This document shows, one piece after another, positions 1-64,000 of a DNA stretch of 64,000 nt (positions are counted from its first letter, which is position 1; the number at the start of each line of letters is the position of its first letter). Below the pieces are notes generated by a model. That model was not told the origin of the DNA and made no database searches. It saw only the letters and a program-made list of their open reading frames with translations. The translations under genes were made by a program, and so were the position numbers. The DNA is from Natrialbaceae archaeon AArc-T1-2 (GTDB lineage Archaea; Halobacteriota; Halobacteria; Halobacteriales; Natrialbaceae). Where the stretch lies: the NCBI RefSeq assembly GCF_030273315.1, contig NZ_CP127176.1:1-64000 (forward strand), given 5' to 3'.

Positions 1-268
1 AATAAATTGTTTTAGAAGACATTCTTCTATCCCTGTTTAAATATACAGGGAGTAATGAAAGTCATGTTCTCATATGAAATTTGAGTACAAATGATGCAAC
101 GCACTTTGAAACTCCGGAATGGATACTAAGATCGGACTATCCGGACTAATCCCATCGATCTGGATACTGATGGTCGCCTCAATATTCGATAGAGGTCCTC
201 AGCGGGCCAGCTTTGATCTCAAAACCGCTCTGGCCGAGGGATATGGACAGCCAGACAGCTGTAGCTTC
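1..268. other. Intergenic tail with no supported gene
   Basis: I see no convincing gene here; the open frames crossing this stretch on the plus strand continue antiparallel into the zinc-ribbon gene and read as shadows. The stretch is AT-rich at its left end. It lies downstream of the minus-strand gene ending at 269, so it probably holds that gene's terminator, although no clear hairpin followed by a T-run is visible. Confidence 0.5.
31..50. repeat. Short palindrome in AT-rich DNA
   Basis: Arms CCCTGT and ACAGGG enclose an 8-bp AT-only centre. This could be an operator or the stem of a short hairpin. Its target gene lies outside the window or is not recognisable. Confidence 0.35.
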
Positions 269-781
269 CTATTCAGAAATATCCTCTTCGTCGAGTTCTT
301 CATTCACAAAGTCGATCAGTTTCTGCAGTCGGTCGTTGAACTCATCCTCAAACTCAGTGTGGAGTGCGTCATCGTACATCCGAAGAGTTCGTCCCAACCC
401 AATCGCAGCGAGCCAGTCTCGGAACTGATCGCTGTTCATGTCGTCGACGGACATACTCAGTGAATCCGTGTTCGATCCAGCTGCCCAGAGATGAAGGAGA
501 TCGAGATCATTGACCACCGCAAGACGAGCGAAATCCGCAAACGCGGCACTTATCTCTCGGGATAACTGCGTATAGGAAACAGAATCACGATCAAGTTCTC
601 GCTCTCCGTTCAGTAGTTCATTGACGTATGAGAGCGATCGCAGTGACAGGAATCCATCCCTATCGACTGCCATCGGTGGATTGCTCTCCGACTCTGCAAT
701 CTCAGACAGTGCCTGTCCACAGGATCCGCAGTAATGGTGGACCGCCTTGACCTGGCCTCCGCAATTCGGGCAGTACGGCAT
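269..781 (-). CDS. Zinc-ribbon hypothetical protein, 170 aa
   Basis: Unknown function. The N-terminus starts MPYCPNCGGQ and carries two CxxC pairs within the first 25 residues (CPNC and CGSC), the pattern of a double zinc ribbon. The rest is acidic and probably helical, ending in a Glu/Asp-rich tail. The start is the ATG at 781, directly before the zinc ribbon. The gene diverges from the CoiA-like gene at 934 over about 150 bp, so the two may share a regulatory region. Zinc ribbons of this sort often mediate protein or nucleic-acid contacts; nothing more specific can be said. Confidence 0.75.
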   Translation of the reverse strand: MPYCPNCGGQVKAVHHYCGSCGQALSEIAESESNPPMAVDRDGFLSLRSLSYVNELLNGERELDRDSVSYTQLSREISAAFADFARLAVVNDLDLLHLWAAGSNTDSLSMSVDDMNSDQFRDWLAAIGLGRTLRMYDDALHTEFEDEFNDRLQKLIDFVNEELDEEDISE

Positions 782-933
782 ACTGTGAGGTACGAGTCAT
801 AGATACTGAGACTTTGCTGGTGCGGGTAGTGTCGTATAGGAGCGAGAAGCATGGTCTGCAGAAGATTGAAGCTCGGCGGCGGTGGGTGGAAGACTATATC
901 TGAATCACGAACGAAGTCGTGATGTCGGTATAG

Positions 934-2013
934 ATGCCCTTCATCGCCCAATCGTCTGTCGAAGAGGGAAGCACTACAGTTCTTCCAGAAGAAGTGGAGG
1001 ACGGTACTGACGTTGTCTGCCCAGCCTGTGGAGGTTTGATGCGACCTCGGGGACCATTTGATGATGGACGCGCCCGCCATTTCTACCACGTCACCTCTGG
1101 CTCAGGCCCCTCGACGGTCAATTGCTCCGGAGGAGAGTCGGATCCTCACCGGAAAATGAAATCCCTCGCAGTATCGGCCCTTCGACAACGGTTTGATCAA
1201 TACATTCGCTGTGAGCCCGAGGGCACAGTGGAGATCCCAAACACACCGACGCTTGCTAATTCCCGCCGTGCTGATGCCCTCGTTGAGTTTGCCTCTGATA
1301 ACGCAAACGACTACCTAGGACGTGGGTTGATCGTTGAGGTACAATACGCACACGAAGACAAGGACCTCGCCGCGGTCACACACGATTATCTTTCAGCTGG
1401 ATATAGTGTCTACTGGGCGAGTCCTGACGATTTTACCAATGATCGATTCCGGATTAAGGAGATGGTCATCGCATTTGATCAACGAGCCGAGAACGCCTTT
1501 GCAGCATCGTGGGCAGCCCCTCCAGATATTGATCCTCCTGAAGAGTATTTAGAGCGGTTCATAAATTCTGAACCCCTCACATACGACGACCCGAATCCAG
1601 GCTGTAACCACACCTGGGAATACGGTGGGAGTGATCTCCACGACCGGAACTTCTGCAAGCACTGTCGACTTGAGCGCTGGAAAGACACTGTTGTAGATGC
1701 CCACATTTACGATGAATCAACGATCAAGACGAATACTGATCTTGCCGATAGTGCTGCTCAAGCGGCGTTTGAACAGCGAAAAAAGAGGGAGAAGAACCAT
1801 CAACACGTCTGGGAACCGCGAGGCAAGAATCGCTATCGGTGCCGATGTGGCGCCCGTCTCAAAGAGCACAATGGAGAGGAAATCATCTCAAATGATCCCT
1901 TCGAGGACTTCACTGAGATGACGACCACAGATCCACGGTACTGCGACCACATTTGGGAACGCGAAGATGGATGTATGCGCTGTATTTCTTGCGGCCTCGA
2001 GGATCCGTTTTGA
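934..2013 (+). CDS. CoiA-like nuclease with C-terminal zinc-binding motifs, 359 aa
   Basis: Resembles the competence protein CoiA family, which pairs an N-terminal zinc finger with a restriction-endonuclease-like fold. Visible features: a CPAC finger followed by ARHFYHV (residues about 32-55), then GGESDPHRKMKS. The nuclease core has RRADALVEF (Asp near residue 114) and IVEVQYAHEDKD (Glu-x-Gln near 134-136), the PD-(D/E)XK pattern with Gln replacing the last Lys as in CoiA. The C-terminal half has further Cys/His clusters (CNHTW, CKHC, HVWEPRG, CRCG, CDHIWE, CISCG), which look like extra zinc knuckles. Two paralogues lie at 2203-3426 and 10194-11300, and all three begin MPF. A role in processing foreign DNA or in defence is inferred. 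Confidence 0.8.
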   Translation: MPFIAQSSVEEGSTTVLPEEVEDGTDVVCPACGGLMRPRGPFDDGRARHFYHVTSGSGPSTVNCSGGESDPHRKMKSLAVSALRQRFDQYIRCEPEGTVEIPNTPTLANSRRADALVEFASDNANDYLGRGLIVEVQYAHEDKDLAAVTHDYLSAGYSVYWASPDDFTNDRFRIKEMVIAFDQRAENAFAASWAAPPDIDPPEEYLERFINSEPLTYDDPNPGCNHTWEYGGSDLHDRNFCKHCRLERWKDTVVDAHIYDESTIKTNTDLADSAAQAAFEQRKKREKNHQHVWEPRGKNRYRCRCGARLKEHNGEEIISNDPFEDFTEMTTTDPRYCDHIWEREDGCMRCISCGLEDPF

Positions 2014-2202
2014 TCGGTATTCCTATTAGCCCGGTTCTTTGCCGATGTTCTCATCGATGTCTGGTCGCCTCTCGTTTGCGCCTACTCGTTATGTAATGGG
2101 TCAAACGAAGACGGTGATCACGGTTCCAAAACCTCCAGCTTTGCTTGCACTGACCTACTGGCTGGGGGAGATTACTTGTTTATCCAGATATTCTGTGGAG
2201 AT

Positions 2203-3426
2203 ATGCCCTTTCGCGGTCGTCTTGATGGTCACCCTGTCGTCCCCGCCATCGTCGACGATGGAGAAGCCGTCACGTGTCCTGTGTGCGGTGACACTATGTA
2301 TCCGCGATCGGCGCCGGGGAAGGCTCGACACTTCTACCACGTATCGGATGCCGCTGGCCAGCGGTGCTCGAGCGGCGGCGAGTCAGAGGCACACGCGCGA
2401 GCGGTCGCACGCGTTGAGGTCGCCCTTCACCAGCAGTTCGGAGAAAGCGCCCGCATCGAGACAGAGGTAGACGTCGACGTGTCCGAGGTACCGACACCTG
2501 TGACCGAACGCCGGACCGACGCACTCGCGACGTTTATCGATTGGAATCCCTATTTTGGGGAGGGACTCGCCGTTGAGGTGCAGCACAGCCACGAGGACAA
2601 GGATGTCCAGCAGGTGACGCATGACTACTTGGCTGCAGGTTACTCAGTCGTCTGGATACGCGCAGCAACTGTCCTTCTCGATACGTTCGACTACGACACG
2701 ATTGGTGCCGAGTTCGAGCGTGACGACGGCTCTGGATATTCTCAGCGGACGAGCAAAGCACACCAATATACGAACTGCCAATCGCTCCTATACAGCGGAG
2801 AACACGCGTGGGAGCGAGTGCCGCCCTATGCTCACCCCCGTGGACAGGACGACCTAATCACGTACGATATCTGTGCCGGCCAGGGTTGTGAGTTGCGCCG
2901 GGTCCACAAACCCGACGGCAGTTACACCTTCACCGAGAGCGACGAGTACGGTCCGGACTTCCCCCTGAAAGCGCTCAAGAATGCGATTGTACGTGAATAC
3001 GACCATGAACCGTTCTGGAAATGGGCAGGAAGCCAGTACCATTCCGCACAGGTGGAGAAGCTACTTGCTACACGACCTGAGATAGACCGCTGCTGGGGTC
3101 CGAAGGGGTTTCACGAATGGGGGCGTCGAGAAACGCTCTGGACAAATCACTCCGACCAGCCACTCATCGAACTCCATGAGTGTATGTACTGCCCCGTTCA
3201 GTTAGTGACGAATCACCGAGGGCGTTCAGGGCACAGTACCTTCTGTCTCTACGGTCGGGAACCGGACATCGACTGGGACGACGTGTACTTCCAGGCCAGC
3301 CCTCCCGAGTGTGATCATTATCTCTACGACGAGGATGCGATCGAAGATTACTGCCCTAAGTGTGGTGCGACGATGGAGACTCCCGATACAACGCTCCGCG
3401 ACCACACGAGCTGGATTCCTCCGTAA
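2203..3426 (+). CDS. CoiA-like nuclease paralogue, 407 aa
   Basis: Second CoiA-like protein, co-directional with the one upstream (gap about 190 bp). The start is the ATG at 2203 (MPFRGRLDG), matching the MPF start of its paralogues; an earlier in-frame start at 2176 adds nine residues that the paralogues lack. It has a CPVC zinc finger with ARHFYHV at about residues 27-45, GGESEAHARAVAR, RRTDALATF (Asp near 106) and AVEVQHSHEDKD (Glu-x-Gln near 124-126). A long C-terminal extension holds more Cys/His pairs, including CMYC and a final CPKC. The catalytic pattern appears intact. The divergence between the paralogues is high outside the core, so this is an old duplication rather than a recent tandem copy. 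Confidence 0.78.
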   Translation: MPFRGRLDGHPVVPAIVDDGEAVTCPVCGDTMYPRSAPGKARHFYHVSDAAGQRCSSGGESEAHARAVARVEVALHQQFGESARIETEVDVDVSEVPTPVTERRTDALATFIDWNPYFGEGLAVEVQHSHEDKDVQQVTHDYLAAGYSVVWIRAATVLLDTFDYDTIGAEFERDDGSGYSQRTSKAHQYTNCQSLLYSGEHAWERVPPYAHPRGQDDLITYDICAGQGCELRRVHKPDGSYTFTESDEYGPDFPLKALKNAIVREYDHEPFWKWAGSQYHSAQVEKLLATRPEIDRCWGPKGFHEWGRRETLWTNHSDQPLIELHECMYCPVQLVTNHRGRSGHSTFCLYGREPDIDWDDVYFQASPPECDHYLYDEDAIEDYCPKCGATMETPDTTLRDHTSWIPP

Positions 3427-3473
3427 GCGGAGAACCAGTCATTCATCCAAGTTCGGCTCGCCTGCTCGTACAC

Positions 3474-4712
3474 TTACGGATTCAGCGAATCGACTTTGTG
3501 GAGTGCTTCTGTCGCCACGTCACCGAGTTCGCCAGCCTCGATATGCGAGTATCGCTCCCGAACCATCTCCTCTGAATTGTCGAGATATCGGGCCGCCACC
3601 GTGTATCCGAAGGCCCGGACGAGGACCTCTCCCATTCCCCGTCGGCCGCCGTGCGGTGCGAGATAATCGTGTTTCGGATGGTCGATATCGATCTCCGCGG
3701 CCTCCGAGAGACGTTGAAGAATCGACCGGGCGCCGTCCGTCGTGATCGAGGGCGGCCGGATGTCTTCATTGAGAGCCAGCAACAGGTCACGGGCGTACTC
3801 ATTACGTCGTTTTTCGACCGCGCCAGACCGCATTCCTTGGTTGGCTAGTTCGTTCTGCACGAGCGTCGCGAGCGTCCGCTGGTCGAACGTCGGAAACACG
3901 GACCAGCGCTCCGTTGGTGGATCCATGAGCTGACGATAGCTCCGAAGCGGAGTGATCACCGGATCGGGGAGACTCGCAGCGTCCCACTGCTGTTTCTTCC
4001 GATAGACATCCATACTTCCGTCCTCAAGCGAGATCTCCTCCCACCGGACCCCGCGGCGGCGCGGGTCGTTCGGGTCTCGAAGGAGTTCACCGACGCGGAC
4101 GGCGGTGTACGCAAGGACGAACACGAAGGCGCGGTCACGGGCCGCCTTCAGCGCCTCGTAGCGCGCTCGCTGCTTATCAAGGGGATCAGTATCCTCCGGG
4201 AGGGTCGTGTAAGTCTCGATAGCGTCGCGGGCTCGCTCGTTGACGTGCCGGGTGAGGACGTGGCGCTGCTCGGACGTCCAGGCCTGCTGGTCGCCGGGCT
4301 TGCGGCCATCGTCCTCCGGCAGCGGCGCCATCGCACTCGCCCGCTGGGCGTAGTGCGCTTCGAGATACCCCTCGTCGACACACCAACCACACCACGCAGA
4401 GAGATAGCGGTAATAGGTTTGTACGGTATTCTGCTTGAGTCCCCGATCGCCGGCGAGATGCCGGGCATATTCCCGGAAGACGCGTTCGTCGAGGTCCTCG
4501 AAGGTCGGCTCGCGGTCGACATCGTCAGGGACGATCCCAGTCCAGTCGTCGTCGCCGCGGTCACCGGCGGCCCACTCGGCGAACCGCTCGAGCTCGCGTG
4601 CAGCGTTGCGTCGATAGTTCCCGCCGTCGCCTCCACGGCCCTTCCCCTTGTCCTGGAGATACCGCTCGAAGGAACTCTCGAGTGACTGATCGGTGCGTTC
4701 TCGGGGTGTCAT
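3474..4712 (-). CDS. Tyrosine recombinase / phage-type integrase, 412 aa
   Basis: Site-specific recombinase of the tyrosine (XerC/D, phage integrase) superfamily. An N-terminal SAM-like core-binding region (about residues 15-130) precedes the catalytic domain. Catalytic motifs: AYTAVRVGELLRD supplies the first Arg, HGGRRGMG the His-x-x-Arg pair, and RERYSHIE the nucleophilic Tyr near the C-terminus. The usual second His before the Tyr (LGHSS in most integrases) reads LDNSEEM here, so Asn stands in that place. The start is the ATG at 4712, which overlaps the stop of the preceding gene (ATGA), indicating translational coupling. It is the last gene of a three-gene operon. It could integrate the element or resolve plasmid multimers; no attachment site was recognised. 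Confidence 0.88.
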   Translation of the reverse strand: MTPRERTDQSLESSFERYLQDKGKGRGGDGGNYRRNAARELERFAEWAAGDRGDDDWTGIVPDDVDREPTFEDLDERVFREYARHLAGDRGLKQNTVQTYYRYLSAWCGWCVDEGYLEAHYAQRASAMAPLPEDDGRKPGDQQAWTSEQRHVLTRHVNERARDAIETYTTLPEDTDPLDKQRARYEALKAARDRAFVFVLAYTAVRVGELLRDPNDPRRRGVRWEEISLEDGSMDVYRKKQQWDAASLPDPVITPLRSYRQLMDPPTERWSVFPTFDQRTLATLVQNELANQGMRSGAVEKRRNEYARDLLLALNEDIRPPSITTDGARSILQRLSEAAEIDIDHPKHDYLAPHGGRRGMGEVLVRAFGYTVAARYLDNSEEMVRERYSHIEAGELGDVATEALHKVDSLNP

Positions 4713-5167
4713 GGTTCCTCGTTCGCGTACTGGTAGGTCGGACGGACGTCCTTGAGGAGCGCTTCGACGATGTCCCAGAGGATCAGGGAGGGAGTCTCGC
4801 GTTCGAACGTGATCCCCCAGCGGTCCCCCGTATTGGCGACTGAGTACTGGAAGTGCGTCCGTCCGAGATCGGGGTGGTCCTCGTCCTGGTGCCAGCCAGC
4901 GTGAAAGCCTGTGTTCGGGTCGGTGTAGTTGATACGGAACCAATCGTGTGGCTCCTGTCGATACCACTTGACGGTCAGTTCCGGCGAATCAGGGCCCGTT
5001 GGGGGATCCAGACGGGCCGGATCGAAAGTCGCCCGCAGCTGCTTTGCCTCAATATCGTCTGGAACGTACTCGACGGCCGTGATCTGTGGCACGCGGTCAA
5101 GGACGTCTCGCTTTAGCTGGGCGTAGAGGTTCGCGTTCGGATCACCACCAGGATGCGGGACCGACAT
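4709..5167 (-). CDS. Hypothetical protein in integrase operon, 152 aa
   Basis: Unknown function. The sequence is acidic and mixed alpha/beta, with several Trp residues and the stretches YRQEPHDWFRINYTDP and GRTHFQYSVANTGDRWG, suggesting a compact beta-rich fold. It has no signal peptide, membrane segment or recognisable catalytic motif. It is sandwiched between a wHTH gene (3 bp upstream) and the integrase (4-bp ATGA overlap downstream), so all three are probably one transcript. From memory, wHTH proteins of this type and such small partners are found together on haloarchaeal plasmids, in the manner of a toxin/antitoxin or regulator/partner pair; this is inference only. Confidence 0.75.
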   Translation of the reverse strand: MSVPHPGGDPNANLYAQLKRDVLDRVPQITAVEYVPDDIEAKQLRATFDPARLDPPTGPDSPELTVKWYRQEPHDWFRINYTDPNTGFHAGWHQDEDHPDLGRTHFQYSVANTGDRWGITFERETPSLILWDIVEALLKDVRPTYQYANEEP

Positions 5168-5170
5168 CCG

Positions 5171-5710
5171 TTAGCTGCTGGCCTCAGCAGGCTCTGTCGT
5201 CGGAGCGAGGAAGTCCCACTCGCGGATGGCGAAGCCGACAATCTGGATACGCCGTTGAAGGTGCTCCCACTCGCGGGCAATCTCACGGCGACGGTCTTCC
5301 TCGTCACCGTCAAGGGACTCGTTAGCGAGCGTCCCACGAAGCTGATTTGGTGATTCAACGCCGAATTCATCCTCCCAGTCGCGAATCTGCGTCTTCATAT
5401 TGGCGAGCCGGTCCGTAAGCTCCTCGACAGTGTGTCCGCTATCTCGGAGGCGCATCGCCTCCTGCATCGCTTGGCGGCGGTAATCAGGATAATACGTTGT
5501 GTGAGTACCGCTTTCGTCACGGTGGAGGATGCCGTCGTCGACGAGTCGCTCGAGGACGCGCTTCGTTGGTTCGTGTGACCAGCCCGCTTCGGAGGCGATC
5601 CAGTTGGCCGTCTGTGGCTCCGACAGTTGCCGAGCAACCATCCGCACGCGGTCTTCACCCGTGGTCTGGCGTTCGATCAGGCCCTCGGAGTTCGATTTAT
5701 CTTCGGTCAT
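5171..5710 (-). CDS. Winged-helix DNA-binding protein, 179 aa
   Basis: Probable transcriptional regulator and first gene of the integrase operon. Residues about 30-75 form a winged HTH (ANWIASEAGWSHEPTKRVLERLVDDGIL, split here as helix ANWIASEAGW and recognition helix EPTKRVLERL). A predicted coiled coil follows, then a C-terminal helical region ending in REWDFLAP. The start is the ATG at 5710 (MTEDKS) rather than the frame's earlier start at 5752, because a TATA-like element lies about 27 bases upstream of 5710, as expected for a leaderless transcript. It probably autoregulates its operon. I believe this is a haloarchaeal DUF family, but I cannot check which. Confidence 0.78.
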   Translation of the reverse strand: MTEDKSNSEGLIERQTTGEDRVRMVARQLSEPQTANWIASEAGWSHEPTKRVLERLVDDGILHRDESGTHTTYYPDYRRQAMQEAMRLRDSGHTVEELTDRLANMKTQIRDWEDEFGVESPNQLRGTLANESLDGDEEDRRREIAREWEHLQRRIQIVGFAIREWDFLAPTTEPAEASS

Positions 5711-5727
5711 ACAACATCGTTCGGGCT

Positions 5728-5740
5728 TTGTCTTAATATA
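5728..5740 (-). promoter_or_regulatory. TATA-like promoter of wHTH/integrase operon
   Basis: The minus strand reads TATATTAAG about 22-30 bases before the ATG at 5710. This is the spacing of an archaeal TATA box that drives a leaderless or nearly leaderless mRNA. Confidence 0.5.
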
Positions 5741-6071
5741 GGTTGAGGTCATTAGTTCTATATCGAATCGACTTCTTCGCCATCGCCCCGATCTCAGCTG
5801 AGGGTAGCCAGAGCAAACTCGGTGCCCGGTCTTGGCGGCTCTACCCCGGGGGAAGCGCCGTTGTGAGGCGGTTGCAGCATTCGTGCTTCACCGACGGCGT
5901 CGGGGTACTTCAAAGTGGTCGTGATTACGAGAATAATCAGGACCATTTGATGTAATCGGCCTATCCCCTTGATTCGGGGGTTTGGAGCCTTCTAGCGGTG
6001 AATTCCTGCACTAATGAAAGCTATATATTGCATGTCGCTATACAAAATCTCGGAACTCATTCTGCGCGAGG
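5741..6071. other. Intergenic region between the wHTH operon and the partition operon
   Basis: About 330 bp without a supported gene. The open frame at 5743-5955 (+) has no recognisable motif and no clear promoter. The stretch separates the start of the minus-strand wHTH operon from the end of the minus-strand par operon. An AT-rich stretch (AGCTATATATTGCATG near 6020-6035) could hold promoter or terminator function. Confidence 0.4.
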
Positions 6072-6479
6072 TCACCCGTCACCGAGTTCCGAAAGGCGGG
6101 CCTGAATTTCCTCAGCATCCGCATCAGAGAGTGCCTCAGCACCGAACTGAACGAGTAGCGGGTAGAAGTGGCGGTTCTTCTTGAATTCGTCCTGGTCTGC
6201 CTTTCGGAGCTTTAGCTGGGACTCGAGGTAGGTATCCTCCATTTCGTCGAGGACACCGTCGGGGATGTAGATCGTCCGCCCGTTCCACTCGTCCTTGATG
6301 TTCGTCTTCGTTTTGCTCGTTTCGTTCGTTTTACTCGTTGAAGTCGCTTCGTTCGTTTCAGTCGATGAACTGGTTTCCACCGGTTCACTCACCTCACTCG
6401 TTTCGCCGGAATCGGCCTCATCGTCCTCTCCTTCATAGTTGCCCTCGATGCCGGAAGCATCGCCCCAGCCGTCGGTCAT
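6072..6479 (-). CDS. ParB-like / centromere-binding partner of ParA, 135 aa
   Basis: Second gene of the partition operon, overlapping parA by ATGA. Residues about 15-62 are low complexity (Glu, Ser, Thr, Asn, Lys; repeated TNETSKTNETSK-like triplets). Residues 62-135 are ordered: a basic DEWNGRTIYIPDGV strand, then helices including KNRHFYPLLVQFG. The layout fits small adaptor proteins downstream of ParA on haloarchaeal plasmids, with a DNA-binding C-terminal half. No classic ParB nuclease or HTH motif is visible, so its role as the centromere-binding protein is inferred from context. The low-complexity part is encoded by 9-bp repeats matching the iterons upstream of parA. Confidence 0.7.
   Translation of the reverse strand: MTDGWGDASGIEGNYEGEDDEADSGETSEVSEPVETSSSTETNEATSTSKTNETSKTKTNIKDEWNGRTIYIPDGVLDEMEDTYLESQLKLRKADQDEFKKNRHFYPLLVQFGAEALSDADAEEIQARLSELGDG
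6308..6366. repeat. 9-bp phased TCGTT iterons inside the parB-like gene
   Basis: On the plus strand TCGTT (or a one-base variant) recurs at 6308, 6317, 6326, 6335, 6344 (TCGCT), 6353 and 6362 (TCGAT), exactly every 9 bp. In the gene's frame this is three codons, which produces the Thr-Asn-Glu-type protein repeat. Confidence 0.75.
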
Positions 6480-7294
6480 GCTTCCACCTCCTCAGGCGCG
6501 GTCTTCTCGAACGCCTCGTCGAACAGGTCGGCGATCTCGTTGAACAGGTCGCGTGCATCCTCGACGCGCTGGTTCTCCTTACCGAAGCCGAAGACGGACA
6601 CCCCTTCGCCAATCGACTGGGAGAGGTCGGTCCGTTTCCGGATCTCGAACACTGGGAGGGAGTACGCCGACTTGATCTCCTCGATGGTGCCGCGGTGTTC
6701 GGCGTTCTGCTCGACACGGTTACAGACAATCGCGAGCCGATTGATGTCTCCGTACGCCTGTTCGAGGGAGCTCAGCTGCTTTGCGAAAATCTGGAGGCTG
6801 TTAGCGTTGAGCTTCTCTGGAATGACGGGGATGACGACGTTGCCGGTCGCGACGAGGGCGTTATCGGTGAGGACGTTCAGAGATGGCGGCGTGTCGACGA
6901 TGATGTAGTCGTAGTCCCTATTGAGTTCGTCAAGAACCATCTCCAGTCGTTCTCGACTCTTCGGCGCTTCAAGCAACGTCTGGATGTTCTTGTTGTTCGC
7001 GAGCTTCTCGCTCGCGGGGAGGATGTCGAATTCCTCGTGTTCGACGATGATGTCATTCACCGACTCCATTTGGTCGAAGTCGAGAACGTCGAACAGCGTT
7101 GTGCGGTCGGTATCGTAGTACAGATCGTTGTAGCCAAGCGAGCAGGTGAGCCCCCCGTGGTAGTCGATATCGACCAGGAGGACGTCGTGACCTCGGGCGG
7201 CGAGTGCGCCGCCAGTATGAATGACGTCGGTTGTTTTCCCCGCGCCTCCCTTCTGATTCGCCACCGTGATTCGTGCGGTATTGGTGTCGGTCAT
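6476..7294 (-). CDS. parA: ParA-family partition ATPase, 272 aa
   Basis: Deviant Walker A ATPase for plasmid segregation. KGGAGKT sits at residues 15-21, LLVDIDYHGGLT is the Walker A' region, and DYIIVDTPPSLN supplies the Walker B Asp. The start is the ATG at 7294, 12 codons before the P-loop, as in short plasmid ParA proteins. The stop overlaps the next gene's ATG (ATGA), so ParA and its partner are co-translated. ParA proteins bind DNA non-specifically in the ATP state and move a centromere complex. Three arrays of phased 9-bp repeats lie immediately upstream (7300-7584) and are the likely centromere and operator. Confidence 0.95.
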   Translation of the reverse strand: MTDTNTARITVANQKGGAGKTTDVIHTGGALAARGHDVLLVDIDYHGGLTCSLGYNDLYYDTDRTTLFDVLDFDQMESVNDIIVEHEEFDILPASEKLANNKNIQTLLEAPKSRERLEMVLDELNRDYDYIIVDTPPSLNVLTDNALVATGNVVIPVIPEKLNANSLQIFAKQLSSLEQAYGDINRLAIVCNRVEQNAEHRGTIEEIKSAYSLPVFEIRKRTDLSQSIGEGVSVFGFGKENQRVEDARDLFNEIADLFDEAFEKTAPEEVEA

Positions 7295-7299
7295 TTTCT

Positions 7300-7376
7300 T
7301 CGTTTCTCTCGTTATGTTCGTTCTGTTCGTTTTGGTCGTTTAGTTCGGTGCGTTCGGTGAGGTTATTTCACTCGGT
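7300..7376. repeat. 9-bp iteron array A upstream of parA (putative parS/operator)
   Basis: TCGTT or TCGGT occurs at 7300, 7309, 7318, 7327, 7336, 7345, 7354 and 7372 on the plus strand, with spacing in exact multiples of 9 bp. The array starts six bases before the parA ATG, so a protein bound here would cover the promoter or start. Confidence 0.8.
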
Positions 7377-7408
7377 GAGAGGATTACTACGATGTTAAAA
7401 CCAACTGT

Positions 7409-7476
7409 TCGTTTCGGTCGTTGAAGTGAGTTCACTCGTTTCAATCACTTTCTTCGTTTTGCTCGTTTTGTTCGTT
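7409..7476. repeat. 9-bp iteron array B upstream of parA
   Basis: TCGTT at 7409, 7418, 7436, 7454, 7463 and 7472, with degenerate units at 7427 (TGAGT) and 7445 (TCACT). The 9-bp phase is kept throughout, but it is offset by one base from array A (7372 to 7409 is 37 bp). Confidence 0.8.
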
Positions 7477-7525
7477 TCCGATACTGAGCGATCATAGACA
7501 AACCAGTTTGTCTTGAGAGTTCAGT

Positions 7526-7584
7526 TCATTACCCTCATTCAGCTCATTCTCTTCGTTCCATTCGTTTCTATCGTTTCTATCGTT
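7526..7584. repeat. 9-bp iteron array C upstream of parA
   Basis: TCATT at 7526, 7535 and 7544, then TCGTT at 7553, 7562, 7571 and 7580, all exactly 9 bp apart. Together with arrays A and B it fills most of the 394-bp gap between parA and the next gene, and no gene is visible in that gap. Confidence 0.8.
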
Positions 7585-7688
7585 TCGGCAAAGGTGGTCG
7601 TCACCTTCTGTGGGGATTACGAAGCTGGATAGGATAGTCAGTTGAGAAGGTTTCTACAGGTGCTCACAAAGCCGACTTCTCAGAGGGA

Positions 7689-10130
7689 TTAAAGCGATCG
7701 GACGGACAGACGTTTCTCGAACTCTTGGTCAGTCTTCTCTCGAATTTCTTGGCGTACTTCATCTTGATCGGATTCAATCCCGAACTCGTCCTCGAACGAA
7801 TCGAATCCAAGCGTCGACAGAATATCCAGCAGGATCTCGATTCGTCGATCCTGCAGAGTCTCATAAGTCCAGAAGGAATTGAAATACGCCACTACATCGG
7901 CGTCCACATTCGAAACATCACCGCCATCGTGCTTCTCACGGAGTTTGTCGAGGGGTTCGCGATCGACGTTGCCATATTCGGCCGTGAAATACCGATTGGG
8001 GTAGATACTCGCGAAACCGTCGATCTCGGAGTAGTACTGCGTCATCTTCTCGGCGAGTGGCCGGTTGCTCGCTCCGATATTATCGGTATCACGGAGCAGG
8101 AGGAAGTTCCCGATATCGTCGATGAAACCCTGCGTGATGAACTCCAAGATGTTGTCTTTCAGTCGCTCCTCCTCTTCATCGAGATCCGAGCGCTGTACCA
8201 GTTCGATATAGCGCTCGATCTCTGACGCGATCTCGATATCCGGCTCCGAATCGAGTTTGAAAAACTCGCGAAGCCACGTAGGGTCTTCTGGGTCGCTGAC
8301 GGGAGTCTGGGGTAGGACGTGTTCGAGATGGATGTTCCCCATATTCAGGTCTCGCTCGACGGCATGACTACCGTCGTCGAAGTGATCCTGGGCGATCTTC
8401 CCGAAGAGCAGTCGCGCCGTTGCAGTACTCCAGGACTGAGTCTGAACGACCGTATCGATGAACCGATCGCCAAACAGCGTTGGCGTAGAGGAACGCATCT
8501 CGGTGATGAGGTACTCTCGAGAAGCCTCGTACACACTGTCTGGAGTGGCGTCGGCGGTTGGTGCGAGGTTGAACTCCTCGACAGCCTCGATGAAGACCTC
8601 GCGGAAAATACTCGGTCGTTCAGAAATGAGGAGGCGTCGCAGGTTGAGTTTCTCGATGGTCTCTAATACGCGGTAGAACTGTGCTGCTTCCCGTTCCGAT
8701 TCAGGATTGGTGTGATAGTAGAGCGCCAGGACGAATGGCCGCCACTGGTCCATCTGTTGGTTATTGAGGCGAACAAGGATTTCCCGGCACTGCTCTCGGT
8801 GACTGGCTAAGTCAAGGTCCTCAGCGGCGAGCTCCGTGGTTGTGATATCTTGATAGTAGTCGACGAGGTCGTGCGCGTAGTCGAGGAAGGCCTTCGCTTC
8901 ATCGAGATTCCGGAGGCGCGGGACGACATCCGAGTCGATGTTCCGAGTGTCAAAGGCGTTGGTCAGTTCGGCGCTCGCGTCACCAATCCTGTCGATGCCA
9001 TCGTCGACGATACTCAGATAGATCGAGAGGTAGTCGTCGATAGCGTCACCATCAGTTGCAAACGCCACAACGAGGTCTTCCCACTTATCGACGTACTCGT
9101 CTTTCACGTCGGTATCGAAGAAGGCGTTCACGACCGCGGCCCTAATACGGTCGATCTTCGTCAGATCGACGCCACGGTCATTCAAAATCTCGAAGATCTG
9201 CATCCGGAAGTCCGATTCCGCCTCTCGAATCAGGTACTCCCCGACATGGTAGGAGTTGTAGACGTAATTGAGGATATTCACAAGCGCACGCACTGTCTCG
9301 TCCGGCGTCTCGGCGTCGGCGACGACATCGCTGATCTTCTCGTTGTAGAACTCGTAAGCGTTCAACAACCGCCGATGTGATCGATATAGTTTGAAGAACG
9401 CCCCCAATGAGAGAGAGTTCGTATCTAAGTCCGCGAGTTCATCGTCCGTGGTACCGAACCGGTCCAGACATTCCGAGACTTGCACTGCGTCGCTGTTGTT
9501 CCCGTGAATGCTGAAGTCGGCCTCATTCTTGAGGTAGTCCACCTGGGCGGACGGCCCCATCATGAGGGCTTTGAAAAATTTAGCGTCGTGTTTGTTCAGC
9601 GTGAGCCGGGGCTCACGTTTGCCGAACGACTCCTCGACATAGAGGATATCGGTGATTCGCCCGATCCCGTAGTCCCGGAACTCCGCCAGGGTATTGTCCT
9701 CGATAGAATCCGGATCGATGTCCTCGAGGTGCTCCATAAGGACGCGCAACAGCAGGTGTGTCGTCGTTAGCCGCTGTTGGCCGTCGATGACCTCGTACAC
9801 CTGTTTGTCGTCGTTGACCGCGAAGTACATCGAGCTGAAGAACACGTCAGACACCTCGCGTCGGTCAGCGACCAGGTCGGCATTAACGAACTGATCGATG
9901 TCCGACCAATACTGTTCGTGGTGGATATTCTTCCACGAGTACAGTCGCTGGTACTCTGGTACGTTGAACTTCTGATCGGTGAGAACCTCCCCCAGAGTCC
10001 GTTTCTCCATCTCGAAGTTCTCGGCCGTAATCGGCCGAACTACTTTCCCATCACCGACATTCCGGGTATCGAGATCTCTGCCATCGTAGTCGATGTATTT
10101 ATCATACAAATCGTCAGCTTCGTCCGACAT
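7689..10130 (-). CDS. DUF262 + DUF1524 (GmrSD-like) nuclease, 813 aa
   Basis: Large protein of the GmrSD / SspE / BrxU-like class. The N-terminal DUF262 domain (ParB/sulfiredoxin-like NTPase fold) shows NVPEYQRLYSW near residue 55 and the signature YEVIDGQQRLTTTHLLLR near 112-130. The C-terminal DUF1524 domain has the HNH-type motif NIHLEHVLPQTP near residue 600-610, a His-x-x-Glu-His core expected to bind metal and cut DNA. Family members restrict phage DNA carrying glucosylated hydroxymethylcytosine, phosphorothioate or other modified bases, using NTP hydrolysis. It is the last gene of a co-directional six-gene run beginning at 21113, 63 bp after the CoiA-like gene. Both halves look intact. 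Its target modification is unknown, since no modification enzyme is in the window. Confidence 0.88.
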   Translation of the reverse strand: MSDEADDLYDKYIDYDGRDLDTRNVGDGKVVRPITAENFEMEKRTLGEVLTDQKFNVPEYQRLYSWKNIHHEQYWSDIDQFVNADLVADRREVSDVFFSSMYFAVNDDKQVYEVIDGQQRLTTTHLLLRVLMEHLEDIDPDSIEDNTLAEFRDYGIGRITDILYVEESFGKREPRLTLNKHDAKFFKALMMGPSAQVDYLKNEADFSIHGNNSDAVQVSECLDRFGTTDDELADLDTNSLSLGAFFKLYRSHRRLLNAYEFYNEKISDVVADAETPDETVRALVNILNYVYNSYHVGEYLIREAESDFRMQIFEILNDRGVDLTKIDRIRAAVVNAFFDTDVKDEYVDKWEDLVVAFATDGDAIDDYLSIYLSIVDDGIDRIGDASAELTNAFDTRNIDSDVVPRLRNLDEAKAFLDYAHDLVDYYQDITTTELAAEDLDLASHREQCREILVRLNNQQMDQWRPFVLALYYHTNPESEREAAQFYRVLETIEKLNLRRLLISERPSIFREVFIEAVEEFNLAPTADATPDSVYEASREYLITEMRSSTPTLFGDRFIDTVVQTQSWSTATARLLFGKIAQDHFDDGSHAVERDLNMGNIHLEHVLPQTPVSDPEDPTWLREFFKLDSEPDIEIASEIERYIELVQRSDLDEEEERLKDNILEFITQGFIDDIGNFLLLRDTDNIGASNRPLAEKMTQYYSEIDGFASIYPNRYFTAEYGNVDREPLDKLREKHDGGDVSNVDADVVAYFNSFWTYETLQDRRIEILLDILSTLGFDSFEDEFGIESDQDEVRQEIREKTDQEFEKRLSVRSL

Positions 10131-10193
10131 TATTGACTACTGTTTATAGTCCTTCCATTTACCGTTGTGGGCGGGTTTTCGGGGCGAGTGAGG

Positions 10194-11300
10194 TCAACCC
10201 AGAAGGTTGGCGAGTTCGTGGAGATTCTCTTTGAGATTACGCTCGAACTCGGTAGAGACGGTAATGAACTCGCCGTCGTCGCTGTGTTCCTTGTACTTTC
10301 CCAACGATAGAGCGAGCTCCCCACTCGGAGTTGCAACGAGCTTGAAAATAACTGAAGTGCTCTGCAATCCGGTTTCGAGCCACGCCTTTTCGATATCTGC
10401 CCATTCGCCAGCGGAGGTATCTGCTGAATCAACCTCGTAAGCCAAGCTGTGAACCTTACCCCGATTCCGAGAGTGTCCAATCTGAACCGGAGCGAGAACG
10501 TGTTCAGTACCGCGGATCTGCTTCCCGAGCTGAAGCATCGTCCGCCCGTCAGGCGTCTCGGTGAGTTTGAACCACTTCTGGTACGGGTCATACGAGGCAC
10601 TCAACCACCAGAATCCGAGGTCGTTCCAGTCCGATTGGCCTCCCTGATCGAACTTCCCGTACTCCCATGCTCGACGAAGACCCTCGCTGTGTTCAGCTAG
10701 ATATTCTCGTGGGAGGACGACGTCTATCGAGGGATTGGCTGGCTTTGGTTGTCGTAGCCAGTGGATGACGCCGTGATACCCGTCGCTGAAGTCGTGTTGG
10801 ACCGCGTGAGGCCAGGTCGGAAGAATGCCAGAGAGATCGACGTTGAATCCGGAGAAGTCCGCTTCTCCCAACCAGAGGACGCTGTACTCTGCAGCGAGAT
10901 ACTCAGCGGTTACATTGTCGACATCCTTATCCTCGTGTTTGTGCTGTACTTCGACGCCGATGCCACGGCCCTCAGGGAACCGAGGCTGTGGAAACTCGAC
11001 GAGAATATCCGCACGCCGGTCACCCAACTGCTGTTCTAGTCCTATTGTGGCGTCAGGATACTCGGTCGTGAGCTTCGAATACGCGATCGACTTCATCCGC
11101 AAATGGAGTGGAGATTCACCGCCACAGTCAGTCTCCTCTTCAGCAGCGTGGTAGAAATGCCGTGCGACGAACGACCCCTTCCGGCGATGGGAATCGCGAA
11201 TTTTCAATTGATCGCCGCACTTCGGGCACTCGAGGAGATGCCCTTTCTGTACCTGATTCGGAATGACCTCGGTATCGTCGTAGAAGGCCAAGAACGGCAT
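10194..11300 (-). CDS. CoiA-like nuclease paralogue in defence operon, 368 aa
   Basis: Third CoiA-like protein, again starting MPF. The N-terminal finger has CPKC followed by ARHFYHAAEEETDCGGESPLH (given here in two parts: ARHFYHAAEE and CGGESPLH), about residues 25-65. The nuclease motifs are GDRRADILVEF (Asp near 94) and GVEVQHKHEDKD (Glu-x-Gln near 117). The C-terminal ~170 residues form an unknown domain rich in aromatic residues, different from the zinc-rich C-termini of the paralogues at 934 and 2203. It lies 22 bp after the FtsK-like gene and 63 bp before the DUF262/DUF1524 gene, so it probably belongs to the same transcript and may be an effector or accessory nuclease. Confidence 0.8.
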   Translation of the reverse strand: MPFLAFYDDTEVIPNQVQKGHLLECPKCGDQLKIRDSHRRKGSFVARHFYHAAEEETDCGGESPLHLRMKSIAYSKLTTEYPDATIGLEQQLGDRRADILVEFPQPRFPEGRGIGVEVQHKHEDKDVDNVTAEYLAAEYSVLWLGEADFSGFNVDLSGILPTWPHAVQHDFSDGYHGVIHWLRQPKPANPSIDVVLPREYLAEHSEGLRRAWEYGKFDQGGQSDWNDLGFWWLSASYDPYQKWFKLTETPDGRTMLQLGKQIRGTEHVLAPVQIGHSRNRGKVHSLAYEVDSADTSAGEWADIEKAWLETGLQSTSVIFKLVATPSGELALSLGKYKEHSDDGEFITVSTEFERNLKENLHELANLLG

Positions 11301-11322
11301 TTGAATTCTATATTTCTAGTGG

Positions 11323-14300
11323 TCACCGATATTGGTTGATGAGGTCGCGAATGTCGTCAGAGTCTACATAGAGGCCTTGGAGCCGGGTGGTTCTGTCCGC
11401 TTCTTTCAGTAGCATGTCTCCGTCTCCACCAAGCTCCTCTGCTCCACCTTCGTCGATTAGAATTCGAGAGTCAGACTGCTTTGGAAGCCGGAAAGCTACC
11501 CGAGTGTCCAGATTAGCACGGAGGTCCGTGTCGATAGCTTCGTGTGAAGGTCGCTGGGTAGAGATGACGAGATGGATACCCTGTGCCCGTGCAATTTGGG
11601 CGATGCGGCGCACGTTGTCCTCGGTGTCGTCAGCGTCTTCTCCAAGTTGCTGGAGGAGGTCGCTGTATTCGTCGATGATGACGACGATCGGCTTCATCTG
11701 GTCATCTGGGTTCTGCTCATTGTACTCTCCGATGTCACGGCAGACGCTTTTCCGCAGCAGTTGTTTTCTATGTGGGATTTCGTCCTCGACGAGCCACTCG
11801 AACAGATCGGCAGCATCTTCGGCGTCAGTGATCACTTCGCCGTTAGAAAGGTTCGGCAGAGCATCGAAGAAGATGAAGTCAGTCTCCTTCGGATCAACTA
11901 AGGCGAACTCGACGTTGTCTTCGCCTTTCTGATCCATGAAGTTCATAATCAAGGAGTACAGGAACACGGTCTTCCCGCTGCCTGTTGCTCCGCCAACCAA
12001 CATGTGTGGTGCTTCAGAGAGGTCAGAACGGTAGACATCGCCGTCTGGTGTAACGCCTGCTAGGAAGGGTAGTGAGGATGTCTCGATCTCGTCGGACGGC
12101 TTGTACCGGTCTCTGTAGTCGCGTTGAGGTACCACGACGTTGTTCTCCCGAGGAACGTCCAGAGCTACGTACTCTGTTCCAGGCAGTCGCTGGACGATCG
12201 GTTCTTTCTCGAACGCCATTTCCCGGGCGATGTCCTCTGTCCGTTGCTCCAAGGAACTCTGTTTCTCGCCTGGTGCCAGACGGATCTTGAAGCGTACCAC
12301 GTTTGGTCCGACATCGATATCGTCGGGATCGATGTTTCGGATGTTGATCTTGAACTCGTTTAGAACCCGTTTCAGGGTTTCTACCAGGTTGGTGTATTCT
12401 TCGGGATCGCCGAACCGGTCAGCAGATTCAGTGTTGATGTCTGTCTTTTCGTCGTCACTGACGGTGTCTTCCTCTTCCCCACCGGTTTCCTCCTCGTCGA
12501 CTTCGTCCGTTTCCTCTTCGACATCCTGTTCTGGCCGTTGGTCTTCCCGGTCTTCAATGCCGCTGACAATCAGCCGCTTGATTGACTGTCGGGGAAGCTT
12601 GTCGACCCTGATGGACTGGGCGTTCGGAGTTACGCCGTCAATTCGTTCGTCCGAAGTGGCTTCGCTGGTGACTTCGACCGATACGATCCTCGGGTTGATC
12701 TCGATTTGGGCATCCCCGTTGAATACGTCGTTAATCCGGTCTGCCCACTCCTGCTTACCCTCCATCCCTTCTGCGGAGGTCAATTCGTAGTACAGTTGTT
12801 CGCGGAGAGCCTCTTTCCGGGGCGACGTGGTGAGATTTTTGTCGCCGGTGAACAGGCCGCGGATTGTGTCTGTCGTCTCGAATACTTGGTCGACGGCGTT
12901 TCCCTCCACGACCTTGGTGCCATCTTCGTCTTTGACGGTGTAGGCGCCGCTAGTTTCTTCCAGAGTCTTGATTTCGATGATGTCGAGGATAAGGCCGCCG
13001 TCATCATCGAACTGGACAGTAAGGATGTCGGCCCGGCTTTCGATGTCTCCCAGATTCAGCCATTCCCGGGTACGTGGGTTGTCGATGGAGAAGATTAGCT
13101 TGGGGTCGGCCAGCGTCTGCTGCAGCCACTGGACGGCGATAATCGAGCCAAGCAGGCCCTTTGTGTTTCTGGATTTTCCGCTGCCGAGGGTTTCCCGGGT
13201 GATGAGACGGAGAAGGCCGCTTTGTTGCAGGTCAGCGATTCTCTCCGCGATATCCTCTAAGTCGGTGTCGTCAGGCGCAAGACGGTATTCGGTGATGATG
13301 CGGCGGAGGACTCGTCGGAAGTAGTCGATATCCTCTGAGTACGTGGCGAAGTCGCGTTCGCCGCGTCGTTCTCTGGAAATCAGGTTGTCCTTCCAGAACG
13401 GGTTGCCGTTCATCGGCGGTGAGGAGATGGAGACCCAGATCGCGGAGTCGAGGAGTTCGTCGATAGTCTCCTTTTCGACGTTGAGTTCGTTGACCTCGGC
13501 GTTGTGGATGGCCTGCCGCTGATTATACAGCTGGTTGATCAGGTCCTGGTACTCGGAAAAGAGGACTCCTTCCTTCGACGGCGAGATATTGATTTTGTCC
13601 TCAAGCAGGTCGTAGTCGAACTCTTTCGGGACGTACAGCGGGTGGATTGTGGTCTCAGTATCACGCTCGAAGGTCTGGATGCTGAAGTCGCTCTGGTCGT
13701 TAATCAGAATGAAGTGCTGTGGGTCGCCTTTCAGGTCCTCGGCGTATGAGTCGTAGCTGGGATGTTCGGTTGTAACGATCTCGAACTCCCCGGAGTCGTT
13801 GTCCGGACCGAACAGGTTAGTGATATCCTCGGAGACGCTTGGTGAGGCAGTACCGTTGAGGACAGGTTTCTCTTCGTCCTCGATGAAGGCGAACTCCACT
13901 GTTGCGCCTTGGATTTCTTCTTTCTCCGCTAAGTCAGCGATATCAGAGAGGAGGTCCACAGGATCTAGGGGATCGATGACGCAGATCTTGAGGTGGCGTC
14001 GGGACGGTGGGTATGCTGACGTGAACTTGTCGAGGACGTAGTCGTAGAACTTGGAGTTCGTGCCTTCTGCAGCATTCTCGATTCGGGTGTAGACTGGTAG
14101 CCTGTCGAGTTCCGCGGATTGTACGAGATAGGTCTCATCTGCCAGTCTGTAGTTCCCGCCGACGTGGATGCTGCGGAGGACGTGTGGCTGTTCTTCGACG
14201 CTGTTGATGAGGAAGTTGCGTTCTTCCTCGGTCAGCGACTCTTTTTCGTCCTTCATCTCCCGCGCCAGTTCGGAGTACTTCCAGAGGTGGAGCGGGTGGA

Positions 14301-15891
14301 GTGGGGAAAGGACGAGTTCTCTATCGTCTTCGTATTCGAGAATGACGGTGTCGAATAGGAGGAAGTCGGAGAGAAGTTTGGAAGAGCCTTCGGAGCTAAC
14401 GTCCTGAATCTCCCGGTACTTCTTGTCCAGTTTGTCCTGAACCTCACGGTATGCCTCTATGTAGTTTTCTGCGGATTCGAGCAAGTCTTCGTCTCCGAGA
14501 AGCCGGATGAGTGGAGCGGATAGTAGTCCTGGTAGGGCATCGACGAGTTCGCTGCGAGCGGTTACGTATCGGTCGATAGATGCAACTAAGTCCTCGAATT
14601 TGCCGCTGTTCTCAGCCACTCTACGGAGTTTTTCGAAGCTGCTGTCTTCGCCTCGTGGCAGGAACTTCCCGGTTCTCAGGGCCTGGAAGTTCTTGATCGC
14701 GCTCTGCCTGTCCTCTGGGTTGTGGATGATACCACCGAAGGAGTCCTCGGTGACGAAGTGCTCAATGAAGTAGTAGAGGTCGTCGTTGACGTCGAAGGCC
14801 AACTGCTCATCCCCGGTGAACTCCATGTCGACCCGGTTTTCTTCTTCCTCTACGGCTTCTCGGTATTGGTCATCGAACTCTTCTGAAAGCCGTTCCAGTT
14901 CTTCGTCGTTGTCGTCGAAGACTGCTTCCACGCTAGCGGATTCGACGTCTCTCCGGGTGCTGGTGGTTGAACGTCGCTGGCTGGACTGGCCGGAGGTGGA
15001 GAATATCTCGTTGACCTCGTTGTACGTCAGGTCGGCAAGGATCTCCGAGTCACCGGTTCGTTCGAACCGTCGAAGCTTGGCTACGGAGTGTTCCCGTTCT
15101 TCCCTTTCGCTGTCGTCGACTTTGGTGACGCTGTTAGTGAGGCGGCGTCGATCCCTATTCGACATATGGGAGACCCGCAGCACGAGGTCCAGGTTGTCGG
15201 AAAGCCTGTCAGGGATTTCGTCGGGGTTGTTAAGCCCGGGATCGTTGAACAGCCGCAGTCTGTAGAGTTCGGTTCCAAGGGCGTCGAGTGAAGCTTGTTC
15301 TGATCCTTTGAGCGTCGAGGTTGCGTAGTCAGCAACTGCAGGGATTTCGAACCTGTCGTAGAGGTCGGAGCCAAGGGTTTCCCAGATAGCTTGGGCTGGG
15401 GGACTGTCGGCAAACTGTTTCTGGGCCTGCATCTGGTCGGTGATTTCTCGCGTGATTTCTGCCAGAGGCAAGTCGACCATACCCTCGAAATCTTTCATCG
15501 AATTCAGGCGGGCGTGATCTCCCCGAACCAGGATCACCAGTTTCTCTGGTTCAATGCGTCCGTCCCATTCGAATCCGGTGTCGGTGCCATTCCGCCAGTT
15601 GACGGCGACACTAACTTTGTCTGTGAGTCTGACGGAGGAGTCCTCTGTCCGTGACTGGAGATCGTCAATGTCTGCTTCATCGATGCTGACCATAGCGAGG
15701 CCGACATCGTACCGTGCGTTACTGCAGAGAATATCGACGAACTCCTCAGCGTCGAACCAGGGTGGCGATTCGATTATTACACCGATGTTTTCCTCGGTCA
15801 GCTGGTCGATTGTCTCGTTAGCGATTGCTTTGCCGATCAGATCCTCGTTGCTCTCGTATGAGCTGTCTTGTGTCTGTGTGGTTTCGCTCAT
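11323..15891 (-). CDS. PD-(D/E)XK-like + FtsK/HerA-type ATPase defence protein, 1522 aa
   Basis: Very large protein, fourth in the minus-strand defence operon; its ATG overlaps the previous stop (ATGA). The C-terminal ~220 residues are an FtsK/SpoIIIE-type motor: Walker A GGATGSGKT near residue 1300, Walker B VVIIDEYSDLL, and RAQGIHLVISTQRP typical of FtsK. Near residues 950-975 there is SRADILTVQFDDD followed by IIEIKT, a PD-(D/E)XK-like Asp...Glu-x-Lys pattern, so a nuclease domain may precede the motor. The long N-terminal half is unassigned, and a Glu/Asp-rich linker lies near residues 1120-1160. The overall plan resembles DptH/DndH-type and PbeABCD-associated FtsK proteins of phosphorothioate systems; that assignment is from memory. 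It probably translocates on DNA. Confidence 0.8.
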   Translation of the reverse strand: MSETTQTQDSSYESNEDLIGKAIANETIDQLTEENIGVIIESPPWFDAEEFVDILCSNARYDVGLAMVSIDEADIDDLQSRTEDSSVRLTDKVSVAVNWRNGTDTGFEWDGRIEPEKLVILVRGDHARLNSMKDFEGMVDLPLAEITREITDQMQAQKQFADSPPAQAIWETLGSDLYDRFEIPAVADYATSTLKGSEQASLDALGTELYRLRLFNDPGLNNPDEIPDRLSDNLDLVLRVSHMSNRDRRRLTNSVTKVDDSEREEREHSVAKLRRFERTGDSEILADLTYNEVNEIFSTSGQSSQRRSTTSTRRDVESASVEAVFDDNDEELERLSEEFDDQYREAVEEEENRVDMEFTGDEQLAFDVNDDLYYFIEHFVTEDSFGGIIHNPEDRQSAIKNFQALRTGKFLPRGEDSSFEKLRRVAENSGKFEDLVASIDRYVTARSELVDALPGLLSAPLIRLLGDEDLLESAENYIEAYREVQDKLDKKYREIQDVSSEGSSKLLSDFLLFDTVILEYEDDRELVLSPLHPLHLWKYSELAREMKDEKESLTEEERNFLINSVEEQPHVLRSIHVGGNYRLADETYLVQSAELDRLPVYTRIENAAEGTNSKFYDYVLDKFTSAYPPSRRHLKICVIDPLDPVDLLSDIADLAEKEEIQGATVEFAFIEDEEKPVLNGTASPSVSEDITNLFGPDNDSGEFEIVTTEHPSYDSYAEDLKGDPQHFILINDQSDFSIQTFERDTETTIHPLYVPKEFDYDLLEDKINISPSKEGVLFSEYQDLINQLYNQRQAIHNAEVNELNVEKETIDELLDSAIWVSISSPPMNGNPFWKDNLISRERRGERDFATYSEDIDYFRRVLRRIITEYRLAPDDTDLEDIAERIADLQQSGLLRLITRETLGSGKSRNTKGLLGSIIAVQWLQQTLADPKLIFSIDNPRTREWLNLGDIESRADILTVQFDDDGGLILDIIEIKTLEETSGAYTVKDEDGTKVVEGNAVDQVFETTDTIRGLFTGDKNLTTSPRKEALREQLYYELTSAEGMEGKQEWADRINDVFNGDAQIEINPRIVSVEVTSEATSDERIDGVTPNAQSIRVDKLPRQSIKRLIVSGIEDREDQRPEQDVEEETDEVDEEETGGEEEDTVSDDEKTDINTESADRFGDPEEYTNLVETLKRVLNEFKINIRNIDPDDIDVGPNVVRFKIRLAPGEKQSSLEQRTEDIAREMAFEKEPIVQRLPGTEYVALDVPRENNVVVPQRDYRDRYKPSDEIETSSLPFLAGVTPDGDVYRSDLSEAPHMLVGGATGSGKTVFLYSLIMNFMDQKGEDNVEFALVDPKETDFIFFDALPNLSNGEVITDAEDAADLFEWLVEDEIPHRKQLLRKSVCRDIGEYNEQNPDDQMKPIVVIIDEYSDLLQQLGEDADDTEDNVRRIAQIARAQGIHLVISTQRPSHEAIDTDLRANLDTRVAFRLPKQSDSRILIDEGGAEELGGDGDMLLKEADRTTRLQGLYVDSDDIRDLINQYR

Positions 15892-17390
15892 ATTTCCTCC
15901 TCGGGGACAGAGACGATGGTAACGCCGTCCGCGTATTCCTCGGCATATCCAAGACTTGATACTGCTTCTTTGAAGCCCTCGTAGTTCTGGTTGTTCAGCG
16001 GATCACTTTCGGATGCGCTGGCACCGAGGCGGATGTCCCACTCCGTCAGGTGGCTACGATCCTGTTCAGTTCCGCCCACGATGATCCCGTACCGTTCCCG
16101 GAGTTCTTCTGAGAGATCTTGGAGAGACATGCTCGTGCCTGGTTCGATTACGGAGAGTAGGATGGGTTCCAGCATCTCAGGGTCGGGCCGATACCTACGT
16201 TTGTTCGCCCGGTTCCCTCGTGGTTTAAGGATCCCGGCACGCCAGGCGAAGGTCTGGGCTGTGGACTGCGGTGTGTACGTGTCGAACCGATTCGAGAAGT
16301 CGTGGATGACGTTGCTGACAGCATCCACTAGCCTATGAAAGGTGGTATTCTTCTTGGGGTCTCGTGAGGCTCGGAATACCTGCTCGAATTTTTCGTAGTC
16401 CTGCTCAATCTTGTCCTCCTTATTCCGGTTCAGTTCCAGGAAATTATGGTTCTCGATCTCTCGGAGGACGTCTTCCTCGCTGTAGTCTTTGTAGCCCTGC
16501 AGGTCAAGGACGTGCTTGACGCCAAGCCGGGTGGCTAACTGGATCTCCGACCCGACGACGCGGAATGATTCGAGGCTGGCGTCGGCTACCGGGTTGTTCC
16601 TGGTCCCGGTGTAGTTCAGCACGATTGGGACAGGTTCGTCTTTACCCCCGTCATCCCGAATCTCATTGTGCCGGTTGGCCATGAAGACGTAGAGCAGGAA
16701 CCCGCCGAATTTGATGGTGCGGCGAAGGTCACGAGCGTAGTTCAGGTCGTAGTCGCTGTTGGAGTCCTTCAGGTGCTTCGACAGGGTTTCGAAGCCTTCG
16801 ACGAACTCATCCGCAATCTTCCCGTCCCCGAATGCGTCTCCGAGGACAGGTTCTTCCCAGGGTGAGACCGTGACGTTGCCTTTCTCTCCGTCTTTGGCGA
16901 GTGGCCGGAAAAGGAGAGAGATAGCGTCGTGGTGATCCTGAAGTTGGTCGGTCAGCTTCTGATTGATGTCGCTGTCAGATCTGTCCAGTACTGTGTAGAT
17001 GAACTGGGATGGTGTTACACCGATTCGGCGGTAGGCGACGAACCAGTTGCTCATAGAAGTCATTGCAGAGTGTTGTGGACTACTTGCGTAGAGGGCGTTG
17101 TCGTTGTCCAAGACCTTCCGCATCCTGTTCCGAAGATTGTCCATTTGTTCGTCACTGAGATCGCGGGAAGACTCGAACAGGCCGTGGTATTTCTCGTCCA
17201 AGTCGCTGGAGGGGGTTTTCCCGGGTTTCTCGACAAATTTGAACAGGTCCTCCGACTGGTGAGTGGATCCCAGGACGTTACTGAAGACGACCTGAGAGAG
17301 ATGCACCGGTTTTAGGGAGGCGGAGGTTGCTTTGAATCCGAATGCGGCTTCCGATGCATCAGAGTTTACATCGTTGAGTCTCATTGGCAT
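15888..17390 (-). CDS. Unknown protein of DUF4338/ATPase/FtsK defence cluster, 500 aa
   Basis: Third gene of the minus-strand cluster. I recognise no catalytic motif. The C-terminal ~100 residues (RRYRPDPEMLEPILLSVIEP onward) look like a winged-helix or PglZ/DptG-like accessory tail, with an ELRERYGIIVGG segment. The central part has conserved-looking hydrophobic helices (IKFGGFLLYVFMANRH). A strong Shine-Dalgarno-like GGAGGTGA precedes the ATG at 17390, and its stop overlaps the next ATG. Its fixed place between a P-loop ATPase and an FtsK-type motor suggests a structural subunit of the same complex, analogous in position to DptG. Function is inferred from context only. Confidence 0.72.
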   Translation of the reverse strand: MPMRLNDVNSDASEAAFGFKATSASLKPVHLSQVVFSNVLGSTHQSEDLFKFVEKPGKTPSSDLDEKYHGLFESSRDLSDEQMDNLRNRMRKVLDNDNALYASSPQHSAMTSMSNWFVAYRRIGVTPSQFIYTVLDRSDSDINQKLTDQLQDHHDAISLLFRPLAKDGEKGNVTVSPWEEPVLGDAFGDGKIADEFVEGFETLSKHLKDSNSDYDLNYARDLRRTIKFGGFLLYVFMANRHNEIRDDGGKDEPVPIVLNYTGTRNNPVADASLESFRVVGSEIQLATRLGVKHVLDLQGYKDYSEEDVLREIENHNFLELNRNKEDKIEQDYEKFEQVFRASRDPKKNTTFHRLVDAVSNVIHDFSNRFDTYTPQSTAQTFAWRAGILKPRGNRANKRRYRPDPEMLEPILLSVIEPGTSMSLQDLSEELRERYGIIVGGTEQDRSHLTEWDIRLGASASESDPLNNQNYEGFKEAVSSLGYAEEYADGVTIVSVPEEEI

Positions 17391-17396
17391 CGGTGT

Positions 17397-18956
17397 TCAC
17401 CTCCGCTCCATCTGGTACCGATCATCGTTGACTGACAGGATCTCGAGTTCGCCGGTTTCCGTGTCCATAATGTGGATGGTGCCGTAGTCCTCATCGTGGC
17501 TTTCCCTGTATTCGATTTCCTCCATAAACTCTAGCAACTGCTGTTCTTCCTCCCTGCCACGTAGAATGTAAGGAATATTGCCTTCCAAAGCACCGAGTGT
17601 CTCGGATAGATCTGGATCGATCCGGAGTCTGACTGATGAGTCTCGGCCTTCGTATTCGAGGACGTGGTGGTCGTGATTGTAGTCCATTGCATCGCTGATT
17701 TCGGGATGGAGCTGCGGGACTCGGCGATTCAACTCGCGTTTAGGGATTTCTGTCCGGGAAATAAGGGATAGGGAGCTTTTAGATCGATAGTTGTGGGAGA
17801 GCCAGACTCGGAGATCGGAACCTTTGGAAGAATCCGGCATGAAATAGCTGTTAATCATCTCTATGACGTCCTCTTTCACGCTTTCGTCCGAACGGTCCCT
17901 GTTCCGCTGGTTATGGAAGGAGTAGTTGGTCTCGTGATAGAGGTCGCGAGCGTCGTAGTCGTTGATGGCTACGTCCTCAAAGTAGAACTGACGTTTCTTC
18001 TCGATGAATCGCTGGTCGACTTCTTCTTCTGAGTCGTCTTCGTCTCTTCGTGAAACCTCTTCTTCAGCGTCTGCCCAGAGTTTGCTGTCGATGAATGGAT
18101 GGGTGAGATCGCGGGGATGGAAGTATTCGTTCAGGAGGGTGAAGATCTGCCCACTGCCACTGAACGCGAGGTTGTAGTATTTCAGATCTTCGTCAAAGTC
18201 GGTGACGCTCTCTTCTTTGGCTCCGGTGATACAATAGGCGAGAAAGTTCAGGAGGTCACGGACGGTGACGTGGGCGTCCAGATGACCGACGGACTGTAGG
18301 AGTCGGATGATATTTTCTCGGACACGATCATTCCTCATCTTGTCCATGTTATAGGCGATGTGTCCGTGGATGTCGTCGCCGTTGTTCTCTTTCAGGAACT
18401 TGTTCGAGGTCAAGTTCTCGATGGCCTGGCCGATGACCTTGCGCGTGAGGATGTTCCTGTTATTGAGGTCGATGACGACGATAGAGTCGAAGTCAGCGTT
18501 GTCGGCTTGTCCTTCGCCGTAGATGATCTGATTCTGGAACTGGCTTCGAACGTTTTCCAAGAAGGGATAGTCGTCGGCGTGCTGGGTGGTCATCTCGTAA
18601 AGAGGGCCGTCGTTGATAGCGAGGATACCAGGTCGGCCGTCGTCAAGGGCGTCTTTCCATTTGTCGAGTAGGACAGTGTAGTCGTCGTACTCGGAGGCAT
18701 CAGAGAGATAGAAATAGTTCGGCTCCGGGTACTCGGGCTTCATCTGCAGGATGTACTGTGTTTTCCCGTCTCCAGGGTTCCCGGTGAGAACGACCTGCTT
18801 CCCGTCTTTCAGTGCGTCTTGTAGGTATTCCTCACCGTCCAAGCGGGTTGTTATATGTATCTCTCTGCGTTGCTCGTCGGTGAGCTGTTCAGCGAACCCT
18901 CCCTGTGCCAGCTGTGAAAGGAATCGTAGATTCAGTGTCGATGCTTCAATTCCCAT
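17397..18956 (-). CDS. P-loop ATPase of defence cluster (DptF-like), 519 aa
   Basis: AAA/STAND-like ATPase. Walker A GNPGDGKTQYIL lies at about residues 57-68, LAINDGPLYEM near 110, and DSIVVIDLNNRNIL is a Walker B-like strand near 160. The rest is helical and acidic. The combination of a short N-terminal arm, a GxxGDGKT P-loop and the LAIN-G-L motif resembles DptF, the ATPase of phosphorothioate-dependent restriction, and related defence ATPases. It is second in the operon, 39 bp after the DUF4338 gene and 6 bp before the 500-aa gene. The predicted role is an ATP-dependent switch or loader for the FtsK/nuclease partner. DptF kinship is plausible but unverified. Confidence 0.78.
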   Translation of the reverse strand: MGIEASTLNLRFLSQLAQGGFAEQLTDEQRREIHITTRLDGEEYLQDALKDGKQVVLTGNPGDGKTQYILQMKPEYPEPNYFYLSDASEYDDYTVLLDKWKDALDDGRPGILAINDGPLYEMTTQHADDYPFLENVRSQFQNQIIYGEGQADNADFDSIVVIDLNNRNILTRKVIGQAIENLTSNKFLKENNGDDIHGHIAYNMDKMRNDRVRENIIRLLQSVGHLDAHVTVRDLLNFLAYCITGAKEESVTDFDEDLKYYNLAFSGSGQIFTLLNEYFHPRDLTHPFIDSKLWADAEEEVSRRDEDDSEEEVDQRFIEKKRQFYFEDVAINDYDARDLYHETNYSFHNQRNRDRSDESVKEDVIEMINSYFMPDSSKGSDLRVWLSHNYRSKSSLSLISRTEIPKRELNRRVPQLHPEISDAMDYNHDHHVLEYEGRDSSVRLRIDPDLSETLGALEGNIPYILRGREEEQQLLEFMEEIEYRESHDEDYGTIHIMDTETGELEILSVNDDRYQMERR

Positions 18957-18995
18957 ATTTATCGTTGGTGTTGGTGACCGAATGTTCCCGCCATG

Positions 18996-21113
18996 TTAAC
19001 TGTTGCTTATAATGAACTCACTGAGACTGGCTTGTCGTTTGTCGAAATCGATCTCGCTGCTCAATTTGAATTCTTGCTTGTCAAATCCCCTAATATTCTC
19101 CAAGACATCTTGTTTCTGAACTCTCATGCTTGCCCACCGATCGATCCAGTACTGGTAGATTGACTCCTGTTCTTTCTGTGGGTCGTCGAACTCCCAGTAG
19201 TATTCTGGGTTGTCGTCGATTCCAAGCAGGTAGTCTTGGGAGTTCTCCGCCAGATCGATTCCGTACACAATCCGCCTGGACTCGTGTTTCAATAGGTCAG
19301 TCTCTAAACCGCAGTTCGTCAGACCGCGCCGGATTTTCCGGATTCGAGGAGAGACACCTTCTCCGAACCGACCTCTGACGACCTTGCGACCCTCCTCTAA
19401 CTGTGTGACTTGGCTAAGCCGTTTCCGTGTCTCGGGGCCGAACTGGATTGAACCGTAGCCTTCAGTGTACCCGATCTGGTTGTATTCGATTTGTCCGTTT
19501 TTGTTTGGAACCCGGATACGGTCGTACTGGGCACTTCCGATCTCGAACAGGCCGGTGGTGTCGAGGAAAACCAGTTCGTTCGGTTTACTCACTGCTTCGC
19601 CTTTCATCGAACTGGCGATTTCGCTCTGATAGTCGCCGTACTTGTCTTGGTACATGTTAATGACCTTGGGACCGGTCAACGCCATCGCCACGAGTTTCCC
19701 ACCGAGGATACGGTTGTAGGGAGGGATAGCGCCGCAAACCATAATGTTCATCATGCCGGCCCCGACCCTCTCCTTCTTGATCTCCTTCAGGGCGGTTTTG
19801 ATGGCTCGCCGTCCAGAGTCGTTGTTCAAACCGGTTCTGATGAACTCGACATCGTCTTCGTCGCTGTGTTCTTGGAAGTATTTCCGGTCACGGAGAAGTT
19901 TTTGAAGCGCCCGAGCCCGTTTTTTCCGGAACAGGGCTGTCTCACTTTTTCTCTCCCAGTCTTCCATCTTCTCAGGGTTCTCGTCCTCGCCTCCTTCGAT
20001 CGTCTGTTCAGCTTCCTCTTCTATCTCCTCGAGTATCTCGAGAACTCGTTCATCCGGGTTGACGAAGCTTTCATCGGAGAGTTCTAGATGTTCCTCGGCG
20101 AAGTCGTCATACCGGATGTTGGATATCGCGTTCTCGATGGAGTTCTCCAGAGCCTCTCGTATATCAGAGCAAAACTCGTTGATCCGCTCTTCATACTCTT
20201 CCTCAGTTTCTAGCCATTCCGTGTTGGTGACTGACCGAGTCTTCTTGTCAGGCGTCTGCTTCTCCTCTGGTAGTTGTTCCTCGTATTCATGGACCCGTTT
20301 CTTCCGCTGCAGTTTATTTTCGACTGCGTCGATCGTCCAGCCGATGTGGTTATCCCTGACTGACAAGTTCATCATAGGGCTTGCTATCGTCGCAATCCCC
20401 ATCACTGGATCTTTCGGCTTAGCTCCATTTCTAATAAGGAAATTGATGTTTCTTCCGGGGACCGTATTGTATGGTGTCAACCAAGTATAGCGGAAGTACC
20501 GCCAGATATCCATCAAATCCAACTCGGTGTGTTCGCACTTCTTCCCTCTCTCTACTTTCTGTATGTAGGGTTGAACAACACTTTCTAGATCTTCGGCTAT
20601 TGTATCTTGACTCTGATCCTGAAGTGGGGCTAAGTCCTGGTAGAGTTCTTTCCCACCAGTTATTAGTTCAAGGACGCTTCGCCCGCCATTGGTGTTTCGA
20701 CGGGTGTCACGCTCCATTTTCCGAACGAACTCACGGACGCTTTCCTCTCTGAATTGCGCCCGTCGTTCCTTTTGGAGGATAGTTCTCTCTTGTTCTTTGA
20801 ATTGCTCTGGGTCGTCCTTGTAGCGATCCGGGTCTGGACGAACGACGTGTAATTCGGAGTTTTTTCGGATGTCATAGTTGATCTCAATGAGGTCCAGAAG
20901 AACTTCTAACGCTGCGAGATATCGAATCTGGCCTTCAGTTATCCCATCCTCAATTTCGCTCTCAATATAGCGAATCTCGTCTTTGATGGCAACCTCCCGG
21001 TCGAGATCTTCCTGAAATTCGATCAGTTCATCAGTGAGAGCCTCAAATCGCCGTTGGTACTGGCCTGGGAGATCGGGCGAAAAATCCACTTCTCGTTCAG
21101 AATTCGCACCCAT
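18996..21113 (-). CDS. DUF4338 (DruA-like) protein, 705 aa
   Basis: First gene of the minus arm of the defence island. Residues about 205-270 and 470-650 match the DUF4338 pattern known from Druantia DruA: YTWLTPYNTVPGRNINFLIR, MGIATIASPMMNLSVRDNHIGW, then PYNRILGGKLVAMALTGPKV and QYDRIRVP. The central region is a charged insert, rich in Glu and Lys. The start is the ATG at 21113 (MGANSERE); a TTG start at 21152 is less likely. The biochemical role of DruA is not settled; a DNA-binding or nuclease-like role has been suggested. Here it heads a cluster that otherwise resembles DptF/G/H or PbeABCD, and it diverges from an operon with a DruE-like helicase. Confidence 0.82.
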   Translation of the reverse strand: MGANSEREVDFSPDLPGQYQRRFEALTDELIEFQEDLDREVAIKDEIRYIESEIEDGITEGQIRYLAALEVLLDLIEINYDIRKNSELHVVRPDPDRYKDDPEQFKEQERTILQKERRAQFREESVREFVRKMERDTRRNTNGGRSVLELITGGKELYQDLAPLQDQSQDTIAEDLESVVQPYIQKVERGKKCEHTELDLMDIWRYFRYTWLTPYNTVPGRNINFLIRNGAKPKDPVMGIATIASPMMNLSVRDNHIGWTIDAVENKLQRKKRVHEYEEQLPEEKQTPDKKTRSVTNTEWLETEEEYEERINEFCSDIREALENSIENAISNIRYDDFAEEHLELSDESFVNPDERVLEILEEIEEEAEQTIEGGEDENPEKMEDWERKSETALFRKKRARALQKLLRDRKYFQEHSDEDDVEFIRTGLNNDSGRRAIKTALKEIKKERVGAGMMNIMVCGAIPPYNRILGGKLVAMALTGPKVINMYQDKYGDYQSEIASSMKGEAVSKPNELVFLDTTGLFEIGSAQYDRIRVPNKNGQIEYNQIGYTEGYGSIQFGPETRKRLSQVTQLEEGRKVVRGRFGEGVSPRIRKIRRGLTNCGLETDLLKHESRRIVYGIDLAENSQDYLLGIDDNPEYYWEFDDPQKEQESIYQYWIDRWASMRVQKQDVLENIRGFDKQEFKLSSEIDFDKRQASLSEFIISNS

Positions 21114-21335
21114 AGTAATTTGGTTAACGTAGCAAATCGTTGTCTGCTGCAATTCAAAAGAGTATCGACTCGACTCAGGTCAGACCCCTAGACGGTCTAG
21201 CAAAACGAGCCATAATTATTTGATATATAATATGTGCGCATTTATTCAATAGGTTTAAATTATGTGTCGCTCAGGATTGATAACATATGAGTAAGGGAAC
21301 TATCAGGAATAGAATTGGCGGCCTTCAGATCACCC
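21114..21335. promoter_or_regulatory. Divergent promoter region of the defence island
   Basis: A 222-bp AT-rich spacer between the two arms, with TTTGATATATAATATG and GGTTTAAATTATG on the plus strand. The TTTAAAT box lies about 30 bases before an ATG at 21287 that opens an 18-codon frame ending TAA at 21341-21343. That stop overlaps the GTG at 21336, which I take as the start of the next gene. This could be a coupled leader peptide or a chance frame. A shared control region for both arms is inferred. Confidence 0.5.
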
Positions 21336-22790
21336 GTGAGTAAACTTTCTATCCCTTTCGGGCTTGATCCAGGGGGTACAAAAACTCCGATCGAAGAGGC
21401 ACAACGGAAAACAGACTACTATCGATGCCCAGAATGTGGTGAGTTCCTAACCCCTCGGATTGGCTCTCAACGCCAGTATTTCGCTCACAAGCAAGGCGTC
21501 CTGGAGGACATTTCCTGTTCACTCTCCAGTGACGAGGGTGTCGAAAAGATGATCCAGGATCTCCGTACTTCGGACATCGAAGAGGATGAACGTCAGCGGT
21601 CAATTCGAACCTATCTCGGTCAACGATATGATGGCGGAATCGAATTATTTGGCATCGTTCCTTCACTCGATTGGGACCAAATCCAAGAAGATGAGGACGT
21701 AGACACGCTCTTAGAAAAGGTCGAAATCGAGGCAGAGGGAATTACACATCCACCTGTACCCAGTAACTTCCACCCATCGGAGGCAGAGGTCACGCTTGAT
21801 CTCGATCCAACAGCAAACAGTTACGAACTCCAAATCACAGGTCCAGATGCCCTCGGAAGTATCACCGGCACTTGGACTACTTCAGGGCTCCAACACGGTA
21901 ATCTCTTTGTTGGTGATGAAACTCGGGCGCAACGATATAACTCGGATCACCAGGTGCGCAAAGATATGTGGGTATATTTGGTCTCAAAGAATCCCCCAAA
22001 ATCCGAAGTGTCGTTCGTTGATGTCTACGACTTCGCGGATGTATCCTTAGTCGGGTTCCGGGCATCCGAAAAGACGGAGCCTTTTCTCGACCGCTATGGG
22101 GGAGGCCTTAGTACAGAAAACTACGGCTTCGATGCTGACGTTGTATTACCCGCACACACAAACCCAACCGTTGAGGCACCCCTATACGCACCACCAGAGG
22201 AACCAGTTCTCGTCGGAGTTACTCCCTCCGAGGAAGTCGACCCAATATTCGAGGTCGTTTCCATCCCCAAAGATGCAAACGAGACAGTCGAAATCGACCG
22301 GACTGGAGCGGGAAATCCTCGTTACTACACAACTGAGGTACCTTCTGATGGATCGCGCCGTGTGAGTATCCACCAGCGGAACTCCGATCGGCATCGTCTG
22401 ATCCACCTCCACCCATCCGAAGAATCGACGATCATAGACGCTACCGAGCCAGAATCACGGCGAATTGGTATTGAAATCCAAGATGAGGAACACCGTGAAT
22501 TTCTCTCACCTATCGAAGGCCCGTCTTCGAAGCGTATGCCCGTTGGTTTCAATCCTCATTTATTACATACCAACCTCGAATATGTCGGGCCAGAAGACCT
22601 CGAACTGGAAGTAATCGCTACATTTGCTGAAGGCGCATCGCTCGGTCCGACAATCAGCCGAGACGTAACAGCAATCAGTGACATTATCTCGGAGGTCGTC
22701 CACTGGGTAGAGAGCGGCTGTAATGAACTCGAGATCCGGTTCAATGGTATTGGAACTATATCGATCTGCTTTCCGCAGGGGGAACAATGA
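21336..22790 (+). CDS. Zinc-finger protein with CoiA-like N-terminus, 484 aa
   Basis: First gene of the plus arm. Near residues 27-58 it has YRCPECGEFLTPRIG followed by QYFAHKQG, the same Cys-x-x-Cys ... Phe-x-His finger that opens CoiA proteins, and then a further Cys (ISCSLS). No Asp...Glu-x-Gln nuclease core follows, so this is not a complete CoiA. The rest is beta-rich and acidic, with no recognised domain. The start is uncertain: GTG at 21336 is chosen because it sits next to the TATA-like spacing and after a short leader frame; a TTG at 21315 is possible. It overlaps the next gene by ATGA. A targeting or adaptor role for the helicase/nuclease pair downstream is plausible. Confidence 0.72.
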   Translation: MSKLSIPFGLDPGGTKTPIEEAQRKTDYYRCPECGEFLTPRIGSQRQYFAHKQGVLEDISCSLSSDEGVEKMIQDLRTSDIEEDERQRSIRTYLGQRYDGGIELFGIVPSLDWDQIQEDEDVDTLLEKVEIEAEGITHPPVPSNFHPSEAEVTLDLDPTANSYELQITGPDALGSITGTWTTSGLQHGNLFVGDETRAQRYNSDHQVRKDMWVYLVSKNPPKSEVSFVDVYDFADVSLVGFRASEKTEPFLDRYGGGLSTENYGFDADVVLPAHTNPTVEAPLYAPPEEPVLVGVTPSEEVDPIFEVVSIPKDANETVEIDRTGAGNPRYYTTEVPSDGSRRVSIHQRNSDRHRLIHLHPSEESTIIDATEPESRRIGIEIQDEEHREFLSPIEGPSSKRMPVGFNPHLLHTNLEYVGPEDLELEVIATFAEGASLGPTISRDVTAISDIISEVVHWVESGCNELEIRFNGIGTISICFPQGEQ

Positions 22791-24613
22791 GTCTGGAACC
22801 CGGTGACGAGTTTACAGCGGAAGTAGACAAGATTACGAAACGGAGAACTTGCACCGTCAAATACGATGGGGAAGGGATTAATATCGGCCCAGTCACGTGC
22901 GAACCCGGTCGTTCGGTTCGATTGCGGTATCTCGGGGCAGATTCAGTCGCTGGAACATCGATACATTTCGCACTTTGTCTGACCGAGGAAGTTCTCGCGG
23001 ACGATTACAAAGATCACATTCGACGCCATGTAAGCGGCCTTCTTCCTGACCAACCTCCACAAGAGGGAGAACAAACCTACATAGAGGTGGATAAGATCGA
23101 CGAGTACGGCCTCGGACTCGCAGTTGCCGGAGGTGAAGTCGTCGAACTCGGACCAGTACAAGCAGACGAGGGCGACTTAGTACACGTTGTCGGACGCGAA
23201 CCGGGATATGCAGAGATTCTGAACGCAAGAGCACGTGGGAAACGCTACAGGATTCGCTTCAATATTCTCCGTGAGCGCTGGGACAAACTCCCTATCAAAA
23301 AGGGCGAGTCATTCACGGCAACGATAGATGACACTGATGGCAATAATCTCATCGCGTATGTGGACGGGTTGCCTGTCCACTTCTCTGGAGGCAAAGCCCG
23401 AATCGGACAAAAAATCGAAGGGAAACTCATTAGATTTCACCGAGACCGCGGAGTTGGCAAAGTGACAAAGGTCTATGATTCGGTTGGTGATATCGAAGAC
23501 CACGGGCACGATACTCGGATGCAGCAACTTCAGCAAGCGGGATTCGGCCAAGAACCGTTTCGTGCATTTGCTACGCAGTTTACTGGCGTGAGTGGTGACC
23601 AACTACCATCGACTGAGATCGGTATCCGAGACGCCATAGTCGGTGAGGCAATCCGACTCGGTCTTGCTGAGAAAGCTGAATCGGGTGGCCAACAGTATCC
23701 ACAAGCACACATCACCGCAATCCGCCACTGGGTTGTCCATAAGCTGGCAGCTGTTCTCGGACAGCCAGTCACTGGTGCCGACGAAGTATCCGATGATGTC
23801 GGGTGGTTTCGGGCAGCATTAACAGAGCGTACCGGCCCCACAATCACGTTCCTCGGTGATGTGATCCAACTCTCACAAGGGTACTATGCTCCAGCACCGA
23901 CGCGATCTGTAATGATCTCCGAATCTGAGGCCGTGCTCGTTTCAGGGGATCCAAGTCGTCCATTCATAGAGTCCGGTCTTGATATCGAATTTCGGGGGTT
24001 GACGCGGATTCTTACTGACACCAGTGAAGCAGAATTGCGTTCGAGAGAAATCCCCGTTCAATCTAAAGACGAATACATCGGTCTGGACGAGGCGCCGATT
24101 ACGACGCCAGCCACACTACGTGAGTACATCGAACAGCGACCGCAGGAGTCGTGGGAACCGGAGGAAGATTGGGCACCATACACTGGACAGTACTATGGAT
24201 TTACCGTAGACGGTGAGCCGCTCGTCATTGAAGAGGCAGACGGAACTGCGATCAGCTTGTGGCGAGTTCCAGTCGAATACGGCGCCGATACCTACCAGTT
24301 AAAGGTTCAATCGGGCGACGACAAAACAAGGGCCGTCACTGTTTCGCCGAAATACCGCAAGCATGCGTGCCTAATCCTTGACTCAATGGCTGAAGACCCA
24401 CAGACAGTTGAACTCACCGCATATGACGAGGAGGTCTTATTAAGTTGTGACTTTGCACCGCCGCGGGCACAGATGCGTTGGCTGTACGCAGTCGGAGCAG
24501 AGTGGCTTGAAACATCGTCGTATCAACTTCAATGGCGAATTTCGGACACCGATGCTGATTCAGTGCGAGAGGTCTTCGACGAACTGCCCGTGACCATCAT
24601 CGATAATACATAA
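22787..24613 (+). CDS. Protein with three N-terminal OB/TRAM-like domains, 608 aa
   Basis: The N-terminal ~235 residues contain three similar beta-barrel repeats of 60-75 residues, each starting with a strand such as EFTAEVDKI, TYIEVDKID or SFTATIDDT and holding a G-x-V/R core; they look like OB or TRAM folds, which bind nucleic acid. A middle region (about residues 330-390) has TGPTITFLGDVIQLSQGYY followed by APAPTRSV, a Pro-Ala-Pro-x-Arg motif. The C-terminal third is beta-rich. The gene overlaps its predecessor by ATGA and ends one base before the helicase ATG, so it is co-translated with the helicase. It is likely a DNA-binding subunit that hands substrate to the helicase. I do not recognise a named family. 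Confidence 0.75.
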   Translation: MSLEPGDEFTAEVDKITKRRTCTVKYDGEGINIGPVTCEPGRSVRLRYLGADSVAGTSIHFALCLTEEVLADDYKDHIRRHVSGLLPDQPPQEGEQTYIEVDKIDEYGLGLAVAGGEVVELGPVQADEGDLVHVVGREPGYAEILNARARGKRYRIRFNILRERWDKLPIKKGESFTATIDDTDGNNLIAYVDGLPVHFSGGKARIGQKIEGKLIRFHRDRGVGKVTKVYDSVGDIEDHGHDTRMQQLQQAGFGQEPFRAFATQFTGVSGDQLPSTEIGIRDAIVGEAIRLGLAEKAESGGQQYPQAHITAIRHWVVHKLAAVLGQPVTGADEVSDDVGWFRAALTERTGPTITFLGDVIQLSQGYYAPAPTRSVMISESEAVLVSGDPSRPFIESGLDIEFRGLTRILTDTSEAELRSREIPVQSKDEYIGLDEAPITTPATLREYIEQRPQESWEPEEDWAPYTGQYYGFTVDGEPLVIEEADGTAISLWRVPVEYGADTYQLKVQSGDDKTRAVTVSPKYRKHACLILDSMAEDPQTVELTAYDEEVLLSCDFAPPRAQMRWLYAVGAEWLETSSYQLQWRISDTDADSVREVFDELPVTIIDNT

Positions 24614-24614
24614 T

Positions 24615-27600
24615 ATGAAATCAATCAAAGAAGTCTCGGAAGAGCTCGAGAACGATCTTCAACAGTACATCGAATCACGTTACCACCTCCATCACCCGCG
24701 GCTTCTCAAGGAACGTCGTGCCCTGATGGACGAGGGAGAGACAGCCACCGAACCATGGGTCGAGGCAACACCGACCTATGTTTCGGGTGAACCCCTCAGA
24801 GAATTGGGCCTGCCGAGCGAAGTTGTCGATTTGTTAAAAGATCTCGAAAGCGACGATCTCAACATCTTCGATCCGCCGTACAAACATCAGGCCGACGCCC
24901 TCCAATCGTTCTTCAACGAAGAGGACGATCTCATCGTATCCACCGGAACAGGGTCCGGAAAAACCGAGATTTTCCTCTACTCAATTCTGGGTCAGCTCGC
25001 CCAAGAGGCAGCGCGAGGAGAGACAGCTGACCAACGTGGGATACGGACATTAGTTCTCTATCCGATGAACGCCCTCGTCGCGGATCAACTCTCCCGGATG
25101 CGCCTACTCTTTGGTGACAAGGACGGGGCAGATACACTTGAGGACTACATGGGCCGGCGTGTACAGTTCGGGATGTACACGAGTCGTACACCCTATCACG
25201 GGGAGTACGACAAGAGTAAGAACGATAATCTGGTCAAGCCGGTCATCAATCGGTATCTCAAGTTAGAGGAAGAACAGCCGGACCTCTACGAACAACTCAA
25301 AGAAAAAGGCCGTATTCCAGCCAAGGATCTCGAAGGGTTCCGGAACAAGAATAAGAAAAAGGAGACTCACTTCCGTACTCAACCTGGCGACACCGAACTG
25401 TTCACGCGTCAGGAGATGCACACCCGCGATGGAAGCAATCCCCATGGCGGGACGCCGGATCTCCTGATCACGAACTATTCAATGCTGGAGTATATGCTAC
25501 TCCGGCCGATCGAACAACCCCTCTTTGAGGATACCCGTGAATGGCTGGCCGAGGACGAAGAGAACGAGCTGAATATCGTCCTTGACGAAGCTCACCTCTA
25601 CCGAGGCGCCCAAGGAGCAGAGGTGGCGCTCCTGTTGAGCCGCTTGCTCCAGAAACTCGGGATATCTCGCGAACGTGTGCGCTTCATTCTCACGAGTGCG
25701 ACGATGGGTGAAAACGTAGAGGAAGCAGCCCCAGACTTTGCGGCCCAGCTCACAACCGGAGATCCGGACGATTTCTCAGTAATCACCGGTGAGCAGGTGG
25801 AGTACGAAGGCGGAGAACCGAGCGAGAAACGCATGGCGCAACTCCTAGAGCGAATTGGCTACCAACTCGATGATCCATCGAAGATTCGCAACGTTGCGAG
25901 CGAACGAGGCTGGGATCCTCTTGAAAGTGATGACGTAGAATCGATCCGTTCGTACCTTGCTGACCAGTTAGTCGATGACCCACTCTTCAGGTTAGCACAC
26001 GAACACCTTCGTGAAGAGCCACTGCGCCTATCGGCGCTTGCCGAAGAGTTGTTCGAGGACATCGATCAGGATCTGGCTCGTGAGGCGACGGGCAATCTTC
26101 TGTATCTTTGTACCGAGGCCCGCCAGGGAGAGGACCAGGCGTTGCTTCCGACGCGCCTGCATATGTTCCTCAAAGGGCTCCCCGCCCAGTATGCGTGTGT
26201 CAATCCTGAATGCAGCGGCCGCCGGGTTACAGAGGGAGAGAACCTCCTCGGGCGCATCTACAGTAATCCGCACACGACCTGTGAGTCCTGTGGCAGTCGT
26301 GTCTTCGAACTGATTAGCCACCGCACCTGTGGAGCAGCATATCTGCGCGCGTATCGACGCTCTGACGACGACCGCGGGCCGACGTTCCTGTGGTCAGATC
26401 CTGAGAGCAGCGAGGACTTGGACGAACTTCATCTCTTAGTTGAGGAACCTCGGGATGACCCAAATCCAGACCACGAACACGGCCGTTCGCTCGCCGAGAC
26501 GACGACCTCACGAAACCTCTCGATTGCCTCCGGCCATCTTGTTGATGATCGGCACGTGGACGACGAAGGGGCGACCACTCATATCGAGGTTCAGGTCCCG
26601 ACTAAAGAGCCGCCGAACGAGGACGGTGCGTGGAGTTGGACTCAATGTCCGGCGTGCGGGATCAAAGAGCGACGCCGTCCGAATGGCGACACGAAGGTCG
26701 AAGATCTGGTCACCAAAGGTGAGGAGCCATTCGCGCACAGCGTCCGCTCGATGTTCGGTATCCAGCCGACCGACCCACTCAAAGAGGAGTTCCCCAACGA
26801 GGGGCGCAAGGTATTGTGCTTCTCTGACGGTCGACAGAAGGCGGCCCGCTTAGCTCGCGATCTCCAATCGAACGTTGAATCCGACTCGTTCCGCGAGGTT
26901 CTAACCGACATTTTTGGATCCGCGGACGGTGAAATCACGATGGATCGGTTGTTCGCCGAGTTCGCAGTCTACTGTGCGAAAAACAACATCGTATTCTTCG
27001 ACGACAGCGACCAATACACGAATCAGTCGGGCGTCGTGTATAAGGGTTCACGCTCCCACTTCGAAGATATTCGTGGGAACCTGTCCGACATTGTCGATGA
27101 GTACTACCTTGAGTCCATCGACGATATTCCGGAGGTGCCAGCCGCACGCAATGCGTTGTCGGAGCGTCCCCGCCAGTATGAGGAACTTCTCCTCCGATCG
27201 TTGGGCGATGAACAGTACTCCATCACCGGCGCTCTCGTCGGGTACATTGCGCCGTCCGAGGAGGTATTTGAGAAAATCGATGAAGCCGTCCCTGAAATTG
27301 AGACAGACCAACTCAAGAGCATCCTCATCGAGGCGCTTCGTCATGCCTGCGAGGAACGGGCATTTGATTCAAATATTGAAGCCAGACGACGTTCGAACTC
27401 CTATCCCTATCAAAATTGGATTGACCCGGACGATACAGGGCTCCCCCACAGCGAAATAATCCCTGAATATGTTGTAGAATCACTCGACGACGAAGTGCCA
27501 GAAGAGGCGTGGTATAGTCTGAGACGGGCGTTGATGACGACAGAGCCTGTGTTGTTTGGGGCCTCCCACGGCAATTACTTCGTCAATCCGAAAGCAACGA

Positions 27601-30038
27601 CAATCGATCTCCGACTCGACGACGATTGGTACCGATGCGAAGGATGTCGCCGGTTCTCGGTCGTGTCACTCAATGATTCGTGTCCCTACGATGGGTGTCG
27701 CGGAACTCTCAGTCCGGTTAGTGACAATGACATCCATCTCCAGGCACGGAAGAACTTCCTTCGGAACCCGCCACGCGAAGTGCTCCATGGCGAACGGGAC
27801 CCGCTCACGCTGCGTTCAGAAGAGCACTCTGCACAACTGAGTGCAAAGGACAACTCCGAGGCATTCGCACGCTCCGAAGAGTATGAACTCCTCTTCCAGG
27901 ACATCCTCGTCGGGGACTCCGAGGCCGATCAGCCGATCGACGTGTTAAGCTGTACGACTACTATGGAAGTCGGGATTGACATCGGGAGCCTCACTGGCGT
28001 GGCCATGCGGACGGTCCCGCCAGGACCAGAGAATTATGAGCAACGTGCTGGTCGGGCAGGACGTCGCGGAGCCGGCCTCTCGACGATCGTCACCTTCGCG
28101 GACAACTCCCCTCACGAGTCACACTACTTCGAGAATCCTGAAGAGATGATCACGAGCGAGGGTAACGCACCGGTCATCTACGCCGGCAACGAAAAGATCG
28201 CCCGACGGCACATCAACGCCTCGCTGCTTGCTCGGTTCTTCGATCCATCGGCCGTCGAGACGGAAGCTGCCGTATTCCGCTCGCTCAAAGGTACAGCCGA
28301 GTTCTTTGAAGGAGAAGGCGACCAAACCCTCGCCGCGTTCGAAGACTGGCTGGACGAAGAGATCTTCGCCGATTCGTCGTCGACGCTCGAGCAATTGGGT
28401 GCCCTCCTTCCGGATGCACTAGGAGGGGGACGTTCATCCGACTGGGAGGTCGCATTAGTCCGCGACGCCGCTACAGAGTTCCTGAGCGAACTTCAGGAGC
28501 TAGAAGCCAAGACAGAATGGGAAGAGCAATCCACGGAGGACGACGATTTACTTTCCGTCCTTCTGGATGCAGCCCTACTTCCGACGTTCTCGTTCCCAAC
28601 TGATGTGGCCGATTTCGTCGTGCGCGAAAATGAGCCCGGGTCGTCACAGCCGAAGAACAAGTACCAGATGTCTCGGGATCTGAAACAGGCACTCTCAACG
28701 TACGTTCCAGGCCGAGAAATCGTCGTTGACAAGAAGACCTACGAGTCCTACGGTGTCTATGTCAAATTCCCAGACAACCCGAAGAACCGAGTATCTGGCG
28801 AAGACTGGGGAGACCTCGATTGGTTGAACTGGTGTGATGTCTGTAAGACGGTCTTTGACGAGCATGATGAGAGTCTCGCAGCCAGGGATATGGAGTGTCC
28901 TGTCTGTGAGGGAGCGACCGTCAGTTCCCTTCAAATGTACACCCCGGAGGCATTTGCACCGAAAGTCGATGAGACAGGTGCAGCTGAGAAAGGATCAGAC
29001 TACAACGAGAACCGAGCCTACGCGACACAGCCGAAATACCCGCTGACGTCGACTTCTCACGAGAGTGAGAACGCTAGCGAGATGGCAGAGGAGAAATCTA
29101 TTGGCCATTCGATAGTGGGGAAGATGAATGACGAACAGCTTCTTGTCGCTAACTTTGGGGCTGATGAGGATGGATTCGAGGTCTGCACCGATTGTGGGGC
29201 CGTTAGCCGCGAAGGCCCGCTCTCGAACCCACACGCCCGTCCATACCCCAAGGATCTCCGATTTGTTGGGGAATATGACTGGGATGACCAGTGTACCGGC
29301 TCAACAGTCACGACGAGTTTCAGCCACCGCTTCCCCAGTGATTTGACCGTCCTCCAAATCCCGTTAGGTGATGAGATGGAGTTCGTTCCATCCGAAGCAT
29401 GGTTCGAGACACCAGGGCAGTCGTTAGCTGAAGCATTAGTCATGGGTGCATCTCGTGCGCTGGGTATCGAAGATGACGAACTCGAAGGTGGGTTCCGTAC
29501 TCGTTCGGCAGAGCACGCCGACATCGACGCACGGGGCGTTATCGAGGTCTTCCTCTTCGACACAACCGCCGGCGGTGCTGGCTTCTCATCGCGTGTCTGG
29601 GAGGAATTCGACGCCGTGTGTGCGGAAGCCCGTTCAATCCTCGAGAGCTGCTCATGCGATACGGCGTGTCACAACTGCCTGCGCCGGTATCAGAACCGTC
29701 ATCTCCACGACTCGTTGAATCGCCACGAAGGCCTGGCCTTGCTCGATTACGCACAGGCGGGAACGCCGCCAACGCTTCGTCCTGAAAAGACACAGAGCCT
29801 GATAAAGCAACTCGAACGTGCCTTGGAGTTGAAGGAAGAAGACGTTGCACTCAGGGCGATTAACGACCATAAATGGGAGATCAAGATTGACGGGACGACG
29901 ATGACATTTGGTATTCGTTCTAGTCTGCGGCGTTCACGTGCCCCGACGTCGGCGACGTACGACGAGGACTACTCAGACTACGAGTTGTCCCAACGGTTGC
30001 CAGAGGTGGCTCACTCGATCGTCGACCAACTCCAATAG
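24615..30038 (+). CDS. DEAD/DEAH-box helicase with DUF1998 domain (DruE/DISARM-like), 1807 aa
   Basis: Superfamily 2 helicase. Walker A STGTGSGKTEIF is at about residues 109-120, DEAH (VLDEAHLYRGAQ) near 322, and motif III TSATMG near 360. The C-terminal helicase motifs are VLCFSDGRQKAARL near 732, TTTMEVGIDIG and the QRAGRAGRRG box near 1110-1140. A zinc-binding insert (CVNPEC ... CESCG ... CGAAY) lies near 528-575, and CPAC near 680. The C-terminal DUF1998 region holds FLFDTTAGGAGFS and a four-Cys cluster CSCDTACHNC near 1640-1685. Length and plan match DruE of Druantia and related DUF1998 helicases of defence systems. It lies 5 bp before a RecB-like nuclease. All helicase motifs are intact. 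The predicted role is an ATP-driven DNA translocase acting on invading DNA. Confidence 0.92.
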   Translation: MKSIKEVSEELENDLQQYIESRYHLHHPRLLKERRALMDEGETATEPWVEATPTYVSGEPLRELGLPSEVVDLLKDLESDDLNIFDPPYKHQADALQSFFNEEDDLIVSTGTGSGKTEIFLYSILGQLAQEAARGETADQRGIRTLVLYPMNALVADQLSRMRLLFGDKDGADTLEDYMGRRVQFGMYTSRTPYHGEYDKSKNDNLVKPVINRYLKLEEEQPDLYEQLKEKGRIPAKDLEGFRNKNKKKETHFRTQPGDTELFTRQEMHTRDGSNPHGGTPDLLITNYSMLEYMLLRPIEQPLFEDTREWLAEDEENELNIVLDEAHLYRGAQGAEVALLLSRLLQKLGISRERVRFILTSATMGENVEEAAPDFAAQLTTGDPDDFSVITGEQVEYEGGEPSEKRMAQLLERIGYQLDDPSKIRNVASERGWDPLESDDVESIRSYLADQLVDDPLFRLAHEHLREEPLRLSALAEELFEDIDQDLAREATGNLLYLCTEARQGEDQALLPTRLHMFLKGLPAQYACVNPECSGRRVTEGENLLGRIYSNPHTTCESCGSRVFELISHRTCGAAYLRAYRRSDDDRGPTFLWSDPESSEDLDELHLLVEEPRDDPNPDHEHGRSLAETTTSRNLSIASGHLVDDRHVDDEGATTHIEVQVPTKEPPNEDGAWSWTQCPACGIKERRRPNGDTKVEDLVTKGEEPFAHSVRSMFGIQPTDPLKEEFPNEGRKVLCFSDGRQKAARLARDLQSNVESDSFREVLTDIFGSADGEITMDRLFAEFAVYCAKNNIVFFDDSDQYTNQSGVVYKGSRSHFEDIRGNLSDIVDEYYLESIDDIPEVPAARNALSERPRQYEELLLRSLGDEQYSITGALVGYIAPSEEVFEKIDEAVPEIETDQLKSILIEALRHACEERAFDSNIEARRRSNSYPYQNWIDPDDTGLPHSEIIPEYVVESLDDEVPEEAWYSLRRALMTTEPVLFGASHGNYFVNPKATTIDLRLDDDWYRCEGCRRFSVVSLNDSCPYDGCRGTLSPVSDNDIHLQARKNFLRNPPREVLHGERDPLTLRSEEHSAQLSAKDNSEAFARSEEYELLFQDILVGDSEADQPIDVLSCTTTMEVGIDIGSLTGVAMRTVPPGPENYEQRAGRAGRRGAGLSTIVTFADNSPHESHYFENPEEMITSEGNAPVIYAGNEKIARRHINASLLARFFDPSAVETEAAVFRSLKGTAEFFEGEGDQTLAAFEDWLDEEIFADSSSTLEQLGALLPDALGGGRSSDWEVALVRDAATEFLSELQELEAKTEWEEQSTEDDDLLSVLLDAALLPTFSFPTDVADFVVRENEPGSSQPKNKYQMSRDLKQALSTYVPGREIVVDKKTYESYGVYVKFPDNPKNRVSGEDWGDLDWLNWCDVCKTVFDEHDESLAARDMECPVCEGATVSSLQMYTPEAFAPKVDETGAAEKGSDYNENRAYATQPKYPLTSTSHESENASEMAEEKSIGHSIVGKMNDEQLLVANFGADEDGFEVCTDCGAVSREGPLSNPHARPYPKDLRFVGEYDWDDQCTGSTVTTSFSHRFPSDLTVLQIPLGDEMEFVPSEAWFETPGQSLAEALVMGASRALGIEDDELEGGFRTRSAEHADIDARGVIEVFLFDTTAGGAGFSSRVWEEFDAVCAEARSILESCSCDTACHNCLRRYQNRHLHDSLNRHEGLALLDYAQAGTPPTLRPEKTQSLIKQLERALELKEEDVALRAINDHKWEIKIDGTTMTFGIRSSLRRSRAPTSATYDEDYSDYELSQRLPEVAHSIVDQLQ

Positions 30039-30042
30039 CCGC

Positions 30043-30906
30043 ATGGATGGGTCAGAACAGTTTGCGCACGTAAACTGGTCGGCGTCGGCAGCACAGCTGT
30101 TCGAAGAGTGCCCCCGGCGGTTCTTTTATCGATACCAACATACCGAGTCTACCGAGGACTATAGTGAGGATACACCGTCGCCAGGGGCCTATCTGGGAAC
30201 TGTCGTACACGAATCTCTCGCGGGGCAGGTTGCACGATGGGCTCGGGGTGAGAACATCCATCTCCAGACTGCAACCGATTATGCGAAAGACGAACTTGAG
30301 AGATATGTCGAAGCGAATACTGAGACGATTGCAGATCGGATTGACGATACGGATGGGAAAGCCTTCGATAGCGATTCCTTCACGCGGTCATTAGTTCGTA
30401 CAGCCCGAAATCACATCAGGCAGTTCTTCCGGGTGATTTGGCCCCATCTTGAGGACCACCGCTATATCGCCCACGAAACGCGCCAAACGTTCGAAGTTTC
30501 CGAAGAACCCGTCACCGTCCAACCAGATCTCTGTACTCGAAACCCAGAGGGAGACTTTGTCGTTACTGACTGGAAGACAGGTTCGTATGACCGGTTCAGT
30601 AACCCGACAATACAGATGCAAGCATATGCGCTCTATGCTCACGAAGCGTATGAACCCGAACTCAGTCGGATTCGGATCCAATTAGCCCATACTGGAAGTG
30701 GGGAGTTCGACCGAATGGTGCCGACCACGGAAGACATGAGACAGATCCGAGACCGGATTACGAATGATAGGGCCTTCTGGACAAGTAAGGGAGACATCGA
30801 ATCCTACAAGACAAATCCAGCGGTCCAGAAGTGTAGCCAATGTTCGTACCTTCACCGGTGTACAGATGGACAAAACGTCACGGGTGAAGAGCCAGAACCA
30901 AACTAA
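30043..30906 (+). CDS. RecB/Cas4-like PD-(D/E)XK nuclease with Cys cluster, 287 aa
   Basis: Exonuclease-type protein of the RecB/AddB/Cas4 superfamily. SASAAQLFEECPRRFFYRY is the N-terminal helix with the first Cys, LGTVVHESL supplies the His, QPDLCTRNPEGDF gives an Asp near 159, VVTDWKTG gives Asp176 and Lys178, and QMQAYALYA is the Q-x-x-x-Y motif. The C-terminal CSQCSYLHRC provides three Cys that, with the N-terminal one, could hold a 4Fe-4S cluster. The start is the ATG at 30043, 4 bases after the helicase stop; a longer frame upstream overlaps the helicase end and lacks similarity. It is the last gene of the plus arm. It probably degrades DNA unwound by the neighbouring helicase. Confidence 0.88.
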   Translation: MDGSEQFAHVNWSASAAQLFEECPRRFFYRYQHTESTEDYSEDTPSPGAYLGTVVHESLAGQVARWARGENIHLQTATDYAKDELERYVEANTETIADRIDDTDGKAFDSDSFTRSLVRTARNHIRQFFRVIWPHLEDHRYIAHETRQTFEVSEEPVTVQPDLCTRNPEGDFVVTDWKTGSYDRFSNPTIQMQAYALYAHEAYEPELSRIRIQLAHTGSGEFDRMVPTTEDMRQIRDRITNDRAFWTSKGDIESYKTNPAVQKCSQCSYLHRCTDGQNVTGEEPEPN

Positions 30907-30978
30907 GTAGTAAAGTGCGAATTAGGTCGTCTTATACATCATCTACTGCATACAAAGCAAATCGGATTATGGCACAGT

Positions 30979-31479
30979 TCAATCACGCAATTGATAAATC
31001 CACTTGCGACGAACAAAATCGTCAACTGAGGACCGGCCTTCGCGCGACTGCCAACTATCACCTTGGGCGTTCTCTTCCCGAGCTAGCTTGAAACCCGCCG
31101 CGGAATAAATCGTCCCCTTGTTACCTGCTACTCCAGCGTGAGCAGAGATCCGTTGATACCCCTCTAAGAACGCCCACTTTCGGGCGCAAGCGATAAGCCA
31201 CGAACCCGTGTTTGATGGTCTTTCAGGTCGCGATCCGAACCGCGTAATTGAGATTTCTTTATTTTCATCGACCATTCGAGCCACAGGTCGGCCGAGAACA
31301 CAGACTGCAATTAGATTAGACTCATAACGAGCTCCGAAAGCAGCTTTCCATCCAGGGATACCTCCCAATTTGTGGTCTACCATATCCGACTCGAGGAAAT
31401 CGTTGATCTCATTTCGGCTTCGCTCTCGGGTTAGTTTGAGATTCGATACAGAGTCAGGTACTGATATTGGATCTTTCAT
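30979..31479 (-). CDS. GNAT-like (XF1762/Mom-type) protein, 166 aa
   Basis: Small GNAT-superfamily-like protein. The pattern GWKAAFGARYESNLIAVCVL / GRPVARMVDENKEISITRFG / GSWLIACARKWAFLEGYQRI / GVAGNKGTIYSAAGFKL follows phage and plasmid XF1762-like acetyltransferases, to which the Mom DNA-modification proteins are related. It is convergent with the plus arm of the defence island (72-bp gap) and transcribed toward it. If Mom-like, it could modify DNA bases; if an ordinary GNAT, it could acetylate a protein or metabolite. I cannot tell these apart by eye. No partner (such as Com) is visible. Confidence 0.65.
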   Translation of the reverse strand: MKDPISVPDSVSNLKLTRERSRNEINDFLESDMVDHKLGGIPGWKAAFGARYESNLIAVCVLGRPVARMVDENKEISITRFGSRPERPSNTGSWLIACARKWAFLEGYQRISAHAGVAGNKGTIYSAAGFKLAREENAQGDSWQSREGRSSVDDFVRRKWIYQLRD

Positions 31480-31803
31480 CGTTTACCTGAGGCAACTTGC
31501 GCCTCACCCAATCAGGCGCATAAAAAACAGAACGATACCACCAGAATGGACCCATATTCCTGCGTTAGTACGTCCGAATCAAAGATTATCGAGAGACCTC
31601 ACAACTCGTAGAGTAGACGAGTCGTGAATGCTGATCATCTAGAAATATCTCTTTCCGAGAACATCCCTATTGAGAGAGATATTAGTGAAACTCAGGTGCT
31701 CTTAGAAGCTATCAAAAAAGCGATCAAGCAGAAGTAATGTAGACCTTTCCGGAAACAACCCAATCAGGCTTTTATGACCTGACCGAACATCTGTCAGAAT
31801 CAA
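31480..31803. other. Intergenic, one marginal small frame
   Basis: About 320 bp between the GNAT-like gene and the orc1/cdc6 relic. It contains only a 37-codon GTG frame (31624-31737), described separately. The left part is upstream of the minus-strand GNAT gene and must carry its promoter; no clear TATA box was picked out. Confidence 0.4.
31624..31737 (+). CDS. Possible 37-aa small protein or gene remnant
   Basis: A GTG frame of 37 codons ending VLLEAIKKAIKQK, with acidic, helical, gene-like codon use. No homologous family is recognised and there is no clear promoter. It may be a small peptide gene or the end of a decayed gene, in keeping with the pseudogenes that follow. Confidence 0.25.
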   Translation: MNADHLEISLSENIPIERDISETQVLLEAIKKAIKQK

Positions 31804-32587
31804 ATGATCCGCGATGCTCGCGTACTCCGGGTCGGGTTCGTCCCTCGGGAAGTTGAGCATCGCGACGCCGAAGTCAACCACCTCTCCAGCGTCCTCGGAC
31901 CTATTACGAACGGTGAACCCGCCGACATGGCCATTGTCACCGGGCCTAGCGGCGCCGGCAAGACCTGTATCTCGAAGTTCGTCACCGAACGGCTCCGGGA
32001 AGAGGTCCTCAACGTCGAGACGACCTACGTCAACTGCTGGCGCAACTACACCCAATTCCGGACGCTCTACCAGATCCTCGACGACCTCGGCGCCACCATC
32101 GACATCCACCGGCAATCGACGCCTCACGACGAACTCATCGACCGCCTCCAACAGCACGACGGCCCTCGAACCGTGGTCATTCTGGGCGAGGTCGACCAGC
32201 TAGAGGACCCGAGTGTCATCTACGATCTCCATAGCCTGCCACAGTTCGCGGTCATATGCATCGCGAACGAATCACCGACGACATCCTCCTGGACGCCGCC
32301 GAGGATGCCCGGTCCCAAATCAAGCAGAAGAGCCTCGATTCACTCACCCCGCACCAGCGGGTCGTCTACAACATCGTTCATGACTACGGCCCGGTCGGGC
32401 CTAGCGAGATACACGAGCGCTATACCAAGGACGTTGACGACCCGAGGTTGACGATCCACGGACGAAACGGACGGTCCGAACCTACCTCTCCAAGATGACC
32501 CAGTATAACCTCCTCGAGGTGGAGGGAACGAGTCAAGATCGAGAATACTCGCTCGTCGATTCGGCGGCCGCATCGCCGATGCAGTGA
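31804..32587 (+). pseudogene. Orc1/Cdc6 relic with internal deletion and frameshifts
   Basis: Degraded origin-recognition gene. The first frame (to about 32270) starts MIRDARVLRVGFVPREVEHR and has the P-loop GPSGAGKT, but the Walker B strand reads VVILGEVDQL, with Gly where Asp is expected. After QFAVICIAN the sequence jumps to RITDDILLDAAEDARSQIKQ in another frame, so the sensor 2 and lid part (roughly 100 residues by family comparison) is deleted. A winged-helix portion (LTPHQRVVYNIVHDYGPVGP) follows. A second frameshift near 32450 moves the end (VRTYLSKMTQYNLLEVEG) into a third frame. It cannot make a working initiator. The intact paralogue is at 36813. Confidence 0.88.
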
Positions 32588-32660
32588 CGAGGGACTCCGT
32601 CACCTATCCGGAGGTGAACTCACCGAGCCCCGATTGCTCGTGGTCCAGCGGCTCGATGAC

Positions 32661-33293
32661 CTAGGGATCGTCGTTTCCGGGGTTGTTAACCCGCGTCGAG
32701 ATCTCGTCGGCGTCCAAATTATCCTTCGGATACGGCTGGCACAGGTCCTTGCGGGTATCCGGGCCTGCGGAGAGCCATTCGGTCTCAGCGTTCTGCGGGA
32801 GGACGACCGGCATCCGGTCGTGGATAGGGTTCATCAGGTCGTTCGAGTCCGTCGTGAGGATCATCACGCACGATATCGTCTCGTCGTCGCCCTACCAGAC
32901 GTCTCAGAGCCCCGCCATCGCGAACGCAGGGTCGTCCTCGCGGTAAATCCGGTAGAGCTGTTTTGTCCCGGCGTTCGGTGCCTTCCACTCGTAGAAGCCT
33001 GACGAGGGGACCAGACAGGGGCGGGATTCCCACGCCCGCTCGAAGACGCGTTTCTCGTCGGCAGTCTCGGAGCGAGCGTTGATGATGCCCTCCTCGGGCT
33101 GGTCCGCCCAAAACGGAATCAGTCCCCAGTGGTAGGCACCGATCTCGTCTGGAGCCTCGTTCGTGATGATGTGGATCTCGTCGCCAGGCGCAATGTTGTA
33201 CCGGGGTGTGTACCCGCCGTCCGTGACGACTTCGGCGTCGAAGCGAGCCTCGAGGTCGGCCTGATCGATGAAGAGGGAGTTTCGGCCACACAT
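32661..33293 (-). pseudogene. SRAP (YedK/HMCES-like) gene with two in-frame stops
   Basis: SOS-response-associated peptidase family, which crosslinks to abasic sites in single-stranded DNA through its Cys2. The frame opens MCGRNSLFI at 33293 with the catalytic Cys2 in place, and has YNIAPGDE, HWGLIPFW, NARSET and SSGFYEWK. After FAMAGL the codon expected for Trp reads TGA, and four codons later TAG occurs. Beyond them the same frame continues with ILTTDSNDLMNPIHDRMPVV, the conserved C-terminal part with the active-site His. So the gene is broken by two nonsense codons (near 32904 and 32892) with no frameshift. The truncated product would lack the catalytic His. Confidence 0.9.
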
Positions 33294-33358
33294 ACCGAGG
33301 AGTTCGGAGGCAAGCATCTTCAACGTGGTCGCACAGGAACCCCATCACGTCGACGTTC

Positions 33359-33400
33359 TTAACCAACATATTGTCCCAGCGAGCCAGGGTTGTTGGTTAA
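33359..33400. repeat. Dispersed palindrome, copy 1
   Basis: TTAACCAACA at 33359-33368 and its exact reverse complement TGTTGGTTAA at 33391-33400, with a 22-bp spacer. It lies in the divergent gap between the SRAP relic and the phosphoesterase/exonuclease gene. Confidence 0.85.
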
Positions 33401-33571
33401 CTACGGCAGCGATCTTCGAGCCAGATCCTGGAAAACAGCCAGACATCGACGTCGCTGCTAGTGCGTGCCCGACAGGTGAATAGTGGCCAACGGGGGCGGA
33501 GAACCTCCTAATGACAGACGGCACACCTAAACAAACGATAGAAGAGGCTACACTAACTACGCTCATACAAA

Positions 33572-35017
33572 ATGACCCACATACTTGCCGTATCTGACTG
33601 GCGCTCTCAACCGATTGACGATCTCTACACCATTCTCGAAACTGTAGAACCAACTCCAGATCTACTACTGTATGCCGGCGACGACCTCTCACGTTTCAAA
33701 AACGCCGATACTGACACAGATCATCTTGCAGAACTTGCTCGCCTCACGAAGCACCAACAATCACTCTATGTCCGAGGAAACGACGACTTCCCCCCGTCAA
33801 CCGGTCCGCAATTCGATACGGAATTTACCACCGACCTCCACAGGACACCATACACCTACGAGGACCTCGTGTTCATCGGTCAGGAAGGATCAACCCAAGG
33901 TCCTGGTCTCATCACCTATTCCGAGGACGACGTCCAACAGCACCTTTCCGAACAACGCACCGCTTGTGAAGACAGAACCCCGATTCTTGTCACTCACACC
34001 CCTCCTTTCGGCATTCTCGATATCGGTAAGCGATTCGGTCAACAACATATCGGGTCGAAGGCCGTCAGGAGCTTCATAGACGACATCCAGCCCCCAGCCA
34101 CCGTCTGCGGTCATTGCCATCAATTCGGAGGCAGAGTTGAAACCCTCGATTACGGCACGGTGATCAACATTGCATCCCACGACGGATTAGACGACCCAGG
34201 AAGATACGCACTCATCACTATCGACGCCTCGAACGAGTCTATCGAATACGAGTTCTACGACACTCGCCATCTGCTAGGAAGCCGCCTGACTGATCTCGTC
34301 CAGATCGGGAGAAACCGAGTGGAACAGTTCAGTGAGTTAGGAATCACTAGCCCAGATGAGATTACCGAAGAACGGCGTGCCGAACTCGAAGCCCTCCCTG
34401 GAGCCTCGTCATGGCACGTGGACCGGTGGATTGCTCATCGAGAGGCTTTCGAAAACGATGAGGTCGTGATTCTAAACAAGTCCGCCTTCGACGACCTTCA
34501 CGATACGGAGCCTCTCCTCTTGGACATAGAAACGGACCTTCAGCAGGATCGGATCTGGCTGGTCGGCACCTACAGCTACCAAAACGATGCGTACCGACAA
34601 TTCTTCGATCCGGACGAGGAGTCAGGACTCCTTCAGGAGCTGTCTGAGTACCTTGATGATCATGGCTCCGAGCCAATCATCTATTACGGAGGGAACTACT
34701 TCGATGAACAGTGTCTAAGTCGAAGGTTCGACGAACACGGCATTACTGAGGGGATCAACCATCTGGAGCGAGCACACGACCTCGGGATAACTGCCCAACA
34801 GGAACTCTTCGGGCCCTTCAATCGGTATAAATTGGACGTCGTATCGAATGCACTGGGGTTTGAATATCAAGACCCGACCGTCGATGGATTTGTGGTCGGG
34901 AGCAAGTACACGCGATATCTCCTTGACGGCGAAGAACCAGACTGGGATCGACTCAAACAGTACAATATCGACGATGTAACGGCGCTGAGAACAATCGTCG
35001 GTCACATCAGATCGTAG
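33572..35017 (+). CDS. Metallophosphoesterase - HhH - RNase H-fold exonuclease fusion, 481 aa
   Basis: Fusion of two nuclease-type domains. Residues 1-230 are a calcineurin-like phosphoesterase: SDWR (first motif, with Arg where His is usual), LLYAGDDL, VRGNDDF, LVTHTPPFG and CGHCHQFGG. Residues about 245-300 form helix-hairpin-helix DNA-binding segments (FSELGITSPDEI, LEALPGASSW). Residues 310-481 are a DEDD/RNase H-like 3'-5' exonuclease: LLLDIETD, IIYYGGNYFDEQCL, KLDVVSNALGF and YNIDDVTALR give the Asp, Glu, Asp, Asp set. The gene sits alone between two copies of the dispersed palindrome, amid pseudogenes. A DNA end-processing or repair role is likely; phage defence is possible. Confidence 0.87.
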   Translation: MTHILAVSDWRSQPIDDLYTILETVEPTPDLLLYAGDDLSRFKNADTDTDHLAELARLTKHQQSLYVRGNDDFPPSTGPQFDTEFTTDLHRTPYTYEDLVFIGQEGSTQGPGLITYSEDDVQQHLSEQRTACEDRTPILVTHTPPFGILDIGKRFGQQHIGSKAVRSFIDDIQPPATVCGHCHQFGGRVETLDYGTVINIASHDGLDDPGRYALITIDASNESIEYEFYDTRHLLGSRLTDLVQIGRNRVEQFSELGITSPDEITEERRAELEALPGASSWHVDRWIAHREAFENDEVVILNKSAFDDLHDTEPLLLDIETDLQQDRIWLVGTYSYQNDAYRQFFDPDEESGLLQELSEYLDDHGSEPIIYYGGNYFDEQCLSRRFDEHGITEGINHLERAHDLGITAQQELFGPFNRYKLDVVSNALGFEYQDPTVDGFVVGSKYTRYLLDGEEPDWDRLKQYNIDDVTALRTIVGHIRS

Positions 35018-35091
35018 GCTCGGAGGGTGTGCGGGGCCGTCAGCAGAAATGTCATTTCGAGAGTTCGATGTCACCAAGGGTTCAAGCAGTC

Positions 35092-35132
35092 TTAACCAAT
35101 AATTGAGCTTGATTCCCCGAACTGTTGGTTAA
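35092..35132. repeat. Dispersed palindrome, copy 2
   Basis: TTAACCAATA at 35092-35101 (one mismatch from the consensus) and TGTTGGTTAA at 35123-35132, with a 21-bp spacer. It follows the end of the phosphoesterase/exonuclease gene, so copies 1 and 2 bracket that gene. Confidence 0.8.
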
Positions 35133-35260
35133 TCTGACGATGCTATCCGCCTTCCACTCTGGAAACGTTCTCGGAAACGGTCGAACGATGGCAGAAATCC
35201 GTTGCCTGAGTCCGGTTCTACATACCTTCCAGCCCTTCCCTAAAACATGGAAGGGCCACG

Positions 35261-35467
35261 GTGCGGCTTATCGGGAACGTAGAGCCGACACGGGGGGCTG
35301 ACCGCAATCGGTCCCTCAATGATCAGGCCGATCCGGCTACGGATGAGATGCTGCTGCCGCAGCTCGACGACGGCATCACGCTGCTCGACGTCGAGGGAGG
35401 CCGGGGCGTTCCGATCCTGCAGTCGCTCGTGCTCGACCACCTCCTCCTACACGATGGCCCCGCCTTC
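35261..35467 (+). pseudogene. N-terminal fragment of a haloarchaeal gene (possibly RecA-superfamily-like)
   Basis: A GTG-started run of 69 codons (MRLIGNVEPTRGADRNRS ... LLLHDGPAF) that looks like the start of a longer haloarchaeal plasmid gene; the GGRGVPILQSLVLDHLLL segment suggests a P-loop-type or RadA-like protein, but this is from memory and weak. Its frame runs without interruption into a fragment of a different gene (polB) at 35468, so a deletion has joined the two. Only the beginning survives, and no complete catalytic motif is present. Confidence 0.6.
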
Positions 35468-35850
35468 TGTGACGTCCAGCGGGACTGTCTCGACCGGCTC
35501 GATGCCACGCGGTCACCGGACGTGGTGCTCGGATGTCTCGAACGAGCAATCGACGAACTGCAGGCGGGAAACGTAGCGGTGGAGCGGACCGTCGAGCGAA
35601 ATCGTGTCTCCAAGCCGCTGGAAGGCTACTCACAGAATACCCAGAACGTGGCGGCCTTGAAACGGGCTCGCGAATAGGATCTTGCCGTCCATCCCAGACA
35701 GGATATCGAGTACGCCGTCGTCGACAAGAAATACTCACGGGACCGCGTCGCCCTCGCCCCGTAGAGATCGACACCTACGACACATTGTACTACGAGACGC
35801 AGCTGGTCCGAGCTGTCGAGAGCATACTGTCTCCCTTTAACTGGAATTAG
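35468..35850 (+). pseudogene. C-terminal relic of family B DNA polymerase
   Basis: The text DVQRDCLDRLDATRSPD, VAVERTVERNRVSKPLEGYS and QNTQNVAALKRARE matches the thumb/C-terminal end of haloarchaeal family B DNA polymerases. Decay is clear: an in-frame TAG at 35675-35677 where a Gln or similar codon is expected, continuation in frame with DLAVHP, then a frameshift near 35760 into EIDTYDTLYYETQLVRAVES and the final ILSPFNWN. The polymerase and exonuclease domains are absent. The fragment is fused in frame to the preceding gene start. Confidence 0.85.
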
Positions 35851-35914
35851 AACCACATCCGACGCGAATTCAATGGAACACGTGTAGTTGATATCACGGA
35901 CTGGGCCTAACGAA

Positions 35915-36776
35915 CCCCCTCCCCCCTTTTTCGAGTTGTAAACTCGTGACGACGGGGAGGGGGTGAACAGGAAGAGGGGCTGCAGAACAGCCGATTGTGG
36001 CAGATACACGTGATAGAAGACCTGAACATCCATTTCTCTAACTTACAACTAGGAATGCGAAAGTTTATGTTGCGCGTTATCTAACCATATCCGCAATGGG
36101 GACAAAAGAAAGAAATCTTCTAGTCCAGCTAGAAGATTGGAATCTCTGGATATAGAGAATCTCCTCATCTCGCACATGGTCCCAATCGCGAGAACTATCA
36201 GGTTTCATCGCCTCTACGTCCTGTTTTGTGAACTCCATTCTCACTCCATAGGGTCTGGAGTGGTCTGCACCCGGCGACTTACAACTCGAAAAAGGGGGGA
36301 GGGGGTAGAATGTTCGAGTACACCACACGAACTTCACCAACCATTATGTTTGTAAAATGGTATGACTCTCATTTGTGAACTGCTCCTACGAGCGTTGCCC
36401 TTTCGCGACAATTCTGGTGCTTACTACTCGAAAACGGGGGGTGTGGGATACACCGTTTCACCCTAAGCATCATTCGCAAAATTCAGCCGATATAGATCTG
36501 CTTCTATACTCAGTGCGACTCACTGTTACTTACAACTCGAAAATGGGGCGGGTGGGAGAATCGAACCAAGTGTGATGACGCTCCTCGAAGTCTTACAACT
36601 CGAAAACGGGGGGTCTGGGTCATCGAGGGGGTTCGACGATAGAGATTCCTGGTGATCCCTTACAACTCGACAACGGAGGGTGTTAGATGCCGAAGACGGT
36701 ATCTGACTCGTTTCGGGAATACACGGCTGTAGTTGTTAGATAGCCTGTTTTCACCCGGTTACAACTCCACAAGGGT
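35915..36776. repeat. Origin recognition boxes, left cluster (7 copies)
   Basis: The repeat TTAC(A/T)(A/G)CTCGAAAA plus a run of G occurs at 35915-35941 (minus strand), then on the plus strand at 36279-36305, 36421-36443, 36530-36554, 36593-36614, 36660-36682, and degenerate at 36759-36776. The G-run next to a short conserved block matches the layout of archaeal origin recognition boxes bound by Orc1/Cdc6. The first copy is inverted relative to the others, giving a convergent arrangement typical of archaeal origins. Confidence 0.87.
36077..36238 (-). CDS. Possible 53-aa small protein within the origin
   Basis: Minus-strand ATG frame starting MEFTKQDVEAMKPDSSRDWD, ending FVPIADMVR. It is acidic, with plausible codon use, but no family is recognised and it lies entirely between origin boxes. 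It could be a chance frame. Confidence 0.25.
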   Translation of the reverse strand: MEFTKQDVEAMKPDSSRDWDHVRDEEILYIQRFQSSSWTRRFLSFVPIADMVR

Positions 36777-36782
36777 CCACAT

Positions 36783-36790
36783 TTTTATAC
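36783..36790 (+). promoter_or_regulatory. TATA-like box of orc1/cdc6
   Basis: TTTTTATAC about 25 bases before the ATG at 36813, consistent with a leaderless transcript. It lies directly after the last origin box, so Orc1/Cdc6 binding could repress its own promoter. Confidence 0.6.
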
Positions 36791-36812
36791 CCAGAGTTCG
36801 AGGGGGTTCATA

Positions 36813-38297
36813 ATGGGACGAAAGGGACGTAGAGCAGGTTCGAATCATCCAGAAGGTGAAAAGGATCGCAAATCCTCCTCTGCTGCTCCTGATAATCCCG
36901 AGTCGATGGGTGAGGAGATAGATACGTCACAGTCGACGTTTGAGGATGGCTCGGAACTCGCCAATTCTTCTCAAGAGGCAACAAACGGTGGTGGCATCTC
37001 AATCCGGGATCGACTACAAACTGAGTCGTCTGGGGGGGTCTTTGCGAACAAAGACCTCGTTCGGTCAGATACCATCATCGACGAGGATCGTATCGTCGGT
37101 CGTGATGACCAACTGGGCCGTGTCGTCGACAATCTGAAACCTGTGCTCCAGAACGAAGGCATCCCAGATATGCTTCTGAGTGGTCCCTCTGGAACTGGGA
37201 AGTCGCTCATCATTCATGCAGTCTGCAAACAGATCGTCGAACTGTGTGAATCCCAAGGCAAGACCTTCGGGGTCATTTCAATCAACTGCGAGGGGCCGAA
37301 GACTGCAGATCGGGCTGTCTATCGGTTAGTTAAAGCTGCTGCCGACGACCTCGGCGTTGATCCTGGTGTTCCCCAAACCGGAGTCTCAACAGATCAGAAG
37401 CTGGAGCGACTGTACGAACTGATGCGCGAGTACTATGACGGTGTCATCTTCATTCTCGATGAAATCGATATGCTCGAGGGACCGTATCAGGAAGCAGAGT
37501 ACAATTCTCTCATCTACCAGCTTTCACGGGCTCGAAAACTCGCCGATTTTGATGGGCCGATCTCACTCACAACTATCACGAATTACGCCGATTTCATGAA
37601 GGACCTCAACAGCCGCGCACAGAGTTCTTACAACCCTGACGATATCTTCTTCGACGATTACGATGCGAACCAACTCCGTAGTATTCTCCACAACCGACGA
37701 GACGCCTTCAAGCCAGACTCACTCACAGATGACGTCGTTCCGCTTGTTGCTGCGTTCGGATCCCAAACGCATGGAGATGCACGGAAAGCAATTGATCTCC
37801 TCAGATGGGCTGGCGAATTAGCCGAGCGGCGTGGAGCTGACACTGTTACCGAGACTGATGTCCGTGAAGCCCAGGAGAAATACACCGAAAATCGCAAACT
37901 ACGCCATATCAGCGGGATATCCACTCAAAAGAAACTCTCCATCTACGCTGTGGCGGCTACTGCCCACTACGCAAGAGAACATCCTGAGTGGATACCTGCT
38001 GGACCTACGTTCAAGACGTACCAATTCATTGCTGATACGATGGATTCGGATCAGTACAGTCGCGAGACGTTCGTAAATCACGTCACAGAGCAGAGTACGT
38101 ACGGGGTATTGGACTCCGAGCGTCGAGGCAAGGGGCGAGGCAGAGGAGTGCATATGTATTTCTCCCTCTCCGAGGACCCGGAAACGATTATGGAGACGAT
38201 TCGTGAGGATTCCCGGTTCGAAGATCTAGCTCACGAAGAGGCGACTATCAGCGCGGTTGTCCGCGAACGGCTGAAGCAGTTCCGGAGCAAGAACTAA
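36813..38297 (+). CDS. orc1/cdc6: Orc1/Cdc6 replication initiator, 494 aa
   Basis: AAA+ origin-binding protein that loads the MCM helicase. A disordered, charged N-terminal extension (about 75 residues) precedes the AAA+ domain. Walker A SGPSGTGKS is near residue 123-131, Walker B VIFILDEIDML near 210-220, and sensor 1 TTITNYADF near 250. The arginine-bearing sensor 2 region is GDARKAIDLLR near 320. The C-terminal ~120 residues are the winged-helix DNA-binding domain. All key residues appear intact, in contrast to the relic at 31804. Origin boxes flank the gene on both sides, so it almost certainly acts on this origin and defines the replicon. The start is the first ATG after a TATA-like box. 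Confidence 0.95.
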   Translation: MGRKGRRAGSNHPEGEKDRKSSSAAPDNPESMGEEIDTSQSTFEDGSELANSSQEATNGGGISIRDRLQTESSGGVFANKDLVRSDTIIDEDRIVGRDDQLGRVVDNLKPVLQNEGIPDMLLSGPSGTGKSLIIHAVCKQIVELCESQGKTFGVISINCEGPKTADRAVYRLVKAAADDLGVDPGVPQTGVSTDQKLERLYELMREYYDGVIFILDEIDMLEGPYQEAEYNSLIYQLSRARKLADFDGPISLTTITNYADFMKDLNSRAQSSYNPDDIFFDDYDANQLRSILHNRRDAFKPDSLTDDVVPLVAAFGSQTHGDARKAIDLLRWAGELAERRGADTVTETDVREAQEKYTENRKLRHISGISTQKKLSIYAVAATAHYAREHPEWIPAGPTFKTYQFIADTMDSDQYSRETFVNHVTEQSTYGVLDSERRGKGRGRGVHMYFSLSEDPETIMETIREDSRFEDLAHEEATISAVVRERLKQFRSKN

Positions 38298-38320
38298 TCT
38301 CGCTCAGATTCTCCCCGCAC

Positions 38321-38518
38321 TTACTACTCGAAAACGGGGGGTGTTCGCGGCCCGGGTGATGGTTACAGCTCGAAAATGGGGGGTGTCATTTGTCGGGGTG
38401 TCTCGTTACTACTCGAAAACGGGGGGGGGGTGGGTGACCTTAGAGATACGACGTTGTATAGCATGTTGATGTGCTGTCTCCTCTCCCTCTCCGATTTACA
38501 GCTCGAAAATGGGGGGTG
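38321..38518 (+). repeat. Origin recognition boxes, right cluster (4 copies)
   Basis: TTACTACTCGAAAA or TTACAGCTCGAAAA plus a G-run at 38321-38343, 38363-38385, 38406-38432 and 38496-38518, all on the plus strand. They have the same orientation as most of the left cluster. The third copy has an extended G-run of about ten. Confidence 0.88.
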
Positions 38519-38636
38519 GATCCCACGATTTTAATCGTCGTCGGTCTCCTCGATGAGGACGTCGTGGAGAAACCTCCTACCGTTCGGGGACTTCTGGTGT
38601 TAAGAGCTTCTCAATCACGGCACCCCTGGTGGTAGA

Positions 38637-38693
38637 CCATTCACACTGAGGGGTGTCGGTAAACCGATCCCATTCACACTCTGGGGGGTGTCG
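38637..38693 (+). repeat. Pair of CCATTCACACT...GGGGTGTCG repeats
   Basis: Two near-identical units at 38637-38658 and 38670-38693, 33 bp apart start to start (about three helical turns). Each has a conserved CCATTCACACT followed by a short G-run and TGTCG. They may be a second class of origin box or a regulatory site for the minus-strand gene ending at 38749. Confidence 0.65.
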
Positions 38694-38748
38694 TCTGCTG
38701 AGGGTTCAATGGTGCTGAAACAAACCTTCGGCTCTGGTTCAATCTCGT

Positions 38749-39072
38749 CTACTCGTCGGGACTGACGGGGCCTTTATATTGAGATCGGATTTTTTCTCCG
38801 TCTCGCCACTGCCAGTAGTAGTAGCGATTGTCGTTGATCTCCTTGATTGTGATCGTCGCCTTCGAAGGAACGTCATCGGGTAGGTCCTCTGGTCGGTCTT
38901 CGACCTCCTCATCCTCTTCTTTTTCAGCTAGTCGTGCTTCTCGCTCGCGATGTTCGGCAAGCTCCTCGGCGAATCGAGCGATTTGCCGAAGCACCTCTGG
39001 AGATTGTTCCTCGAGCTTCGAAGCGATGTCAGGTGGGACTTCGCGAGGTGGGTCTGGTGGAGAGTATGACAT
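38749..39072 (-). CDS. Small charged plasmid protein, 107 aa
   Basis: Unknown function. A long charged helix (EEQSPEVLRQIARFAEELAE onward, about residues 20-60) precedes a short beta-rich end (ATITIKEINDNRYYYWQWRD). It looks like the haloarchaeal DUF6788-type proteins in which a C-terminal NRYYYWQWRDG-like motif is typical (from memory). A dispersed palindrome (39087-39128) lies 15 bp upstream of its ATG and could act as its operator. It is transcribed toward the origin. Confidence 0.72.
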   Translation of the reverse strand: MSYSPPDPPREVPPDIASKLEEQSPEVLRQIARFAEELAEHREREARLAEKEEDEEVEDRPEDLPDDVPSKATITIKEINDNRYYYWQWRDGEKIRSQYKGPVSPDE

Positions 39073-39086
39073 GGGTCACGGCTCTG

Positions 39087-39128
39087 TTAACCAACGTTGT
39101 TGGCCAATATCTTAGAACTGTTGGTTAA
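39087..39128. repeat. Dispersed palindrome, copy 3
   Basis: TTAACCAACG at 39087-39096 (one mismatch) and TGTTGGTTAA at 39119-39128, with a 22-bp spacer that itself contains TTGTTGGCCAA. It lies between two minus-strand genes, close to the start of the 107-aa gene. Confidence 0.82.
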
Positions 39129-39137
39129 ATTTCTCGT

Positions 39138-39677
39138 CTACTGGATCGAGAACTCCTCGATAACCGCTGCCGTAGCTTCGAGTTCTCGTCGTCGCTCCTC
39201 TCGTTTTTCGATCTCTTGGTCCAACTCATAAATTTCTGCTGCAAGTTGTTTGACCATGTCCATCGTCTCCGGGAGACGGCCATCGGTGCGAGGGACGTTC
39301 CCATTCCGAATTTCGAGATCGGCTCGCCGTAGATGTTTACACCCACCGCTTGGATCCCGCTTCGTGAAATCTGGACACGTACACGTCTTACTCGCGACAT
39401 CGATCTCGTAGATGTTTCCTGACTCCGATTGCACCTCATAGACTCCTCCCTTCTGCAGCAACGAGACGTCCATCTCTTCGGTTCGAGCTCGTTTACTGCG
39501 GGGCTCGAGTTCCTCCTGACACGGGTCTTCGCCAATAGTGGGTTGCTGGAGAGCTTCAGCAGATGTCGAAGCTGCAGGAGTCGATGCTATAATTCCACCA
39601 TCTGTTGAATACACTCGCTCATCGTGTTCTGTTTCGCCTTCGTTCTGTGTTTCGACGATGTCAGTTCGTTCGGTCAT
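39138..39677 (-). CDS. SWIM zinc-finger protein, 179 aa
   Basis: The SWIM motif (CxCx(n)CxH) reads CTCPDFTKRDPSGGCKH at about residues 97-113, preceded by VYEVQSESGNIYEIDVASKT, the usual beta-strand lead-in. The N-terminal ~70 residues are disordered. The C-terminal part is a coiled coil (MVKQLAAEIYELDQEIEKRE). SWIM domains bind DNA or proteins and occur in recombination factors and transposases. On haloarchaeal plasmids such proteins are common, but their function is unknown. Confidence 0.83.
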   Translation of the reverse strand: MTERTDIVETQNEGETEHDERVYSTDGGIIASTPAASTSAEALQQPTIGEDPCQEELEPRSKRARTEEMDVSLLQKGGVYEVQSESGNIYEIDVASKTCTCPDFTKRDPSGGCKHLRRADLEIRNGNVPRTDGRLPETMDMVKQLAAEIYELDQEIEKREERRRELEATAAVIEEFSIQ

Positions 39678-39808
39678 GATTTCGGCTGAATCGACGTGAC
39701 GAGTTCGCGCACGCCGTCGCCCTTCGACGGCGTGAAAAATCGTTTATATCGCACTTGGAACTCAATTAGCTCTGACTGTGAGTACTGCACCAGAGGTTGT
39801 CGGAATCG

Positions 39809-40735
39809 TCACTCCTCGAGTGACCCAATTATTTCTCGAGCGGTGGAACTGATTCGACCGAGGCGCTCTTGAATTGCTTCCGGGTCTTCGCCCTGCCACG
39901 CAGCGAGATAGAACGCAGATCCGCTCGTGTCGAGTCCGAAATACTGACCGACGATGTACGCGACGGCTTCTGCTTCGACCTCCCGCTTTGCCCGTTCGGG
40001 TTCATCCTCGATATCGAAGTGGAGCAACGCGTGGGCATACTCGTGAACCAATGTGACTGCAAGATCTGCTAGATTCGCTCGGGCTTTCGCCTCGACGACT
40101 GGCTGGAGGTCGTGCAGGCTCCGGTACTTACAGATCCCCTTCGCGTCGCCATGATCCCATTCGTCAGCATCGACGATGCGTACCTTCACACCGAGTTCAT
40201 CAGCTGCCCCTTTGAGCGCTAGCACCAAGTCGTCGGCGTCGCCCATCGCTGCAGTCTCCAGTTCGGGAAGCGGCTCTCCTTCCGTTTGGGACACGTCGAA
40301 GACTGGCGCTGGTTTGAACCCGACGAGTCCTTTCGACCATTCATCCGGCGACGTCTCGTTGTACTCACAGCCGATTTTCTCGTGGTAGCTGGGAGAATTC
40401 TCACACTCGGGACATCGCTTGGTGATGATCGGAGCCCAGATCCAGATGGCCTGTTCGCCTTCCTGGACATGCCGATCGAAGTCGTTTCGCCACGTGTTGT
40501 AGCCAGCAACCTTCGTTGCCTCTGGATACTGCAGTTTGATGAGGAGCGTATTTCGGTGCGAATAGTCGTGGAAGCGACTCTGGATGTCTAACCACTCCTG
40601 AAACTCCTCACTTGCTTGTGCATCGTCGACGCGGTCGACGAGGTCGTCGATCCACTTTTCGATGGTACTGTGCATCTCGTCGTGTCGGGTGTCGGTCTCC
40701 TCGAACGAGACCGATGAATCACTACTCGTAGCCAT
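39809..40735 (-). CDS. ArdC-like antirestriction protein with zincin domain, 308 aa
   Basis: The N-terminal region resembles the ArdC ssDNA-binding domain: FHDYSHRNTLLIKLQYPEAT, VAGYNTWRNDFDRHVQEGE and AIWIWAPI. A CPEC ... zinc knuckle interrupts it near residue 107-125. The C-terminal half has the metalloprotease motif VHEYAHALLHF (HExxH near residue 228) with EAEAVAYIV as the third ligand region, as in ImmA/IrrE-like zincins. ArdC proteins of conjugative plasmids protect incoming DNA from restriction. Its presence suggests the replicon is or was transferred between cells, although no conjugation genes are in the window. Confidence 0.85.
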   Translation of the reverse strand: MATSSDSSVSFEETDTRHDEMHSTIEKWIDDLVDRVDDAQASEEFQEWLDIQSRFHDYSHRNTLLIKLQYPEATKVAGYNTWRNDFDRHVQEGEQAIWIWAPIITKRCPECENSPSYHEKIGCEYNETSPDEWSKGLVGFKPAPVFDVSQTEGEPLPELETAAMGDADDLVLALKGAADELGVKVRIVDADEWDHGDAKGICKYRSLHDLQPVVEAKARANLADLAVTLVHEYAHALLHFDIEDEPERAKREVEAEAVAYIVGQYFGLDTSGSAFYLAAWQGEDPEAIQERLGRISSTAREIIGSLEE

Positions 40736-40820
40736 GGTTTTCAGGACTTGAATTATCGCAACTGCGCCGATTCAGAACGCGCCGCACCCTTCGGGGCGCA
40801 CAAAAAACTCGCGTCGGCAG

Positions 40821-41168
40821 TCACCGGAGGGCTGCTTTCTCGTCAGCGAAGCCGACCGCGACGAGGTAGTCGAGGAACTCATCGAACTGTTTCACGTCGC
40901 TGGGCGTGTCCCTCGCCAGATGTCGCACCCATTCGATAGCCCACCGGAACGCAGGGTCGGTCCCGCCCTTCCCGTGGATGTACCACCACCGAGCCGCTTT
41001 CAGCACGACCAGCGGATTCGTTGGTGGGTGCTCACCGGCGAGTCCACGGGTGATGGACTCGATTTCGTCGGGGACGTCGCTGGGATTAACCTCGCCTGAT
41101 TGCGTGTTGTCGATATCGACCGGGATGTCGTCTATCGAGACGTTATCGGCTCTCTGTTGTTGACTCAC
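40821..41168 (-). CDS. Hypothetical plasmid protein, 115 aa
   Basis: Unknown. Acidic N-terminal ~45 residues, then a helical domain with several Trp residues (NPLVVLKAARWWYIHGKGGT, FRWAIEWVRHLA). No catalytic motif, signal peptide or membrane helix. It lies 85 bp upstream of the ArdC-like gene on the same strand and may be co-transcribed with it. Confidence 0.65.
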   Translation of the reverse strand: MSQQQRADNVSIDDIPVDIDNTQSGEVNPSDVPDEIESITRGLAGEHPPTNPLVVLKAARWWYIHGKGGTDPAFRWAIEWVRHLARDTPSDVKQFDEFLDYLVAVGFADEKAALR

Positions 41169-41379
41169 TGGAAGTCACCTCTGAGTGAGGGCTTTCGGAG
41201 GAGCCCTCGCCCTCTCCGAGGGTTCGAAAAACAGAACGTTGTGTTACGCCGGCGGGGAGTGGACATTATGCTCGTCGATGACGAAGCGGAGGGCGTGTGA
41301 GAAGATCGATTAGCTGCATCTGATGGCTTCCTATTCACAAGGCGGAACGTATTTTCCCGTAACGGTGGATCGGTGGTGT

Positions 41380-41805
41380 ATGGAGATAGGGTTGGTGAGC
41401 TGTACGAAGGCGAAGGAGGACTCGGCGTCGACGCCGAGGGAACTCTACGAACCCTCCGCGCTGTTCCGGAAGGCCCGGCGTTACGTTGAGGAGAACCACG
41501 ATGTGTGGTACGTGCTTTCGGCGAAGTACAACGTTCTTGATCCAGACGGCTCGCCGATCGAGCCCTACGACGAGACGCTGAACAACGCTGGCGTCGAAGA
41601 GCGACGAGAGTGGAGCCGAGCCATCGTCGGACAGCTACGGGAGCGCGACCTGCTCGCGGAGGGGAACACTCTCGTCATTCACGCTGGGAAGGCGTACTAC
41701 GAGGAACTCCTGCCGCTGCTCCACGAGGAGCCCGTCGACGTCGAGATTCCAACCGAGGGACTACGGATGGGCGAGACGCTGTCATGGTACAATGAACGAA
41801 TCTAG
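41380..41805 (+). CDS. DUF6884/YaaA-like protein, 141 aa
   Basis: The N-terminus MEIGLVSCTKAKEDSASTPR, then LYEPSALFRKARRYVEENH, VWYVLSAKYNVLDPD and IEPYDETLNN, match the small DUF6884 family related to YaaA. The SCTK and SAKYNVL motifs are the hallmark. The start is the ATG at 41380, at the beginning of the conserved domain; an upstream in-frame start adds 19 unconserved residues. YaaA-fold proteins bind DNA and some relatives are fused to DNA-base transglycosylases. Its stop lies 14 bp inside the next gene, so the two are translationally coupled. A nucleic-acid-related role is inferred. Confidence 0.78.
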   Translation: MEIGLVSCTKAKEDSASTPRELYEPSALFRKARRYVEENHDVWYVLSAKYNVLDPDGSPIEPYDETLNNAGVEERREWSRAIVGQLRERDLLAEGNTLVIHAGKAYYEELLPLLHEEPVDVEIPTEGLRMGETLSWYNERI

Positions 41806-42655
41806 GTTCTACGCCGCAGATTGGCTCGGAGTAGTGTGGTCAAATTGGGGGACTCTCGATCCCGGCGGCGACCACCTATCCACGTTCTCCACTGACGAGG
41901 GGCTCTACCGCGTTCGCCACCCCGCCCGCCCCGGTCTGGAGTATATCGGCGAGACTGGGCGCAGCCTCCGTGGTCGAGTCCGTGCGCTCGCCCACGGGGC
42001 GTTCGCCGAGGAAATGCCTTATCGCGATCCACACACCGCGGCACCATGTCTCTGGGCTGTCCATCAGGAGGAGGCCGAGAAACTGGAGGTGTCGGTCACG
42101 ACGCCGACGCTCGCTGAGGACAAGCAATCTCGAAAGGCGTTCGAGGACGCGCTAATCGCAGTCTGCCGCCGTGAAATGGGCGAGAGTCCGACGGCGAACT
42201 TCGGCCGGATTATTGACGGCTATCGGCAGTCGACGTACCGCAGCGGCGAGGAACGCGGCGGGCCGCTCGAACCAGGCCAGACGGTGTCTAACACCGAGGA
42301 CGGTGTCGGCCCGCTGGATTGGAGCCGGAGCAGCGACGTGCTCTCGGAGGACTGGATGGGGCTCTTGTGGTCGTCTCCGCGACCGCTAGCAGACGCGGAC
42401 ACGTCGATTCCGACGGATGATGGGCTGTACCGGATCTGGCGCGAGGGCGAGGCACCGCCGCTGGAGTACATCGGGCAGAGTTCGAATCTCAAGTCACGGC
42501 TGTATCGTCACCGGCGAAACCGGCACGAGGCGTTGCTGTTCTCGTACTCGGAACTGGGGGATCACGACGCCCAACACAAGCGCGAAGAGGTTGAGACGGA
42601 GCTTATCGGCGTTCACTGGCTGGAAGTTGGGGAGAGTCCACAAGATCAGTTCTAG
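41792..42655 (+). CDS. Tandem GIY-YIG nuclease-like protein, 287 aa
   Basis: Two GIY-YIG-type modules in one chain. Module 1 has GLYRVRHPARPGLEYIGETG and RSLRGRVRAL (about residues 33-65); module 2 has GLYRIWREGEAPPLEYIGQS and SNLKSRLYRHR (about 210-240). Each is preceded by a matching lead (ADWLGVVWSNWGTL and EDWMGLLWSSPRPL), so the gene arose by internal duplication. The module 1 tail carries an acidic FEDALIAVCRREMG helix, and module 2 has EEVETELIGVHW, each with the Glu expected for metal binding. It overlaps the DUF6884 gene by 14 bp and precedes Hachiman by 95 bp. Probably a DNA nuclease; link to Hachiman unproven. Confidence 0.85.
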   Translation: MNESRFYAADWLGVVWSNWGTLDPGGDHLSTFSTDEGLYRVRHPARPGLEYIGETGRSLRGRVRALAHGAFAEEMPYRDPHTAAPCLWAVHQEEAEKLEVSVTTPTLAEDKQSRKAFEDALIAVCRREMGESPTANFGRIIDGYRQSTYRSGEERGGPLEPGQTVSNTEDGVGPLDWSRSSDVLSEDWMGLLWSSPRPLADADTSIPTDDGLYRIWREGEAPPLEYIGQSSNLKSRLYRHRRNRHEALLFSYSELGDHDAQHKREEVETELIGVHWLEVGESPQDQF

Positions 42656-42750
42656 ATGTCATACCCCTCTACCCTCATAGCCCATGTGTAGTTCTGGAAT
42701 AAGTTTTTGTCCCCGGGGCTGAATCTTCTTGCAACTAAACAGAATCCCAG

Positions 42751-43668
42751 ATGGAGAATGAAATAGGAGTTCCTTGGTCAGAACATACCGTAGTCGAGAA
42801 GTCAGAACTACTGGACAACCTCTCTGATGCTGGTGAATGGCGTGAAGACAAGATTAAGACGTCCTCTTTCATCGTCAGTCCAAGTTACGGAACCCTGGAT
42901 TATGACGGCTTCGTGAGTTTTCTTCGGAACAAATTCATGTTCTTTGCGCTGTCGGAAGAGGAGATTCAGGAGTCCGAACGCCCTCATCTTGAAGCACAGC
43001 AGCTCTCAGATTACAGGGATGATGCTAAGATGGATGGCAAGTGGGGAGAGCTGATTCTATTTACAATGGTTGAAGGTTTCCTTGACATCCCCATGATGTC
43101 GCACAAGCTTGGGTGGAAACAAAACCCGACTGATCAGGTTAAGGGATCTGACGGCCTCTTCTTCGGGGAATACGAAGGATCCCCAACGTTAGGAATTGGT
43201 GAGGCGAAGATGTACACCGATTTGGATGATGGGATTGAGGAAGCTCTTGACAGCACAGATCGATTCCACGGAGAAGATAGCCAACTCCGAAATCAGCACG
43301 AGTTAACGGTTGCTATGGGTAATCCGAGCGATAATCTCTCGAAAGAGAAGATCGAACTGCTCTCATCCCTTTTCACGGGGGAATCCCAAGATTACCAAAT
43401 GCTACACCCCATTTTCGTCGGATATGAGGATGAAGAGCTGGAGGAATTCCAGACAAAGCCGGTCGAGGACGATCAGGAACTAGTAGACCAGCTCCAAGAC
43501 CATGTCGAGGATACTGACTTACTCTCCAAAGTAACCGACTCTCTGGAGGGTGACTACAGTCACCTTCGAAAACACTGGTTGACATTCTTTTTCCTCCCAC
43601 TAGAGGACAAAGATCGATTTGTAGAGAACGTTAAAGCGGCTATCTACCCCTGGACAACGAACCACTAA
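42751..43668 (+). CDS. hamA: Hachiman HamA-like nuclease (DUF1837), 305 aa
   Basis: First gene of a two-gene Hachiman anti-phage system. The PD-(D/E)XK core of the DUF1837 family is visible: GKWGELILF (Glu100), MMSHKLGWKQ, VKGSDGLFFG (Asp134) and LGIGEAKMYTDLDDGIEEAL (Glu151 and Lys153). The C-terminal part is helical and acidic. Its TAA stop overlaps the hamB ATG by one base (TAATG). In characterised systems HamA is an effector nuclease held in check by HamB and released on sensing damaged or foreign DNA. The catalytic set appears complete. Confidence 0.9.
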   Translation: MENEIGVPWSEHTVVEKSELLDNLSDAGEWREDKIKTSSFIVSPSYGTLDYDGFVSFLRNKFMFFALSEEEIQESERPHLEAQQLSDYRDDAKMDGKWGELILFTMVEGFLDIPMMSHKLGWKQNPTDQVKGSDGLFFGEYEGSPTLGIGEAKMYTDLDDGIEEALDSTDRFHGEDSQLRNQHELTVAMGNPSDNLSKEKIELLSSLFTGESQDYQMLHPIFVGYEDEELEEFQTKPVEDDQELVDQLQDHVEDTDLLSKVTDSLEGDYSHLRKHWLTFFFLPLEDKDRFVENVKAAIYPWTTNH

Positions 43669-46244
43669 TGTCTACATACGAAAACGCAGCGGACCTAGAG
43701 TTCTTCAATGACTGTCTCGATACACTGATAAAAGATCTGCTCTATAATGATCTCGGCGTTACAGATTATCGTTGGGATCAGAACTCGGAGAGTAAACTCC
43801 AAAAGAGTGCTTGGGTAGCATCACTTCTCGCTTCCAGTGATGACGAGGAACACCAGTCTAAGGCCCTTTCCTTTGCGATTCTCGCATATATTGAGAAGCG
43901 AGGGACCGATGACGAGGAGATGTACGAACGGTACCTCTATATCGTTCTCTCTCGCATTGGTAATCTTCAAACGTTCAATACCGTTCGGCGAGAACAGGCA
44001 GATGTCAGCTTCGAGGAGAGGCTCATTTCATCGCTTGACTCTGCGTTAGGCTTCGAGCTGAGTTCTGACCTCCAGCAGCACGAACTCGGTGATGGGACTG
44101 TGCTGTCCTCCTTCCAGAAGGATATCCTAAATGCGCTTCAGGCAGGGAAGGACATCGCGATATCCGGTCCGACATCTTCCGGGAAGTCATTCATACTCCG
44201 GAAATACATCCAGAGTGAGCTCAAAAGCGAGGATGGCTTCGAAGCAATCTACGTCGTCCCGACTAGAGCACTCATTGCGGAGGTGAGCGAGAAGCTCTCC
44301 AGTCTCAACGATGATATAGACGGAGAGCAAGAGATTGAGGTCAGAACCGGCGCATATTTCGAGGAGGAATCGGAGGATCTAGAAACAGATTTAAATTCGT
44401 TCTTAGTAGTTACTCCTGAGCGGTGTCTGCGGCTCATCGACGAGGACACTAGGGCGAGAATTGAGCCAGACCTGATATTCTTCGACGAGATTCAGAACGT
44501 CCAGGACGGGCAGAGGGGTGTCTTATTCGAGGATATCATTCAATTACTCAGTGAATCCTGGCCGGAAACTCAAATCGTCGCCGCAGGTCCCTATCTTGAG
44601 GAGCCACAGGATACTTTAAGCAATCTGACAAACCGAGAGGTCGTACAGATCAAAACCGCATTTACACCGGTTCTTCAAATGAAGGCGATTATTCGGTTCA
44701 AGAGAGCAAAAAACCAATCCAGATCTATACGGATGGTTGATGTTGTCCTCTACAGTCCTTCTGGAGACAAATTAGAGTTCACGATAGCCGAACCGGACGA
44801 CCTCACGTATACTACGGTCAACAATAGCAAGACTAGAGCGCTGACCACCATAATCGATGAATATGGGCAAAATAGCCAGAATCTGGTATACGCCAGCAAA
44901 ACCAACCTAGCCGAGGATCGAGCCGACGCTATCGCAAACAACCGGAACCGAGAGATAACGTCTGCGAGAATCGATGATCTCACCGAATTCCTGAAGAACA
45001 CGATCCACGAAGACTATCCACTCATTGACCACCTCCAAAAAGGAGTGGCCTTCCACCACGGTCGCGTACCGAAGATTGCGAGAGAGGAGATAGAAGACCT
45101 CTACCGGTCGAAAGTAGGCCTTGACACAATCGTATGTACTTCTACTCTACTGGAGGGGGTGAACCTCCCCGCGGAGAAAATTTTTCTGACTAGTGCATAT
45201 CGAGGGGACAATGAGCTGTCAGAACTCGACTTCCAGAACCTCGTCGGACGGGTCGGTCGCGTTGATTCCCGGTTGTACGGTTCTATCTATTGCGTTGAGG
45301 CCGAAGATGACGAATGGGTGGATGAGAAATTGGATAGCGATACGGAGGAATCGGTCAATCCTGCTACCTCACAAGCTACGGATAACCCAAACAAACTCAT
45401 CACCGCGCTCGGAAGCAACGACCTTCGGCAGCTCAAAGACGCATCGACGCGGTACACGTCGATTCTCCTTCGCTCTCGCTACCTCAAGTCCGACTACGAT
45501 GTCGACAAATACCTCTCCAACAAGGGGCTCTCGGACTCAGACATCTCCTCAGCGAAAGACGAACTCGATCGGACTCTCGAAGACATCGAGATCCCGGAGA
45601 AACTGCTGAGGCGGAACCCAACTGTCGATCCCGTGGAGCAGAACACGCTCTACAGGCTGGTGATGAAGAACCCGGAAAGGTGGGTGATTGGTGAGAATAC
45701 AGCAGAATACAGTTATGATAAACTCATGCGGATCACTCAGCAGTTGAATCAGGTATTCAAGTTCACCAAGGATGATGAATACGGGATCGATCCCTCAAAC
45801 CGAGAAACCAAGCACGGAGCGCTGGAGCCGATCGTAGTAGTTGCGAATCAGTGGCTTCGAGGAGAGACGTACAAGTCCATGATTGATTCTAGGCAAGCGA
45901 ACGTTGAGGATGAGGGCCTGAGTAAGTGTATTAGAACGATCCTTGATCTCGTGAACGACGACGTTCGATTTATTCTGGTCAAGTACTACGGGATGCTGGT
46001 CGATATGCTAGAAGAAACCGACTACGAGATGGGTAAGTGGGCAAGCAACTTCGACCAGATGTTGGAGATGGGATCGATGAACTTCGGGGAGTTGCGTCTC
46101 ATGTCGAAAGGTGTAGATCGGTCGGTTGCGCTGCAGTTAGGAATCCCACCGAACGTCGATGATGTCGAAGAATTTCTTGAAAACCGTCGAGGGAAGATCC
46201 CAAAATTCTTCGCTCGACACCTAGAGTCGCAGGGGGTCCTCTAG
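43668..46244 (+). CDS. hamB: Hachiman HamB-like superfamily 2 helicase, 858 aa
   Basis: Helicase partner of HamA. An N-terminal helical region (about 140 residues) precedes LSSFQKDILNAL and Walker A ISGPTSSGKSF (residues 165-175). VVPTRALIAEV is motif Ia, VTPERCL motif Ib, and LIFFDEIQNVQ (DEIQ at 273-276) the DExx box. C-terminal motifs are AFHHGRVPK, VCTSTLLEGVNLPA and NLVGRVGRV. The C-terminal ~270 residues are helical and specific to this family. HamB is thought to survey DNA and restrain or activate HamA. The pair is tightly coupled and appears intact, so a functional Hachiman is likely. Confidence 0.92.
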   Translation: MSTYENAADLEFFNDCLDTLIKDLLYNDLGVTDYRWDQNSESKLQKSAWVASLLASSDDEEHQSKALSFAILAYIEKRGTDDEEMYERYLYIVLSRIGNLQTFNTVRREQADVSFEERLISSLDSALGFELSSDLQQHELGDGTVLSSFQKDILNALQAGKDIAISGPTSSGKSFILRKYIQSELKSEDGFEAIYVVPTRALIAEVSEKLSSLNDDIDGEQEIEVRTGAYFEEESEDLETDLNSFLVVTPERCLRLIDEDTRARIEPDLIFFDEIQNVQDGQRGVLFEDIIQLLSESWPETQIVAAGPYLEEPQDTLSNLTNREVVQIKTAFTPVLQMKAIIRFKRAKNQSRSIRMVDVVLYSPSGDKLEFTIAEPDDLTYTTVNNSKTRALTTIIDEYGQNSQNLVYASKTNLAEDRADAIANNRNREITSARIDDLTEFLKNTIHEDYPLIDHLQKGVAFHHGRVPKIAREEIEDLYRSKVGLDTIVCTSTLLEGVNLPAEKIFLTSAYRGDNELSELDFQNLVGRVGRVDSRLYGSIYCVEAEDDEWVDEKLDSDTEESVNPATSQATDNPNKLITALGSNDLRQLKDASTRYTSILLRSRYLKSDYDVDKYLSNKGLSDSDISSAKDELDRTLEDIEIPEKLLRRNPTVDPVEQNTLYRLVMKNPERWVIGENTAEYSYDKLMRITQQLNQVFKFTKDDEYGIDPSNRETKHGALEPIVVVANQWLRGETYKSMIDSRQANVEDEGLSKCIRTILDLVNDDVRFILVKYYGMLVDMLEETDYEMGKWASNFDQMLEMGSMNFGELRLMSKGVDRSVALQLGIPPNVDDVEEFLENRRGKIPKFFARHLESQGVL

Positions 46245-46378
46245 ATTATCCGCATCCCGCGTACTAACTCAGGCACATTTTCATAGACAGCTTCGGCCGA
46301 TAGTCTAGCTCATCATATTTTGGAAGCGCTCGCGTAGCGCGTCCTCGCGCTCCTCTCACGGGCAAAAAACAACCACCC

Positions 46379-46419
46379 TTAACCAACATTCTACCCAAGA
46401 AATCAGCGCTGTTGGTTAA
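46379..46419. repeat. Dispersed palindrome, copy 4
   Basis: TTAACCAACA at 46379-46388 and TGTTGGTTAA at 46410-46419, both exact, with a 21-bp spacer. It lies between the convergent ends of hamB and the small zinc-finger gene, so it is not in a promoter position. Confidence 0.85.
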
Positions 46420-46460
46420 TAACTAAGACGGCCTCCGACACCTGTCTTCAACTCTCGGAC

Positions 46461-46619
46461 TCACTCGTCGGCTTTGCGTCGACAGCGCACCTGTTCAGGA
46501 TTCGGTACCCACGGATGGTCGTCCCAGCAGTGAAGGGCGTGCTCTTGTGTCGTGTCGAACAGCGCCTCGCACGACCCACACTCGTAGGCGGTCTCGGTCC
46601 AGCGTTCCGTGACGAACAT
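46461..46619 (-). CDS. Small C2H2-like zinc-finger protein, 52 aa
   Basis: Starts MFVTERWTETAYECGSCEAL; the Cys-x-x-Cys (CGSC) is followed by two His (HALHCWDDH), a single C2H2-type finger. The start is the internal ATG at 46619; a longer frame reads through the neighbouring gene and is unlikely. Such one-finger proteins are frequent on haloarchaeal replicons and may bind nucleic acid or proteins. Confidence 0.6.
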   Translation of the reverse strand: MFVTERWTETAYECGSCEALFDTTQEHALHCWDDHPWVPNPEQVRCRRKADE

Positions 46620-46671
46620 CGCCGTCACCGTCGACCTAACCGGATCTGATGCGGCCGAACGCTGAACGTAA

Positions 46672-47007
46672 TCATTCGTAGAGGCACTGAGCGGACGCAT
46701 CCTCTCCATTGAGGGTCTGCTGATCCTCGTCCGTATCAGCAAAGAGGGTCGACTGATCTCCCTCCGATGTTTGCTCAACTTCGGGTCGGTCGTCGACGCC
46801 GAACTTACTCGCTTCGGGCCGATCAAGACGCGAATCCCGGTCGCGGTGGTCCACATCAGCGCCGAAATCCTCGAGTGAGGTCTCGACGCTCGTTTCGGTC
46901 ACTTCTAGTTGGCCATCGTCACCGAATGCGGTCTGTCGCTGAATCTCGATCTCTGGTCGATCACTCACCTCATTCGAGCCTCCACCCACCGAGGCTCCGA
47001 CAGACAC
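46672..47007 (-). CDS. Acidic plasmid protein, 111 aa
   Basis: Unknown. The conserved-looking part reads VSDRPEIEIQRQTAFGDDGQ, LEVTETSVETSLEDFGADVD, FGVDDRPEVEQTSEGDQSTL and ends QTLNGEDASAQCLYE. It is very acidic and may be largely disordered. The start is uncertain: GTG at 47007 is chosen because it follows the end of the preceding gene closely; a second GTG at 46968 is also possible. It is part of a run of four to five small minus-strand genes. Confidence 0.55.
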   Translation of the reverse strand: MSVGASVGGGSNEVSDRPEIEIQRQTAFGDDGQLEVTETSVETSLEDFGADVDHRDRDSRLDRPEASKFGVDDRPEVEQTSEGDQSTLFADTDEDQQTLNGEDASAQCLYE

Positions 47008-47021
47008 CCCCGAGTGCTGCG

Positions 47022-47243
47022 TCAATCGTCTTCTGTGCGGATTTCGCTGGCCCGACCTTTGAGCCGGCGAAGAATCGGGATCCGTTGCTGATTCGCGTTC
47101 TCGTAGGCGACGCACTCCCGGAGCGTCTCTATATCGTTGATCGTCACGATACCAGCGTTGATGAGTCGCGTATTCGGGGGTTCGAGCCGTTGTTCTGGTG
47201 AAAGCTCGCTTGCGTCTGTTGTTTGACCGTCTGGATTGGTCAT
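47022..47243 (-). CDS. Small hypothetical protein, 73 aa
   Basis: Unknown. An acidic N-terminus, then NTRLINAGIVTINDIETLRE and IPILRRLKGRASEIRTEDD, resembling a short helical domain. It is in a run of small minus-strand genes with short gaps (47293, 47022, 46672), probably one operon. Confidence 0.55.
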   Translation of the reverse strand: MTNPDGQTTDASELSPEQRLEPPNTRLINAGIVTINDIETLRECVAYENANQQRIPILRRLKGRASEIRTEDD

Positions 47244-47292
47244 TGATGATCGCCTCCGCGACTGCTGAGGCGACGAAAAACAACTCTCTCCG

Positions 47293-47571
47293 TTACCCGT
47301 CTTCTTCCTCAGGCTGGATCTGGCGAGTGTCCTCAGCGAGGTCGTGGATATACTCGCGGAGGGTTTCCATATCCTCGCGGGCGTCTTCGAGCGTTTTACC
47401 CTTCACTTTGGCCGTGATTTTGTCTTGATCGCGGGTGCCAGTACCGCGAGTAAGTTTGACCGTGAGTGAGACGCCGACATCGCTTCGCTCGACGTACTCG
47501 GTTGGTGCCTGACACTCACGATTCTGCGGCGATTCTAGGCCCGTACGTGGCTGCTGGGTGTGTTCTGACAT
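47293..47571 (-). CDS. Small hypothetical protein, 92 aa
   Basis: Unknown. The central part VERSDVGVSLTVKLTRGTGT, then RDQDKITAKVKGKTLEDARE and a helical tail, looks like a beta-strand pair plus helix. It resembles small haloarchaeal DUF proteins found on plasmids. It is 17 bp after the 134-aa gene upstream and co-directional. Confidence 0.65.
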   Translation of the reverse strand: MSEHTQQPRTGLESPQNRECQAPTEYVERSDVGVSLTVKLTRGTGTRDQDKITAKVKGKTLEDAREDMETLREYIHDLAEDTRQIQPEEEDG

Positions 47572-47588
47572 TGATTGCTCTCTGATCG

Positions 47589-47993
47589 TTAGTTGACGGA
47601 CGGTGCGACTGGATCGTCGACTATCTCACGAAGGGCTGCATCTATCTCGCGGCCGGTGAGTCGCCAGCAGCCGTCGGGTCCTGTACACTCTAGCTGGCTC
47701 ACTACTTCGGTCTTGAACGCCTTGTACTCCGCAAGCGCCAACTCTTCGTTATCAGTGTAATCGAGCAGGAGGGCGAGTGCGAGTTGGGCCGGCCCGCTGC
47801 CACCATATCCCCATTCGAATCCCGAAGGACTGTGATTCGCCAGCTCGAGACTCCGCTCTGGCGTGAGCTGTTGTTGGTCCGATTGCTTCTCGACGATGGC
47901 GCGGCCTCGACGACGGTAACCGACATAGTTGACGTCGGGATCAGCCGAGGTCCGTGACTGTACGTGTGAGCGTGCGTCGCTAATTCCACTCAT
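47589..47993 (-). CDS. DUF6166-like plasmid protein, 134 aa
   Basis: First gene of the small minus-strand operon. YVGYRRRGRAIVEKQ, LELANHSPSGFEWGYGGSGP and AQLALALLLDYTDNEELALA recall the DUF6166 family, in which a GFEWGYGGSGPAQLALALL segment is typical (from memory). The function of that family is not known. The sequence continues with CTGPDGCWRLTGREIDAAL. It may be the most conserved gene of the group and often occurs on mobile replicons. Confidence 0.72.
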   Translation of the reverse strand: MSGISDARSHVQSRTSADPDVNYVGYRRRGRAIVEKQSDQQQLTPERSLELANHSPSGFEWGYGGSGPAQLALALLLDYTDNEELALAEYKAFKTEVVSQLECTGPDGCWRLTGREIDAALREIVDDPVAPSVN

Positions 47994-48116
47994 AGGTTGG
48001 TTCGCGGGAGGCTCGTTCGATCACCCCCGCACCCCTCTCGGGGGTTCAAAAACAGGACGTAGCTGCGTTCGGCAACGTGTTTGACAGTTACAACGTACTG
48101 TTCAGGTATATCGGGA

Positions 48117-48742
48117 TGGCTGTACTGGACGATCTTTCAGGGTTCGAGTTCAAGGACGTGATAGAGGACGTCTTCCGCAATCTCGGCTACGAGAACGTCC
48201 GTCAGGCCGACCGAACCGCCGACGAGGGTCGCGCGTCATCATGGAGGAGGTCGTCGACGGCACCCGGCGCGCGATCATCGTGGAGTGCAAGCACACGGGG
48301 ACGGTCGGGCGCCCGGTCGTCCAGAAGCTCCACTCGGCGATCGCGACGTTCGACTTCGACAGCCCGAAACGTGGGATGGTCTTCACGACCGGCCGGTTTA
48401 CGAACCCAGCCCAGGAGTACGCCAACCGTCTCCAAGAAAACGATGGCCCCCATCTACGAGTTGCTCGACGGCGAGGACCTCCGGGAGATCGCCTGCACCA
48501 GCCACACGAAAACGGAGCGGCTGGAAGGCGAGCCGGTCTGTACGGGCTGTGCGGTGACCGAACGGTTCGTGCTGAAGACGAAGTACTTCTACGACGACTA
48601 GAATCTCGAGGTGTTCCGCGAGGAGTACGCCGCCATGCCCCTTCACGAGAAGGCGATGGAGAACAAGATGCTAGCGGGAGGTAGTGTGGTCGCGGCACTT
48701 CTGGTGGTCATCGGCCTACTCGTGGTCGGCGGCGTCATTTAG
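48117..48742 (+). pseudogene. Restriction endonuclease (Mrr-like) relic
   Basis: Broken gene for a PD-(D/E)XK restriction endonuclease with a C-terminal zinc region and membrane helix. Frame 1 starts MAVLDDLSGFEFKDVIEDVF and runs to about 48228, where one base is missing (GRASS instead of the expected GRDVIM). The next frame holds RRAIIVECKHTGTVGRPVVQ, with the catalytic Glu-x-Lys. Another shift near 48440 leads to YELLDGEDLREIACTSHTKT, where the nuclease part is joined directly to a distant zinc region (CTSHTKTERLEGEPVCTGCA), implying a large internal deletion. A TAG at 48599-48601 follows, and the frame then continues to a hydrophobic tail (SVVAALLVVIGLLVVGG). Confidence 0.85.
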
Positions 48743-48904
48743 AACGACTGCACTCTCACGTAGGCTCAGCGATAGAGTGTCTCTGTTCAGCAAGTCTTTC
48801 TGTAGATATGATGGAGGGCGGAGAAGCCCATTACGAATGGGTGCTATGCCGCTGAAATGAAACTAGAGGGTAGATTAATTGCCGTAAAATTCAAGCGGCC
48901 CCCT

Positions 48905-50299
48905 TCAGTGACCGTTTTCGACAGGTCGAAAATCGAACTCGCGGCTGTTCGCCGGTGCGTCATCGGGGACCTCGTTGTGATTGAGCAGGTACTCGGGCCA
49001 CGCCTCATATGCGAGTCCGACGAGTAGAGGCTCCACTTCTGCGAGGTACGCTGGATAGCCGTACGGTCCTGGATATACTTCTGGATCCCAGGCGCGAATC
49101 CACAGATACGTCTGTTCTTTGAGTTGGTGCGTCCCTTGTTCGAAGAGTTCGCTCGCCCAACTGAGTTTCTTCGACTCTTCTCCGAATACTGTCTCCGAGA
49201 GTTCTCCTACGTGCCAATAGCTTCCGTCACCCCAACGAGCGAAACTCCGTGTCCCGCTTCGGTCTTTCGCAATCTCCTCGAAGTTAGCACTCAGTTCGTT
49301 CTTTTTCCCGTACGCCTCACCTTTTCCGATGTACCGTGGGACAACATCTGTTGGGGAGGGATTCACAGAGTTGAGTTGAAAGAGGACATAGAGTAAGCCA
49401 CTCTCTCCCTCTTTCACGCCGTTCCTGTGAACACATCGTTTTCCCTCTCGGCGAATCCGTTCGTCAATAGCGTCGCTTCGCTTGAGCACTGTCGAGGACC
49501 CAAGTGTCTTCGTCTCGACAACGAGGTCTTCGTCAGTCTCGAAGAGCGGTATCGGATCTGCCACCTCGGAGTCGTTGATGTCTCGACAGATGGTCTTCTC
49601 GACCCACTCGTACCAGAGTTCGATCTTATTTTCGGCAGTCACCTTCTCAGCGGGGAGTTCAGCGAGTCGTGCAGTTTCCTCATTCAACGATTTGTTGTCC
49701 TCGTCAACCCATTCGTGACCTACTTTCCCCATCTCGTGGGGGACACGGTTGGGGACGAAGTCGCGATTGGCGAACACACGGTCGAACCGGGAAAGTGAGT
49801 GAACCAGACCGACCATCTTCCCCTCGAGTTCGTGCCGGTACGTCGGGTACCCGTACGGACCCGTCTCTAAATCGTCGACGTCGACTACCCACGCGTACAG
49901 CTGTGATGCCGATTTTTCATAGACTGTTGCGATGTGGTCGTACTTCCCGTAACTGCCCCACGACCCATCGTCTTCCCACTCCGAAATGGGAAGGGCGTCC
50001 CGGAGCTTTCTGAAGTGGTTCATCAGTCGACTCGCGACGTTGCTTGTTTCGCCGATGTACACCGGAATCACGTCGAAAGGTCCGTCTACGGGCTCGTCAA
50101 GGAAGTACAACATATACAGATAGTCACCACTCCCCCGACCCAGGCGATACGTATCGTAATCGTCGGCCATCGATAAGTCCGAGCCGCTGTCGTTGACCAT
50201 CGGAACCGGATCCGGAGTTGCAGCCGACTGGATGTCTGAGAGAATTGCCCTCCGCACAAATTCATCCCAGACCTTCTCTTTTGATCGTCTATCCGACAT
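48905..50299 (-). CDS. Tandem GIY-YIG-like protein, 464 aa
   Basis: Two related modules. Module 1 (about residues 55-160): YLYMLYFLDEP, VIPVYIGETSNVASRLMNHF, then YAWVVDVDDLETGPYGYPTY and RHELEGKMVGLV. Module 2 (about 290-445): GLLYVLFQLN, VVPRYIGKGEAYGKKNELSA, then YLWIRAWDPEVYPGPYGYPA and LAEVEPLLVGLA. The Y-x-Y-I-G core and the Glu in (E/L)xE are present in both, so both sites may be active. This is the second double GIY-YIG protein in the window, but it is not obviously a copy of the one at 41792. It is flanked by a restriction-gene relic and small zinc genes. A nuclease role, possibly in defence, is inferred. Confidence 0.8.
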   Translation of the reverse strand: MSDRRSKEKVWDEFVRRAILSDIQSAATPDPVPMVNDSGSDLSMADDYDTYRLGRGSGDYLYMLYFLDEPVDGPFDVIPVYIGETSNVASRLMNHFRKLRDALPISEWEDDGSWGSYGKYDHIATVYEKSASQLYAWVVDVDDLETGPYGYPTYRHELEGKMVGLVHSLSRFDRVFANRDFVPNRVPHEMGKVGHEWVDEDNKSLNEETARLAELPAEKVTAENKIELWYEWVEKTICRDINDSEVADPIPLFETDEDLVVETKTLGSSTVLKRSDAIDERIRREGKRCVHRNGVKEGESGLLYVLFQLNSVNPSPTDVVPRYIGKGEAYGKKNELSANFEEIAKDRSGTRSFARWGDGSYWHVGELSETVFGEESKKLSWASELFEQGTHQLKEQTYLWIRAWDPEVYPGPYGYPAYLAEVEPLLVGLAYEAWPEYLLNHNEVPDDAPANSREFDFRPVENGH

Positions 50300-50395
50300 T
50301 GCCGGGAGAAGACAACATACGATAATAAAGTTGGTTGGGACGATTTAGAGCAATACCCGATTTCCAGTTGATCTCCTAAAAGAGCCCACAGGAGA

Positions 50396-50791
50396 CTATG
50401 CCAGATGCGACACTTCGTCTGGCTCTTCGACGTCGTCGAACTCGCCGCGCTCCACAGGTTCCCAGTCCTCATCCGGATCTGGACTCCACCAGTCGACTTC
50501 GTAGGCGCCCGGTGCGCCGAAAACCTTCACGCGTGCCGACCCATCGGGCAGGTCGCGACGCAGTTTCTCGTCGACGTGGAGATTCCAGGTCGTGGTTGTA
50601 TCGAAGCAGGCGAGCACGGCCTCCTCGTAGCCGCGTGTCTCTCGGGACTCCTGAAGTTCGACCTGGGTGTTGCAGTTCTTGCAAAACACCCCTTCGAAGG
50701 GAATGTGACTGAAGACCTCCTGCCCGCAGACGGGGCACCAGAGGAACTCGAACAGTGCCTCACTGTGTTGGTTGAGTACTTCTAGACTCAT
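50396..50791 (-). CDS. Zinc-binding plasmid protein, 131 aa
   Basis: MSLEVLNQHSEALFEFLWCP opens the protein, with two zinc knuckles (CPVCGQEV and CKNCNTQV) in the first 50 residues. The remainder includes VLACFDTTTTWNLHVDEKLR and VKVFGAPGAYEVDWW, and an acidic end. The start is the ATG at 50791; a frame extending upstream to 50872 adds unconserved sequence. I associate it with a haloarchaeal DUF (DUF7567, from memory). It is third in a minus-strand group with 51234 and 50848. Confidence 0.72.
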   Translation of the reverse strand: MSLEVLNQHSEALFEFLWCPVCGQEVFSHIPFEGVFCKNCNTQVELQESRETRGYEEAVLACFDTTTTWNLHVDEKLRRDLPDGSARVKVFGAPGAYEVDWWSPDPDEDWEPVERGEFDDVEEPDEVSHLA

Positions 50792-50847
50792 TGTTGGACC
50801 GACCCGGTCGAACCGGGTCACCCGTTCTACTCGGATGAAAAACAGCA

Positions 50848-51230
50848 CTACGGGCGTCCTCTCAGATACCACTTGGTGCCGTAGACGATGCGCGATGGAG
50901 CTTCGTACCCGCAGTCGTGGCAGTCGAACCAGCGCTGGACTTTCGCTCCGTCTGCTGACTTCTCATCGACGAGGATGTCCTCGTTCTGGATTCGGGACAA
51001 CTCAATTCGGGCGCTGGCCGCTTCCGGAGCTCGCCACGGAACGATTTCGCGTCCTTCGTCTCGTACCCCCGCGACCACACTGGGTGGCCGTCGACGAGGA
51101 TTGCGCCACGCCACTTGTAGCGGTAGGAGTCTGGCGCTCTGTACAGGACAGCCCGAGCGCCAGTCTCGGTGTTCCGATGCGCCAACGTTGGCGACCGGCT
51201 CTCGCGTCGCCAGCTGGTGATTCTGGGCAT
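50848..51230 (-). pseudogene. Zinc-binding plasmid protein with a frameshift
   Basis: The first part MPRITSWRRESRSPTLAHRN, RAVLYRAPDSYRYKWRGAIL and RGYETKDAKSFRGELRKR is followed by ELSCPES, where a CPEC-type zinc knuckle is expected. From there the meaningful text continues one frame over: QNEDILVDEKSADGAKVQRW, FDCHDCGYEAPSRIVYG. One base is therefore missing near 50990, inside the zinc knuckle codons. It is either a recent pseudogene or a sequencing error. I associate the intact family with DUF7568 (from memory). It starts 4 bp after the end of the gene at 51234. Confidence 0.75.
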
Positions 51231-51233
51231 TGT

Positions 51234-51719
51234 TTAGAAATGGACATCAACGGGCACGATCCAGAGCTCCTCGCTCTCCTCGAGGACTCGATCCAGCTGC
51301 CCTCGGTGCCAAATCCCGCAACCGCATTCGTCGTACAGGAAGATCGAGGGACCGTCGTACGCACCGACTTGATGGAAGGCATGCCGGGCGAGACCTCTAT
51401 TACGCATTATCTCATCATCGCTGAGTTTGTCGAGCGCTTCCCGTACTCGTTTGAGGTTCCGCTGGAACTTGCTCTTCGTCGCGTCCCAACCGCGCTCCAG
51501 GGGTTCCTGGACTTCGTCAGAGTCTACCCGCGTTGCAACTGGGGAGTCGCCCCAACGAGCATTCTCTGCCACCGTCGAGCCTTCTTGATCGAACGTGACG
51601 AAGTAGTCGAATACGGTGCCACCGTGCGGATCGGCTCTAACCAGCCGATCGAGCACTGCTTTGCCGGTGGCTACTGCGTCGTTTCGCGTCGATGCCTCTA
51701 CCAGGGTGTAAATGACCAT
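51234..51719 (-). CDS. Plasmid protein of the LVEAST/FLYDE type, 161 aa
   Basis: Unknown function. It starts MVIYTLVEASTRNDAVATGK and ends PSIFLYDECGCGIWHRGQLD, RVLEESEELWIVPVDVHF. The central domain of the 294-aa zinc protein at 57769 shares this plan (LLVEASTFYTAVAKG, STFLYDEGGYDVRNEDRL, ENDVWLVPAVAL), so the two are paralogues, this one lacking zinc ribbons. The fold looks alpha/beta, with a conserved Tyr-Asp-Glu. It is first in a three-gene minus-strand group. Confidence 0.72.
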   Translation of the reverse strand: MVIYTLVEASTRNDAVATGKAVLDRLVRADPHGGTVFDYFVTFDQEGSTVAENARWGDSPVATRVDSDEVQEPLERGWDATKSKFQRNLKRVREALDKLSDDEIMRNRGLARHAFHQVGAYDGPSIFLYDECGCGIWHRGQLDRVLEESEELWIVPVDVHF

Positions 51720-51829
51720 GTGCGTCGGTATTCACCTTTGCCGACGCACGCAACTTCGCTCCGTATCACTGCTTGATGCGCCGGCCTCTATCGCCCGGTG
51801 ATCGATAACCACCACCAAATGCGCGCTCG

Positions 51830-51976
51830 CTATATGTCGTCTTTCTTCGACCCTGTGGCATCCATGACGGTGATCGTCAGGTCGCCGCTCTCGTAATCAG
51901 CTTCGAAACCGACGGCGATGGAATCCAACATGCGAGCCGCGTAGGAGGTGCGGTGCCGTTTGAGCAACTCTATCTG
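51830..51976 (-). pseudogene. C-terminal fragment of a small hypothetical protein
   Basis: An open stretch reads QIELLKRHRTSYAARMLDSI and AVGFEADYESGDLTITVMDA, ending TGSKKDDI with TAG at 51830. It looks like the end of a real haloarchaeal protein but has no start of its own in a plausible place and no promoter. A very short gene beginning at the internal ATG (MLDSIAVGF) cannot be excluded. Confidence 0.4.
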
Positions 51977-52029
51977 CCAGCAGGATTAATTAACCGCTAT
52001 AACGCAGATAGTCGCAGCTGCAGATGGAA

Positions 52030-52449
52030 CTATTCTTCAATTCCGTCGAAGGAGATTCCTCTGATGCGATATTGATGTTTCCCTTCGATGTCTTTGCGAC
52101 GAGTTGCCCGTTCTGAGTCGGTAATGATGAGTACTGGACTTGAGCGACCGTCTCGCCGGGCGTAATTCTTAAGATCTGGAATCGCCGCCGACACGGATGT
52201 CTCGACTTCGATTAATGACAGAGGAAACTTTCCGAAGAAATCTGCCCCCAACATTGAGAAATTGCGTATATCCACAATGAGGTCTGGTGCTCCTGATTGT
52301 CCGTCGAAGTGGCGGCGATCAACCGACAAGTCACCGAGTTTTTCTTCGGAACCGTTTTTCCGAACTACTAACTCCGCGTCATCGTACTTCTCTTTCAGAC
52401 ATTCGTACGTATTCGCAACGATCTCGTTGTGCTCGTAGGTATCAGTCAT
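52030..52449 (-). CDS. Small PD-(D/E)XK-like protein, 139 aa
   Basis: Fourth and last gene of the ATPase operon. The pattern GAPDLIVDIRNFSML followed by PLSLIEVETSVSAAIPDLKN gives Asp ... Glu-x-Glu and a later helix with Lys, resembling a reduced PD-(D/E)XK nuclease with the final Lys replaced or moved. YARRDGRSSPVLIITDSERA is a typical strand-helix ending. The start is the ATG at 52449, one base after the upstream stop; a GTG at 52458 overlapping that stop is also possible. It is the likely effector nuclease of the operon, but catalytic competence is uncertain. Confidence 0.68.
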   Translation of the reverse strand: MTDTYEHNEIVANTYECLKEKYDDAELVVRKNGSEEKLGDLSVDRRHFDGQSGAPDLIVDIRNFSMLGADFFGKFPLSLIEVETSVSAAIPDLKNYARRDGRSSPVLIITDSERATRRKDIEGKHQYRIRGISFDGIEE

Positions 52450-52450
52450 G

Positions 52451-53992
52451 TTACGCACCCTCGATCGAGATGGAGACTAAGCCTTCATCCTTGAGGTCAT
52501 GAATGACTCCAAGAACCTCCGTCTGGTCCATCTCTAACTCACCAGAAATCGACTTGATTACATCGCTGTTCGTACCCTTGTTTGCTTCCCCATCTAATAT
52601 GAACTCGAATACACTCGCTTGTGTTGGATCGAGATGGTCTTCAGTAATGATGTCCGTAATCTCGGTGCGGATCGTTCGGCACTCCCGTGCCTGTTGCACG
52701 AGGTCTTCGACAGTCTCTGCTCGGGATACGGCTAGTTCCACTTCATTGAGTGACTGGGCTTTTTCGTTGATCCCGAATATCTCGGCCAGTTCTTTCCCGG
52801 TTTGGATTTCATGTTCAATTCTATTTCTGAGGCCCTTGAGTTCCTGTTCTGCCTTTTCGATCAGCTCGGAGAATCCCTCCTGTGCTTCGTCGTAGTCCTC
52901 TATATCCCCACTGAGTATCCTGTCACGGGTGGTGAGAAGGTCACGATGTTTAGTATCGATTCTCGATAAGGATGTTCGGATAAAATCGAGGGACTCTGTC
53001 GAGTTATCTGGTACTCCAAATCGACGGACAGACTCGGTAGCAACGTCGTTCATCACATCAAAAATAGAGAGGACCTCACGACAACCCGTGACTACATCAT
53101 TAACAGTTTCGGCGGCTCGTAATTTGTTTTCAAGCTCATCTTGCCCGGTGTCGGTTGGAGAACCCACTGACACTTCGGTCAGTAACTCGTATCGTTCGTG
53201 GAGCTTAGATACGACATTCTCGGCGTCTGAGAGAGTCTTCTCTGCTTCAAGGACACGCTCGCGAGCCAGTGTTGTGAACTGCTCGAAGGCATTCGCGTCG
53301 TCGACAATTGATTGGATCCGGTCGAAGAGTAAATCATCAATACGGGTACGAACATCTGACCCCAACGGCTCGGGGAGGTCACTGTTCCAGGGATACGGCC
53401 AACGCCCTGCAATATCTTCCAGATCATCCGCGATATTATCAATCTTATCAACGCTACTTACATCGGCCAGTTCTCCCTTGACCAACCGAGCTACTGAGGT
53501 GTGTACCGTTCCATCAGCATTGATTGACTGCAAGGCGGTTTTTGCAGTATCAATGGCCGAGTTAACTCGATCGACATCTTGTTCGACGACCTCAATCAAC
53601 TCTTCTCTGACATCCTCATCCAGGGGACCTGTCCCAGCGTTAACCAACCAATCTTCGATATCTTCGACCGTTTTTTCAGCCTCGGGATGATGAAGGACAC
53701 TTCGAAAGTCTGCCACAAAGTCCTCAAGATCGTCTTCGAACTCACCTGGTTTGAACGATGCGGAGCCTGCAACGAGATTCTCGAAGAAATCACCTAATGA
53801 GCGATCGAAGGCCTCTCGCACCATCTTCTGCTCTTCTTCGTCGAGATTATTCAGTGTCGACCTTGTTTCTTCGTCCAGCTCGTCGAGGGTGTCTTCAAGA
53901 TCGTCCAATGCAGTCTTCTCGTCGTGGATGTCTTGCTCTACCTCTAGCGCCTCCTCAAGAGTGCTGAGAGAGTCTGGACCAGCATCACTCAT
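52451..53992 (-). CDS. Coiled-coil protein with C-terminal winged helix, 513 aa
   Basis: Third gene of the operon. An acidic, almost wholly helical protein with several heptad-rich segments (for example DEKTALDDLEDTLDELDEET and YDEAQEGFSELIEKAEQELK). The C-terminal ~65 residues (THHLD-type LDPTQASVFEFILDGEANKG, VIKSISGELEMDQTEVLGVI) form a winged helix ending DLKDEGLVSIS, so it probably binds DNA. The start is the ATG at 53992, overlapping the preceding stop by 8 bp. It may act as an SMC/kleisin-like bridge between the ATPase and the nuclease; this is inferred from composition and context. Confidence 0.75.
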   Translation of the reverse strand: MSDAGPDSLSTLEEALEVEQDIHDEKTALDDLEDTLDELDEETRSTLNNLDEEEQKMVREAFDRSLGDFFENLVAGSASFKPGEFEDDLEDFVADFRSVLHHPEAEKTVEDIEDWLVNAGTGPLDEDVREELIEVVEQDVDRVNSAIDTAKTALQSINADGTVHTSVARLVKGELADVSSVDKIDNIADDLEDIAGRWPYPWNSDLPEPLGSDVRTRIDDLLFDRIQSIVDDANAFEQFTTLARERVLEAEKTLSDAENVVSKLHERYELLTEVSVGSPTDTGQDELENKLRAAETVNDVVTGCREVLSIFDVMNDVATESVRRFGVPDNSTESLDFIRTSLSRIDTKHRDLLTTRDRILSGDIEDYDEAQEGFSELIEKAEQELKGLRNRIEHEIQTGKELAEIFGINEKAQSLNEVELAVSRAETVEDLVQQARECRTIRTEITDIITEDHLDPTQASVFEFILDGEANKGTNSDVIKSISGELEMDQTEVLGVIHDLKDEGLVSISIEGA

Positions 53993-55640
53993 TGTTGACC
54001 TCCATGTGTTCATTCAGGGACTGAAGCTGGGTTCGCCTGCTTTCACGTTCCGTTTCGAGTTCGTCAATTTCACCAGCGAGCCGTTCCAGCTGATCAACAA
54101 CTTGGAATACCTCATCAATGTCTTGACGTGCATCCGTTAACATTTCATCCCACTCTTCCTGAATATCGCGGATATTATCTGCTCCATTCGAGAAATCAAG
54201 GCCAGGGAGTTCTGATTTCACATCTTCGAGAACTGTTTCACACCTTTCCTCGACTGTATCTTTTACAGCATCTTTTGGTGGGAGATCGACATTCACCGAA
54301 CTGGCCTCGATCGTCGCATATGCAGAGTTAATGTCGTCTATCTTTGTTTTTGTCCGGTCGGCGAGACTCTGGAGACGATTCGTGTGTTCGCCGAGGTCTG
54401 TTTCTCGGGATTCGAGTTCTTGACGCCGGTCGTCGATATTCTCCTGAAGAGTTGAGTACAGACTAGAACGTCCCTCACGATCGTATCCAAGCACGAATTT
54501 TGCAGTGGGTTGTGAAACCCGATCAGCGACCCGACAGAACTCTCGAAGATCACCGACGACACTAGAGTCGTGTTGTACTTTCCCACTGGGATACACCGAG
54601 CTATGATCTTCAATACGGTCGTATACTGCATCGAGCTGATCAATCGTCTCATCAAGAGATTCTTTTGCTTTCTCGTACTCGATATTGATTTTATTCTCTT
54701 CGTCTTGAATAACCTGGATCGCATCGACCATCCGAACTAGTAAGTCTGCGAGATCAGATCCCGTACCGTCGTATTGATTCGAGAGAACTCGAAGGAGGCC
54801 TGGCTCTTGCATGTACGTCGTTGCCAAATCTGCGCGAGGCGAAAGCCGGTTGAGTTTCGTTCGGAGATTTAGCGTATCGGCCTCCTCTGCCTTTTGAATC
54901 GCCGTGGTGAATTCCGAACGAAAGTCGTTCTGCCGCTGATCGTATCCATATTCAATGATACGCGTGTAACCACCACCACCCCCCGAAATTGGGCCCAGGT
55001 ATTTTTTAGAGTCTAGACCTCGATCACGCGCTGTCTCAAAGAACCTAAGACACCTATCTCGTTCTTCGGAAGCGGCACGTGCTAACAGGAGATAATCGAC
55101 ACGGGCGTTCTGGGAGGCTGTCAACCGATTCTCGAACATATCGAATAGCTCTGTAGAGCTTTGATCTCCCAAGGTGACGGGAAAGAGCGTTTTGAGATTC
55201 TTCTGGAACTCGTCCGTCTGCTGTTCAATCCTCGTTGCGAAGTACTCGTTGAGCTTTTCGATGTAGTAATCAATTTTCCGAACGCCCTCGTCGGCGATGT
55301 CGTCTCGACTGATCGTCTCCGGGATGGGAGCAGTCTGATCAAGTTCTAGTAGATTGTACAGAAGGCTGGTCGCAAAGGTGTCCAACCGTCGTTCGTCAAG
55401 TGTTGTGACTTGGAGTTGATCAAGTTCGGCGGCTACTTGAATACGTTCGTCGCTGCTGGAAATGAATTCTTGGGTAGCAGTCTCGACATCCCGGATGTCG
55501 TCATCGTTCCCAAGGAGTACGATCGTGAATATACAATTCGGCTCAAGCGCGTCCTTGGCAACTTCATCCTGTAAAAATGGCTGAACTAGGGGTTCAAGCG
55601 CCGACTCTTCGGCCGGAAGGGGATAGAGTGAAGTGTTCAT
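53985..55640 (-). CDS. Coiled-coil protein of ATPase operon, 551 aa
   Basis: Second gene of the operon. The N-terminal ~130 residues may be globular (CIFTIVLLGNDDDIRDVETA, LDTFATSLLYNLLELDQ). The remainder is long helices with strong coiled-coil character, including DDRRQELESRETDLGEHTNR and ELETERESRRTQLQSLNEHM at the end. A short Gly-rich loop (ISGGGGGYTRII) lies near residue 215. No catalytic motif is seen. Its ATG overlaps the ATPase stop (ATGA) and its stop overlaps the next ATG by 8 bp, so all products are made together. It is a likely structural partner of the ATPase. Confidence 0.75.
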   Translation of the reverse strand: MNTSLYPLPAEESALEPLVQPFLQDEVAKDALEPNCIFTIVLLGNDDDIRDVETATQEFISSSDERIQVAAELDQLQVTTLDERRLDTFATSLLYNLLELDQTAPIPETISRDDIADEGVRKIDYYIEKLNEYFATRIEQQTDEFQKNLKTLFPVTLGDQSSTELFDMFENRLTASQNARVDYLLLARAASEERDRCLRFFETARDRGLDSKKYLGPISGGGGGYTRIIEYGYDQRQNDFRSEFTTAIQKAEEADTLNLRTKLNRLSPRADLATTYMQEPGLLRVLSNQYDGTGSDLADLLVRMVDAIQVIQDEENKINIEYEKAKESLDETIDQLDAVYDRIEDHSSVYPSGKVQHDSSVVGDLREFCRVADRVSQPTAKFVLGYDREGRSSLYSTLQENIDDRRQELESRETDLGEHTNRLQSLADRTKTKIDDINSAYATIEASSVNVDLPPKDAVKDTVEERCETVLEDVKSELPGLDFSNGADNIRDIQEEWDEMLTDARQDIDEVFQVVDQLERLAGEIDELETERESRRTQLQSLNEHMEVNNE

Positions 55641-57301
55641 CGGGGGTCCTCCTGAATAGTGTCACCGAATTCTTGCAACCGATCTGATGCAGCCTGCATA
55701 TTCTCCAGCATCGTAACTAGCTCCTGATACTGGTCGTCCGTGTTCGTTTCGTGTCCTGCAAAACTCAATCGTGGATTCGTAATGAGACTTGGGAATGCTA
55801 GACTCGGCGTCTTCAGGCCAATCGATACGTAAGAATCCATCGTGGAGGATTCGCTTGTCGAAAAGAGGTCGAAGAAGTCAGCGAAGTCTTGATATATATC
55901 TTGTGCACTCATTTGATCAAGACTCTGCGTGACATCATAGAGGAACTCGATAGTCTCCTCTTCCCCGTTACCTAATTCTTCAAGAGCAATATCGTGCATC
56001 CGGCGAACGAGCGGACGAAGGATCATATCCACAGCCCTATCTCCTTGTGCTGGGGCTGGACTCATGTTCTGCCCGAAGACCATTTCTCCGTCTTCGTCAG
56101 CGATACTTTGGAGTACCCGCTCTCCAAATTGTGAGAGCTGCGAATCAGATACTCCAGAGTGATACGCATCAAGGTTCGTTAACCCCTGTTCAATTGTCTT
56201 GTATACCTCTCCGACAGGTGTTAGATGTGCGTCACAAAGCGCGAAATCGGTAGCTTCTGACTGGAGTGCGGACTGGAAGGCCGCTGGTTCATCAAATTCG
56301 CTAAGTTGATGTGGTGAAGGTGTGGTGAGGAGGGCCGCGATACGGTCGCGTGATTTGTTGCTGAGGTCGTCGAGATATGAGTCCAGACTCTCTCTGTCCA
56401 AGACTTCAACACGGGAAATTTGTTGTGTTGCAATATCGAAAAGACGGTTGTAGTTGCCTTCAACATCGTCTCCGAGGTTGGCTTTTGCATCGAGAGCCGA
56501 TTGTAGCCAGCCAGGGCGTCCTCGTGAGTGCCACCAAGCGTAGTTTTCGGTCCCGGCAGACAAGTCACGTTCGAGGATTTGGTGAACTTGTCTCGGACGG
56601 ATAATCGGCAGATTGATGCTCTGGACTCGCCGCGCTTCTGCTTCACCAAGCTCGTGAGCGCTGGCGTAGCCAAACGCGCCGATCATGTATACTCGGGAAG
56701 TCCCTTTATCAATTTCGTCGACGACCTCTCGGAGAGGTCCCGTCGTTCCTTCCGTGTGTTCATCAAGCCGTTTGTATCCCTCTTCCATCTCGTCAACAAG
56801 AACAACGAGTTCGTTTTCCTTCGACGCAATCTGTTCAGGGTCCTCCACTCCAAGTGCCGAGAAATACTCGTCGGGAGTGGGTCGTTGGCGGGCTCTCGGT
56901 AGGTAGTCGTCGGTATCGAAGGGCTTGTTCTGTTCGATCTTGTTGCATATCTCTCGGAGCCTCTCGATACAGATGTCCTCAAAGTATCCATGGAGGTTCG
57001 ATTGATGGATGACATCGTGTCCGTCGGCTTCGGCTCGTTGGATAAGTTCGTCAATAAGATCACTAAGATCAAGATAGATAGCTGGCTTGGCCTGGTCTTG
57101 CCAAGCATATCTGAATCCGTGTAGGAGCAGCAAGCTCTTGCCTGCCCCAATAGCTCCCACGGCGTATGTGGCCTCAACTGGGTCGGGGAACTGTTTGATG
57201 TTAGCTTCAATCGTTTCTCGGCACAGTCTGTGTCTCTTAGTTAGGTCTTTCCACTCGACATTGAGCGTAGCTGTACGTTTTATCCCTCTACTTTTGCTCA
57301 T
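55637..57301 (-). CDS. P-loop ATPase heading a four-gene operon, 554 aa
   Basis: ORC/STAND-like AAA ATPase. Walker A AVGAIGAGKSLLLL is near residue 45-58 and Walker B ELVVLVDEMEEGYKRL near 165-180. SRVYMIGAFGYASAHE may carry sensor 1. The following ~350 residues are helical, with no known domain. The start is the ATG at 57301 because TTTATAATA lies about 26 bases upstream; a TTG two codons earlier is possible. It heads a unit of ATPase, two coiled-coil proteins and a small nuclease-like protein, all overlapping. The plan recalls ATPase/coiled-coil/nuclease defence systems such as Wadjet or Lamassu without matching either. Confidence 0.82.
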   Translation of the reverse strand: MSKSRGIKRTATLNVEWKDLTKRHRLCRETIEANIKQFPDPVEATYAVGAIGAGKSLLLLHGFRYAWQDQAKPAIYLDLSDLIDELIQRAEADGHDVIHQSNLHGYFEDICIERLREICNKIEQNKPFDTDDYLPRARQRPTPDEYFSALGVEDPEQIASKENELVVLVDEMEEGYKRLDEHTEGTTGPLREVVDEIDKGTSRVYMIGAFGYASAHELGEAEARRVQSINLPIIRPRQVHQILERDLSAGTENYAWWHSRGRPGWLQSALDAKANLGDDVEGNYNRLFDIATQQISRVEVLDRESLDSYLDDLSNKSRDRIAALLTTPSPHQLSEFDEPAAFQSALQSEATDFALCDAHLTPVGEVYKTIEQGLTNLDAYHSGVSDSQLSQFGERVLQSIADEDGEMVFGQNMSPAPAQGDRAVDMILRPLVRRMHDIALEELGNGEEETIEFLYDVTQSLDQMSAQDIYQDFADFFDLFSTSESSTMDSYVSIGLKTPSLAFPSLITNPRLSFAGHETNTDDQYQELVTMLENMQAASDRLQEFGDTIQEDPR

Positions 57302-57320
57302 GCGCAATCATGTTGACAGC

Positions 57321-57332
57321 CTATTATAAACG
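57321..57332 (-). promoter_or_regulatory. TATA-like promoter of the ATPase operon
   Basis: The minus strand reads CGTTTATAATAG about 20-31 bases before the ATG at 57301, the position of an archaeal TATA box for a leaderless transcript. Confidence 0.6.
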
Positions 57333-57768
57333 TACTTGATAGCATGCGGACAATATAGCGCGACCAGATAATCCAAAATACCGCTGCTGGTGCAAAGTGC
57401 TCTCCTTTGATCGGTAATCGCACTTCATCACAGAGACTTGACCATCCGAATTCGGTACTCGGGGCATATGGTTATTGTAGAAGACGTGTGTAACCCCATC
57501 GTCAGTCGTCCAGCAATTGGGTGTTTGGTACATATAGTGGAAATTTCACCACATAGACAATAAACTCGATTTTAAAGGAAGACCCGTAACGCCGCTACTG
57601 TAGCAATCTATAGGTGTCTCCTTGGTCCACTATGGGTGGCTCTGCCGACTTCTGGGCAGCAAAACAAGGCAGATACGGAGATGCCTCTCGCCGAAGTTCT
57701 ACATCAGTCTTAACCAACAATCTCCGGGAATATACAAGGTTGGTTAATATATTGCTCTGCCGGATATT
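57333..57768. other. Intergenic region holding palindrome copy 5
   Basis: About 435 bp. A 69-codon minus-strand frame (57324-57533) has no recognisable motif and overlaps the promoter of the ATPase operon, so I do not call it. The only clear element is the palindrome at 57710-57747. Confidence 0.5.
57710..57747. repeat. Dispersed palindrome, copy 5
   Basis: TTAACCAACA at 57710-57719 and GGTTGGTTAA at 57738-57747 (one mismatch), with an 18-bp spacer, the shortest of the set. It lies 22 bp past the end of the minus-strand gene at 57769 and about 400 bp upstream of the ATPase operon. Confidence 0.8.
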
Positions 57769-58653
57769 CTACTGGGGATTCGGTCCGTGACGCGGCGACT
57801 GACACACCTCGCAATTCCACATCGGCTGACCAGACCACTCGTCATCTGGGAGAGACTCGAATTCCTGGAACTGATGCTCAGTCTTTCGACCACACTTGCG
57901 ACATTCAAGACGTGTTCTCGAGGGAACGCTGGGTCGACAATCCTCTGAATGCTCGTCGGTGACGGCGCGCTGGAGTGCAACGGCTGGCACCAACCAGACG
58001 TCGTTTTCGGCACTCTCCAGTAGGGCTGTAAGTCGATCTTCGTTGCGAACGTCGTACCCTCCCTCATCGTAGAGAAACGTTGAGTGCGCCCCCTCACTCC
58101 ATGACTGCGTCGACTCTGTCTGTCCCGTCCGCTCACGAGCGGCGGTGAGTAGCTGTTCACCGCTTTCGGAGGTGACTCGAACTGCTTCGGGCAGCGAGGG
58201 CCACTTGTCGGTCAGTTGTGCAGCGGGCTCTGTATCGAGGTCATAGATCAGTTGGCAGTTGTCGACCGCTGGGTCCCTGTCAGCCTTCGTGAGGAGCGTG
58301 GCCGCAGCAGCACCCTTCGCGACGGCGGTGTAGAACGTCGACGCCTCGACGAGCAGATGGACGACATGGAGTAATGTCCACTCAGTATCGGGGGTGCGAC
58401 TCTCGTCACTAGTTCCATCGAGATGGTTTGAGAGGCAGAACCGACACTTGGTACGGTTCGCAGGAATCGAAGCACCACACGAGGAACACTCGCTCCGTGT
58501 CGATCTCGTTCGATCTGGATACGATTCCAGCCCCTCTCTTCGTTGTCTCCCTGCTCGCCCAGCGTTACCCCGTCCAGTAAGCTGGTCGTCGGGAACGTGG
58601 TTCGCTTCGCCAAGGGGTCGTAGTTCCTCAAAATCAGATTGACGTCCATTCAT
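57769..58653 (-). CDS. Zinc-ribbon protein with LVEAST/FLYDE domain, 294 aa
   Basis: Three-part protein. A disordered N-terminus leads to a zinc ribbon (CSSCGASI and CRFCLSNHL, near residues 56-80). A central alpha/beta domain (about 90-235) shares LLVEASTFYTAVAKG and STFLYDEGGYDVRNEDRL with the 161-aa protein at 51234. A second zinc ribbon closes it (CRKCGRKTEHQF and CEVCQSP). The start is the ATG at 58653 (MNGRQSDF); one six codons earlier is possible. The function is unknown; zinc ribbons at both ends suggest nucleic-acid or protein contacts. It is on the same strand as the TFB gene just upstream. Confidence 0.75.
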   Translation of the reverse strand: MNGRQSDFEELRPLGEANHVPDDQLTGRGNAGRAGRQRREGLESYPDRTRSTRSECSSCGASIPANRTKCRFCLSNHLDGTSDESRTPDTEWTLLHVVHLLVEASTFYTAVAKGAAAATLLTKADRDPAVDNCQLIYDLDTEPAAQLTDKWPSLPEAVRVTSESGEQLLTAARERTGQTESTQSWSEGAHSTFLYDEGGYDVRNEDRLTALLESAENDVWLVPAVALQRAVTDEHSEDCRPSVPSRTRLECRKCGRKTEHQFQEFESLPDDEWSGQPMWNCEVCQSPRHGPNPQ

Positions 58654-58747
58654 AGAGTCGTCTGGCAGCACCTTCCCTCGTCTCTGTATTTAAATCTCAG
58701 CCACCAACGTCGAATTGGAATCGACAGAAAACTCGCAGATGGCGTCC

Positions 58748-59674
58748 TCAGAGCGCCAATTCGTTCAGCGTGTCTCGATGCGACCGGATGGTCGTTGCAG
58801 TGACGCTCGCCACCTGCGCGACTTCCGCCTGCGTCAGCCATCGTCCCTCTTCGCGACCCGCCTTGTACAGACAGGCAGCTGCGAATCCTGACGGGTTGAC
58901 ACCCGATGCGGCTCCTGATGATTCCGACTGTTCAGCCAACCTCCGAGCTCGCTGTCGGATGTTCGCTGGAATATTGAGTTCCGACCCGAGACGGGGGATG
59001 AATTCGCTCGGTCGAACAGGCTGGGTCGGTAGTCCGAGTTTAGTATTCAGCGTCTTGTACGCATTCGCGACTTTCGAGTGGTCGACGCGTGCTGCGTCGA
59101 CGACGTCGTCAAGTAACCGCGAGTGACCGTTACAGCGACAGGCTCCGTAGATGCTTGCTGCCGCTATCGCCTCGATTGATCGGCCTCGAAGCAGATCTTC
59201 GGTTTGAGCGCTCCGGAACAGTTGACACGCCTGATCACGGACCGAATCTGAGAGCTCGAGGACGCTCGCGATTCTTCGAACTTCACCCAGGCCGTGTGCG
59301 AGGTTTCGCTCGGCTTTCGACTGGAACCGACCACGAGTCTGTTCACGCCGCATTCGGGATAGCCGCTGGCGCTTTCGTCCGGAGAGTTCGTTCCCGTTCG
59401 CATCTTTCCAGCGACCGATCTCGGTCGACAGCCCTCGGTCATGACGTGCCGCAGTCAGTGGAGCACCCGTCCGCTTTCGCTGGTCCTGATCGTGAGTTCT
59501 CCATTCAGGACCGTGGTCGATTCGTTGTTCGTCAATAACGAGTCCACAGTCTTCACAGATAGTTTCGACCGAGTTAGTAGTGACCCGGCCATCGCACTCC
59601 GGACATGGGTTCGTGCTGGAGTTTGTCTGGACATCCTCGTCGAAGCTTGTTTCGTAGATATCTCTCGTCGCCAT
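58748..59674 (-). CDS. tfb: Transcription initiation factor B (TFB), 308 aa
   Basis: Archaeal TFIIB homologue that recruits RNA polymerase to TBP-bound promoters. The N-terminal zinc ribbon has CPECDGRVTTNS and CEDCGLVID (residues about 23-45), followed by the B-finger region EWRTHDQDQRKRTGAPLTAA. Two cyclin-like repeats follow (about 115-205, RSIEAIAAASIYGACRCN; and 215-305, NPSGFAAACLYKAGREEG). The C-terminal HTH (LTQAEVAQVASVTATTIRSH) contacts the BRE. Haloarchaea carry several TFB paralogues, and plasmid-borne copies often steer subsets of genes. All expected parts are present. Confidence 0.95.
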   Translation of the reverse strand: MATRDIYETSFDEDVQTNSSTNPCPECDGRVTTNSVETICEDCGLVIDEQRIDHGPEWRTHDQDQRKRTGAPLTAARHDRGLSTEIGRWKDANGNELSGRKRQRLSRMRREQTRGRFQSKAERNLAHGLGEVRRIASVLELSDSVRDQACQLFRSAQTEDLLRGRSIEAIAAASIYGACRCNGHSRLLDDVVDAARVDHSKVANAYKTLNTKLGLPTQPVRPSEFIPRLGSELNIPANIRQRARRLAEQSESSGAASGVNPSGFAAACLYKAGREEGRWLTQAEVAQVASVTATTIRSHRDTLNELAL

Positions 59675-59849
59675 GTTTTCTCACTAATTTTCGAGATTCG
59701 CCGATACGGCGAACCCCTCACCCATGAAGGGTCAATAAACGCTATCGAGTGCGTACTTCGGTTCAGCTGGATTAGAGAAGAGGAGAAACGGTGAACAGTT
59801 TACGGTCTACTGGAAAGAATTATTGCGTGCGTGTGACTCGTTGGAACCT

Positions 59850-60767
59850 ATGGTTACAGGCCTCTACGCATCACTGGCTGCTTCCGCCAGTGTTTTTATC
59901 GGCATTCTCACTGCAATCCTGGCCTCTAGGGTCTCAAATCTCAAGTCCGAACGGAATCAGATAGAGCATCGTATCGAAACAATCGACGCACGACTTGAGA
60001 GCCTCGATGAGCAAAGAGCGGAATTAGAAGAACACATCGAGGAAATTCTGGAGTTATGGGAGCACGAAGATGAATTGGAATATGCGAGAAAACGGGTAAA
60101 CGAATTTATTGAAACATATGTTGGCGATGAGTTTACTGCTAACCCTGAATCGTTGACGCTCGAAGACATTGCCGATGCATACGCTGACTTTGCTGACAAA
60201 CCAGAAATTGACATCGAGACAGACGAGTACGTCCTGGACGAATTAGAAGAGAGGTCTGACGATATTAAACAGGAACTCGGTGGGCGGAAAAGTCCGATGA
60301 CAGCTGAGGCAGATATTGTTCCTGACGCAGATGCGGCTGCCACCCATCGGCAAACCGAGGCCCAACAGAGAATTCACCAACGGGAAGAATACAACCGCTA
60401 TCAGCATCGATGGCACCAAACTAAAACCGAACTCCAATCCCTTCAGACGGAGCGAGATAGACTGAATAGTCGATACTCTTCTCTAGACTCTTCACCTATC
60501 GTCAGTACACTCTGGATTGGCGTAGGTACAATAATCCTTTCTGTCGTTTCCCCCTCGGTGGCCTACCTTCTCCGCGAAATTGGAGTCACATTAATCGAGC
60601 TCCGGCCCTGGGTGGAACCGACGTTGATATTCAGTTTGTGGGTTATCGGACTAGCGTTGATATTTTACCACCTTTACGCAGAATTGAATGAGGAGCCGGA
60701 CGAGCTACCTAACGACCCTGACGTAGACGTAGATGGATTGCATATGCACGATGTCCAATCGGTGTAG
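59850..60767 (+). CDS. Membrane-anchored coiled-coil protein, 305 aa
   Basis: One N-terminal membrane segment (about residues 4-26, LYASLAASASVFIGILTAIL) is followed by a long coiled coil (SNLKSERNQIEHRIETIDAR to ELEEHIEEILELWEHEDELE) and a charged middle region. A second coiled coil (YQHRWHQTKTELQSLQTERD) follows. Two C-terminal membrane segments (STLWIGVGTIILSVVSPSVA, and TLIFSLWVIGLALIFYHLYA) precede a short acidic tail. The start is the ATG at 59850 (MVTGLY); an upstream frame extension lacks support. No enzymatic motif is seen. It could be a membrane sensor or effector; it stands alone between TFB and a convergent operon. Confidence 0.72.
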   Translation: MVTGLYASLAASASVFIGILTAILASRVSNLKSERNQIEHRIETIDARLESLDEQRAELEEHIEEILELWEHEDELEYARKRVNEFIETYVGDEFTANPESLTLEDIADAYADFADKPEIDIETDEYVLDELEERSDDIKQELGGRKSPMTAEADIVPDADAAATHRQTEAQQRIHQREEYNRYQHRWHQTKTELQSLQTERDRLNSRYSSLDSSPIVSTLWIGVGTIILSVVSPSVAYLLREIGVTLIELRPWVEPTLIFSLWVIGLALIFYHLYAELNEEPDELPNDPDVDVDGLHMHDVQSV

Positions 60768-60772
60768 AACAC

Positions 60773-61333
60773 TTACTGCCCTTGATTTGTTCTTTGGAGG
60801 TGTGCCTGATAGTACGCTTTTTCGACCGTTCTGAGGTCGAGTCCACTTAGATTCCGTTTACGCAGCTCGCTGAGGAGATCCTCGTAGTTTGAGAGTGTGA
60901 CTTGCGTATCCTCAAGACCCAAAATAACCTCGTTGATATAGCGGTCCCCGACAGCGTAGTCAACGGGATTGTTGAACGCCATGAGCACCGTCGCAGTCGC
61001 GTACCCTACACCAGGAATCGCGTAGAGTGTCTTCATTTGCTGCCGTGTATCGTCCAGCATGAACGCGGCTTCAGTGATGAGTTCAACGTACTCGGGCGGA
61101 ACAGATTCGAGTTTGCTCTTGTATCGCTCAAACCGACCGCCTTGACCCTCAAGCTTCCACTCCATTGCGTCGGCCACATCGCTGGTAGTGAGATGATCTT
61201 GCTTCGTGAGGAGATTTGTGAGTCGGTTTTCGACGGAAGGGTGGGTCTCGGGGTACTCCTCGTGGTGATACTCATCGAACGCTTCCGCAAGTTGTTCGAT
61301 CTCGTCGGGGGTTAGCCTCGACATCCGCCTCAT
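60773..61333 (-). CDS. Helix-hairpin-helix (glycosylase-fold-like) protein, 186 aa
   Basis: The central motif MKTLYAIPGVGYATATVLMA followed by NPVDYAVGDRYINEVI is a helix-hairpin-helix with a following Asp, as in HhH-GPD DNA glycosylases and related DNA-binding proteins, although the family is not certain. The rest is helical. Its ATG (61333) overlaps the stop of the upstream gene (ATGA), so it is coupled to the 128-aa gene. It ends 6 bp from the convergent membrane-protein gene. A base-excision or DNA-binding role is plausible. Confidence 0.72.
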   Translation of the reverse strand: MRRMSRLTPDEIEQLAEAFDEYHHEEYPETHPSVENRLTNLLTKQDHLTTSDVADAMEWKLEGQGGRFERYKSKLESVPPEYVELITEAAFMLDDTRQQMKTLYAIPGVGYATATVLMAFNNPVDYAVGDRYINEVILGLEDTQVTLSNYEDLLSELRKRNLSGLDLRTVEKAYYQAHLQRTNQGQ

Positions 61334-61716
61334 CCCTCGGTTTCGGGACTGTATGTCAACACTTCAGCGTCGATGAGACGAACCGCGTCATCGTAGAATT
61401 TCCCCTCGACAGTCCCTTCAAAATGCTCTAGAATCCCTTCCACTACTGCCTGTTCCTTGCCCACCTGTCGACCCTCCTGTGGAAGTCGTCGGGCATCGTC
61501 GCAGTTATCACAGAATCGGAATCGTTGGTACCACTCCTCGTCACCTCGGTCGTGGTCCTTCACGTAGTAGATGATGACGCCGTCACCTGTTTCTATACTC
61601 TCCTTGCAGTTGTGAGGACCATAGTCGACTTTCCCCATCTGTGGGTGCCCCTGACAGTGGACGACCCCTCCCCTCGTGTGCCGAACGACATCCCCAATAA
61701 ACTCTTCTCGATTCAT
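61330..61716 (-). CDS. Hypothetical protein with Cys/His pairs, 128 aa
   Basis: Unknown. Starts MNREEFIGDVVRHTRGGVVH. Cys and His residues (HCQGHPQ, HNC, FCDNCDD) could bind a metal ion. A segment VIIYYVKDHDRGDEEWYQRF suggests a beta-rich fold. It is coupled by ATGA to the HhH protein downstream, which suggests a joint task on DNA. No family recognised. Confidence 0.68.
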   Translation of the reverse strand: MNREEFIGDVVRHTRGGVVHCQGHPQMGKVDYGPHNCKESIETGDGVIIYYVKDHDRGDEEWYQRFRFCDNCDDARRLPQEGRQVGKEQAVVEGILEHFEGTVEGKFYDDAVRLIDAEVLTYSPETEG

Positions 61717-61764
61717 TAGGTTAGAATGTTGCCTTTACACCCATTAATCTAACGAGCAGAAGAG

Positions 61765-62757
61765 TTAGAGCGTTACTTCCTCCACATATTCGCAGTCCTC
61801 TTGGTAGACGGGATTTCCTTCGTGCTCCACCAATTTGGCCTTCAACTCCTCGACGGTCTCGGCCATCTCATCCAAGATTGCAGCAGCCTCAACAGCATAC
61901 TCGTAGAGTTCGTCCTCCCCGATCTCGTCGATAGCGTCCCAGTGGATATCGATGAGTCGTGAATCGATTTCTTCCTCATTCTCCTCAATATCATCGTAGT
62001 CGCCAGAGACTGCGCTTGCCTCGTAGGTTGCTGGACCTCTGTCTTCTATGCCAGAGGCACTGTAGTACTTCTCACCACTACCGGGGTCGGCGGAGTTCGT
62101 CCCTTTGAGGCGATCCTCAACGATATTCTTCATCTTCTGCTTCTCACGGTCACGTTGCTTCCGATTCAGCAGGACTGCCCGCTCGAACACCCACTCAGTA
62201 AACGCCTGTCTCGGTTGGAGTGTGTAGTCAACAGTCTCGACGGTCGGGCCACCTGGATACTCCTCGTAGAACGCTTCTCTGGCACCATCGAATTCCTCGT
62301 ACTGCTGTTCGATTTCCTCCTTCAGCTCACGGAGGTCGTCAGCGTGGTTTTCCAGTAGGTCCTGTAGATATCGGTCATCTTCGAGAGCCTCAGGCACGAC
62401 ACGGAATTTCACCTCTTGGCCAACTACCTCGACGAGTGGAGGTGCTGACTCGACATCGACTCCAGTCACCTTCGGGAGATTTGTCTCGTCAGTGAACCAG
62501 GCACCACCTTCCTTCACCCCGATCTCGTCCATATCGCCGTGCCAGGCACGTATCCTCTTCCGAAGGGTCTCGGTGTGACCCATTCGGACTTCCCGATTCA
62601 GGTCCCGTCGCAGGAGGTCCTGCTGTTCTTCTTGGATGGAAGTCTGTCGACTGTAGAGGTAGACCAGACCAGCAGTGAGGACAATAGAACCGAGTCCTGC
62701 GACCACCTCTGACCACTCCTGAAGCCAGGTGAAGACGAAATTGATGACGTCGACCAT
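61765..62757 (-). CDS. Single-pass membrane protein with coiled coil, 330 aa
   Basis: An N-terminal membrane segment (about residues 16-36, VVAGLGSIVLTAGLVYLYS) is followed by a charged, mostly helical cytoplasmic part with coiled-coil stretches (DDLRELKEEIEQQYEEFDGA and EIDSRLIDIHWDAIDEIGED). No catalytic motif. The start is the ATG at 62757 (MVDVINFVF), which places the membrane segment near the N-terminus; an upstream extension is unlikely. It is divergent from the restriction-like gene at 62843 (85-bp gap), and the two may be co-regulated. Confidence 0.72.
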   Translation of the reverse strand: MVDVINFVFTWLQEWSEVVAGLGSIVLTAGLVYLYSRQTSIQEEQQDLLRRDLNREVRMGHTETLRKRIRAWHGDMDEIGVKEGGAWFTDETNLPKVTGVDVESAPPLVEVVGQEVKFRVVPEALEDDRYLQDLLENHADDLRELKEEIEQQYEEFDGAREAFYEEYPGGPTVETVDYTLQPRQAFTEWVFERAVLLNRKQRDREKQKMKNIVEDRLKGTNSADPGSGEKYYSASGIEDRGPATYEASAVSGDYDDIEENEEEIDSRLIDIHWDAIDEIGEDELYEYAVEAAAILDEMAETVEELKAKLVEHEGNPVYQEDCEYVEEVTL

Positions 62758-62842
62758 GGATTTAGACCTCGTGCCGATTGGATGAATGTTTGCAGACGGT
62801 GGAGCACACATTTTCTTAGTAGAGGGACATCTTCGAAAGGTT

Positions 62843-63940
62843 ATGAGCGATGATGGCCTCCAGACGGTCTATATCCGCCACAAGATCGGCGTAAACGCAG
62901 ACGCCATCAAATGGCTCTACGAGAACCACTATCTTGCAATTCACTACACGGAGGCACCTATTACCGCCAGCAAGTCTGAGGCGCAGGACCACGCGAATAG
63001 CAAGAAGAGCGCCGAATGGAAGTTGGGTAACAAACTCGACTGGCTCAAGGATTGGGGACAGGCTGGAATCATCGTGGGTGCCGACTACGGCACAAAGAAC
63101 TCGACCTACAAGGGTGGGATGCGTGTCGGGATGGTTCAACCTGAAACTGACATCACGATACTCGCCTTCCAAGATAACCAATTCCGAGATAGCGTGACCG
63201 TCGAGGCGGGCACGACTGAAGAGGAAATATACAACGACTCCGATACCTCAGACGAATTCCGTCGGTTGATGGACACTGTTAACGATCGTGGAGAAGAGGG
63301 ATACGACGAGGACAAGATACGGTTCCTGAAGGCCCTGAAGATTGACGAAGAGACTGCTGAATGGGTCTGGTATCGTGACTACCCGGCGTTGCTGGCGGTA
63401 GAGCCACAAGGAGGTGCATTCAGTAGATGGAAGCAGGGTGCTGACCATCTCCGAGCAGCATTCAACCAGGTGGAGCATCTGACCGAGGTTCTTGACGACC
63501 CCAGCTACGAGCAGAAGGCGAAACTCCTCGCCCCCGGCCAGCTTGAGATTCTCTGCAACGAGTTCCTCCGGGAGAGGCACGACGACTACCTACAGCACCT
63601 TCCTGTTGGGCGGTCACTGTCGGACGTGGATATCATCTCCCGCCAGGAACCGAATGGGAAACGTGTTCTCGCTCAGGTCACGCACGCAGACAAGACTGAC
63701 AAACTGACCGAGAAGGCACGGGACCTCATCGAGTACGAACGAAGGAGCACTGCCTCGGAGACTCATGTGATGTTCTTCGGCCCCAAAGGGAAAGAGTCGG
63801 ATCTACCCGACGACGTCGTCGAAGATATCGATGAGTACGTTGAGAATTGCCACGTCTTCGAGACGATGGAGAACGAACGACCGGAACTCATCGAGGAGAT
63901 GTTGACGGTTCCACCAGCGCGAGAGACTCCCGAGCCTTAG
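62843..63940 (+). CDS. Probable restriction-endonuclease-like protein, 365 aa
   Basis: The N-terminal ~200 residues form an unknown alpha/beta domain (QTVYIRHKIGVNADAIKWLY, QAGIIVGADYGTKNSTYKGG) that may read a nucleic acid or nucleotide signal. The C-terminal part begins LLAPGQLEILCNEFLRERH, as Mrr-like nucleases do, then SLSDVDIISRQEPNGKRVLA and QVTHADKTD; this gives Asp ... Gln-x-Thr, a PD-(D/E)XK-like site with altered end residues. The start is the ATG at 62843 (MSDDGLQTVY). It is divergent from the membrane protein at 62757. A DNA-cleaving defence role is inferred; altered site residues make activity uncertain. Confidence 0.68.
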   Translation: MSDDGLQTVYIRHKIGVNADAIKWLYENHYLAIHYTEAPITASKSEAQDHANSKKSAEWKLGNKLDWLKDWGQAGIIVGADYGTKNSTYKGGMRVGMVQPETDITILAFQDNQFRDSVTVEAGTTEEEIYNDSDTSDEFRRLMDTVNDRGEEGYDEDKIRFLKALKIDEETAEWVWYRDYPALLAVEPQGGAFSRWKQGADHLRAAFNQVEHLTEVLDDPSYEQKAKLLAPGQLEILCNEFLRERHDDYLQHLPVGRSLSDVDIISRQEPNGKRVLAQVTHADKTDKLTEKARDLIEYERRSTASETHVMFFGPKGKESDLPDDVVEDIDEYVENCHVFETMENERPELIEEMLTVPPARETPEP

Positions 63941-63972
63941 AACTATCATCCAGCAAAACAGTGGTCTGCAGT

Positions 63973-64000
63973 ATGTACGAGTGGGATTGTCCGTATTGCG
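63973..64000 (+). CDS. Start of a zinc-finger protein, cut by the window end
   Basis: ATG at 63973 opens MYEWDCPYC, a Cys-x-x-Cys start typical of the small zinc proteins of this replicon. Only nine codons lie in the window, so the call rests on the start codon and the CxxC alone. Confidence 0.35.

What the first reader, a model, noticed from the sequence alone, without database searches (positions are those of the whole stretch)
11323..21113. Phosphorothioate-type effector cluster without modification genes
The DUF4338/ATPase/500-aa/FtsK quartet looks like the interference half of a PT-based system (four genes, as in PbeABCD), yet no DndCDE, Ssp or other sulfur-modification gene, nor any methyltransferase, is present in 64 kb. 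Either the modification genes lie elsewhere, the quartet senses something else, or it works with the helicase arm. This would alter how self and foreign DNA are told apart.
Basis: inference. Interest (0 to 1): 0.7.

Follow-up and report, generated by a model that had tools for sequence, protein, structure and literature searches.

The report
Two-armed archaeal antivirus gene cluster
The four genes are a DNA-translocating, DNA-cutting module best known from sulfur-marked DNA defence, but in these salt-loving archaea they travel with a Druantia-type helicase arm and usually a small gene related to a phage DNA-marking enzyme, and no sulfur-marking gene was found.

Summary
The quartet exists as described: DruA (DUF4338), an SspF/DndF-type ATPase, an SspG/DndG-type protein and an SspH/DndH-type nuclease-FtsK. 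It is not PbeABCD-like. It is one arm of an eight-gene locus; the divergent arm is Druantia type I-like (CoiA-like, DruD-like, DruE, Cas4/AddB-like nuclease). In 391 haloarchaeal genomes DruE (9) occurs only where the quartet (11) occurs, and the linkage survives a rearrangement from divergent to convergent arms. dndC occurs in 18 of the 391 genomes, none with the quartet; the host has neither dndC nor an SspD-like gene. In bacteria DruA and F are fused, followed by G and H, without DruE. So no PT partner was found.

Mom proteins modify adenine in DNA. It lies beside the helicase arm in 8 of 9 DruE+ genomes (partial in one) and in Natribaculum; the exception, G128, has a D12 adenine methyltransferase 1.3 kb beyond H. 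A base mark is a live hypothesis, unproven (about 0.3-0.35). Both structure predictions failed (pLDDT 56, 43). Verdict: a new combination of known defence modules; PT reading not supported, helicase-arm reading supported.

The parts
18996..21113 (-). DruA (DUF4338), long form, 705 aa; ATG at 21113
   Evidence: PADLOC DruA 6e-148, Pfam DruA 5e-34; start matches annotated relatives
17397..18956 (-). SspF/DndF-like P-loop ATPase, 519 aa
   Evidence: PADLOC SspF 2e-15, DndF 7e-7; GNPGDGKT, INDGPL and VIDLNN motifs invariant in 9 haloarchaeal copies
15888..17390 (-). SspG/DndG-like protein, 500 aa (also resembles MAD7)
   Evidence: PADLOC SspG 2.5e-12; NCBIfam MAD7 2.8e-7
11323..15891 (-). SspH/DndH-like protein, 1522 aa: PD-(D/E)XK core (D955, E973, K975) plus FtsK-alpha and FtsK motor
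   Evidence: PADLOC SspH 1.6e-67 over the C-terminal motor; Pfam FtsK 1e-32, FtsK_alpha 3e-12; nuclease motif invariant from archaea to Hymenobacter
21336..22790 (+). CoiA_N zinc-domain protein, about 484 aa (GTG start); possible DruB counterpart
   Evidence: Pfam CoiA_N 2e-5; hhalign to a DruB over 33 residues only, E 3e-4; conserved in 10 of 10 DruE loci
22787..24613 (+). DruD-like protein, 608 aa (similarity in the C-terminal part)
   Evidence: PADLOC DruD 7e-6; hhalign to a DruD over 228 columns, E 7e-5
24615..30038 (+). DruE, YprA-family DUF1998/MZB helicase, 1807 aa
   Evidence: PADLOC DruE1 1569 bits over the full length; Pfam DEAD and MZB
30043..30906 (+). Cas4/AddB-like PD-(D/E)XK nuclease, 287 aa (ATG at 30043)
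   Evidence: Pfam PDDEXK_1 3e-23; PD...DWK and a Cys pattern conserved in all 6 copies aligned
30979..31479 (-). Mom-like/XF1762 family, 166 aa: candidate DNA adenine modification enzyme
   Evidence: phrog_1384 Mom-like 3e-12, NCBIfam XF1762_fam 3e-14 above cut-off, Pfam Mom 2e-4 below cut-off; beside the DruE arm in nearly all loci
21114..21335 (.). Divergent intergenic region (222 nt) between the two arms, presumably the promoters
   Evidence: gene coordinates; divergent order in 8 of 10 two-arm loci

Best explanation
The quartet is half of one composite antivirus locus that joins two known machines: a DruA-SspFGH/DndFGH module and a Druantia type I-like helicase arm. Shown: gene content, cross-species linkage, catalytic motifs, absence of dndC and of an SspD-like gene in the host. 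Inferred: F (ATP-binding) and G dock the H protein on DNA; H translocates with its FtsK motor and cuts or nicks with its PD-(D/E)XK domain; DruA acts with F, because bacteria fuse the two. DruE loads on exposed single strands of replicating or cut DNA, and the Cas4/AddB-like nuclease supplies the cleavage that type I DruE is thought to lack. Self-DNA is not marked by phosphorothioate. More tentatively, the Mom-like neighbour may acylate adenines to mark self (about 0.3-0.35), with a D12 adenine methyltransferase in its place in one lineage. The confidence given is for the composite, non-PT system, not for the mark.
For: Family assignments. G is found in exactly the 11 of 391 genomes that have DruA; DruE in 9 of these and 0 of 380 others, Fisher p 1e-16. 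Both arms together at 57-98% DruE identity, divergent in 8 loci and convergent in 2. Bacterial DruA-F fusions followed by G and H. Invariant nuclease and Walker motifs. dndC in 18 of 391 genomes, none with the quartet, and none in any quartet neighbourhood. PAPS-reductase-type genes: the two in the host and the strongest extra hits in three other quartet genomes were read and are CysH-like or tRNA-thiolation-like, not DndC/SspD. Mom-like gene in 8 of 9 DruE+ genomes and 17 of 382 others, p 7e-10. D12 methyltransferase near the cluster in G128.
Against: No function was tested. The quartet occurs without DruE (G026, Halobaculum litoreum, Hymenobacter, two viral-collection contigs), so it can probably act alone. 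Most two-arm loci are 85-98% identical recent relatives; there are only about four independent lineages, so the p-values overstate independence. The zero overlap with dndC is expected by chance 59% of the time. The Mom-like gene is on the strand opposite to the helicase arm in the window, is partial in G148, absent in G128 and not seen at quartet-only loci; direct comparison with Mu Mom was not significant. Similarity of the H protein to SspH outside the motor and nuclease was not shown. Methyltransferases exist elsewhere on the chromosome.
Confidence: 0.75

Rival explanations
1. No DNA mark is used. The two arms recognise infection-specific DNA structures (ssDNA, branched or moving DNA) or viral nucleotides, as proposed for Druantia III and for standalone DndFGH; the Mom-like gene is a plasmid anti-restriction passenger. 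(This differs from the best explanation only in the self/non-self step.)
For: Druantia III has no modification gene and its DruE is reported to engage ssDNA-containing intermediates (PMC13192584); DndFGH is reported as standalone and often decoupled (PMC10853773); quartet-only and bacterial loci show no Mom-like gene nearby; Mom in phages protects the phage's own DNA.
Against: Best Mom-like copies (above 330 bits) are found only beside this locus, and the association holds in Natribaculum, where the gene lies at the other end of the helicase arm; SspFGH without its mark damages host DNA (PMC8092258), so a relative might need a self-mark.
Confidence: 0.42
2. A true PT-dependent effector, with the modification genes in another replicon or acquired in trans.
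For: F, G and H resemble SspFGH, an experimentally PT-dependent effector (PMC8092258).
Against: Host genome 99% complete without dndC; none of 11 quartet genomes has dndC; the PAPS-reductase-type genes that were read are ordinary; no dndC near any quartet.
Confidence: 0.04
3. Self is marked by a chromosomal methyltransferase in trans.
For: All 11 quartet genomes have at least one PF01555 or PF02384 methyltransferase; G128 has a D12 enzyme beside the cluster.
Against: No one family is universal: G317 lacks PF01555; G026, G128 and G281 lack PF02384; the cluster moves between genera on plasmids, which disfavours dependence on a resident enzyme.
Confidence: 0.12
4. Two independent defence systems that merely sit side by side in a defence island on a recently spread plasmid.
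For: Quartet alone exists in archaea and bacteria; most two-arm loci are near-identical.
Against: DruE never found without the quartet in 391 genomes; linkage kept through arm rearrangement at about 57-65% identity in Natribaculum; DruA itself is a Druantia I component.
Confidence: 0.2

Closest known systems
SspFGH (SspABCD-SspFGH, PMC8092258) and DndFGH (PMC10853773)
   Same: ATPase F, G protein and a large H protein with a PD-(D/E)XK core and FtsK motor, in that gene order; DUF4338 domain reported fused to some DndF proteins, as in the bacterial loci here
   Different: DruA is a separate gene in archaea; no dndC or SspD-like gene found; joined to a DruE helicase arm
Druantia type I (DruABCDE)
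   Same: DruE1-type helicase full length, DruA, a DruD-like protein
   Different: No DruC match; DruB only hinted at by a CoiA-type zinc patch; carries FGH and a separate nuclease; arms divergent, not one operon
PbeABCD (PMC6459918)
   Same: Four-gene archaeal cluster linked to defence
   Different: All four proteins belong to other families; no Pbe match in the quartet
MADS (methylation-associated defence)
   Same: G resembles MAD7 and H resembles mad8
   Different: No methyltransferase in the window; other MADS parts not found among the ten locus proteins scanned
Mom-restriction pairs (PMC7824862)
   Same: Mom-family enzyme next to DNA-cutting proteins; jumbo-phage Mom domains are reported fused to endonuclease domains
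   Different: Here a free-standing small gene beside an SspFGH-type effector and a Druantia helicase in archaea

Membership tests
SspFGH/DndFGH | Homologues of F, G and H in one operon | tested here: met
   SspF 2e-15, SspG 2.5e-12, SspH 1.6e-67; all four quartet genes present together in all 12 haloarchaeal loci compared
SspFGH/DndFGH | F motifs: Walker A, ND after strand 2, Asn near Walker B | tested here: met
   GNPGDGKT, INDGPL and VIDLNN invariant against the description in PMC10853773
SspFGH/DndFGH | Nuclease plus HerA/FtsK motor in H | tested here: met
   D955...E973-x-K975 and FtsK domain
SspFGH/DndFGH | Full DndH domain series in the N-terminal 900 residues | tested here: inconclusive
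   AlphaFold model of residues 560-1130 unusable, pLDDT 43; N-terminal half not folded
SspFGH/DndFGH | Coupled PT-modification genes (dndCDE or sspBCD) | tested here: not met
   dndC absent from all 11 quartet genomes and from quartet neighbourhoods; SspB and SspC not searched
SspFGH/DndFGH | PT dependence of activity | not testable with these tools
   needs mass spectrometry and plaque assays
Druantia type I | DruE1 helicase | tested here: met
   PDLC00013 full length, 1569 bits
Druantia type I | DruA | tested here: met
   6e-148
Druantia type I | DruD | tested here: inconclusive
   7e-6 over 78 residues; hhalign 7e-5 over 228 columns
Druantia type I | DruB and DruC | tested here: not met
   No PADLOC match in any of the ten locus proteins; only a 33-residue patch to DruB
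PbeABCD | HKD-helicase, small protein, CxC ABC-ATPase, DndE-like protein | tested here: not met
   No PbeB, PbeC or PbeD match; only a generic helicase match of DruE to PbeA at 3e-4
MADS | Linked methyltransferase | tested here: not met
   No methyltransferase of four families on the contig
Mom family (window 30979-31479) | Profile match to the family holding Mu Mom | tested here: met
   phrog_1384 3e-12; Mu Mom matches the same family at 8e-84
Mom family (window 30979-31479) | Direct similarity to Mu Mom | tested here: inconclusive
   hhalign E 0.066, within the range of shuffled controls
Mom family (window 30979-31479) | Adenine acylation in DNA | not testable with these tools
   needs nucleoside mass spectrometry

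The most novel reading that the evidence does not exclude
A restriction-modification-like antivirus system in archaea that marks its own DNA with a bulky Mom-type acyl group on adenine and attacks unmarked DNA with a DruA-SspFGH translocase-nuclease working together with a Druantia helicase-nuclease arm.
Probability: 0.3. Interest if true: 0.82.

Novelty: new variant of a known kind. Interest (0 to 1): 0.58.

Why it matters
It ties two defence families that are described separately, Druantia and the DndFGH/SspFGH effectors, into one locus, and offers a test of how an SspFGH-type nuclease spares its own genome without phosphorothioate. If the Mom-like neighbour is the mark, DNA momylation would be a self-mark for cellular immunity and not only a phage shield. 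In the held literature searched, no paper names Druantia, DndFGH and FtsK together; the library is incomplete.

Tried and rejected
PbeABCD identity: rejected by family composition (PMC10853773). Hidden dnd or SspD genes in the genome: rejected for dndC and for the PAPS-reductase genes that were read. Cytosine methyltransferase in the genome: none. GmrSD and the second CoiA-like gene (7689-11300) as core parts: the pair is seen in only 3 loci. AlphaFold of DruA and of H residues 560-1130: pLDDT 56 and 43, so no fold searches were run. Solved-structure search: only FtsK-type hits for H, nothing useful for F, G, DruA. Viral-collection search with the H protein: no confirmed relatives, although H homologues lie in contigs found through DruA. 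Equating F or G with DruB or DruC: no support.
Full report
Observation. The four minus-strand genes at 11323-21113 are real, tightly packed (spacings -4, 6, 39 nt) and intact. Profile searches give DruA for the first (PADLOC 6e-148, Pfam DruA 5e-34), SspF/DndF for the second, SspG for the third and SspH with FtsK for the fourth. The comparison with PbeABCD is not: those proteins are an HKD-helicase, a small protein, a CxC ABC-ATPase and a DndE relative (PMC6459918, PMC10853773), and none of their models matches the quartet.

Surroundings. A 222-nt divergent gap separates the quartet from a plus-strand arm: a CoiA_N zinc-domain protein, a DruD-like protein, a full-length DruE1 helicase (1569 bits) and a Cas4/AddB-like PD-(D/E)XK nuclease. 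Next to it, on the other strand, lies a 166-aa gene of the XF1762/Mom-like family.

Distribution. Of 391 haloarchaeal genomes, 11 have DruA and the same 11 have G; 9 of them have DruE, and no genome has DruE without the quartet (Fisher p 1e-16 and below). In Natribaculum the quartet proteins and DruE are 57-65% identical to the window's. Quartets without DruE occur in G026, in Halobaculum litoreum (two copies, both broken) and in bacteria. The bacterial versions (Hymenobacter and IMG/VR contigs) have DruA and F fused in one frame, followed by G and H, which agrees with the report that a DUF4338 domain is fused to some DndF proteins (PMC10853773). Most archaeal loci are 85-98% identical, so there are only about four independent lineages and the p-values overstate the case.

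Modification genes. dndC (TIGR03183) is in 18 of the 391 genomes and in none of the 11 with the quartet; by chance that overlap would be zero 59% of the time, so the point is absence of linkage, not avoidance. A tblastn with 18 dndC proteins found none near any quartet, with a positive control. The PAPS-reductase-type genes of the host and the strongest extra ones in three other quartet genomes were read: they are about 323-aa CysH-like proteins or a tRNA-thiolation-like protein (these two names rest on my reading of the sequences). The same genes in the remaining quartet genomes were listed but not read. SspB and SspC were not searched. The host contig has no PF01555, PF02384, PF00145 or PF02086 methyltransferase; the host chromosome has PF01555 and PF02384 members.

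The Mom-like gene. It matches phrog_1384 at 3e-12, the family in which Mu Mom scores 8e-84, and NCBIfam XF1762_fam above its cut-off; Pfam Mom is below cut-off, and a direct profile comparison with Mu Mom is not significant. It occurs in 25 of 391 genomes, in 8 of 9 with DruE against 17 of 382 without (p 7e-10). All copies scoring above 330 bits lie beside this locus. In most loci it is convergent with the nuclease gene; in Natribaculum it is intact and lies upstream of the CoiA-like gene. In G148 only its end is recognisable, near the contig edge. G128, the one DruE genome without it, has its only D12 adenine methyltransferase about 1.3 kb beyond H, next to a transposase-like frame; this is a single case noticed after the fact. 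Published work describes Mom enzymes as adenine acyltransferases and notes Mom domains fused to endonuclease domains in jumbo phages (PMC7824862).

Mechanism. Shown: conserved catalytic motifs in F, H, the nuclease and the helicase. Inferred: F and G load H; H translocates and cuts; DruA works with F; DruE processes exposed single strands as reported for Druantia III (PMC13192584); the separate nuclease does the cutting that type I DruE is predicted to lack (PMC12458937). Known behaviour of SspFGH, which damages host DNA when its mark is missing (PMC8092258), makes a self-mark plausible, but standalone DndFGH and Druantia III argue that none may be needed. I put the unmarked reading at about 0.42 and the Mom mark at about 0.3 to 0.35.

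Structure. Both AlphaFold jobs gave low confidence (pLDDT 56 for DruA, 43 for H residues 560-1130), so I ran no fold searches and draw nothing from them; a GNAT fold for DruA rests on the literature alone.

Verdict. A new combination of known modules: a DruA-SspFGH/DndFGH effector coupled to a Druantia I-like helicase arm, usually with a Mom-like gene. Not a member of Pbe; not a PT system on present evidence; not a complete Druantia I either.

Noticed in passing
window 42751-43668 and 43668-46244: HamA (Pfam 1e-29) followed by a DEAD-box helicase gene: a Hachiman-type defence pair on the same replicon.
   Followed up: no
window 7689-10130: GmrSD-type type IV restriction protein (DUF262) with a CoiA-like gene (10194-11300) just downstream of H; the pair is shared with two other loci.
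   Followed up: partly
window 934-2013, 2176-3426, 10194-11300: Three zinc-domain or CoiA-like genes in one replicon that cluster together by sequence.
   Followed up: no
L022 and L035 (Halobaculum litoreum plasmid): Two copies of the quartet on one plasmid, both with frameshifts or stops.
   Followed up: partly
L030:49-1173: Weak Piwi-domain match (0.004) near the quartet-only locus of G026.
   Followed up: no
L155-L156 (G295): A mid-scoring Mom-like gene (222 bits) lies in a region that also holds a GmrSD-type restriction gene about 7 kb away.
   Followed up: partly
L136, L137, L139-L146: Mom-like domains in longer frames of about 300-600 aa in other haloarchaea, suggesting fusions with other domains.
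   Followed up: no
window 36813-38297 and 3474-4967: Cdc6/Orc-type initiator and an integrase-like gene, consistent with a mobile plasmid.
   Followed up: no

What the first reader, a model, noticed from the sequence alone, without database searches (positions are those of the whole stretch)
22787..30906. Triple OB/TRAM protein coupled to a DUF1998 helicase and a RecB-like nuclease
The 608-aa protein has three tandem N-terminal beta-barrel repeats that look nucleic-acid binding, plus a conserved-looking PAPTR motif, and its gene abuts the helicase, which is itself 4 bases from a Cas4-like nuclease. The order loader, helicase, nuclease resembles a RecBCD/AddAB-like machine built from unrelated parts.
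Basis: inference. Interest (0 to 1): 0.65.

Follow-up and report, generated by a model that had tools for sequence, protein, structure and literature searches.

The report
Archaeal Druantia variant with own nuclease
The three genes are part of an eight-gene defence cluster of salt-loving archaea, a variant of the known anti-virus system Druantia that lacks one standard part, carries its own DNA-cutting enzyme and sits joined to a second defence module.

Summary
In detail: the 608-aa gene lies 1 base from a 1807-aa helicase gene, which lies 4 bases from a RecB/Cas4-like nuclease gene; the first 240 residues of the 608-aa protein are predicted as three five-stranded barrels, the third TRAM-like. 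But this is not an unknown machine. The helicase is DruE (PADLOC DruE1, 1569 bits), the 608-aa protein is DruD with a barrel extension, the gene before it is DruB, and DruA lies divergently beside them: a type I Druantia without DruC. The unit is larger than the finding. DruA-DndF/SspF-G-H-like and DruB-DruD-DruE-RecB stay together in 10 of 10 haloarchaeal loci (about four lineages) in two gene arrangements. DruA-FGH also occurs without DruE in 2 of 391 haloarchaeal genomes and beside bacterial DruBCDE in two unrelated lineages. The DruE tail lacks nuclease-like residues, while the RecB-like protein keeps its catalytic and Fe-S type motifs in 10 of 10. Most likely it is an anti-virus/anti-plasmid system in which DruE unwinds and the separate RecB-like nuclease cuts. 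The RecBCD/AddAB analogy is reasonable as function, wrong as kinship, and untested. New variant of a known kind.

The parts
11323..15891 (-). DndH/SspH-like protein, 1522 aa: C-terminal FtsK/HerA translocase; candidate restriction-nuclease motif D955..E973xK975
   Evidence: PADLOC SspH 1.6e-67 over 1175-1518; Pfam FtsK_SpoIIIE 1.1e-32; D955, E973, K975 invariant in 13 sequences incl. Neobacillus and Bryobacter. That they are the nuclease site is inferred from the pattern.
15888..17390 (-). DndG/SspG-like protein, 500 aa
   Evidence: PADLOC SspG 2.5e-12
17397..18956 (-). DndF/SspF-like protein, 519 aa
   Evidence: PADLOC SspF 2.2e-15, DndF 7e-7
18996..21113 (-). DruA, long form, 705 aa from the ATG (718 aa from an upstream TTG, 18996-21152)
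   Evidence: PADLOC DruA1 6.2e-148; Pfam DruA 5e-34; several orthologues are 704-705 aa
21315..22790 (+). DruB with a CoiA-like zinc finger, 491 aa
   Evidence: hhalign with a 60-locus bacterial DruB alignment: 98.2%, E 3.2e-14 over residues 29-271; Pfam CoiA_N 2.3e-5, below its cut-off; C38, C41, F56, H58 invariant in 28 sequences
22787..24613 (+). DruD, 608 aa: three OB/TRAM-like barrels (residues about 1-235) followed by the DruD core (278-601) with the G-Y-W-x-P-A-P-x-R motif
   Evidence: hhalign with bacterial DruD: 99.1%, E 8.9e-19; PADLOC DruD1 7e-6; model and fold searches
24615..30038 (+). DruE, YprA-family SF2 helicase with zinc-binding DUF1998-type domain, 1807 aa
   Evidence: PADLOC DruE1 E=0, 1568.8 bits, residues 2-1806; Walker A GTGSGKT 111, DEAH 324, RAGRAGR 1144
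30043..30906 (+). RecB/Cas4-type PD-(D/E)XK nuclease with four-cysteine (Fe-S type) pattern, 287 aa
   Evidence: Pfam PDDEXK_1 1.8e-23; N-terminal C, H, PD, DWK, Q..YA and CxxCxxLxxC kept in the alignment of 10 orthologues
30979..31479 (-). Associated small gene, 166 aa (called XF1762 family protein in L033); possible accessory or passenger
   Evidence: found in 8 of 10 haloarchaeal loci plus a fragment in a ninth, on varying strand and side

Best explanation
It is a haloarchaeal, often plasmid-borne anti-invader system: a type I Druantia variant that has no DruC and has (i) a separate RecB/Cas4-type nuclease next to DruE, (ii) in 9 of 10 members a triple OB/TRAM extension on DruD, and (iii) a long DruA joined to a DndFGH/SspFGH-like restriction triad. 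Shown: gene identities, conservation, motifs. Inferred: DruE loads on single-stranded or 3'-tailed DNA arising in an infecting genome and translocates; DruD, which is next to DruE in nearly all Druantia I loci seen, is its core partner and in this clade uses its barrels to hold single strands; because the tail of DruE shows no nuclease residues, the RecB-like protein supplies the cutting, so DruD-DruE-RecB acts as a processive helicase-nuclease; DruB contributes a zinc-finger recognition surface; DruA-FGH is a second, separable restriction module that samples and nicks the same DNA and may supply entry sites.
For: DruE1 and DruA1 at full strength; DruB and DruD by profile-profile comparison. 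All eight genes in 10 of 10 haloarchaeal loci, in two arrangements: divergent in 8, convergent in 2, so the set survives rearrangement. RecB-like motifs kept in 10 of 10, while the DruE tail lacks the acidic/His pattern seen in the related helicase of G244 (by eye), in line with Bell et al. 2025 (PMC12458937, section 8 read), who predict inactive Vsr domains in type I DruE. Separate nucleases follow DruE elsewhere too: PDDEXK_1/DruK-like in L062, L064, L076, L107 (4 of the 5 candidates scanned, among 77 bacterial loci) and NERD-helicase type proteins in L048 and L049 (only L049 was scanned). Type III DruE is reported to load on 3' ssDNA and to act as helicase-nuclease, with RecD/RecBCD dependence (PMC13192584, abstract, introduction and passages). 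DruA-FGH lies beside DruBCDE in Neobacillus and Bryobacter.
Against: No activity, complex or phenotype was tested. Seven of the ten loci are near-identical recent transfers (DruE 95-98% identical), so the conservation rests on about four lineages. The barrels are absent from Natribaculum, so they cannot be essential to the mechanism. The RecB-like protein may be an accessory rather than the effector, since most bacterial type I loci showed no recognised one. DruA-FGH might be an independent neighbour carried along, as it also occurs without DruE in G026 and G385.
Confidence: 0.6

Rival explanations
1. Two independent defence systems, a DruC-less Druantia (DruBDE-RecB) and a standalone DruA-DndFGH system, merely travel together in haloarchaea without functional coupling.
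For: DruA-FGH occurs without DruE in G026 and, in two broken copies, in G385: 2 of the 11 FGH-positive among 391 genomes. Rakesh et al. 2024 (PMC10853773, sections 20 and 21 read) argue DndFGH works standalone and note GNAT domains called DUF4338 fused to DndF. PADLOC counts DruA as a type I part, but my DruA profile hit in only 22 of 77 bacterial loci (flanks of at most 10 kb in most).
Against: No haloarchaeal DruE1 locus lacks DruA-FGH (0 of 10), across two gene arrangements; separate co-location in Neobacillus and Bryobacter.
Confidence: 0.4
2. The nuclease is a DNA-repair or plasmid-maintenance enzyme and the trio is a repair helicase-nuclease (an archaeal substitute for RecBCD/AddAB), not a defence system.
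For: Barrels, helicase and RecB-like nuclease in one operon; the YprA/MrfA structures, found by sequence, belong to a repair helicase (recalled).
Against: Sporadic presence (9 of 391 haloarchaeal genomes with the full-length family), plasmid location and near-identical copies across families, neighbours such as Hachiman HamAB and GmrSD in the window, and full-length match to the defence-specific DruE1 model.
Confidence: 0.07
3. The barrel extension is not for DNA but binds RNA or proteins, for instance R-loops or a trigger protein, making DruD the infection sensor.
For: Best matches of the barrels are S1/TRAM-type domains of proteins that act on RNA.
Against: Fold similarity does not decide the ligand; the partner is a DNA helicase family.
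Confidence: 0.25

Closest known systems
Druantia type I (DruABCDE; e.g. Pseudomonas putida pKF715A, L030)
   Same: DruA, DruB, DruD, DruE; DruD directly before DruE
   Different: no DruC in any of the 10 haloarchaeal loci; DruD extended by about 240 residues in 9 of 10; separate RecB-like nuclease; DruA is the long form and on its own strand with FGH genes
DndFGH / SspFGH restriction triad
   Same: F-, G- and H-like proteins in one operon, with FtsK/HerA domain and a candidate nuclease motif
   Different: preceded by DruA; no DndC-type modification gene found in the 13 genomes searched; sits with DruBDE
DruK-carrying Druantia (PADLOC DruK models) and the loci L062, L064, L076, L107
   Same: PD-(D/E)XK nuclease immediately after a DruE-like helicase; hhalign of the two nuclease sets 97.4%, E 1.3e-11
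   Different: different companion genes; DruE of another clade
RecBCD / AddAB
   Same: helicase plus RecB-type nuclease with Fe-S type cysteines, as a working analogy
   Different: SF2 YprA-family helicase instead of SF1; nuclease a separate protein; no homologous third subunit

Membership tests
Druantia type I | DruE1 helicase | tested here: met
   PDLC00013, 1568.8 bits, residues 2-1806
Druantia type I | DruA (DUF4338) | tested here: met
   DruA1 6.2e-148
Druantia type I | DruB | tested here: met
   hhalign 98.2% with bacterial DruB over the N-terminal half; PADLOC DruB1 itself gave no hit
Druantia type I | DruD | tested here: met
   hhalign 99.1%; PADLOC DruD1 7e-6
Druantia type I | DruC | tested here: not met
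   no bacterial-DruC profile hit in ORFs of the 10 loci (best 5.5 bits); in the whole genome only coiled-coil level hits of 24.6 bits or less, none on the window's contig C3
DndFGH / SspFGH | F, G and H genes together | tested here: met
   SspF-, SspG-, SspH-like in one operon in 10 of 10 loci; the SspH match covers the C-terminal part only
DndFGH / SspFGH | phosphorothioate modification genes (DndC family) | tested here: not met
   TIGR03183 in 0 of 13 genomes at E 1e-3; other modification enzymes not tested; Rakesh 2024 report FGH without it as common
RecBCD / AddAB | SF1 UvrD-type helicase fused to RecB nuclease | tested here: not met
   DEAD/Helicase_C SF2 helicase, nuclease a separate 287-aa protein
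Cas4 | score above the NCBIfam Cas4 cut-off | tested here: not met
   TIGR00372 27.7 bits against a cut-off of 65
OB/TRAM fold of DruD residues 1-240 | five-stranded barrels matching solved OB/TRAM structures | tested here: inconclusive
   barrel 3 well supported (Z 8-9), barrel 1 supported (pLDDT about 80), barrel 2 low confidence

The most novel reading that the evidence does not exclude
Druantia and DndFGH are one composite machine here: DruA-FGH recognises and nicks invader DNA, and DruB-DruD-DruE enters at the break and unwinds while a dedicated RecB/Cas4-type nuclease degrades the strands, giving archaea, which lack RecBCD (recalled), a self-contained defensive counterpart. DruC, standard in bacteria, is replaced by the barrels and the nuclease.
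Probability: 0.25. Interest if true: 0.75.

Novelty: new variant of a known kind. Interest (0 to 1): 0.55.

Why it matters
The mechanism of type I Druantia and the roles of DruA to DruD are hardly described in the papers I could read. A natural version that does without DruC, spells out the missing nuclease as a separate gene and ties DruA to DndFGH gives direct handles: it predicts that DruD is the core partner of DruE, that the nuclease step is exchangeable, and that DruA belongs to a separable FGH module. It also offers an archaeal test bed in a genetically tractable class.

Tried and rejected
A viral-contig scan with DruE gave nothing. Library searches with the 608-aa protein gave only weak DruD hits (PADLOC) or none (Pfam, NCBIfam), so its identity rests on profile-profile comparison. 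A solved-structure search by sequence with the nuclease gave nothing. The DruB model (pLDDT 74) found no fold match at E 0.001 or better: inconclusive, not evidence of a new fold. SspF, SspG and the RecB-like protein as hidden DruB/C/D were tested and rejected: no hhalign match above 5%. GmrSD and the 368-aa zinc-ribbon protein as core parts were rejected: full-length in only 3 of 10 loci. The idea that the nuclease is a CRISPR Cas4 was rejected on the cut-off; I did not look for CRISPR arrays.

Limits of the counts: bacterial DruB/C/D profiles were built from 60 of the 77 bacterial loci that I had (17 dropped by length and spacing rules), so the hit rates in those loci (DruD 75, DruC 66, DruB 64 of 77) are partly circular. 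The two loci without a DruD hit, L075 and L102, begin just before druE. Flanks were at most 10 kb in genome-contig loci, so absence of FGH there is a lower bound. The nuclease dN/dS (0.23, 0.34) includes about 45 codons before the ATG that overlap druE and is not clean. The root of the DruE tree is weak (0.524).

Full report
Observation. The nuclease starts most likely at the ATG at 30043 (287 aa), as the starts of the orthologues in G128 and G148 suggest. Gaps are 1 and 4 bases, and the preceding 491-aa gene overlaps the 608-aa gene by 4 bases, so four genes look like one operon, 21315-30906.

Identity. PADLOC matches the helicase to DruE1 over its full length with 1568.8 bits, and the divergent 718-aa frame at 18996-21152 to DruA1 at 6.2e-148. 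The 608-aa protein has a weak DruD1 hit at 355-432, the PAPTR region. I collected 84 loci with DruE relatives; 83 had a DruE frame, 77 of them not haloarchaeal. From 60 of these 77 I aligned the three genes before druE. hhalign then gave DruD for residues 278-601 of the 608-aa protein (99.1%, E 8.9e-19) and DruB for the 491-aa protein (98.2%, E 3.2e-14); nothing in the haloarchaeal set that I compared matched DruC. As an independent check, PADLOC names the P. putida genes in those two places DruB1 and DruC1. DruC is absent from the ten haloarchaeal loci and, beyond coiled-coil level hits, from the whole genome. DruB carries invariant C38, C41, F56 and H58 in 28 sequences, the CoiA-like finger that Pfam sees weakly.

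The barrels. The model has three five-stranded units before the DruD core. The third matches structures such as RlmCD and MiaB at Z 8-9 (that these domains are called TRAM is recalled). Barrel 2 is poorly modelled. In 391 haloarchaeal genomes the 240-residue segment occurs in the 9 with full-length DruE1 and, weakly, in one 703-aa protein in G219 without Druantia genes nearby. Natribaculum has a 355-aa DruD without it. So the barrels are a clade-specific addition, under purifying selection (dN/dS 0.07 and 0.16).

The nuclease. All ten orthologues keep the N-terminal cysteine, H, PD, DWK, Q..YA and CxxCxxLxxC. The DruE tail from the last zinc motif on is 123 residues and lacks the D..H and acidic pattern visible in the G244 helicase (by eye), in line with the inactive Vsr domain that Bell et al. 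2025 predict for type I (PMC12458937; abstract, sections 7 and 8 and passages read; supplements not seen). Nuclease genes directly after druE also occur in bacteria: PDDEXK_1 in 4 of the 5 candidates scanned (L062, L064, L076, L107; L112 no hit) and a NERD-helicase protein in L049.

The larger unit. DruA, SspF-, SspG- and SspH-like genes and DruB, DruD, DruE, RecB are all present in 10 of 10 haloarchaeal loci (nine genomes including the window's own, plus the Natribaculum plasmid). Eight are divergent as in the window; G148 and Natribaculum are convergent. Seven share DruE identity above 95%, so about four lineages are independent. G244, the tenth genome, has only a distant DruE relative and none of the other genes within the 20 kb fetched on each side; it is not counted among the ten. 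Named carriers lie on plasmids of Halalkaliarchaeum, Haloplanus and Natribaculum. The G-like gene is in 11 of 391 genomes: the nine, plus G026 (DruA-F-G-H without DruE) and G385 (two broken copies). In Neobacillus (G391) DruB-C-D-E and DruA-F-G-H are side by side; in Bryobacter (G392) a 1290-aa frame with DruA is followed by G and H near DruB-C-D-E (that this frame is a DruA-DndF fusion is my reading of its length and place). These two and the haloarchaea lie apart in the DruE tree, so the association arose or was kept several times. Rakesh et al. 2024 (PMC10853773; sections 20 and 21 and passages read) describe DndFGH as standalone and mention DUF4338 (GNAT) fused to DndF, but the main text has no mention of Druantia. 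In two other loci long DruA sits beside a GHKL-type ATPase gene (L049, L071).

Mechanism. Type III DruE is reported as a 3'-ssDNA-loading helicase-nuclease, and type III defence as sensitive to loss of RecD (PMC13192584; abstract, introduction and passages). Archaea lack RecBCD (recalled). I infer that this variant brings its own RecB-type nuclease. A review notes that a phage factor evades type I Druantia by promoting methylation (PMC12904381, passages); I saw no methylase among the eight genes, so how self DNA is spared is open.

Print status. Searches for Druantia with haloarchaea (0 papers), Druantia/archaea/defense/Halobacteria (1 paper, unrelated by its listing), SspFGH with DruA (3 papers; passages of one read), DUF4338 (3 papers; one read in part) and Druantia/RecB/nuclease/DruK (listing) did not turn up this composite. 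That covers open-licence PMC only.

Verdict. Confirmed observation, partly supported interpretation; a new variant of type I Druantia joined in context with a DruA-DndFGH-like module.

Noticed in passing
window 42751-46244: Complete Hachiman system: HamA 42751-43668 (2.5e-47) and HamB 43668-46244 (1.8e-303).
   Followed up: partly
window 7689-11300: GmrSD-type restriction gene and a 368-aa zinc-ribbon gene continue the DruA-FGH strand; full-length in only 3 of 10 loci, so a separate accessory. The zinc-ribbon protein weakly resembles DruB (13.8 bits).
   Followed up: partly
L062, L064, L076: Unusual bacterial loci: DruD-like, a roughly 700-aa gene (UvrD/GajB-like in L062), DruE and RecB-like nuclease in a row, in L062 preceded by BrxD and a BrxHI-like helicase.
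   Followed up: partly
L049:1289-2905 and L071:10907-12406: GHKL/HSP90-type ATPase genes (weakly MzaB-like) next to long DruA in Druantia loci, perhaps an alternative to FGH.
   Followed up: partly
L160:11007-13118 (G219): 703-aa haloarchaeal protein whose N-terminus resembles the DruD barrels but without Druantia genes in the stretch fetched.
   Followed up: partly
L138-L141 (G385): Two copies of DruA-F-G-H, both with split frames, on one contig with near-identical flanking frames: decaying duplicates or an assembly duplication.
   Followed up: no
window 33572-35017: Protein joining a calcineurin-like phosphoesterase and an RNase-H-like domain, with a PADLOC PDC-S10 hit.
   Followed up: no
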